DNA of 20,277 nt from a virus, in IMG/VR virus record IMGVR_UViG_3300032116_001635, positions 1 to 20,277 of that record; one strand, written 5' to 3'. This document shows, piece by piece, positions 1 through 20,277 of this stretch (position 1 is its first letter; the number at the start of each line of letters is the position of its first letter). The notes beneath the pieces were generated by a model. The model ran no database searches. It was not told where the DNA came from and saw nothing but the letters and a program-made list of their open reading frames with translations. The position numbers and the translations under genes were made by a program.

Positions 1-198
1 TTATTTTTCTTTTTCTATACAGTTATAATGTATTAATCTATTTTCCATATCCATAGCTATAATTTGGCAAGCCATTTCTATATGTCTAGTTCTAAAAACT
101 AATAAACTAGTAGTAATTAACGATATAATTAGAGCAAGCAAACTAAAACCTGCGGCTATTTTCCAAACTGATGTTTTTATACTTTTGTTATTTTTCAT
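1..198 (-). CDS. Small single-span membrane protein, hypothetical
   Basis: 65-aa protein starting MKNNKSIKTS. One strong hydrophobic stretch (about residues 11-36) follows a basic N-terminus, so an N-in single-span inner-membrane protein is likely; a short polar tail follows. An upstream in-frame start would place 14 residues across an intrinsic terminator, so I chose the ATG at 198. The 3' arm of that terminator (AGAGGG) sits 6 nt before this ATG and can act as Shine-Dalgarno. No family recognised; function unknown. It lies directly downstream of the ClpP-like gene. Confidence 0.6.
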   Translation of the reverse strand: MKNNKSIKTSVWKIAAGFSLLALIISLITTSLLVFRTRHIEMACQIIAMDMENRLIHYNCIEKEK

Positions 199-225
199 AA
201 AAAACCCTCTAAAGTAATTAGAGGG
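199..225 (-). terminator. Intrinsic terminator after the ClpP-like gene
   Basis: Perfect 8-bp stem (CCCTCTAA / TTAGAGGG) with a 5-nt loop followed on the minus strand by TTTTTT. It begins 7 nt after the stop of the ClpP-like gene and ends right at the next ATG, so hairpin, U-tract and the next ribosome-binding site overlap. Confidence 0.8.
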
Positions 226-232
226 ATAAAGT

Positions 233-850
233 TTAATCATTAATTTTATCTACTAAACCATATTTTAAACACTCTTTAGCATCAAAATAAATATCTCTTT
301 TTAAAACATCTTTTAGTATTTTTTCTGGGATTTTTGTTTTAGAAAGATAAATATTTTTTATAGCTGTCATCAATTTATTATTATTTTGCATATCATCTAC
401 TAGCTCTTCATATTTTCCAAATGATGCAGAGGACAATTGATGAATAAGCATATAAGAATGTTTATTAATAGAGCGCTTGTGTGCCATGACACTTATTAAT
501 GTTGCAGCACTAGCAGCAGAACCTTCTACAATAGAATGCACTGGAACTTTACATTTACGAATATAGTCAACTGCCGCTAGTCCATCAAACAAACTGCCAC
601 CGGGACTATTAATATGAAGTTTAATTTCTGGTAATGGTATATCTAATACATTAGCTGTATAAATAAGATCATTACTCATTTCTTTAAGAGATTTGTTTAA
701 GGTTAATACACTTTCTTTAGAAACTTCTGTATAAAAATATATACTGCTGTCATCAGCAGTAACCTCAAGATTGTCTTCATCCCGTTCTCTTGTTTTACGC
801 TTTGGAGAATCTTCTTTTTCTTCTTCAATACGCTTAACAAGTTTAAACAT
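233..850 (-). CDS. ClpP-like serine protease (S14 / phage protease fold)
   Basis: 205-aa protein with the ClpP/crotonase-type core. Visible landmarks are INSPGGSLFDG (residues 80-90), the nucleophile region EGSAASAATL with Ser114, the YMLIHQ motif with His137, and KRD with Asp186; the His-Asp spacing of 49 equals that of E. coli ClpP. Ser-His-Asp is therefore complete. The first ~35 residues are charged and not part of the fold. In phages such proteins serve either as head-maturation proteases or as ClpP substitutes working with host ClpX/ClpA. No capsid or portal gene adjoins it, so the role is open. The start is supported by AGGTG six nt upstream of the ATG. It is followed immediately by a terminator. 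Confidence 0.88.
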   Translation of the reverse strand: MFKLVKRIEEEKEDSPKRKTRERDEDNLEVTADDSSIYFYTEVSKESVLTLNKSLKEMSNDLIYTANVLDIPLPEIKLHINSPGGSLFDGLAAVDYIRKCKVPVHSIVEGSAASAATLISVMAHKRSINKHSYMLIHQLSSASFGKYEELVDDMQNNNKLMTAIKNIYLSKTKIPEKILKDVLKRDIYFDAKECLKYGLVDKIND

Positions 851-857
851 ATGTCAC

Positions 858-1112
858 CTATTTTTTGGTTAGTTTCTTCTTACTGGTTTTATCTTTTGTT
901 GCAGCTACTTGTTGCTCTACTTCTTTTACTGCATTTACTAAACTTGGATCTACTCTGGATTTAACAACGTATTGACTTTTTTCTTCACCACATCTTTTAA
1001 TTTTAAACTGCATAGTAGCAGCCTTCTCAGACAACTGCAAGCTTTTTTTCAGTGAAGCAGCTTCTTCATAAGTATTTACATATCTTTCATTTATCCAATT
1101 TTGGTCTGACAT
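858..1112 (-). CDS. Hypothetical phage protein, 84 aa
   Basis: 84-aa soluble protein (MSDQNWINER...), rich in Lys and Glu, with a strongly basic C-terminus ending KKKLTKK. A good Shine-Dalgarno (AAGGA, 6 nt spacing) precedes the ATG. Its start overlaps the end of the upstream gene by 26 nt, consistent with translational coupling. I do not recognise a domain; the amphipathic middle suggests a helical protein. Confidence 0.7.
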   Translation of the reverse strand: MSDQNWINERYVNTYEEAASLKKSLQLSEKAATMQFKIKRCGEEKSQYVVKSRVDPSLVNAVKEVEQQVAATKDKTSKKKLTKK

Positions 1113-1359
1113 GTTTTTTCCTTTTCTTTTTAAAGTCTTCTTCTGTTAGTTCTGGATGTCTACACGCTTTTAACATCATAGATATATCATATTTTAATTC
1201 TTTTGAAGATTCACCCCAAGGTATTTGATAATCAGTATACCCTACTGGTTTACCGCTTAAATCATAATATACTTCTATTATACTATATTCTTCATTAAAG
1301 TTATTATCTATTCTTTTAAATACTCTATAATTCCAATGACTAATTTTAGATTTTTTCAT
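1087..1359 (-). CDS. Hypothetical phage protein with HWNYRV start, 90 aa
   Basis: 90-aa protein containing an N-terminal SHWNYRVF segment, then EVYYDLSGKPVGYTD, then an acidic/basic helical tail. Proteins of this layout (HWNYRV...E..IHEVYYD..G.P.GYT) are common uncharacterised genes in T4-like phages of aquatic bacteria; this is from memory of the family. GAGG lies 4 nt before the ATG, immediately after a predicted terminator. It overlaps the next gene by 26 nt. Function unknown. Confidence 0.75.
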   Translation of the reverse strand: MKKSKISHWNYRVFKRIDNNFNEEYSIIEVYYDLSGKPVGYTDYQIPWGESSKELKYDISMMLKACRHPELTEEDFKKKRKKHVRPKLDK

Positions 1360-1367
1360 AAAACCTC

Positions 1368-1392
1368 AAAAAATTAGGCGTGTTATGACACC
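1368..1392 (-). terminator. Probable intrinsic terminator downstream of the tmRNA region
   Basis: Minus strand GGTGT-CATA-ACACGCC hairpin followed by TAATTTTTT. It would end transcripts coming through the tmRNA and the structured stretch; the ribosome-binding site of the next gene follows at once. Confidence 0.55.
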
Positions 1393-1634
1393 AAAGAGCG
1401 ATCCCTTGATTGAGTTACAATCGTGATCTTTTCCTATTCCCCAACCAACACAAGGTTCATAATATAGACATTGAGAATAGCCTCCAGTTTTTGATTATCT
1501 ACAGGGTTCATCAAAAACCTTCGTCAGCGCTTTCGTTTTTTCTCCCGCTGTTAACGGACTATATCTTTTTTGAATTGGATTTTGGCTCACTCATTAAAGA
1601 TGGCTACCCCTAAGCCAACTACCTAATAAAAATT
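1393..1634 (-). ncRNA. Structured gene-free stretch, candidate non-coding RNA
   Basis: 242 bases without a credible ORF. On the minus strand there are many good stems: TTGGCTTA/TGAGCCAA competing with TGGCT/AGCCA, CAGCG/CGCTG, TTTTTGAT/ATCAAAAA, an 8-bp CTATTCTC/GGGAATAG helix enclosing AACC/GGTT, and GATTG/CAATC nested in GATC/GATC. It sits just 3' of the tmRNA and ends at a terminator, so it would be cotranscribed with it. AAGATATAGTCC at 1557-1568 resembles the P7/S element of group I introns, but no upstream partner is present within the stretch. No RNA family could be assigned. Confidence 0.4.
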
Positions 1635-1980
1635 TGGAGATAGCGAGAATCGAACTCGCGTCCACCAATTACTAGTATAAAGTCATTCACAAGATTAGTT
1701 AAATTTTCTAATTTAACAAAATATCTCATAAATTTCCAACCATCCTTAATGAGAATCGGATCCACCTACAACAAGTAGGGTAACCATTTTTTACAACGTT
1801 GTAACTTTTCTGTTTCTAGGTAAGTTACCAACCCAACTAATTAAGCAGCTAGTGCGTAATCAGAAAGCTCAACATTATCGTTGGCGTTTACTGTTTTGTA
1901 ATTGTTTATTATAGTCTATCAATTACTCAGACTTCTTGCACTCTATATTTTGTTTTCAGTGTCGAAACCTAGTTATCCCC
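1635..1980 (-). ncRNA. ssrA: Transfer-messenger RNA (tmRNA)
   Basis: Complete 346-nt tmRNA. The 5' end GGGGATAACTAGGTTTCGACA matches the usual tmRNA start, and the 3' end has the T arm GGACGCGAGTTCGATTCTCGC and TATCTCCA. GGGGATA and TATCTCC form the 7-bp acceptor stem with one G-U pair; the terminal CCA is not encoded. The tag frame (1841-1885) starts at a GCC resume codon and reads ANDNVELSDYALAA followed by TAA, ending in the ALAA degron recognised by ClpXP/ClpAP. It would rescue stalled ribosomes with SmpB; no smpB is visible here. Host or phage processing enzymes (RNase P for the 5' end) must mature it. The 5' end overlaps the stop of the endolysin gene. Confidence 0.95.
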
Positions 1981-2548
1981 CTAGTTCTTTTAATGCTGAT
2001 TCGCTGTATTTAACACGGATATCGTGATGAAGTTTTGCATTACCGTTTACTTTGCGAGTAATTTCATCAAGATTCCATGCATCAGCTAGTTCTAATAAAT
2101 TACGATCTTTAAAATATTGACAAGCAATTCTGGTGCTGATATCTGGTTGACAAGCTAATTCTGGATTATTAACAAGATCTACTCCTAGTTTTTTAGACAT
2201 AGTAGTATAGTTAGCACGACCTGTCAATTGAAGAACACCACGACCAATAAACTTTGGACCGTCGCCAGCTTCTGTATTGCCAAGATTTTTTCTACCTTCA
2301 TAAAGAGTACCAGTTGGTTCAGCAGCGTTTTTTGGATCTGCTTTATTATATTTAGATGGTAATTCTTTGTCGTATTTTAATTCACCACTTTCGACTCCTA
2401 CTTGACCAAGAAATGCTGCGATTCTTTTTGGTGTATTGATAGCAAATTCTGGAAATACTTTGTTAAAAGCATCAGTATATAATTTTAATTTATCTGCTGA
2501 TATTTTAGGATATATTTTCTTTAGTTGGGATTCTGTTATTAGTGACAT
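1973..2548 (-). CDS. Endolysin, glycoside hydrolase family 19
   Basis: 191-aa GH19 (chitinase-like) muralytic enzyme. Seen: FLGQVGVESGELKY with the catalytic Glu53, YEGRKNLGN (83-91), and the family signature GPKFIGRGVLQLTGRANY (97-114); the length is usual for a single-domain phage GH19 endolysin. It should cleave the beta-1,4 glycan bonds of peptidoglycan at lysis. No signal peptide or cell-wall-binding domain, so it needs a holin for release. An ATG 9 nt upstream touches the AGGAG and is too close; the second ATG, 9 nt from AGGAG, is preferred. The gene start lies inside the 3' end of the upstream HTH gene, and its stop codon TAA is the first bases of the tmRNA gene. Confidence 0.9.
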   Translation of the reverse strand: MSLITESQLKKIYPKISADKLKLYTDAFNKVFPEFAINTPKRIAAFLGQVGVESGELKYDKELPSKYNKADPKNAAEPTGTLYEGRKNLGNTEAGDGPKFIGRGVLQLTGRANYTTMSKKLGVDLVNNPELACQPDISTRIACQYFKDRNLLELADAWNLDEITRKVNGNAKLHHDIRVKYSESALKELGG

Positions 2549-2915
2549 ATGTTTCATCTCCTTTCTCTGTTGGTTGATAGCAGTGTTCTAAATTATATTT
2601 TTTTAATATCTTTTTGAATCTGCCATACTGTAATCCTAAATATCTAGCAGCCTCGGTTTTTGACCTAGTAATTGATATAGAATATTTAAGTAATGCCTCT
2701 CTACATAAATTAGGCATAGATTGCCAAAGTGGTAAACCATACAAAGGAACACCAATACTTTTATATACTAATTCTAATTTAAGAGCTATTAATTCTTCTA
2801 ATGATAAATTAGAAACCATAATTTCAAAATAATCATTACTTTTATTTTGATTTCTTAAGTCTCTAATAGTAGAATATATATTATAGTTTTTATTTATTTT
2901 TCTTTGATAAATCAT
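2505..2915 (-). CDS. Fis-like helix-turn-helix protein
   Basis: 136-aa protein. The C-terminal third contains a convincing Fis/NtrC-type HTH (about residues 83-108: SKTEAARYLGLQYGRFKKILKKY), where an alanine-rich helix, a glycine turn and a recognition helix can be placed. The N-terminal part carries a leucine-rich helix (SLEELIALKLELV) that may dimerise. It could be a DNA-binding regulator or a nucleoid-type protein; target unknown. The ATG at 2915 is preceded by GGGAG with 6 nt spacing and overlaps the previous gene by 26 nt. The last 44 nt overlap the endolysin start in another frame. Confidence 0.72.
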   Translation of the reverse strand: MIYQRKINKNYNIYSTIRDLRNQNKSNDYFEIMVSNLSLEELIALKLELVYKSIGVPLYGLPLWQSMPNLCREALLKYSISITRSKTEAARYLGLQYGRFKKILKKYNLEHCYQPTEKGDETYVTNNRIPTKENIS

Positions 2916-3180
2916 TAGCAACTCCCAAGATAGCGTAACCTGCTATATCATTCCAAGGAGATTCATCAAAAGCATTTTTATTATTAGCTATTCTAAATAA
3001 TTTATCTATTACTCTAATAATAGCAAGAGCGTCCGTATATTGTTCTGGTTGAATACCATTAGGATATAGGACGCTCAATATTTTGTGACATTCAGCGAAA
3101 GAACTACCATATGCTGCATTTTTTTTATCTACTAAACTACCAATTTCTTCACCAATTTGTTTATATGTTTTATTAGTCAT
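2890..3180 (-). CDS. DUF1599-like (nucleotide-modification associated) phage protein
   Basis: 96-aa all-helical protein with the pattern DKKNAAYGSSF...YPNGI...YTDALAIIRVIDKLFRIAN...ESPWNDIAGYAILG. This arrangement is typical of the small DUF1599 family of phages, which has been linked by context to modified-nucleotide metabolism and is distantly MazG-like; I infer membership from pattern memory only. Conserved acidic residues (D48, D57 region, D77) could bind metal. No clear Shine-Dalgarno; the ATG follows TGTATA. Its 3' end overlaps the HTH gene start. Confidence 0.65.
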   Translation of the reverse strand: MTNKTYKQIGEEIGSLVDKKNAAYGSSFAECHKILSVLYPNGIQPEQYTDALAIIRVIDKLFRIANNKNAFDESPWNDIAGYAILGVANDLSKKNK

Positions 3181-3200
3181 TATACAACCACTATAACATA

Positions 3201-3410
3201 TTATACTGGTTCGTTAACTACTTTCTTTTTCTTAGTAAGAACTGTCTCGTTAACTTCAGTAATTACAGGTGGTTCTGGTTTAATTTCTTCAACTTGTGGT
3301 TTTTTTTCTTCTATTTTTTCTTCTATTTTTTCTTTTACAGTTAAAATTTCAGTTTTTTGCTGCTCTGCCAATTCTAATCTATAAAGTTTTTTTCTTCTTG
3401 CTGGGTTCAT
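3201..3410 (-). CDS. Small charged hypothetical protein, 69 aa
   Basis: 69-aa protein of very low complexity: a basic N-terminus (MNPARRKKLYRLELAEQQ) followed by Glu/Lys/Pro-rich sequence with repeats of KIEEK and PEPPV. Likely disordered or an extended helix. AAGGA lies 7 nt before the ATG. No family recognised. Similar short Glu/Lys proteins occur near virion genes in large phages, but that is only context. Confidence 0.6.
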   Translation of the reverse strand: MNPARRKKLYRLELAEQQKTEILTVKEKIEEKIEEKKPQVEEIKPEPPVITEVNETVLTKKKKVVNEPV

Positions 3411-3478
3411 AAATTTTCCTTTTTAGTTTCTTAACAACACTTTTTTTCTATACTATGCTTTACGAATGATAAAAAATA

Positions 3479-4282
3479 TTATATTGTTGGTTGTTCAGCT
3501 GTTTCTGGTGCAGTCTCAGGCGCAACTGCAGTTTCAGCACTTGCTTCCAATTCAGCTTTCTTTTTCTGTTTCTCAGCTTCATATTCTGGAGTTGTTGGTT
3601 CGGGAACAATTGTTTTCAATTCGTCTTCAAATTGATCAAAATATAAACCAAGATTTGTTATTAAATATTTATAAAACGTTTTGCGATCACTTGGGTTTGA
3701 TAAAAGAGAATAAGATTCTAAAGTTTGTTTTTGGATTTTCTTAAATGTCTCTAAGGCAAATGCTCTACCGGTCGTGTCTTCTCCCTCGATTGGCTGAAAT
3801 GCATTTTCTGGGTCTTTTTCTGCTTCTGCAGCAGCAACTTTTTCATCTCGTTTAATATCAATAAACATCTTTTTCTTTGGATCTGTATCTTGTTCTTCTA
3901 ATTCTTCTTGTGGTGCTCCTGTTTGAGCAGGTTCTTTGGTGTTCTTATCATCATCATTAAAATATACAGAGGCAGTAGATAATAAATTTTGTGTTGCTTT
4001 CATAACATGCGCTCTAAATGATTTACGCTGAGATAAGTCTGTAGTAAGATTCTTATAACCTGTTTCAATAACAGGAATAATATTATCTAATAGTTTAGCC
4101 AGCAAATTAATGCCAGTAGATTCATGAGGAGCAGTTTCTTTAACTTCTGTTAACATTTTACGTATTAATTTTCTTAAAGCTTTTTCTTCACGAAGTTCAA
4201 CACGTAAATTATCTTTTTGTTCTTTACGAATTTTTAATAAAATATTTTTTATATAACTTCTTAATTCTTCTGTTTGTTCCAT
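3479..4282 (-). CDS. Probable virion or assembly protein, 267 aa
   Basis: 267-aa protein. The N-terminus (EELRSYIKNILLKIRKEQ) is an amphipathic helix resembling the leader of the MKITKEYL proteins further right. A helical middle follows, then an acidic low-complexity linker (about 113-135), a second helical domain (about 165-225, FALETFKKIQ...FDQFEDELKTIVPE) and an Ala/Glu/Pro-rich tail. Such architecture fits a prohead core or structural protein of T4-like phages but no signature proves it. Coupled to the upstream gene: TAA-CA-ATG, with GGAG inside the upstream 3' end as ribosome-binding site. Confidence 0.65.
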   Translation of the reverse strand: MEQTEELRSYIKNILLKIRKEQKDNLRVELREEKALRKLIRKMLTEVKETAPHESTGINLLAKLLDNIIPVIETGYKNLTTDLSQRKSFRAHVMKATQNLLSTASVYFNDDDKNTKEPAQTGAPQEELEEQDTDPKKKMFIDIKRDEKVAAAEAEKDPENAFQPIEGEDTTGRAFALETFKKIQKQTLESYSLLSNPSDRKTFYKYLITNLGLYFDQFEDELKTIVPEPTTPEYEAEKQKKKAELEASAETAVAPETAPETAEQPTI

Positions 4283-4284
4283 TG

Positions 4285-5778
4285 TTAAGACTCCAAATCT
4301 TGTTTTTTTACAGCATAACCTTGCGCTGCTGAAGAAGCTCCACCGGCTGTTGACATCTCTTTTACACTTTTAAAATAATTAATTTGTTTTTCTCTATTAC
4401 GAACAGCTTGTTTAGAATTATAACATCCTAAGTTTCTTTTTGTTTTTTTTGATAATAAACAATATTTATTACCACGCTTAGTAATGGTTTCATTAATTAT
4501 TTTTTCAATATTATTTTCATCTATAACTTTTTTTTCTAAAGATGATTCTGTAAAAGGTTTAAAAACATTTAATAATTCATTTATTGGTTTATAAAAACCT
4601 GATGGTTTATAAACTTCGCCGTCATAATAAAAAGAAAATTCTTTATTATTAGTATATTTATCTAAGTGTTTTAAATTTTTTAACTCATTTTTTAATCCTA
4701 AAAATGAATTAGAAGTATTAATATAATTAATTGAATTATTAATTTGTTTGTTCAATCGATTAAATGATGTATTATTAGTCAATAACATATATGCTTGAAT
4801 AGTTTTTAATAAATTTATAGAATAATTTATTATAATTTCTTCTATTGGTTTAATAGCATTTTTTAATATTTCTTTTTTACTAAAATCATTTAAGATATTA
4901 TTTCTAATATATTCTCTTTGTGGTACTTCAAGTTTATTATAAATATCTTGACTACCTATTCCTTTAATACCTAATACTCTTTTAGCAATGTTCATTTTTG
5001 ATAAAGGATTATATGAACCAGTATTAGATTTTTCTAATAAAGCGTTTAATAATATATATACCCTTGAAAGTATGTAATCATCTATTGTAGAATCATCACC
5101 AAGAACAAACTTACTATTTCCAATATATGAGTTTGTATTACTCAATGAATTGTCAATTTTATTTACAGCATAATTATAATATTCTTGATTTTCGTGTTCT
5201 CTTAATTTTCTTATGGCAGCTACTTCATTTGTATAATTTTCATATTTTAATTTATTTTGCCATTCAGTTAAAAGATCATTAAACTTATTAACTTGTATTG
5301 TAACTTCTTTAACTATCATTTTACCAGATTTATCATATTCTCCATGACCATCTGGTAAAACATTAAAATGTTTAGTATTATAGTTAAAAGCATTATCAGG
5401 TTTTAAAATTATTTCTATTGTATAAAAAATATTGTTATCAGAACCAAATATACTTTCTTGTTCTTCTTGATTCATACTATTAATATTTTTTTCTAAGTTA
5501 TTTAAAGAATAAAATATTTCTTCTTTTAAATTTTCACAAGTTTTTAAATATTCATTAATATTTTTATATTTTTCTTTTATTTCTGAAGGGTTGTTAGCAA
5601 TTAACAATTTTCCTTCTTTAATATTATATGATAATAAAACTTTTTTACCTTTTGGAAGTTCTTGTTTTTCTAGAACAAAATTAGAAGTTTTTGATAAAGC
5701 CTCTTTTAAATTTTTAAAAGATAGCTTACCATTTTCATATAAACTTCTAATTGATCTTTCAAAAAGTAAATTTTCCAC
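4285..5778 (-). CDS. Large phage protein, possibly ligase-fold/DUF6267-like
   Basis: About 497 aa. A GTG at 5778 (MENLLFERSIRSLY) with AAGG about 9 nt upstream is preferred; a TTG at 5802 would add eight residues and overlap the preceding gene further. The middle is Asn/Lys-rich and helical. Near the C-terminus, FSFYYDGEVYKPSGFYKPIN resembles the Y.G..YK.tG.F.P.N segment of phage DUF6267-type proteins, and RGNKYCLLSKKTKRNLGCY followed by REKQINYFK is a module seen at the ends of several myovirus structural proteins. The tail EMSTAGGASSAAQGY is also typical of such virion proteins. I infer a virion or morphogenesis role; enzymatic activity is unproven. Confidence 0.6.
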   Translation of the reverse strand: MENLLFERSIRSLYENGKLSFKNLKEALSKTSNFVLEKQELPKGKKVLLSYNIKEGKLLIANNPSEIKEKYKNINEYLKTCENLKEEIFYSLNNLEKNINSMNQEEQESIFGSDNNIFYTIEIILKPDNAFNYNTKHFNVLPDGHGEYDKSGKMIVKEVTIQVNKFNDLLTEWQNKLKYENYTNEVAAIRKLREHENQEYYNYAVNKIDNSLSNTNSYIGNSKFVLGDDSTIDDYILSRVYILLNALLEKSNTGSYNPLSKMNIAKRVLGIKGIGSQDIYNKLEVPQREYIRNNILNDFSKKEILKNAIKPIEEIIINYSINLLKTIQAYMLLTNNTSFNRLNKQINNSINYINTSNSFLGLKNELKNLKHLDKYTNNKEFSFYYDGEVYKPSGFYKPINELLNVFKPFTESSLEKKVIDENNIEKIINETITKRGNKYCLLSKKTKRNLGCYNSKQAVRNREKQINYFKSVKEMSTAGGASSAAQGYAVKKQDLES

Positions 5779-5779
5779 T

Positions 5780-5941
5780 TTATGTTTCCTTATCACCAAC
5801 AAATATTTTATATGGCGTATTTGTATTCTTTAAAGATGGAACACTGTTTACATGCTGAATAAACGGCCTGTAAACAGTGGTTCCTCCAGAACTACCACTG
5901 AGCCATGAAGGATCAATATTTATTGTAAAGTCCCTAGGCAT
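5780..5941 (-). CDS. Short phage protein, 53 aa
   Basis: 53-aa protein (MPRDFTINIDPSWLSGSSGG...) with a Gly/Ser-rich turn followed by a TTVYRPFIQHVNSVPSL segment and a YKIFVGDKE end. Its ATG shares one base with the stop of the metalloprotease-like gene (TAATG), and its TAA lies one base before the GTG of the next gene, so it is clearly part of a coupled operon. No family recognised; the company suggests a minor virion component. Confidence 0.75.
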   Translation of the reverse strand: MPRDFTINIDPSWLSGSSGGTTVYRPFIQHVNSVPSLKNTNTPYKIFVGDKET

Positions 5942-7092
5942 TATTTTTTAATAAAACGACGAATTAGTTCATTATAAACTCTTTCTTCTTTAGTTTTAAA
6001 TGCTTCATTTAATAAACGCTCGCGGGATTCAAAAAGAGTTGGATATGGATTTTTTTTGCTTTCTTGCATTTCTTCAGGTACATCTGAAGCTTCTAGACGT
6101 GCAATATATGCAGCAATTTCCGCGTCTATTTCTTCTCTTTCTGCTTTTCTTTTAGCTATTAACGCTTCTAATTCTTCATCAGACATCATTGGAGCATCAT
6201 CTGCTTCGGCTCTTGCTGCAGCACGTCTTCTGGCTTCTCTTTCTTTATCGGCTATATCAAATGCCATAGCGCTATCATATGGATCTACCTTGGAACGCTT
6301 ACCACGTACTGGCATTTCTTCTGGTTCTTCTACACCTTCATCATCATCTATTTCTAAATCTTTTAAATCATCTGCACTGGCTTCTTCACCAGTATCTAAA
6401 TCTTGCCTTTTGTCCTCTTCTTCTTCATCAGGGCGATACATACTCATACCGCCTTTATGTGGAGCAGAACTTCTTTTTATTAACTTATCTAAATCTTCAA
6501 TTTCATGTAGTCTGTCCATATCTTCCTTTTTCATTTCTTTTTTACCTTTTTTTGCTTGTTTAGCAGCTTTTTTCATTGGCTCTTTTTTGTTGCCGTCATT
6601 ATCCAAATCTAAGAAATCTGGTTTAGAAGCTTCATTGAGAGTTGTTTTATTTTTTTTAAACATATTTTTTTTCTCCATTTTCATTGTGTCTGTCCAAGTA
6701 CGAAACATCATATTTCCACGCTCAAACGCATCTCTTTCCATTTCTTTTAATCCTTCATCATGTAACATATAAGAAGGATCAGAAGCAGTTAAGGATATGT
6801 TTAGATTGTCATTAAAGCCATTTAGCTTTTGATCATGATGTATTAGCTCATGTGCAAAAGATCTAAGTACATCTTTACCATGCCTATCAGTTATAAAAAG
6901 ACAAATTTCTTCTGTTTCTGGATTATAATAACCTGTTTTTCCTAGTATATCTTTTGAATTTTGTTTATCTTTTTTTAAAGTAACTTTAGGTTTCCTTTTC
7001 AAATTTAATAAATTATTGGCAAAATTATAGTATTCTTGAATATAAAATTTCAAGTCTTCATGACTAATATTTTCAAATAATAAATTGCTCAT
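5941..7092 (-). CDS. HExxH metalloprotease-like protein with long acidic tail
   Basis: 383-aa protein. The N-terminal ~130 residues contain RSFAHELIHHDQ with the zincin motif HELIH (residues 81-85), preceded by a GYYNPETEEICLFI strand, as in small phage/SprT-like metallopeptidases. From about residue 160 the chain is low complexity: DFLDLDNDGNKKEPMKKAAKQ (a segment seen in many phage virion proteins), then acidic and Arg/Ala-rich helices likely to form coiled coils, and a C-terminus SKKNPYPTLFESRERLLNEAF. I infer a virion-associated or prohead protease-type role. The third zinc ligand cannot be assigned. A terminator lies just upstream. Coupled to the next gene by TAATG. Confidence 0.72.
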   Translation of the reverse strand: MSNLLFENISHEDLKFYIQEYYNFANNLLNLKRKPKVTLKKDKQNSKDILGKTGYYNPETEEICLFITDRHGKDVLRSFAHELIHHDQKLNGFNDNLNISLTASDPSYMLHDEGLKEMERDAFERGNMMFRTWTDTMKMEKKNMFKKNKTTLNEASKPDFLDLDNDGNKKEPMKKAAKQAKKGKKEMKKEDMDRLHEIEDLDKLIKRSSAPHKGGMSMYRPDEEEEDKRQDLDTGEEASADDLKDLEIDDDEGVEEPEEMPVRGKRSKVDPYDSAMAFDIADKEREARRRAAARAEADDAPMMSDEELEALIAKRKAEREEIDAEIAAYIARLEASDVPEEMQESKKNPYPTLFESRERLLNEAFKTKEERVYNELIRRFIKK

Positions 7093-7097
7093 TATAA

Positions 7098-7134
7098 ATA
7101 AAAAAACTACTTATGCACTATGTCATAAGTAGTT
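7098..7134 (-). terminator. Strong intrinsic terminator
   Basis: Perfect 11-bp stem (AACTACTTATG / CATAAGTAGTT) with an 8-nt loop and, on the minus strand, a run of seven T. It separates the 46-aa gene from the metalloprotease-like gene. Confidence 0.88.
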
Positions 7135-7160
7135 CTTAGGATAGATAAAATCTTAATTAA

Positions 7161-7301
7161 TTAGTATATTTGGATGTGGATTACTGTTTCTTTTTTATCT
7201 TCTTTTTCTTTTTTTTGTATATATTTTTGATATTCTTCGTAATAATTTGGTAATTCTAGTAGTAATTCTTTTCTTTTTTCTTTCTTAGGAGGTAAGAACA
7301 T
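7161..7301 (-). CDS. Short Lys/Glu-rich protein, 46 aa
   Basis: 46-aa protein (MFLPPKKEKRKELLLELPNYYEEYQ...) with almost half charged residues and a short hydrophobic end VIHIQIY. A very good Shine-Dalgarno (AGAGGA, 7 nt spacing) precedes the ATG. An AATATT...AATATT plus GGG...CCC inverted repeat surrounds the leader (about 7302-7338) and could mask the ribosome-binding site. Followed by the strong terminator at 7098-7134. No family recognised. Confidence 0.6.
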   Translation of the reverse strand: MFLPPKKEKRKELLLELPNYYEEYQKYIQKKEKEDKKETVIHIQIY

Positions 7302-7344
7302 TAATATTTCCTCTGGGAGAACAGCCCCCTAATATTATTTAGTA

Positions 7345-7542
7345 TTATGCTTGAGCTATAGCATCTATTTTTTTCTTATTTATATTTTTATAAATCCTTC
7401 TGTAATGATCTGGATGATCTATCATAAGCTGAGATAGAAAGTCATTTCTAGCCGAACTTGACATTTTTGTAAAAACATAAACAATTTGTTCTATATCTTT
7501 TGACGATAATTTATCCGGCATTATTAATTTTTTTAAAAGCAT
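7345..7542 (-). CDS. Small helical hypothetical protein, 65 aa
   Basis: 65-aa protein starting MLLKKLIMPDKLSSKDIEQ. It is predicted all helical (IEQIVYVFTKMSSSARNDFLSQLM) with a basic C-terminus. GAGG lies 9 nt upstream of this ATG; the upstream in-frame TTG is less likely. The first 32 nt overlap the exonuclease 3' end, so translation is probably coupled. No family recognised. Confidence 0.65.
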   Translation of the reverse strand: MLLKKLIMPDKLSSKDIEQIVYVFTKMSSSARNDFLSQLMIDHPDHYRRIYKNINKKKIDAIAQA

Positions 7543-8110
7543 CGTATGGTTCCTCAAAAGTGAAATACTTATTTTCTGTATACTTCATCAACTGTTCCCA
7601 CACTATTACTGTTCTTTCGCAATCCGCTAAAGCAGTATGCGCCCTTCCACTGTATTTAATATTAAAATATTTGCACATGCTATCCATTGAACATGATTTT
7701 AGTTTTCCTTCATTAACTAGTTGTTGACCCATGCTTTTTGTATCAATATATTTTGGAATTTTAGGAAACTTTATGCCATATTTCCAATATTGTTTGGAAA
7801 TAAAACGTAAATCAAAAATTAAATTTTGACCAATTAAATGATCTGATTTACTAAATATTTCTTCTAAAATATTAAAACATTTAACAAAAGAAATAGAATT
7901 TTTCCAATCATTTTCATTATAACCATTAATATTTAATGCTTCTGGTGAAGCAGCTAAAATATTGCTAGGTTTTATTTTAAATTCATGTTTTTTAAGACAG
8001 ATTAAATCTGCATTATCTTTTAGTTCATATTCAATAATACCTAATTGAATTATTTCATGCTTTTTTAAATCCAACCCAGTTGTCTCAGTATCTATAGCGG
8101 TGATAAACAT
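7511..8110 (-). CDS. DnaQ-like 3'-5' exonuclease (DEDDh)
   Basis: 199-aa exonuclease. All five catalytic residues are visible: D7 and E9 in AIDTETTGLD (Exo I), D100 in GQNLIFDLRFI (Exo II), and H158 and D163 in AHTALADCERT (Exo III, h-type spacing). The length matches a stand-alone proofreading/RNase T-like nuclease. It could trim DNA or RNA ends in replication or host-DNA degradation. The start at 8110 shares a base with the HNH stop (TAATG); a TTG 30 nt upstream is disfavoured. The preceding HNH gene suggests a nuclease operon. Confidence 0.92.
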   Translation of the reverse strand: MFITAIDTETTGLDLKKHEIIQLGIIEYELKDNADLICLKKHEFKIKPSNILAASPEALNINGYNENDWKNSISFVKCFNILEEIFSKSDHLIGQNLIFDLRFISKQYWKYGIKFPKIPKYIDTKSMGQQLVNEGKLKSCSMDSMCKYFNIKYSGRAHTALADCERTVIVWEQLMKYTENKYFTFEEPYDAFKKINNAG

Positions 8111-8631
8111 TAAATTCTTTCTAAATAAAATTTCCAACACTCTGGAATATTATTTAAGCCATAATATTCACTATTAATTTCTTGAATGTATGGAAGCTTG
8201 TTTGGTTTTTTTGGTACTTTAAATAGTTTAAAATTTATTTCTTTTAGACTTTTCTCACCTTTTCTTTGATTACAAGAATAGCAAGAAACAACAACATTTT
8301 CCCAAACAGTCTTTCCGCCATCTTTTTTGGGAACAATATGATCTATTGTAAAAGTGCTTAAAGAAACTTTTTTAACACAATATTGACATAAACCTTCATC
8401 TCGTACCCAAACATTTTTTCTAGAAAAACGGATTGATTGTTTATGCCATGTTTTTTTATTATTTTTAAATGCAATAACAGCAGGAATTTTTAATTTTATT
8501 GATGGTGACTTAATATAAGCATCGTATTCTTCTACGATATTTGCTTTGTTTAGAAATACTAATGTAACCGCTTTTTCCCAAGTAATAACACCAAGCGGTT
8601 CATAAGAAGAAGAAAGAGCTAGAACTTTCAT
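8110..8631 (-). CDS. HNH endonuclease
   Basis: 173-aa member of the widespread bacterial/phage HNH family. The N-terminus VLALSSSYEPLGVITWEKAV is the family's conserved opening. The zinc site is C82-x2-C85 and C117-x2-C120, with the active-site segment FTIDHIVPKKDGG (D97-H98), N112 in TVWENVV, and N121 in CNQRKG. It nicks or cuts DNA with a divalent metal; in phages it may act in genome processing or packaging. GGAGG with 4 nt spacing precedes the ATG. Coupled by TAATG to the exonuclease. Confidence 0.92.
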   Translation of the reverse strand: MKVLALSSSYEPLGVITWEKAVTLVFLNKANIVEEYDAYIKSPSIKLKIPAVIAFKNNKKTWHKQSIRFSRKNVWVRDEGLCQYCVKKVSLSTFTIDHIVPKKDGGKTVWENVVVSCYSCNQRKGEKSLKEINFKLFKVPKKPNKLPYIQEINSEYYGLNNIPECWKFYLERI

Positions 8632-8687
8632 AGTGCCTCCATAGCACGTACATCATACTAGCTCTTGCTCCGCAGGTAAAGCCCTTA

Positions 8688-8942
8688 CTATACTTGGACG
8701 TGCATAATTTCAGTAGTGCTATTATCAGATTTAATATTTAAGTCTTTAACAAATACACTATTAACATTTCCACATTTAGCACATGAGAAAATAGGAATTG
8801 GTGCCATCATATCCTTACCTGTCTCGGTAACCAATCCAGAAACATGTTTTATTACAAACGTTTGATTAAATACTTCATTACTGCATTTTTCACAAGCAAC
8901 ATTTTTTGCACTTTGTACTTGCATAGCTGTTAAATTAGACAT
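8688..8942 (-). CDS. Zinc-ribbon protein, 84 aa
   Basis: 84-aa protein with two CxxC knuckles: C17-EK-C20 and C54-AK-C57, the second followed by GN as in classic zinc ribbons. The 33-residue insertion between them contains a strand-rich segment. Small zinc ribbons of this kind occur in many T4-like aquatic phages without known function; it may bind nucleic acid or a host polymerase. A strong AGGAG lies 7 nt from the ATG. Ends about 55 nt before the HNH gene. Confidence 0.8.
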   Translation of the reverse strand: MSNLTAMQVQSAKNVACEKCSNEVFNQTFVIKHVSGLVTETGKDMMAPIPIFSCAKCGNVNSVFVKDLNIKSDNSTTEIMHVQV

Positions 8943-8952
8943 ATATATCTCC

Positions 8953-9282
8953 TTATAAACTCATAATAATCATACCTGCAAATGCCATCAACAAACCAAC
9001 TAATTTATGACCTTGTAACTCATTGCTTAGAATAATAAATGCTGTAGAATACCAAGCTGCATGAAAGAAGAAAGTTTGGAACACCGACATCAATGTTAGT
9101 GGTAAAATATTAGCTCTTAATTGATAAGCAAAAATACTAGCACTTATAAAGCTAGTTAAATAAGACCAATACCATCCATATAAACCATCTCTTATTGCTT
9201 TAGATAAAAAAGCAGCAAATATTCCATTGCTTACTAAACAAATAGCAACAATAATAATTTTTATTTGATTTGTCACTGGCAT
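8953..9282 (-). CDS. Four-helix membrane protein, SMR/EamA-like
   Basis: 109-aa protein with four predicted membrane helices (about residues 7-27, 38-56, 59-78, 87-107), the size and helix count of small-multidrug-resistance or half-EamA transporters. No conserved membrane glutamate of true SMR pumps is evident, so transport is unproven. It follows the lysis cassette by 11 bp and may be cotranscribed. The ATG directly follows a TATAATATGTTATAAT repeat; no Shine-Dalgarno is seen. Confidence 0.7.
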   Translation of the reverse strand: MPVTNQIKIIIVAICLVSNGIFAAFLSKAIRDGLYGWYWSYLTSFISASIFAYQLRANILPLTLMSVFQTFFFHAAWYSTAFIILSNELQGHKLVGLLMAFAGMIIMSL

Positions 9283-9293
9283 ATTATAACATA

Positions 9294-9941
9294 TTATAGT
9301 TTAATTTTACACATGTCCCATTCCATAATTTTTCTTCTTATTTGCGGCACTTTATTATTCCGATGATCTTTTTTGATCACTGCCCAATAAGCACCATTTT
9401 TTACAACTATTTTTTCATGACGTTTTATTTGTGCAGTAAGTATCCCTATGCCACATGATAAATTAAAATATGGATCAAATATTGTTTTTCTTATATCATC
9501 ATCTTCAAATTGTATATCTTGTGTCCAATTAAAATCACAATAATTTCTCCAGTAAGAATCTTCATAACTCAATTGTAGCAATCCTTCGCTGGCTATAGTT
9601 TTTCTAGTAACACGATCTATTCCCAAGCTTGGTTCTTCCATGCGGGCTTTTTTATTCCAACCGCTTTCATACCAACTCATCATAGATATAAGCTGCGCCC
9701 AAACATCCACTTGTTCATCACGATTTAGTTTATAAAAATTTGGACAGAACAAATCCATATCCTGAACACGATCAAGGATCTCAAAATTACGATAGATTTG
9801 TTCACGCACATGATCACTCCAACGATAACGCTTTGGATGATCTTTTTCCCAAGCAAGAGGCTTGTGAATGGCGGCTGGCACAATACCAGAAAACAAAAAA
9901 AGGGCCGCGAGGCCCGAAACAATTTTTTTCCAATTTATCAT
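9294..9941 (-). CDS. Secreted lytic transglycosylase-like lysis protein
   Basis: 215-aa protein. Residues 1-24 form a signal peptide or signal-anchor (MINWKKIVSGLAALFLFSGIV). The lysozyme-like domain shows the catalytic Glu92 in SWYESGWNKKA and the later SEGLLQLS segment (118-125), the SLT pattern E-S-G...G-L-x-Q. It should cut peptidoglycan from the periplasmic side, exported by host Sec. Its ATG overlaps the stop of a tiny membrane gene (ATGA), and another tiny membrane protein precedes that, so this looks like a lysis cassette separate from the GH19 enzyme. Oddity: codons 9-16 contain a terminator-like hairpin. Confidence 0.82.
   Translation of the reverse strand: MINWKKIVSGLAALFLFSGIVPAAIHKPLAWEKDHPKRYRWSDHVREQIYRNFEILDRVQDMDLFCPNFYKLNRDEQVDVWAQLISMMSWYESGWNKKARMEEPSLGIDRVTRKTIASEGLLQLSYEDSYWRNYCDFNWTQDIQFEDDDIRKTIFDPYFNLSCGIGILTAQIKRHEKIVVKNGAYWAVIKKDHRNNKVPQIRRKIMEWDMCKIKL
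9895..9915 (-). terminator. Terminator-like hairpin inside the transglycosylase gene
   Basis: On the minus strand GGGCC-TCGC-GGCCC is followed directly by TTTTTTT, a textbook intrinsic terminator, but it lies within codons for the signal-peptide segment (S-G-L-A-A-L-F). It could attenuate expression of the lysis enzyme. Confidence 0.6.
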
Positions 9942-10105
9942 GGATTTATATCCCTTTGTAATGTGTTAGCATATCGCGGAGGCGGTTTAACACTCTTCCA
10001 ATATATGCTGCCAAAAAAAGCAGTAAGTATTAAAATAGCTCCAAGACCGGCACAAAATATCAAATTAAGTACATCAATTAATTCCCTTTTTTCTTTATCA
10101 CTCAT
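9938..10105 (-). CDS. Small membrane protein, possible holin or spanin partner, 55 aa
   Basis: 55-aa protein (MSDKEKRELIDVLNLIFCAG...). A charged N-terminus is followed by one membrane helix (about residues 11-34) and a Pro-rich basic tail (KSVKPPPRY). Stop and the transglycosylase ATG overlap (ATGA), and the previous mini-gene ends 1 nt before its ATG. Position and topology suggest a lysis accessory such as holin, antiholin or inner-membrane spanin; this is inference from context. Confidence 0.72.
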   Translation of the reverse strand: MSDKEKRELIDVLNLIFCAGLGAILILTAFFGSIYWKSVKPPPRYANTLQRDINP

Positions 10106-10106
10106 A

Positions 10107-10208
10107 TTATATAGCTTTCCATAGCAACCAGATGATGCCGCCAGCTACACATAATAGTACAAACGCTTTGGCTATGTCAACCAAGCGGTCAAGTTCATTT
10201 TGATTCAT
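10107..10208 (-). CDS. Mini membrane protein, 33 aa
   Basis: 33-aa protein MNQNELDRLVDIAKAFVLLC...: a short acidic N-terminus and one membrane helix with a Gly-Gly and Trp-rich end. AAGGA with 6 nt spacing gives a clear start. It is first in the tri-cistronic lysis cassette. A 40-aa protein at 17865-17987 has the same plan (ELxxLV followed by one helix), so the two may be distant relatives. Possible holin-like role is inference. Confidence 0.7.
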   Translation of the reverse strand: MNQNELDRLVDIAKAFVLLCVAGGIIWLLWKAI

Positions 10209-10210
10209 GC

Positions 10211-10408
10211 TTATTCCTTTATAATAGGTATAACTTCTAATTGGTCATCATATAGATAAAGCGGCTCCTTATCCACCCCCCTATCGATCTCTATATAATA
10301 AGTACCAGTATATTCTTCTCTGTCTATGCCGCTAACATATCCATAAACATCTTCGTATTTACGAACACGAACAAAATCACCCAATTGTACAAGGCATTGG
10401 CGATTCAT
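10211..10408 (-). CDS. Small SH3/KOW-like protein, 65 aa
   Basis: 65-aa all-beta protein: LGDFVRVRKYEDVYGYVSGIDREEYTGTYYIEID...YLYDDQLEVIP. The GDxVR, YGYVxGI and terminal LEVI segments match tiny beta-barrel proteins common in T4-like aquatic phages, with unknown role. It lies 2 nt before the mini membrane gene and 6 nt after the preceding gene. Shine-Dalgarno weak. Two more proteins of the same general type occur at 11573 and 11757. Confidence 0.7.
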   Translation of the reverse strand: MNRQCLVQLGDFVRVRKYEDVYGYVSGIDREEYTGTYYIEIDRGVDKEPLYLYDDQLEVIPIIKE

Positions 10409-10414
10409 AAGACA

Positions 10415-10642
10415 CTATTCAGGTTTAGAATTATCTAATAAATAATTTTCTACTGTTACTCCATAGGTATGCATAAAAGCACGCTCACAAGCTTCCATAA
10501 GCGCTCTATAATCTTCATTATAAAGCATTTCTGCTAATTCTTTTGGCGTATCTCTATAAAATTTTAAAATAGAACCATATGAAGCTTCTTCTGTTAATGA
10601 TTCTTTAATGACTTCTCGTAAATATTCTTTAGTTATTTTCAT
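10415..10642 (-). CDS. MKITKEYL-leader protein, 75 aa
   Basis: 75-aa protein whose first 20 residues (MKITKEYLREVIKESLTEEA) are nearly the same as in two neighbouring proteins, while the rest differs (helical, with EMLYNEDYRALMEACERAF). A T4-like precedent is the capsid-targeting leader of internal proteins, cleaved by the prohead protease after x-x-E; here SLTE would be a matching site. I infer packaging into the head, unproven. AAAGGAG with 6 nt spacing precedes the ATG, and a terminator lies upstream. Confidence 0.75.
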   Translation of the reverse strand: MKITKEYLREVIKESLTEEASYGSILKFYRDTPKELAEMLYNEDYRALMEACERAFMHTYGVTVENYLLDNSKPE

Positions 10643-10679
10643 AGTTTTCTCCTTTAAAATATATAGTCATAAAAGCAAT

Positions 10680-10738
10680 AAAAAACCCGCCAACAGTGGG
10701 CGTGCCGCCATACAGCAGGGGGCAGAGGCAGTGCGGGT
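10680..10738 (-). terminator. Large GC-rich terminator
   Basis: Outer stem ACCCGC / GCGGGT encloses a GC-rich interior with further pairing; on the minus strand it ends in TTTTTT. It separates two of the MKITKEYL genes and stands out against AT-rich surroundings. Confidence 0.75.
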
Positions 10739-10744
10739 ATCTTA

Positions 10745-11047
10745 TTAAATAAGTGTTTGTACTTTTTGTAAATTGCTTATGCTATCTTCTATCAATTGTA
10801 GAACTTGTGGGTCACCGTTTTGTTGTTTGAAGGTAGAAGCTAGGGTAGCTAGATCTGCCATCATTACATCTATTCTGTCTACATTAATTTCGCGTTCTTT
10901 TTCTAGCATACCGCGTACATGGCGTACTTCTTCTTCATCATCGCTAGAATATGCTTCTTCTGCTCCAACTGCTTCTAGATCTGTTAGATCTGCTTCTTGC
11001 AGAGACTCTTTTATAAGAGCTTTTAAATATTCCTTAGTAATTTTCAT
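10745..11047 (-). CDS. MKITKEYL-leader protein, 100 aa
   Basis: 100-aa protein with leader MKITKEYLKALIKESLQEAD, then an acidic stretch (EEAYSSDDEEEV) and a helical region (VDRIDVMMADLATLASTF...LIEDSISNLQKVQ) likely to form a coiled coil. The leader is shared with the genes at 10415 and at 11051 (internal). It starts 3 nt after the stop of the upstream gene, so they are coupled. Internal head protein or scaffold-like role is inferred only from the leader. Confidence 0.75.
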   Translation of the reverse strand: MKITKEYLKALIKESLQEADLTDLEAVGAEEAYSSDDEEEVRHVRGMLEKEREINVDRIDVMMADLATLASTFKQQNGDPQVLQLIEDSISNLQKVQTLI

Positions 11048-11050
11048 GCT

Positions 11051-11551
11051 TTATTTCTTCTTTAGCAAATCAAGAAGTTTTTCACCAACTTTTTTATTTC
11101 TTTCATCACTTGAAGCAGCTAGTTGTCTGGCATATTTCATGACAGCAACCATGCCCTGACCAGAAGACATAGCGACTTTTCGCAAATCATCACGGCTTTT
11201 GGCTTTGTGTGCTTCACCGCGTGATGGACCCTTTAGGGCTTCAGCTTCGGTTAAGTTTTCTCTCAAGCTTTCACGAATTAATTCTGTTAGATATTCTTTA
11301 GTAATTTTCATAGTTTTTTTCTCATTTAGTCCAAGATGCATTTTTATAACTGGTTCACTATTTATATATTTTTTAAATGATCCATAATCACCCGGATATA
11401 GATTATCCCAATTTCTAACTATATCCGCTATTTCTTTATGATTTCCATGAAATATATAATTAGTTAATGCATCTTCCCGTTTTTGTTTGATCCGCAAAGG
11501 TGCATATTCATATAGTTTCCACAATCTATATAGTTTGCTAGCTGTGTTCAT
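11051..11551 (-). CDS. Two-part ORF: unknown N-domain plus internal MKITKEYL protein
   Basis: 166-aa continuous frame. Residues 1-80 (MNTASKLYRLWKLYEYAPLRI...) form an unrelated Tyr/Arg-rich domain. Residue 81 begins MKITKEYLTELIRESLREN, followed by an 86-residue basic protein (GEAHKAKSRDDLRKV...KVGEKLLDLLKKK). The bases before the internal ATG at 11311 (ATGAGAAAAAAACT) resemble the AAGGAGAAAACT before the 10642 gene, so the second part probably was, or still is, translated on its own as 86 aa. TATAAATA at 11359-11366 could be a T4-type late promoter for it. Either a fusion or two nested products. Confidence 0.65.
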   Translation of the reverse strand: MNTASKLYRLWKLYEYAPLRIKQKREDALTNYIFHGNHKEIADIVRNWDNLYPGDYGSFKKYINSEPVIKMHLGLNEKKTMKITKEYLTELIRESLRENLTEAEALKGPSRGEAHKAKSRDDLRKVAMSSGQGMVAVMKYARQLAASSDERNKKVGEKLLDLLKKK

Positions 11552-11572
11552 ATAACATAAATAGTGTATATT

Positions 11573-11779
11573 TTATGAAATGTAAGCTAATTCATGATAA
11601 AAACAGCGGATTATCTGCCCATCATGTAAACTTTCTACAATATAATATTGCTCCATACCATCGGCACCAAACAGCATATCTAGAACAATACCATATCCTG
11701 CATCGCCGTTATCGATGGTCAAGGTTACCAAATCACCTGCTTCATAGACCCGGAAGTTATTTTTTCTTTTTATTGCCAT
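11573..11779 (-). CDS. Small SH3/KOW-like protein, 68 aa
   Basis: 68-aa beta-rich protein: YEAGDLVTLTIDNGDAGYGIVLDM...MEQYYIVESLHDGQIIRCFYHEL. GDLV, GYGIV and YYIVE...DG are the pattern of small phage SH3-like barrels. It overlaps the end of the upstream gene by 23 nt, whose 3' end must supply initiation context; no strong Shine-Dalgarno is visible. Function unknown. Confidence 0.72.
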   Translation of the reverse strand: MAIKRKNNFRVYEAGDLVTLTIDNGDAGYGIVLDMLFGADGMEQYYIVESLHDGQIIRCFYHELAYIS

Positions 11780-12065
11780 AAATGCCGTTGTATTTCTGTT
11801 TTATAAATTCACTAGCATACTCATATGTTGGATTCACTTTATAAATTTCTAACAATTCTTTTGCATTGGTGACACTCATTTCATCCGTTGGTGAAGTTTT
11901 ATTTTGTCTATCACTCCACTCGATCATATAATACGGTTGATTATTATATGTGCTAAGACCTCTATCAATAACGGTAGCAATGAGAAAACGTGGTTCTCCC
12001 AAGCTATCATCCCAGCTACCAAGGATATCTCCTATGTCGTGTTTATATTTCTTTGTCTTGCCCAT
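11757..12065 (-). CDS. SH3-like small protein, 102 aa
   Basis: 102-aa protein with KHDIGDILGSWDDSLGEPRFLIATVIDRG...NQPYYMIEWSD, a beta-barrel pattern akin to its neighbour, and a C-terminal helix plus Lys-rich end. It is the first gene left of the composition boundary and has no recognisable sigma70 promoter box next to its ATG, unlike the genes to its right. Function unknown. Confidence 0.65.
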   Translation of the reverse strand: MGKTKKYKHDIGDILGSWDDSLGEPRFLIATVIDRGLSTYNNQPYYMIEWSDRQNKTSPTDEMSVTNAKELLEIYKVNPTYEYASEFIKQKYNGIYGNKKKK

Positions 12066-12167
12066 AGAAATGAAAAATTCCCAATTTTGGTCCAGAGTTT
12101 ATTTTTGACCATAGCCTTTTTTATCCCATCACGATAGTTTCATAGAGACTTATATTTCGGTTGCATA
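12066..12167. other. Intergenic stretch at the composition boundary
   Basis: 102 bases without a gene. A weak GGTC/GACC inverted repeat is the only structure noted. The change from AT-rich to GC-richer sequence takes place around here. Confidence 0.4.
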
Positions 12168-12551
12168 TCAGAGGGATAGGGAGGGGAGGGGGGACTCCCT
12201 CCATGCCTTAGCAAAAAAACTTTTGTAACCGCTTTCAAACTTTCGCTGCTTTGTTTTATGCAACAGCTCAGGCAAGGTAAAGAAAATACTTTGACCAATG
12301 TTCCTATACATTCTATCCCATTCATCTGGGATGATCAACCCTTGCTCTGTCAAATGTGTCACAGCTTTTGTCACAGCTGTGTAAGCATAGACAAGATCAA
12401 ACAGTCTATCCAACTCATGTGCCTTATGCAAGTGCAGATAGTTATCAGCAGCAAAGGAGATACGCTTACCAGTGAAGCTCCATAGATTGTTTAGTCTATG
12501 AAGTGTCAAGGCAACCTTGTCTATCTCATGCTGGATGTTCTCATTAACCAT
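12168..12551 (-). CDS. Hypothetical helical protein, 127 aa, leaderless
   Basis: 127-aa protein (MVNENIQHEIDKVALTLHRL...), mostly helical with several His and Trp; no known domain. Its ATG lies 6 nt after the -10 box of a TTGCCT-17-TAGGAT promoter, so the mRNA should start at the ATG. The last codons (SPLPSLSL) are C-rich on the coding strand and cover a G-quadruplex-type G-run on the other. It is the leftmost gene of the leaderless array. Confidence 0.68.
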   Translation of the reverse strand: MVNENIQHEIDKVALTLHRLNNLWSFTGKRISFAADNYLHLHKAHELDRLFDLVYAYTAVTKAVTHLTEQGLIIPDEWDRMYRNIGQSIFFTLPELLHKTKQRKFESGYKSFFAKAWRESPLPSLSL

Positions 12552-12557
12552 ATGTCC

Positions 12558-12586
12558 ATCCTATCTCCCTCCGAGGTGGAAGGCAA
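12558..12586 (-). promoter_or_regulatory. Promoter of the 127-aa gene
   Basis: TTGCCT, 17 nt, TAGGAT; the ATG follows after GGACAT (6 nt), predicting a leaderless mRNA. Confidence 0.7.
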
Positions 12587-12601
12587 CAACAATCTTTTTA
12601 T

Positions 12602-12689
12602 TTGACTCCCCTACGCAGGCATGATATAATAGTGTCAGCCCCCCGCCCGAAAGGGCGGCTATTATAGCTCACCCAATCGGGGAAGTCAA
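12602..12689. promoter_or_regulatory. Convergent-promoter hairpin element E1
   Basis: Plus promoter TTGACT-17-TATAAT (12602-12630) with extended TGA; hairpin CCGCCC-GAAA-GGGCGG (12643-12658); minus promoter TTGACT-17-TATAAT (12689-12661). Lies 8 bp downstream of the DnaJ-type zinc-finger gene. Confidence 0.72.
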
Positions 12690-12697
12690 CAACTATC

Positions 12698-13066
12698 TTA
12701 ATACTCCCCAAGGTAACGGCGCTCCGCAGCGCACTCGCGCTCGTAGTCCGCACGGTCTTCCTCCGCACGGTCGTAGCCCTCACGCTCCGCGTCCGTGAGC
12801 GTGTCAAGGTCAGGCACGCGCACCTTGCCCGATGCGTTGCACTCGCGGCACGCAACATCGTGCTTGCCATTGAAATAAGCCTCGCGCTCCTCCTCATCGT
12901 CGAAGAGGTCATAGAACTCACTCTCGGTAAAACCGTTGGAAAAAGACTCAGGATCGTGCTTGCCGTTGCCCTCGCAACGCTCGCAAATCTCCCACTTGGT
13001 AGACACACTGATCTCCTGAAGCTCGTCGCCCACGCGAATCTCAATCGTCATTTCGTTCTTGGTCAT
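12698..13066 (-). CDS. DnaJ-type zinc-finger protein, 122 aa
   Basis: 122-aa acidic protein with ICERCEGNGKH (C28, C31) and ACRECNASGKV (C73, C76), the CxxCxGxG pair of DnaJ-like zinc fingers, separated by an acidic insert containing ESEFYDLFDDEEEREAYF. Similar small proteins are frequent in phages and environmental plasmids; function unknown, perhaps protein binding. Leaderless: the ATG is 6 nt after AATAAT. The C-terminus is Arg/Glu-rich. GC-rich codon use contrasts with the genes left of 12,100. Confidence 0.8.
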   Translation of the reverse strand: MTKNEMTIEIRVGDELQEISVSTKWEICERCEGNGKHDPESFSNGFTESEFYDLFDDEEEREAYFNGKHDVACRECNASGKVRVPDLDTLTDAEREGYDRAEEDRADYERECAAERRYLGEY

Positions 13067-13072
13067 AGCGGT

Positions 13073-13101
13073 ATTATTTCACAGGTCAGGTCCACACACA
13101 A
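13073..13101 (-). promoter_or_regulatory. Promoter of the DnaJ-type zinc-finger gene
   Basis: TTGTGT, 17 nt, AATAAT; ATG 6 nt further. Leaderless. Confidence 0.65.
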
Positions 13102-13136
13102 GCGTTTATTTATTTTTGCCACGCTGCGCTTTTAGC

Positions 13137-13222
13137 TTGACTCGCCACTACACATGGGGTATAATACCAGCCGCGCCTCTGGCGCGGGGGGCTAGTATAG
13201 CAAACCCCCCAACGCCTGTCAA
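13137..13222. promoter_or_regulatory. Convergent-promoter hairpin element E2
   Basis: Plus promoter TTGACT-17-TATAAT; hairpin CCGCGCC-TCT-GGCGCGG (13171-13187); minus promoter TTGACA-17-TATACT (13222-13194) whose -10 is flanked by GGGGGG and CCCCCC arms. The minus -35 directly abuts the TAG of the 63-aa gene. Confidence 0.78.
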
Positions 13223-13414
13223 CTAATATTCGTTCATGTACATATCCACCAGATCGTCGTGGATGTCGCCGTCCGTTTCCTCCCGGTCGTCCACCCTGCC
13301 GAACTCCTGTTCATCGTTGAACGCTTCCGCGCAGTCCAAGCACATCAGCTTGCCACCGTCAACAATGCACTGCCCGTGCAGCTTCACACCACAGTCGTCG
13401 CAGTTCTTGGTCAT
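13223..13414 (-). CDS. Zinc-ribbon miniprotein, 63 aa
   Basis: 63-aa protein: NCDDCGVKLHG (C5, C8) and LMCLDCAEAF (C25, C28) form a compact four-Cys zinc ribbon, followed by a very acidic tail (EETDGDIHDDLVDMYMNEY). The acidic tail could mimic nucleic acid or bind a basic host partner; that is speculation. Leaderless: ATG 6 nt after TATAAT. The stop TAG runs into the -35 of element E2. Confidence 0.78.
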   Translation of the reverse strand: MTKNCDDCGVKLHGQCIVDGGKLMCLDCAEAFNDEQEFGRVDDREETDGDIHDDLVDMYMNEY

Positions 13415-13420
13415 GGTGAT

Positions 13421-13450
13421 ATTATAGCTTTTTTTCTCTGAAGGAATCAA
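13421..13450 (-). promoter_or_regulatory. Promoter of the 63-aa zinc-ribbon gene
   Basis: TTGATT, 18 nt, TATAAT; ATG 6 nt further. The -35 begins 3 bases after the TAG of the preceding gene. Confidence 0.78.
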
Positions 13451-13453
13451 CTA

Positions 13454-13576
13454 CTAACGGCACATCTTTTTTCCCTGCTGCCGCTCGCAACGCTTCACCC
13501 ACCGCTTCAGGTAACGCTTGGCACCCTTCGTGCAGAGCCACATCTCGCTGCGCCGAATCTTCGTGAGCTTGTTCAT
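13454..13576 (-). CDS. Basic Cys-containing miniprotein, 40 aa
   Basis: 40-aa, strongly basic protein (MNKLTKIRRSEMWLCTKGAKRYLKRW...) with three Cys and alternating Arg/Lys. Expected to bind nucleic acid or an acidic protein, but no motif is diagnostic. Supported as a gene by its perfectly placed leaderless promoter (TATAAT 6 nt before ATG) and by the snug fit with the next promoter. Confidence 0.68.
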   Translation of the reverse strand: MNKLTKIRRSEMWLCTKGAKRYLKRWVKRCERQQGKKMCR

Positions 13577-13582
13577 GGGGAT

Positions 13583-13611
13583 ATTATACAGGAAAGCTGG
13601 GACGTTTGGAA
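13583..13611 (-). promoter_or_regulatory. Promoter of the 40-aa basic gene
   Basis: TTCCAA, 17 nt, TATAAT; ATG 6 nt further. An A-rich tract lies upstream of the -35 on the minus strand. Confidence 0.68.
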
Positions 13612-13637
13612 GCCCTTATCTTTTTTTTTCTTTTCTC

Positions 13638-13721
13638 TTGCTTTTGTTTCCAGACCTGATATAATGCCAGCCGCGCCAAAGGCGCGGGGGCTAGCTTATC
13701 ACTAACCCCCGGCCTTGTCAA
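13638..13721. promoter_or_regulatory. Convergent-promoter hairpin element E3
   Basis: Plus promoter TTGCTT-16-TATAAT with extended TGA; hairpin CCGCGCC-AAA-GGCGCGG (13671-13687); minus side TTGACA-17-TAAGCT (weak -10) flanked by GGGGG and CCCCC. Minus -35 is 4 nt from the stop of the 78-aa gene. Confidence 0.65.
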
Positions 13722-13725
13722 GCTA

Positions 13726-13962
13726 TTAGTTGTCCAGCGTCCACGTTTCAGTAGTCTCAACCTTTCGCGTGCGGATCATGCGAAAGACGTTGACATTGAG
13801 AGTGAAGTGGAGAATCTGATCCTCCACCTTGCAGGCAATCTCGTTGCCAACCACCACCGGGTTTTCCAGCACCACGCCAGCATCCGTGACGTAGAACATA
13901 CGCTGACCGTTGGACCGCTTGTAGCTGTTGAGCTTCGCCGCGATATCAGAGGAGGTAGCCAT
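13726..13962 (-). CDS. Hypothetical beta-rich protein, 78 aa, with leader
   Basis: 78-aa protein: a short helical N-terminus (ATSSDIAAKLNSYK) followed by alternating strands (RMFYVTDAGVVLENPVVVGNEIACKVEDQILHF) and a charged end. No family recognised. Unlike most neighbours it has a 40-nt leader with AAGGAAG before an A-rich spacer, and shares the leader element GCAGTTAACCCGCTGTA with the gene at 15164. Promoter TTGACA-18-TATAAT at 14032-14003. Confidence 0.72.
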   Translation of the reverse strand: MATSSDIAAKLNSYKRSNGQRMFYVTDAGVVLENPVVVGNEIACKVEDQILHFTLNVNVFRMIRTRKVETTETWTLDN

Positions 13963-13978
13963 GTTTTTTTTCTTCCTT

Positions 13979-13995
13979 TACAGCGGGTTAACTGC
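13979..13995 (-). promoter_or_regulatory. Shared 5'-leader motif, copy 1
   Basis: GCAGTTAACCCGCTGTA, identical at 15481-15497 and similar at 16225-16241, each just upstream of the Shine-Dalgarno. A second ACCCGCTGTA copy ends inside the -10 box of the same promoter. Confidence 0.6.
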
Positions 13996-14002
13996 GAGGG
14001 AT

Positions 14003-14032
14003 ATTATACAGCGGGTTTCTACTGCGTGTCAA
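14003..14032 (-). promoter_or_regulatory. Promoter of the 78-aa gene
   Basis: TTGACA, 18 nt, TATAAT; leader of about 34 nt. The TGA of the upstream 60-aa gene is inside the -35 hexamer. Confidence 0.8.
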
Positions 14033-14211
14033 ACTTCCTTTTCATCGACGGCAGTGTGAACGTTGCCGTCCCCGTCGATATACCAACAATCATCGCACAG
14101 GTCCATGTAAAAGACCTTGCCACTGAACCGGCTGACGCGGGACACCGTGAACCCCATGTTAGCAGGGATCTCCGTGTTGCACTCGTAGCACTTGCAGGTT
14201 TCGTCGTTCAT
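14029..14211 (-). CDS. Zinc-ribbon miniprotein, 60 aa
   Basis: 60-aa protein: KCYECNTEIPA (C8, C11, with C6 nearby) and LCDDCWYIDGDGN (C39, C42) make a zinc ribbon enclosing a beta hairpin (MGFTVSRVSRFSGKVFYM), and the tail is acidic. Leaderless: ATG 7 nt after GATAAT. Its promoter -35 lies in the 3' end of the 43-aa gene and its own stop is in the -35 of the next promoter. Confidence 0.78.
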   Translation of the reverse strand: MNDETCKCYECNTEIPANMGFTVSRVSRFSGKVFYMDLCDDCWYIDGDGNVHTAVDEKEV

Positions 14212-14218
14212 GGCGGTT

Positions 14219-14248
14219 ATTATCTCACAGGTTGCTAGGCAGGGTCAA
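14219..14248 (-). promoter_or_regulatory. Promoter of the 60-aa zinc-ribbon gene
   Basis: TTGACC, 18 nt, GATAAT; ATG 7 nt further. Overlaps the last codons and TGA of the 43-aa gene. Confidence 0.72.
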
Positions 14249-14356
14249 CATCTTCTTTTTCTTTTCTTTCCGCTTGACACAAAAGGAAATCTGGATCCGC
14301 CCGATGGACAGGAAGTAAAGACCGCCAACCCGCTTTGCCTTGATCAACTTGGTCAT
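14225..14356 (-). CDS. Basic miniprotein, 43 aa
   Basis: 43-aa protein MTKLIKAKRVGGLYFLSIGR..., a short strand-rich core followed by a Lys-rich run (KRKEKKKK). No family. It is supported by a leaderless promoter whose TAGAAT lies 6 nt before the ATG and by its end coinciding with the next promoter (CTG-TGA-GATAAT, the same junction as at the 54/38-aa gene pair). Confidence 0.65.
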   Translation of the reverse strand: MTKLIKAKRVGGLYFLSIGRIQISFCVKRKEKKKKMLTLPSNL

Positions 14357-14362
14357 GTGCCT

Positions 14363-14391
14363 ATTCTACAGGAAGATGGGGACGCACACAA
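14363..14391 (-). promoter_or_regulatory. Promoter of the 43-aa gene
   Basis: TTGTGT, 17 nt, TAGAAT; ATG 6 nt further. A run of seven C on the minus strand precedes the -35. Confidence 0.62.
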
Positions 14392-14426
14392 GGGGGGGAA
14401 CGCTTTTTCTTTTTTTCTTTTTGTTG

Positions 14427-14537
14427 TTGCTTTTCTTTTTTAGGTATGCTAAAATACCAGCCGCGCCACAGGCGCGGGCGGCTTGCACCAACCGTGCCAA
14501 TGGCTTTCTATATATCAGAAACCAAAAGCAAAGCCAA
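14427..14537. promoter_or_regulatory. Convergent-promoter hairpin element E4
   Basis: Plus promoter TTGCTT-17-TAAAAT; hairpin AGCCGCGCC-ACA-GGCGCGGGCGGCT (14459-14483); minus promoter TTGGCT-17-TATATA (14537-14509) lying within the 3' end of the 38-aa membrane gene, whose TGA immediately precedes the -10. Imperfect GGTTTC/GAAAGCC arms. Confidence 0.62.
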
Positions 14538-14631
14538 CCCACAGCAAAGAATAAATAAATGCGAACATGAAAACAACGGTCAGGAAATCCTTGACAACCG
14601 CAAGCTGCATCTGGATCTTTTCGTTTTGCAT
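14515..14631 (-). CDS. Mini membrane protein, 38 aa
   Basis: 38-aa protein MQNEKIQMQLAVVKDF...: an amphipathic start and one aromatic-rich membrane helix (about residues 16-38) running to the C-terminus. Leaderless: ATG 7 nt after GATAAT. Function unknown; small early phage membrane proteins often alter host envelope processes, which is only analogy. Note the frame continues upstream into the previous gene region, but the promoter position fixes this ATG. Confidence 0.68.
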   Translation of the reverse strand: MQNEKIQMQLAVVKDFLTVVFMFAFIYSLLWVGFAFGF

Positions 14632-14638
14632 GGACATT

Positions 14639-14667
14639 ATTATCTCACAGACGGACGATGTTTGCAA
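14639..14667 (-). promoter_or_regulatory. Promoter of the 38-aa membrane gene
   Basis: TTGCAA, 17 nt, GATAAT; ATG 7 nt further; entirely at the 3' end of the 54-aa gene. Confidence 0.7.
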
Positions 14668-14809
14668 GGCAACGGGACAGGATTGTTGAAGGGTCATTGA
14701 CGCATGAAGGGCAAACCTTGGTATCCTTATTGCTAGTCTGCCATTGTGTCAGGCACTTGACGCAGACAACCTTGTGAAGAACAATCTTGATACGCTTTGG
14801 CTTGGTCAT
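14645..14809 (-). CDS. Zinc-ribbon miniprotein, 54 aa
   Basis: 54-aa protein: KVVCVKCLTQWQ (C16, C19) and KVCPSCVNDP (C33, C36) give a compact rubredoxin-like zinc ribbon, preceded by a basic strand (MTKPKRIKIVLHK). Leaderless: ATG 7 nt after TATAAT. The longer in-frame ORF upstream is excluded by the promoter and by overlap with the neighbour. Its TGA abuts the -10 of the next gene. Confidence 0.78.
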   Translation of the reverse strand: MTKPKRIKIVLHKVVCVKCLTQWQTSNKDTKVCPSCVNDPSTILSRCLANIVRL

Positions 14810-14816
14810 GGCGGTC

Positions 14817-14845
14817 ATTATAGCATTCCTACTTTCCAAAAGCAA
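14817..14845 (-). promoter_or_regulatory. Promoter of the 54-aa zinc-ribbon gene
   Basis: TTGCTT, 17 nt, TATAAT; ATG 7 nt further. The -35 is inside the 3' codons of the 53-aa gene. Confidence 0.75.
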
Positions 14846-14990
14846 TAACGTACCTTGTAAAACGTTCACGCCTAATGTTTTCTTCACAGTTGCCGCAACG
14901 ATTATAGTTGACAAGGTTAGAGAAATAACCATAGTCGCAAACGTTGCAGTAGCGCCACTTGCTCATGAAATCGAAAGCGGTCTGGGTCAT
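14829..14990 (-). CDS. Zinc-ribbon miniprotein, 53 aa
   Basis: 53-aa protein: RYCNVCDYGYFS (C15, C18) and NRCGNCEENIRRERF (C32, C35), a treble-clef or ribbon-type four-Cys site with a basic helix after it, plausible for DNA or RNA binding. Leaderless: ATG 6 nt after TATAAT. A longer upstream extension of the frame would run through the hairpin element and promoter and is rejected. Confidence 0.78.
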   Translation of the reverse strand: MTQTAFDFMSKWRYCNVCDYGYFSNLVNYNRCGNCEENIRRERFTRYVIAFGK

Positions 14991-14996
14991 GGCGGT

Positions 14997-15025
14997 ATTA
15001 TATAGGAAGCCGTGGGTGCGTGCAA
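14997..15025 (-). promoter_or_regulatory. Promoter of the 53-aa zinc-ribbon gene
   Basis: TTGCAC, 17 nt, TATAAT; ATG 6 nt further. An A9 tract just upstream of the -35 could act as UP element. Confidence 0.8.
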
Positions 15026-15050
15026 GTACCCAACTATTTTTTTTTATTAG

Positions 15051-15163
15051 TTGCTTTTGTTTTTGACCTATGATATAATGTGCCAGCCGACGCCCGAAGG
15101 GCGGCTGCAACCTCTATGCCAAGGCTCCCGCCTATTCTAGCACGGGAGCCAGTGGCCTGTCAA
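15051..15163. promoter_or_regulatory. Convergent-promoter hairpin element E5
   Basis: Plus promoter TTGCTT-17-TATAAT (extended TGA); hairpin CAGCCGACGCCC-GAA-GGGCGGCTG; minus promoter TTGACA-18-TAGAAT. Palindrome GGCTCCCG (15123-15130), centre CCTATTCTAGCA, CGGGAGCC (15143-15150) surrounds the minus -10. The minus -35 abuts the TAG of the 101-aa gene. Confidence 0.82.
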
Positions 15164-15469
15164 CTAGGCTGCAATAATAATCTCGGACGGCGGATCAGGA
15201 AGCTGCCCGTTGTCAACCGAAAACGGCAGGGGACGCTGGATCGCGTCACCAACGGTCATGATGTTGCGAACGTGGGAATCAACCGTCCGCATGATGATCC
15301 CGCTGCGGATCGTTCCCTCGTTGCCGTTCTCGTCTACGAAAGCATAAACGTGACGGGTCTTTTTTGCATGGGCAATCAATGCCTTGACACTCACCGCGTG
15401 ACGGTGCCCACCGATCAGGTGGCCTGCCTTGGAACCCTTGGAACGAATCAAGCGACGAAAGATAATCAT
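15164..15469 (-). CDS. Hypothetical protein, 101 aa, with leader
   Basis: 101-aa protein: a basic N-terminus (MIIFRRLIRSKGSKAGH), a His-rich segment (IGGHRHAVSVKALIAHAKKTRH), then strands (VYAFVDENGNEGTIRSGIIMRTV) and a Pro-rich end. No family. GAGGAAAC precedes the ATG, with the leader motif GCAGTTAACCCGCTGTA upstream of it. Promoter TTGACG-18-TATAAT has its -35 in the last codons of the 61-aa gene. Confidence 0.72.
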   Translation of the reverse strand: MIIFRRLIRSKGSKAGHLIGGHRHAVSVKALIAHAKKTRHVYAFVDENGNEGTIRSGIIMRTVDSHVRNIMTVGDAIQRPLPFSVDNGQLPDPPSEIIIAA

Positions 15470-15480
15470 ATCGTTTCCTC

Positions 15481-15497
15481 TACAGCGGGTTAACTGC
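15481..15497 (-). promoter_or_regulatory. Shared 5'-leader motif, copy 2
   Basis: GCAGTTAACCCGCTGTA, identical over 17 nt to the leader of the 78-aa gene, between promoter and Shine-Dalgarno. Confidence 0.6.
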
Positions 15498-15503
15498 CCT
15501 GCT

Positions 15504-15533
15504 ATTATACGCTGAAACCTTAGTCGCCGTCAA
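15504..15533 (-). promoter_or_regulatory. Promoter of the 101-aa gene
   Basis: TTGACG, 18 nt, TATAAT; leader about 28 nt. The TAA of the 61-aa gene falls in the spacer. Confidence 0.75.
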
Positions 15534-15705
15534 CAATCTCGTCTGCCCAATAGTTCGCGTTAGTGCGAACATCCTTCCGATACTTGGAAAGCTTTTGCTC
15601 CGCGCACTTGGCGCAGACCCGTGCAAGCGGGATGCCGCGTGCATCGTTGACCCAATAGGAACCATCGTGCTTCGTGTGGATGCCGTTGCAGTTTTCGTTG
15701 GTCAT
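15520..15705 (-). CDS. Conserved phage protein with CxxC, 61 aa
   Basis: 61-aa protein: KHDGSYWVNDARGIPLARVCAKCAEQKLSKYR. The SYW.NDARGIPL.RVC.KC..EKLS.YR pattern is one I associate with a widespread family of uncharacterised small phage proteins. One CxxC (C31, C34) plus C6 and His10 could bind zinc. Leaderless: ATG 6 nt after TATAAT. Confidence 0.82.
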   Translation of the reverse strand: MTNENCNGIHTKHDGSYWVNDARGIPLARVCAKCAEQKLSKYRKDVRTNANYWADEIVDGD

Positions 15706-15711
15706 GCGCCT

Positions 15712-15741
15712 ATTATACACCGGGGTTTCTGAAAGAATCAA
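15712..15741 (-). promoter_or_regulatory. Promoter of the 61-aa gene
   Basis: TTGATT, 18 nt, TATAAT; ATG 6 nt further. Leaderless. Confidence 0.78.
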
Positions 15742-15766
15742 CTACCCGGATGCTTTTTTTTCGTCC

Positions 15767-15802
15767 TTGACTCTCCCGCGTGGATCGACTAACATGCGCG
15801 GG
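15767..15802 (+). promoter_or_regulatory. Possible extra plus-strand promoter with palindromic arms
   Basis: TTGACT, 17 nt, TAACAT; the -10 is enclosed by CCCGCG (15775-15780) and CGCGGG (15797-15802). It mirrors the layout of the minus palindromic promoters but on the other strand. No gene follows. Confidence 0.45.
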
Positions 15803-15840
15803 TTTGCCCGTGGGTAGGTGGAATTATTAGTTTTTTTTAT

Positions 15841-15947
15841 TTGCTTTTCTTTTTTGCCTATGATATAATAGCCGCCGGTTTCGGCGGCTTGCAACCCCTG
15901 TGCCAACCTGCCCACCTATTCTAGCATGGGCAGGGGCAAGGTGTCAA
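15841..15947. promoter_or_regulatory. Convergent-promoter hairpin element E6
   Basis: Plus promoter TTGCTT-17-TATAAT; hairpin GCCGCCG-GTTT-CGGCGGC (15871-15888); minus promoter TTGACA-18-TAGAAT. Palindrome CCTGCCCA (15907-15914), centre CCTATTCTAGCA, TGGGCAGG (15927-15934). The minus -35 abuts the TAG of the 87-aa gene. Confidence 0.83.
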
Positions 15948-16211
15948 CTAGGACTGATAGATTCCAGCGTCAACAAGAAACTTCTGATACTGCTCAAGAA
16001 GCTTGTCAAGGTTACGGGCAGGCTTGACACCGTTATCCGCGAGAATGTCCCGCGCCTGCTGCGCCACGTTGACACGATTAGAAAACTTCATGCCAATCTT
16101 TCGACCGTGCGCGTCAAGCTTCAATGCCTTGCCCAAAGCAATCAGGCGGTAGGTCATCACGCTGTCACCAGTGATCATCAGGGAACCGTCAGCGAGCTTT
16201 TCGATGGACAT
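15948..16211 (-). CDS. Hypothetical protein, 87 aa, with leader
   Basis: 87-aa protein: strands at the start (MSIEKLADGSLMITGDSVMTYRLIAL), then a basic helical part (GKALKLDAHGRKIGMKFSNRVNVAQQARDIL) and a helical tail. No family recognised. It has a 36-nt leader with GTAAGAAAG, and a promoter TTGACC-17-TATAAT whose -10 sits between GCCCGCA and TGCGGGC. Confidence 0.72.
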   Translation of the reverse strand: MSIEKLADGSLMITGDSVMTYRLIALGKALKLDAHGRKIGMKFSNRVNVAQQARDILADNGVKPARNLDKLLEQYQKFLVDAGIYQS

Positions 16212-16239
16212 TGTTTTTCTTTCTTACCGCGAGTGGACT

Positions 16240-16276
16240 GCCCGCATATTATAAACCCGTGCGGGCTACGGGTCAA
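16240..16276 (-). promoter_or_regulatory. Promoter of the 87-aa gene with palindromic arms
   Basis: TTGACC, 17 nt, TATAAT (16276-16248). Arms GCCCGCA (16240-16246) and TGCGGGC (16260-16266) surround the -10, a seven-base perfect inverted repeat with 13-nt centre. Confidence 0.78.
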
Positions 16277-16279
16277 GCA

Positions 16280-16501
16280 TTAAAAGATCTCTGCCTGCAC
16301 TTCCCGACGACGACCATCCCAAATGCGTGCGATCTCGCCAAACTCATGGATCGCATCTTCCAACGTGGTGACATTGACAAGCTCAAGCTCCTGTGCAATC
16401 TCCTCACGGGTCCAACACTCAACAATATAATCCCACCCGCTCACTTCGTAGTTTTCAACCGCGTGCTTCTGCAGCGCCTCTGCAATCTCGTTCGTGGTCA
16501 T
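16280..16501 (-). CDS. Hypothetical protein, 73 aa
   Basis: 73-aa helical acidic protein (MTTNEIAEALQKHAVENYEVSGWDYIVECWTREEIAQEL...EFGEIARIWDGRRREVQ). No known domain. The ATG at 16501 lies 6 nt after AATAAT; a GTG two codons upstream would be inside the untranscribed gap and is rejected. Similar helical small proteins occur in phages with unknown role. Confidence 0.72.
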   Translation of the reverse strand: MTTNEIAEALQKHAVENYEVSGWDYIVECWTREEIAQELELVNVTTLEDAIHEFGEIARIWDGRRREVQAEIF

Positions 16502-16507
16502 GGGCAC

Positions 16508-16537
16508 ATTATTTCATGAAGTGGTGGGTAGGGTCAA
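16508..16537 (-). promoter_or_regulatory. Promoter of the 73-aa gene
   Basis: TTGACC, 18 nt, AATAAT; ATG 6 nt further. A9 tract upstream of the -35. Confidence 0.68.
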
Positions 16538-16562
16538 GTACCCATTTATTTTTTTTTATTAG

Positions 16563-16673
16563 TTGCTTTTTGTTTTTGCCTGTGATATAATAGCAGCCGC
16601 CGCGCCCTGCGCGGCTGGCACGCTTCTTGCGTTGCCCCCCACCTATTCTAGCATGAGGGGCAAGGCGAGTCAA
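16563..16673. promoter_or_regulatory. Convergent-promoter hairpin element E7
   Basis: Plus promoter TTGCTT-17-TATAAT (extended TGA); hairpin CGCGC-CCT-GCGCG within CAGC/GCTG; minus promoter TTGACT-17-TAGAAT. Palindrome TTGCCCCCCA, centre CCTATTCTAGCA (16642-16653), TGAGGGGCAA with one mismatch in ten. Confidence 0.82.
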
Positions 16674-16677
16674 GTTT

Positions 16678-16929
16678 TTACTTCACCCATTCCCAACCGG
16701 GAGCGGGCATGACCCCCGTAAGATTACTAGACTGTGTGATAATGAAAGGCTTGATCTCACTCATGCACACATCACCACGCTCCACCACACTTCCCATGAC
16801 AACCGCTTCGCGGATATCAGAATCCACCTTGTTGTCAATGATATAAAACTCCCAAAAGCCACGGGTGCAGATGTGCTTGTGGACTTCAACAATCGAACCA
16901 GTTTCATTGTTCTTCATCTTACGGGGCAT
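16678..16929 (-). CDS. Conserved phage protein, 83 aa, with leader
   Basis: 83-aa protein: a basic start, then EVHKHICTRGFWEFYIIDNKVDSDIREAVVMGSVVERGDVCMSEIKPFI. The GFWEFYI...D.R.A.VMG...E.GDV...EIKP(Y/F)I pattern resembles a family found across many phages, of unknown function; I recall the pattern, not a name. Transcribed from TTGCAA-17-TAGAAT with a 32-nt leader carrying TAGGAAAG. Confidence 0.8.
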   Translation of the reverse strand: MPRKMKNNETGSIVEVHKHICTRGFWEFYIIDNKVDSDIREAVVMGSVVERGDVCMSEIKPFIITQSSNLTGVMPAPGWEWVK

Positions 16930-16961
16930 GGTTTGCTTTCCTAGTTGCGGGGTGATGTGAT

Positions 16962-16990
16962 ATTCTACCGCGTCCGGTTCCGCTTTGCAA
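16962..16990 (-). promoter_or_regulatory. Promoter of the 83-aa gene
   Basis: TTGCAA, 17 nt, TAGAAT; the TAG of the 51-aa gene is the first half of the -10 box. Leader about 26-32 nt. Confidence 0.75.
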
Positions 16991-17120
16991 GCTTTGCCTT
17001 ACTGATTTCTTCGTCGATAATCTTTTCAACAAGCTTGATTGTTCGCAGATATGCACGGTCAAGCTTTTTGTATTCCTTGTCCAAAGTTTCCTGCGCTGCC
17101 TTGAGTGCTTTCTTGTTCAT
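16965..17120 (-). CDS. Basic coiled-coil miniprotein, 51 aa
   Basis: 51-aa protein (MNKKALKAAQETLDKEYKKL...), one long amphipathic helix with heptad leucines/isoleucines, ending in a basic KRNRTR. Probably oligomeric; no family. Leaderless: ATG 6 nt after TATAAT. The promoter lies within the last codons of the gene upstream and its own stop forms part of the next promoter. Confidence 0.75.
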   Translation of the reverse strand: MNKKALKAAQETLDKEYKKLDRAYLRTIKLVEKIIDEEISKAKLAKRNRTR

Positions 17121-17126
17121 GCGCGT

Positions 17127-17156
17127 ATTATAGACCGGGAATATCCACGGAGTCAA
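17127..17156 (-). promoter_or_regulatory. Promoter of the 51-aa gene
   Basis: TTGACT, 18 nt, TATAAT; ATG 6 nt further. The TAA of the 66-aa gene is inside the -10 box. Confidence 0.8.
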
Positions 17157-17328
17157 CACCTGTATTCTTTTTCCAGTACTCCCGCTCGTTGGCACAGTCC
17201 ATGCATATGTAGTGATCCTTGACTGTGCCCAAATGTCCTACATGTGGGAGAGTTCCCTCTATGTAGGGCGCTGTCGTTACCGTGCTTACATGGGTGGGTG
17301 TCCCGCAATCATCACAATCTATAAACAT
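17128..17328 (-). CDS. Zinc-ribbon miniprotein, 66 aa
   Basis: 66-aa protein: FIDCDDCGTPTHV (C5, C8) and HYICMDCANEREYW (C42, C45) form a zinc ribbon with a 33-residue loop rich in Thr, Gly and His. Leaderless: ATG 6 nt after TAGGAT. It resembles the 60- and 63-aa ribbons in layout (CDDC near the N-terminus), so these may share ancestry. Confidence 0.78.
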   Translation of the reverse strand: MFIDCDDCGTPTHVSTVTTAPYIEGTLPHVGHLGTVKDHYICMDCANEREYWKKNTGVDSVDIPGL

Positions 17329-17334
17329 GGGTCC

Positions 17335-17363
17335 ATCCTAGCAGGTACCTGCCCAACAATCAA
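17335..17363 (-). promoter_or_regulatory. Promoter of the 66-aa zinc-ribbon gene
   Basis: TTGATT, 17 nt, TAGGAT; ATG 6 nt further. TAG of the 60-aa ORF forms the first half of the -10. Confidence 0.7.
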
Positions 17364-17520
17364 CCCCTTGACAACTAGCCGCCGTTTCTCGGCGGCTGCA
17401 ATACCCATGCCAAGCGGTATCTAATATAATGATTAATAGGTATCTTTCCCTTTCCCTATTAATCTGTTCTGTGGTAGATGTTCGCGCCGGAAGCAGTTCG
17501 GAGGCGAGAAAAGACCACAT
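17338..17520 (-). CDS. Possible gene of 60 aa running through a hairpin
   Basis: 60-aa frame MWSFLASELLPARTSTTEQ..., Cys/Arg-rich at the end. In favour: TTGCCT-17-TATAAT placed 6 nt before its ATG, and a stop that merges with the next promoter, as for accepted genes. Against: no family, odd composition, and an element-type hairpin (17377-17397) lies inside the frame, so only the first part may be an ancestral gene or it may be fortuitous. Confidence 0.45.
   Translation of the reverse strand: MWSFLASELLPARTSTTEQINRERERYLLIIILDTAWHGYCSRRETAASCQGVDCWAGTC
17377..17397. repeat. Degenerate hairpin element E8
   Basis: AGCCGCCG-TTTCT-CGGCGGCT, followed on the plus strand by TGCAATACCCATGCCAA, matching the TGCAACC...ATGCCAA of E5 and E6. 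Convergent promoters are missing or decayed. Confidence 0.6.
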
Positions 17521-17526
17521 TCTTTT

Positions 17527-17555
17527 ATTATACTATTAAATCAAACCCAAGGCAA
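17527..17555 (-). promoter_or_regulatory. Promoter of the 60-aa ORF
   Basis: TTGCCT, 17 nt, TATAAT; ATG 6 nt further. The -35 is in the last codons of the 76-aa gene and the TAA in the spacer. Confidence 0.65.
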
Positions 17556-17766
17556 GCAAAATGCTAGGACAATCATGCTCGCACCTTCCATCAGGTTCCA
17601 CCTCGCATCCTTCCTTACAAAGCGCGGGACACACACAATCGCTAACAAGATCTTCGATCAAGTTAAGACGATCCTCGATTCCATTATCCTCGCAATACTG
17701 AGAGAGAGTAATACGATAAGGATTCTTAACCTTCGCCTCGTTTGCCGTTGCCGTGGTGGTTTGCAT
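17536..17766 (-). CDS. Conserved Cys-rich phage protein, 76 aa
   Basis: 76-aa protein whose C-terminal half is DCVCPALCKEGCEVEPDGRC followed by EHDCPSILLALGLI: six Cys in a short span. The PALC.EGCEVEPDG.CEHGCPS pattern is one I associate with small proteins in many phages and plasmids, function unknown; it may bind zinc or form a Cys-rich knot. Leaderless: ATG at 17766, 6 nt after TATAAT; the 12-codon upstream extension overlaps the promoter and is rejected. Confidence 0.85.
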   Translation of the reverse strand: MQTTTATANEAKVKNPYRITLSQYCEDNGIEDRLNLIEDLVSDCVCPALCKEGCEVEPDGRCEHDCPSILLALGLI

Positions 17767-17772
17767 GGGGAT

Positions 17773-17802
17773 ATTATACCTTAGCTTGCCTGCTACTGTC
17801 AA
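17773..17802 (-). promoter_or_regulatory. Promoter of the 76-aa gene
   Basis: TTGACA, 18 nt, TATAAT; ATG 6 nt further. A T10 tract (minus strand) lies upstream. Confidence 0.85.
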
Positions 17803-17807
17803 CCCAT

Positions 17808-17864
17808 ATAGAAGAAAAAAAAAATTGAACGAGGGGGTGGGTGGGTGGAACCCTTTTTTTATTT
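17808..17864. terminator. Probable bidirectional terminator region
   Basis: GGGT-GGA-ACCC is followed on the plus strand by TTTTTTTATTTTT; on the minus strand the GGGT-TCC-ACCC stem is followed after a C-rich stretch by T10. The plus strand also carries a near G-quadruplex run at 17831-17848. Confidence 0.5.
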
Positions 17865-17987
17865 TTACTGGATAACCCCCATCCCATAGCTATACAAAGC
17901 TAGGACGGCAGCGATGATCATAATACTAAGGACACCCATGTTAACCAAAGTATTAAGTTCATCCATGTTAACCTGAAACTTATTCAT
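17865..17987 (-). CDS. Mini membrane protein, 40 aa
   Basis: 40-aa protein MNKFQVNMDELNTLVNMGVL... with one membrane helix (about residues 15-34). Its ATG overlaps the stop of the upstream gene (ATGA), so it is translated by coupling and has no promoter of its own. Same plan as the 33-aa protein at 10107 (Asn-rich start, ELxxLV, one helix). Possible holin-like or envelope role is only a guess. Confidence 0.7.
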   Translation of the reverse strand: MNKFQVNMDELNTLVNMGVLSIMIIAAVLALYSYGMGVIQ

Positions 17988-18235
17988 CCATCCACCTTAT
18001 AGAAAACACCATTCGAGAGATTAACGTGCCGATACTGATGGGAACCATTCGGCAGATACTCTACCACAAGCGCATGAGTCTCTGCAACGGGAATGTTATC
18101 CCGCTGTGGACGGCAACGGGAAGCCTGCCAAGTCTTACCATTAACAGGATCAAGATCCTTTGCAAAGGAAAAGTTAATCGTGCGGATGCTGTTATCAAGC
18201 TTCGTGAAATGACCGACATACTTAGGAGCGTTCAT
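17984..18235 (-). CDS. Hypothetical beta-rich protein, 83 aa, with leader
   Basis: 83-aa protein: YVGHFTKLDNSIRTINFSFAKDLD...TWQASRCRPQ...ETHALVVEYLPNGSHQYRHVNLSNGVFYKVDG. Alternating strands end in a HVNLSNG.FYKV segment typical of small phage proteins of unknown role. AAAGGGAAAC precedes the ATG after a 29-nt leader; promoter TTGACA-17-TAGAAT. Its stop overlaps the start of the 40-aa membrane gene. Confidence 0.75.
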   Translation of the reverse strand: MNAPKYVGHFTKLDNSIRTINFSFAKDLDPVNGKTWQASRCRPQRDNIPVAETHALVVEYLPNGSHQYRHVNLSNGVFYKVDG

Positions 18236-18264
18236 GTTTTTTGTTTCCCTTTCGTTGTTAGGTG

Positions 18265-18293
18265 ATTCTACCATTCCCCACGGTCACTGTCAA
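18265..18293 (-). promoter_or_regulatory. Promoter of the 83-aa beta-rich gene
   Basis: TTGACA, 17 nt, TAGAAT; the TAG of the 56-aa gene is the first half of the -10. Followed by a 29-nt leader. Confidence 0.8.
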
Positions 18294-18438
18294 CGGCATC
18301 CCGGCATTTCTTTTTATTGCTTTCCCGCTTCCTATCCTTATGCACGTTTGCCTTTGTTGCGCCGTTAATCAACATTAGCTGATACACATCCCGCGAAGTA
18401 TCAACATATTCCCGCTTATCCTTGTATGTCTTTCCCAT
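18268..18438 (-). CDS. Basic hydrophilic miniprotein, 56 aa
   Basis: 56-aa protein MGKTYKDKREYVDTSRDVYQ..., strongly charged (KDRKRESNKKK) with one Cys; no family. Translation is probably coupled: AAGGA overlaps the stop of the 64-aa gene and the ATG is 7 nt further. A TATAAT lies 1 nt before the ATG with TTGATT 17 nt upstream, but such a promoter would start inside the gene. Confidence 0.7.
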   Translation of the reverse strand: MGKTYKDKREYVDTSRDVYQLMLINGATKANVHKDRKRESNKKKCRDAVDSDRGEW

Positions 18439-18448
18439 GATTATATCC

Positions 18449-18643
18449 TTACAGCGAGATAGAATCAACCTTGCTAATCATACGCTGAAGCACAAGCGTA
18501 AGATCCTGCTGTCCCCAATAATGATCAACAATCTGCCAATCATCAGGGAGATTATACTTTGCTCGCAGAGCAGAAGCAACCGTTTCCACAATCTCCTGAC
18601 GGGTGACAACAACATCCTTTGCTTCGTAGCTTTCGATTTTCAT
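18449..18643 (-). CDS. Hypothetical protein, 64 aa
   Basis: 64-aa protein: MKIESYEAKDVVVTRQEIVETVASALRAKY followed by NLPDDWQIVDHYWG and a strand-rich end. The DW.I..HYWGQQ segment suggests a compact alpha/beta fold; no family named. The ATG at 18643 is fixed by the promoter (TATAAT 7 nt upstream); the longer frame to 18679 overlaps that promoter and is rejected. Followed by a coupled gene. Confidence 0.74.
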   Translation of the reverse strand: MKIESYEAKDVVVTRQEIVETVASALRAKYNLPDDWQIVDHYWGQQDLTLVLQRMISKVDSISL

Positions 18644-18650
18644 GGCGCTT

Positions 18651-18679
18651 ATTATACCCTTCCCGCGTGGTGGATGCAA
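18651..18679 (-). promoter_or_regulatory. Promoter of the 64-aa gene
   Basis: TTGCAT, 17 nt, TATAAT; ATG 7 nt further. A7 tract upstream of the -35. Confidence 0.78.
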
Positions 18680-18694
18680 GCACTACTTTTTTTC

Positions 18695-18799
18695 TTGACT
18701 ACCGCTTGACATTGTGATACACTTGTGGCGGCTAGTTGGCGGCTGCGCCAGCACACTCCCGCACCACCATATTCTAGCATGGTGCGGATCGTCTGTCAA
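18695..18799. promoter_or_regulatory. Convergent-promoter hairpin element E9
   Basis: Plus promoter TTGACT-17-TACACT (weaker -10, TGA extended); duplicated GGCGGCT repeats; minus promoter TTGACA-17-TAGAAT. Palindrome CCGCACCA (18759-18766), centre CCATATTCTAGCA, TGGTGCGG (18780-18787) around the minus -10. Confidence 0.75.
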
Positions 18800-18805
18800 T
18801 ACCTA

Positions 18806-19468
18806 TCAGCGGAAAAACTTCGACTGTGCATCCGTCAACTTTTTGACGCCGTGGTAAACAAGTCCAATCTTTACATCCCCAAGAATAGCAGGAAGATCGT
18901 TAATGTTACCATCGACATATCCCGCATTGATACGATCATCATCCGTTGAAAAGATACGGGAGTGAGGCTTAGTGAGATCTACCTGATCATCATACTTCCC
19001 GCCAAGCGATTGCACAAGCTTAAAGTTAACGGGAAGGTTAGAAAAAAGATCAAGGTGCATACTCTTAGTGTATGCATAAAACGTGACATTAGGGAAAACG
19101 CTAGCGGCACGCTTCCACGCATCGAGATAAGCTTGCGTGTGAAAGTCCCCGGAATCATGGATCCGCACGGTATTATACTTGCGGGAAACCTTGGCAAGAT
19201 CGTTCACAAGCATATCAGAATACTCGGGAAGGAAGGAAGCCTGAAGATTAAAGAAACGCGCTTCCCGAACATTCCTGAAAAGATAGGTTCCCTGCTTTGC
19301 ATAGCACACACCACGGCACGCGCTAGCACCGGGACAGCTATTAACCCCATTGATATCGGTATCAGCGGAGATACCATATCCAACAATCTTGAAAGCTTCA
19401 CCGCTAGTCTTTTCAAGCTTGCTGTTACCGTAGGTCCACTTGAGGAAGGTGTCGTTGTTGTTGGGCAT
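18806..19468 (-). CDS. Gp88-like phage protein, 220 aa
   Basis: 220-aa protein resembling the phage Gp88 family (name from memory of mycobacteriophage gene product 88). Visible: NGVNSCPGASACRGVCYAKQG with C45, C51 and C55, a three-Cys pattern fit for a metal or Fe-S cluster; VRIHDSGDFHTQAYLDAW (102-118) with H104, D105 and D108; and TFYAYTKS (129-136). The fold may be TIM-barrel-like and the Cys arrangement recalls radical-SAM enzymes, though the spacing C-x5-C-x3-C is not the canonical CxxxCxxC. It is the largest gene of the array. Leaderless: ATG 6 nt after TAGAAT. Confidence 0.82.
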   Translation of the reverse strand: MPNNNDTFLKWTYGNSKLEKTSGEAFKIVGYGISADTDINGVNSCPGASACRGVCYAKQGTYLFRNVREARFFNLQASFLPEYSDMLVNDLAKVSRKYNTVRIHDSGDFHTQAYLDAWKRAASVFPNVTFYAYTKSMHLDLFSNLPVNFKLVQSLGGKYDDQVDLTKPHSRIFSTDDDRINAGYVDGNINDLPAILGDVKIGLVYHGVKKLTDAQSKFFR

Positions 19469-19474
19469 GGCGGT

Positions 19475-19504
19475 ATTCTACCTCGGAAGGGATGCGACGG
19501 TCAA
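19475..19504 (-). promoter_or_regulatory. Promoter of the Gp88-like gene
   Basis: TTGACC, 18 nt, TAGAAT; ATG 6 nt further. Leaderless. Confidence 0.8.
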
Positions 19505-19550
19505 CCCACGGGATGCGTTTTTCTTTTTTCGTTCCCCCCGCTTTTTCCCC

Positions 19551-19579
19551 TTGACAACGGGGGCTGGATTTGATATACT
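19551..19579 (+). promoter_or_regulatory. Orphan plus-strand promoter
   Basis: TTGACA, 17 nt, TATACT with TGA extension: a near-consensus sigma70 promoter at the right end of the GC-rich block, with no ORF after it. Confidence 0.78.
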
Positions 19580-19585
19580 GGGGGT

Positions 19586-19642
19586 TTGCCTTTTTTCCGT
19601 GACCATATGTTGCCATACGTTAACATATGATACAATTTTTTT
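19586..19642 (+). ncRNA. Predicted short plus-strand RNA
   Basis: Bounded by the promoter at 19551-19579 and by a terminator: CATATGTT / AACATATG stem (19604-19629) followed by TTTTTTT at 19636-19642. No ORF fits in these ~57 nt. Start is estimated as 7 nt after the -10. Confidence 0.5.
19604..19642 (+). terminator. Intrinsic terminator of the short RNA
   Basis: Perfect 8-bp stem, 10-nt loop, then ATACAA and seven T on the plus strand. Confidence 0.6.
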
Positions 19643-19644
19643 AG

Positions 19645-19726
19645 ATCTGCAAAGTTAAAACTCTATACATTTGCAGATATATAAACTTTTACATTCCAAA
19701 GAACAATGTAGTATATTTCCTACATT
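19645..19726. repeat. AT-rich stem-loops downstream of the last gene
   Basis: Two inverted repeats: ATCTGCAAA/TTTGCAGAT (19645-19678) and AATGTAG/CTACATT (19705-19726). No T-run follows on the minus strand, so they are not clear terminators for the gene at 19761. Confidence 0.5.
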
Positions 19727-19760
19727 CCCAACATCCATAGATTCCTATATATCTATATCC

Positions 19761-20126
19761 TTATACTTTTATGTCTACCTTTATATTCTTTAGGAAAGCT
19801 TTAGTATCCTGCTTTTCCTGTATGATTAGCGGATTCTTATCTTTATATACAACCATTAATCTAGGAATATGGGGATCAAATGTTACCCAGTTATCTTCAC
19901 TAGGATTAATATATCTATGCAATTCTTCTTCATCTAATTCATATCCGCTATCCCAACGTGTTCCGCAGCATTTGCAATCTATCTCGAAATTAGGATCAAA
20001 GTATGTTCCATTAATAGACAGGAATCTAGCTTCTGCTTCTTCCCTATTATCCGCTTCTATGATAATAAGCTTTGCAGGTTCTTTAAATGTTCCCCTGCTA
20101 TTGTTTTGATGGAATCTATAAAACAT
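19761..20126 (-). CDS. Conserved phage protein with CxCCGxRW motif, 121 aa
   Basis: 121-aa protein: N-terminal YRFHQNNSRGTF, then AKLIIIEADNREEAEARF, a G.YFDP segment, and IDCKCCGTRWDSGY (C51, C53, C54). The HQNNS.G.F...IIEA...A....G.YF....DC.CCG.RW order matches a widespread uncharacterised phage family (DUF7296-like by memory). A metal site from the three Cys is likely. Composition is AT-rich again, and initiation uses AAGGTG ahead of the ATG rather than a leaderless promoter. Confidence 0.85.
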   Translation of the reverse strand: MFYRFHQNNSRGTFKEPAKLIIIEADNREEAEARFLSINGTYFDPNFEIDCKCCGTRWDSGYELDEEELHRYINPSEDNWVTFDPHIPRLMVVYKDKNPLIIQEKQDTKAFLKNIKVDIKV

Positions 20127-20204
20127 ACATCACCTTATATATGTATACATCTACGCACAAGTGCGTGGGTGGGGGGTACCCTACTGGGTAACTGGGTTAC
20201 GGTG

Positions 20205-20248
20205 CCAGCCCCCACGCCTGCCTTATTACCTATAAGGCAGGCGGCTGG
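20205..20248. repeat. Long GC-rich hairpin near the right edge
   Basis: GCCTGCCTTAT-TACCT-ATAAGGCAGGC, an 11-bp perfect stem, extended by CCAGCC/GGCTGG around a bulge. It begins with the GCCAGCC seen in the convergent-promoter elements, so it may be another member, but no clear promoter accompanies it. Confidence 0.6.
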
Positions 20249-20277
20249 ATTCGCTGGGGGGCAATGAAAAAAAAAAG

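Follow-up and report, generated by a model that had tools for sequence, protein, structure and literature searches.

Small phage genes in one dense block with sigma70-type promoters placed for predicted leaderless expression

The window, i.e., the whole stretch of 20,277 nt of the IMG/VR record IMGVR_UViG_3300032116_001635, raises the question of why promoter-like -10 boxes stand at a nearly fixed distance from the start codons of many small genes, and whether transcription and translation of these genes would begin at the same base. The genes form a block of ~7 kb, which lies on the minus strand throughout, is read from 19504 to 12168 and contains 23 counted genes. We consider it probable, at roughly 0.8, that the block consists of an array of transcription units, mostly with a single gene each, served by the host sigma70-type RNA polymerase, in which the RNA would start at the A of the ATG and leaderless initiation would follow.

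Start sites were classified by two rules. The looser one accepted a -10 box that matched TATAAT at 4/6 positions or more, A2 and T6 among them, and ended 6 or 7 nt upstream of the ATG, together with a -35 box of at least 3/6 matches at 16-19 nt; the strict one demanded at least 5/6 for the -10 box and at least 3/6 at 16-18 for the -35 box. Leaderless-type starts were found in 16/23 block genes under the looser rule and in 14/23 under the strict rule (Table 1). These starts agree with the definition of a sigma70-type promoter (a TTGACA-like hexamer 16-18 bp upstream of a TATAAT-like one) and with that of a promoter-defined leaderless gene (a -10 box ending 6-8 nt before the ATG), for which +1 is predicted at the first base of the start codon. 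The array described in the original prediction was thus confirmed, but not its count of 17 leaderless genes among 24. The 17th leaderless and 24th gene was probably ORF 17520-17338, which shows TATAAT, 6 nt and ATG and shares sequence with the hairpin in one of the intergenic elements; no counterpart was seen in the corresponding part of relative A, and the ORF is outside the ortholog set. The leaderless status of the gene starting at 12551 is also doubtful because of its TAGGAT box, its SD-like (Shine-Dalgarno-like) GGAGGGAG and its orthologs in relatives A, B and C, which are leadered with an SD.

Table 1. Positions of block genes and intergenic elements in the window (start codon position in brackets; d, distance in nt between -10 box and ATG).
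Feature	Position	Strand	Promoter, start and remarks
GP88-like gene, 220 aa	18806..19504	-	TTGACC-18-TAGAAT-6-ATG(19468); Pfam GP88 E=2e-34; ortholog A1096 80% identical, likewise d=6
Intergenic element	18715..18799	-	P1 TTGACA-17-TAGAAT, no ORF behind; -10 inside hairpin CCGCACCA/TGGTGCGG
64-aa gene	18449..18679	-	TTGCAT-17-TATAAT-7-ATG(18643); no homolog in relatives
76-aa gene	17536..17802	-	TTGACA-18-TATAAT-6-ATG(17766); relative A ortholog leadered
66-aa gene, weaker case	17128..17363	-	TTGATT-17-TAGGAT-6-ATG(17328); ortholog A3229: 9-nt gap
51-aa gene	16965..17156	-	TTGACT-18-TATAAT-6-ATG(17120); ortholog d=7
Intergenic element	16586..16673	-	P1 TTGACT-17-TAGAAT in hairpin 2; hairpin 1; antisense promoter TTGCTT-17-TATAAT (ext. 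TGA), + strand
73-aa gene	16280..16537	-	TTGACC-18-AATAAT-6-ATG(16501); ortholog d=7
Intergenic element	15859..15947	-	P1 TTGACA-18-TAGAAT in hairpin 2; TTGGCA-N6-TTGCA; hairpin 1; antisense -10 TATAAT at 15864; RNA fold z=-4.5
61-aa gene	15520..15741	-	TTGATT-18-TATAAT-6-ATG(15705); d=6 in 3/3 relatives
101-aa leadered gene, minority class	15164..15533	-	TTGACG-18-TATAAT, ~30-nt leader, ATG 15469; leadered in all relatives
Intergenic element	15074..15163	-	P1 TTGACA-18-TAGAAT in hairpin GGCTCCCG/CGGGAGCC; hairpin 1; antisense promoter
53-aa gene	14829..15025	-	TTGCAC-17-TATAAT-6-ATG(14990); A and B orthologs d=6
54-aa gene	14645..14845	-	TTGCTT-17-TATAAT-7-ATG(14809); orthologs d=6-7 in 3/3 relatives
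38-aa gene	14515..14667	-	TTGCAA-17-GATAAT-7-ATG(14631); no homolog in relatives
43-aa gene	14225..14391	-	TTGTGT-17-TAGAAT-6-ATG(14356); ortholog C1900 d=6
60-aa gene	14029..14248	-	TTGACC-18-GATAAT-7-ATG(14211); ortholog A6866 d=6
Intergenic element	13660..13722	-	hairpin 1 with antisense promoter (TATAAT 13660); weak P1
40-aa gene	13454..13611	-	TTCCAA-17-TATAAT-6-ATG(13576); no homolog in relatives
63-aa gene	13223..13450	-	TTGATT-18-TATAAT-6-ATG(13414); d=6 in 3/3 relatives
Intergenic element	13160..13222	-	P1 TTGACA-17-TATACT in hairpin GGGGGG/CCCCCC; hairpin 1; antisense promoter TTGACT-17-TATAAT
122-aa gene, weak case	12698..13101	-	TTGTGT-17-AATAAT-6-ATG(13066); relatives: weak -10 only here
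Intergenic element	12625..12689	-	P1 TTGACT-17-TATAAT; hairpin; antisense promoter TTGACT-17-TATAAT (ext. TGA)
127-aa gene, doubtful leaderless	12168..12586	-	TTGCCT-17-TAGGAT-6-ATG(12551)

Comparison with shuffled controls bore out the array. Against the 14 strict starts observed, dinucleotide-shuffled upstream 60-mers of the window gave a mean of 0.11 and a maximum of 2 in 2000 (means of 0.04-0.12, with the same maximum in 2000, across the window and the relatives). When -10-to-ATG distances from 2 to 30 nt were compared in the window, no more than one gene fell at any distance other than 6-7. The maximum per contig in 172 unrelated viral contigs (1.63 Mb) was 2 such starts vs 14 in the window, and a DNA pattern of the start motif matched 57 stretches but no array outside this phage lineage. 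Within the window the design is confined to the block and is not a phage-wide habit; only one weak chance match was present in 22 other genes of the window, in which SDs are frequent.

Three independent relatives share the layout, with 12/21, 6/11 and 7/13 genes under the strict rule. The 6-7 nt spacing is conserved among them, and the claim that transcription starts at the A of the ATG, which this geometry predicts, is strengthened accordingly. The compared genes are regarded as coding because of an excess of third-position substitutions. The leaderless or leadered class is kept within most ortholog families, and the order and content of the gene-plus-promoter units vary between relatives. 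Alignment searches of IMG/VR for further relatives recovered the same four lineages and one weak partial match only, a GTDB search recovered none, and no such starts were found in L006, a distant GP88-carrying relative.

In the proposed mechanism, each unit would consist of a short gene and, before it, a promoter (-35, 17-18 nt, -10) from which transcription would start at the A of the ATG. The C-rich stretch between the -10 box and the ATG has the form A-N-S-S-N-C, and the favoured pyrimidine-purine initiator would therefore be the CA of C-ATG. The messages would have AUG at the 5' end, in most cases as AUG-ACC or AUG-AAC, and would therefore require leaderless initiation; among the 39 strict starts of the window and the relatives, codon 2 is ACC in 22 and AAC in 11 (33 together). 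We infer from the geometry that transcription starts at the ATG and translation at the 5' AUG, while use of the host sigma70 and competence of the host for leaderless translation are assumed. Leaderless expression by the host sigma70 polymerase is thus a well-supported prediction. Translation by 70S or modified ribosomes and escape from SD competition, both part of the original prediction, may follow from it. A minority of the block genes would keep leaders of ~25-40 nt, and read-through from upstream promoters could also yield leadered, polycistronic copies. No IF3 homolog was found in the partial contigs of the relatives, and a search of the relatives for a phage sigma factor gave a weak match in one only. 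The small, variable genes and the host-type promoters suggest early expression for host takeover.

An unlikely alternative is that the promoters are real but RNA starts a few bases upstream of the ATG, or that expression is mainly by polycistronic read-through, the closeness of -10 box and ATG being caused by genome compaction. Space is indeed short, since some block genes adjoin the stop codon before them and in some cases the -35 box is located within the preceding gene. Moreover, both modes occur side by side, as the leadered genes (18235, 16929, 16211, 15469, 13962) have -10 boxes ~25-40 nt upstream; 18438 and 17987 are coupled to the preceding gene. However, more than half of the leaderless-type genes are preceded by ~100-240 nt of intergenic sequence and still keep the 6-7 nt spacing, and compaction is therefore not the cause. 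Most leaderless-type genes also lack an SD, and the C at -1 and the A at -6, each in 37/39 strict starts, point to a fixed start.

The intergenic stretches contain about nine elements with hairpins and opposed promoters. In most of them a sense promoter (P1) has its -10 box in the loop of a compensatorily evolving hairpin; no ORF lies behind the P1 promoters, which are opposed by antisense promoters. RNAalifold gave only a weak signal for the mixed element alignment because loop lengths differ, and the hairpin arms were therefore tested directly: their sequences differ among sites, and what is preserved is the complementarity alone. In an Rfam search no element exceeded the gathering score, the only matches being the tmRNA and tRNAs. 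Intrinsic termination was rejected as a function, as 11 terminator-like sites were present vs 9.5 expected (no excess), U-tracts are absent and the distance from stem to T-rich part is variable. Small leaderless ORFs behind P1 were rejected as well (the ATG is missing at the right place), as was the reading of TTGCA..TATTAT, which spans hairpin 1, as one more sense promoter (the spacer length is inconstant), and the pattern TTGCTT-TGATATAAT was too common for use as a search probe. We tentatively suggest, as possible rather than probable, that the block is made of modular cassettes, i.e., exchangeable units of promoter and leaderless gene, split by a new regulatory element with a sense -10 in the loop of a compensatorily kept RNA hairpin and an opposing promoter on the other strand. 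The role of such elements would be to define where messages end, to insulate the units or to produce non-coding RNAs.

The block has ~35 promoters in 7 kb, and positions 10001-20277 hold 61 promoter-like sites vs 18.9 expected. This abundance, together with the P1 promoters that have no ORF and face antisense promoters, could be taken to mean that the whole block is a sink of RNA polymerase, competing with host promoters through several gene-less face-to-face pairs, with the leaderless genes as a side effect. We consider this improbable, as the genes are conserved as coding and a sink needs no fixed start geometry. Very improbable indeed is that the TATAAT-like box is no promoter but an A/T-rich unstructured patch aiding ribosome entry at SD-less starts, as its location where an SD or enhancer could be, in GC-rich surroundings, might suggest, since the TTG of the -35 box stands at exactly 17 or 18 nt in 37/39 strict promoters of the window and the three relatives, as originally predicted, and in at most 3/39 at any of the other spacings between 10 and 26, which is explained by a -35/-10 promoter but not by such a patch.

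The array read as predicted has several partial precedents. In lambda, cI is transcribed from PRM, a sigma70 promoter set so that the RNA begins at the AUG; this and the other single leaderless phage messages concern single genes, whereas an array is present here. The host-takeover module of SPO1 likewise has small early genes in a cluster that is rich in strong host-type promoters, but these genes have ribosome-binding sites. The leaderless messages of the Thermus thermophilus phage phiYS40 are reportedly transcribed by the host polymerase (work of Sevostyanova from 2007 is said to show this), and its middle and late promoters, spread over the genome, presumably comprise essentially only a -10-like element. 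The two phages are alike in their many leaderless messages, predicted here from sequence, but the present promoters have both a -35 and a -10 box and belong to a single dense block of genes that are small and variable, most of the remaining genes of the window being built otherwise. In phiYS40 most middle and late mRNAs are without a leader and IF2/IF3 are shifted (review, PMC3594737), and the predicted leaderless expression of many phage genes is therefore not a new principle. In Deinococcus-Thermus, -10 boxes abutting ORFs are common and their fixed distance makes leaderless mRNA (PMC12340547); there it is a host-wide TANNNT habit, whereas here it is one phage block with recognisable -35 boxes. 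In view of these two precedents, the earlier remark that no whole block of this kind was known is not supported in the form given. In mycobacteria leaderless messages are also common, at a quarter of transcripts (PMC4633059), and in cluster K mycobacteriophages many small genes have a repeated motif, the start-associated sequence (SAS/ESAS), a few bases before their ATG, about half of the SAS sites being accompanied by an inverted repeat (PMC3203893). The 13-bp SAS, GGGATAGGAGCCC, 3-7 bp before the start, had no match here with up to 2 mismatches, and the ESAS repeats share a consensus, whereas the arms here differ between sites. The compact, shuffled, promoter-per-gene form and the intergenic hairpin-promoter elements look new; the difference from the precedents is the varying order and content of units between relatives and the elements with hairpins and opposed promoters.

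The virus is probably a T4-like virus of bacteria, as judged from markers of the relative G003, which lie outside the window itself. G003 has a Gp23 major capsid protein (E=2e-70) and a T4-type terminase with ~44% identity to those of Flavobacterium phage immuto and Microcystis phage Mel-JY01; the nearest T4-like isolates infect Flavobacterium and Microcystis. No similar tmRNA was found in the phage collection and no exact match to the tRNA-Glu in GTDB genomes.

The block would be a natural dense array with the start codon at +1, in four phages and beside leadered genes of the same block. As a ready-made collection of cases, it would help to determine the requirements of leaderless initiation (initiating base, codon 2, structure) and the reason for confining leaderless starts to one gene class in a phage. 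Gene callers that depend on SD signals may misjudge such starts. The hairpin-embedded intergenic promoters are, moreover, a regulatory element for which sequence evolution gives strong evidence of selection.

On the minus strand of the window, 23 genes were counted from 19504 to 12168. In 16 of these, 6 or 7 nt separate a -10 hexamer from the ATG, and a -35-like hexamer lies 17-18 nt upstream of that -10. Such genes are predicted to be leaderless. The hexamers were scored as sigma70-like. Under a strict rule (-10 matching at least 5/6, -35 at least 3/6), 14 block genes were retained; when their upstream regions were dinucleotide-shuffled 2000 times, the count averaged 0.11 and peaked at 2. Any other -10-to-ATG distance from 2 to 30 nt was found in at most one gene each. 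The remaining 22 window genes gave one weak chance match and commonly had Shine-Dalgarno (SD) sequences, and none of 172 unrelated viral contigs (1.63 Mb) held more than two such starts. The original prediction of 17 leaderless genes among 24 was thus upheld for the array but not for the count, which most likely included ORF 17520-17338, set aside as a gene because it overlaps an intergenic hairpin element. Gene 12551 (genes are named by the position of their ATG) is doubtful as leaderless, since an SD accompanies it and all three relatives have leadered orthologs with SDs.

Among 39 starts from four phages (-10 at least 5/6 at 6-7 nt), the TTG of the -35 was at spacing 17 in 21 cases and 18 in 16, the sixth base before the ATG was A in 37 and the last base C in 37, and the second codon was ACC in 22 and AAC in 11. 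Sigma70 polymerase prefers a pyrimidine-purine initiator, and because the preceding C would create one, transcription is expected to start on the A of the ATG. Some leaderless genes closely follow a stop codon and others lie behind roughly 100-240 nt that carry an element; the spacing is equal in both, which disfavours simple compaction.

Relative A (G001, 43 kb) was found by protein search, and B (G002, 75 kb) and C (G003, 119 kb) by intergenic-element search; G004 and the window come from a single phage. Further IMG/VR searches yielded only the same lineages and a weak partial match, and no relatives were found in GTDB. Conservation of the spacing in relatives, proposed earlier as a test, was confirmed in these incomplete genomes (genes passing the strict rule: A 12/21, B 6/11, C 7/13), and most ortholog families kept their class. 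The compared orthologs are considered coding because third-position change was in excess. Relative to the window, A has a different gene order and gene content, with genes 17766, 16929, 14809 and 16501 placed elsewhere in A; every phage carries genes absent from some others, and the promoter-start motif persists ahead of differing genes. This would fit exchange of gene-plus-promoter units between relatives. Two contigs from one metagenome, L011 and L014, begin at an identical base within the block, suggesting that assemblies break there owing to strain variation.

Gene classes and coordinates of features in the window and related contigs
Feature	Sequence	Genes or positions	Remark
Leaderless in every relative holding them		15705, 14990, 14809, 14211, 13414, 19468 (GP88)	
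Leadered in all		18235, 16211, 15469, 13962	
Exception to class keeping		17766	leadered in A
Exception to class keeping		16929	leadered in window, 9-nt gap in A
Exception to class keeping		17328	9-nt gap in A
Intergenic elements	window	12600-18800	about nine
Same kind of elements	L005	10660-16450	
Same kind of elements	L011	1020-1130	
Same kind of elements	L014	1005-1110	
Order comparison with A	window	12168-19468	
Order comparison with A	L022	1096-8036	
Small genes of distant, GP88-carrying relative	L006	4000-12200	appear leadered, with SDs; between them, own repeated GGGGCCGGCCCC palindrome then A-tracts, and promoter-like TGTGAGATAA motifs
GC step, ~0.3 to ~0.5	window	12100-19800	confined to block
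Phage-encoded tmRNA	window	1635-1980	tag ANDNVELSDYALAA

No near-identical entry to the 20,277-base window was found among phage isolates, and nothing similar to its tmRNA in the phage collection. The window also encodes a ClpP-like head protease, an endolysin and an HNH gene; its lineage is regarded as T4-like because C encodes a Gp23 capsid protein and a terminase, both of T4 type. GC content is ~0.23-0.36 up to 12 kb versus ~0.42-0.52 over 12 to 20 kb, the GC-rich portion being the leaderless-gene block. In A the rise is smaller, returning to ~0.3 past its block.

The intergenic elements set apart groups that hold one to several genes. Many elements open directly after a stop codon with a strong predicted sense promoter, P1 (TTGACA-17/18-TGCTAGAAT, or with TATACT or TATAAT as -10), behind which no ORF was found. 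Downstream, many carry, in this order, TTGGCA-N6-TTGCA, GC-rich hairpin 1 and an antisense promoter on the other strand (typically TTGCTT with TGATATAAT and a T-rich tract), so placed that both promoters face each other across hairpin 1. The loop of a second hairpin contains the -10 of P1. Summed over the eight distinct arm pairs of this hairpin, 59 perfect pairs are formed, a total reached by the true pairing alone among 40,320 permutations of arms; no comparable arms were found around leaderless-gene promoters. In orthologous elements (behind GP88, an 87-aa gene and a 101-aa gene) both arms changed and pairing was kept. Predicted folds of 40-nt P1 windows reached -14 to -28 kcal/mol, whereas leaderless promoters averaged -3.3. 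The sense strand folded better than the antisense in 16/17, a count including near-duplicate B and C copies, by an average of 4.1 kcal versus 1.05 in a perfect-arm control (window and A only: 10/11, p=0.012), which points to selection of the hairpin in sense, read-through RNA. No Rfam family matched, and the elements are not canonical terminators.

The original prediction regarded such a block as a kind not known. However, most middle and late mRNAs of phiYS40 are leaderless according to a review (PMC3594737), and in Deinococcus-Thermus it is common for a -10 box to abut the ORF (PMC12340547); the array is therefore not new in principle. Leader lengths in Lactococcus fall into two groups, under 5 nt or about 40 nt (PMC10986495), resembling the leaderless and leadered classes of the block. 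Among described phage patterns in which start-linked motifs recur together with inverted repeats, the nearest found is the start-associated sequences (SAS/ESAS) of cluster K mycobacteriophages (PMC3203893), although their motif sequence is another one. The intergenic element is thus the least explained component of the block, whose genes may be early, may be translated by 70S initiation and could play a role in host takeover.
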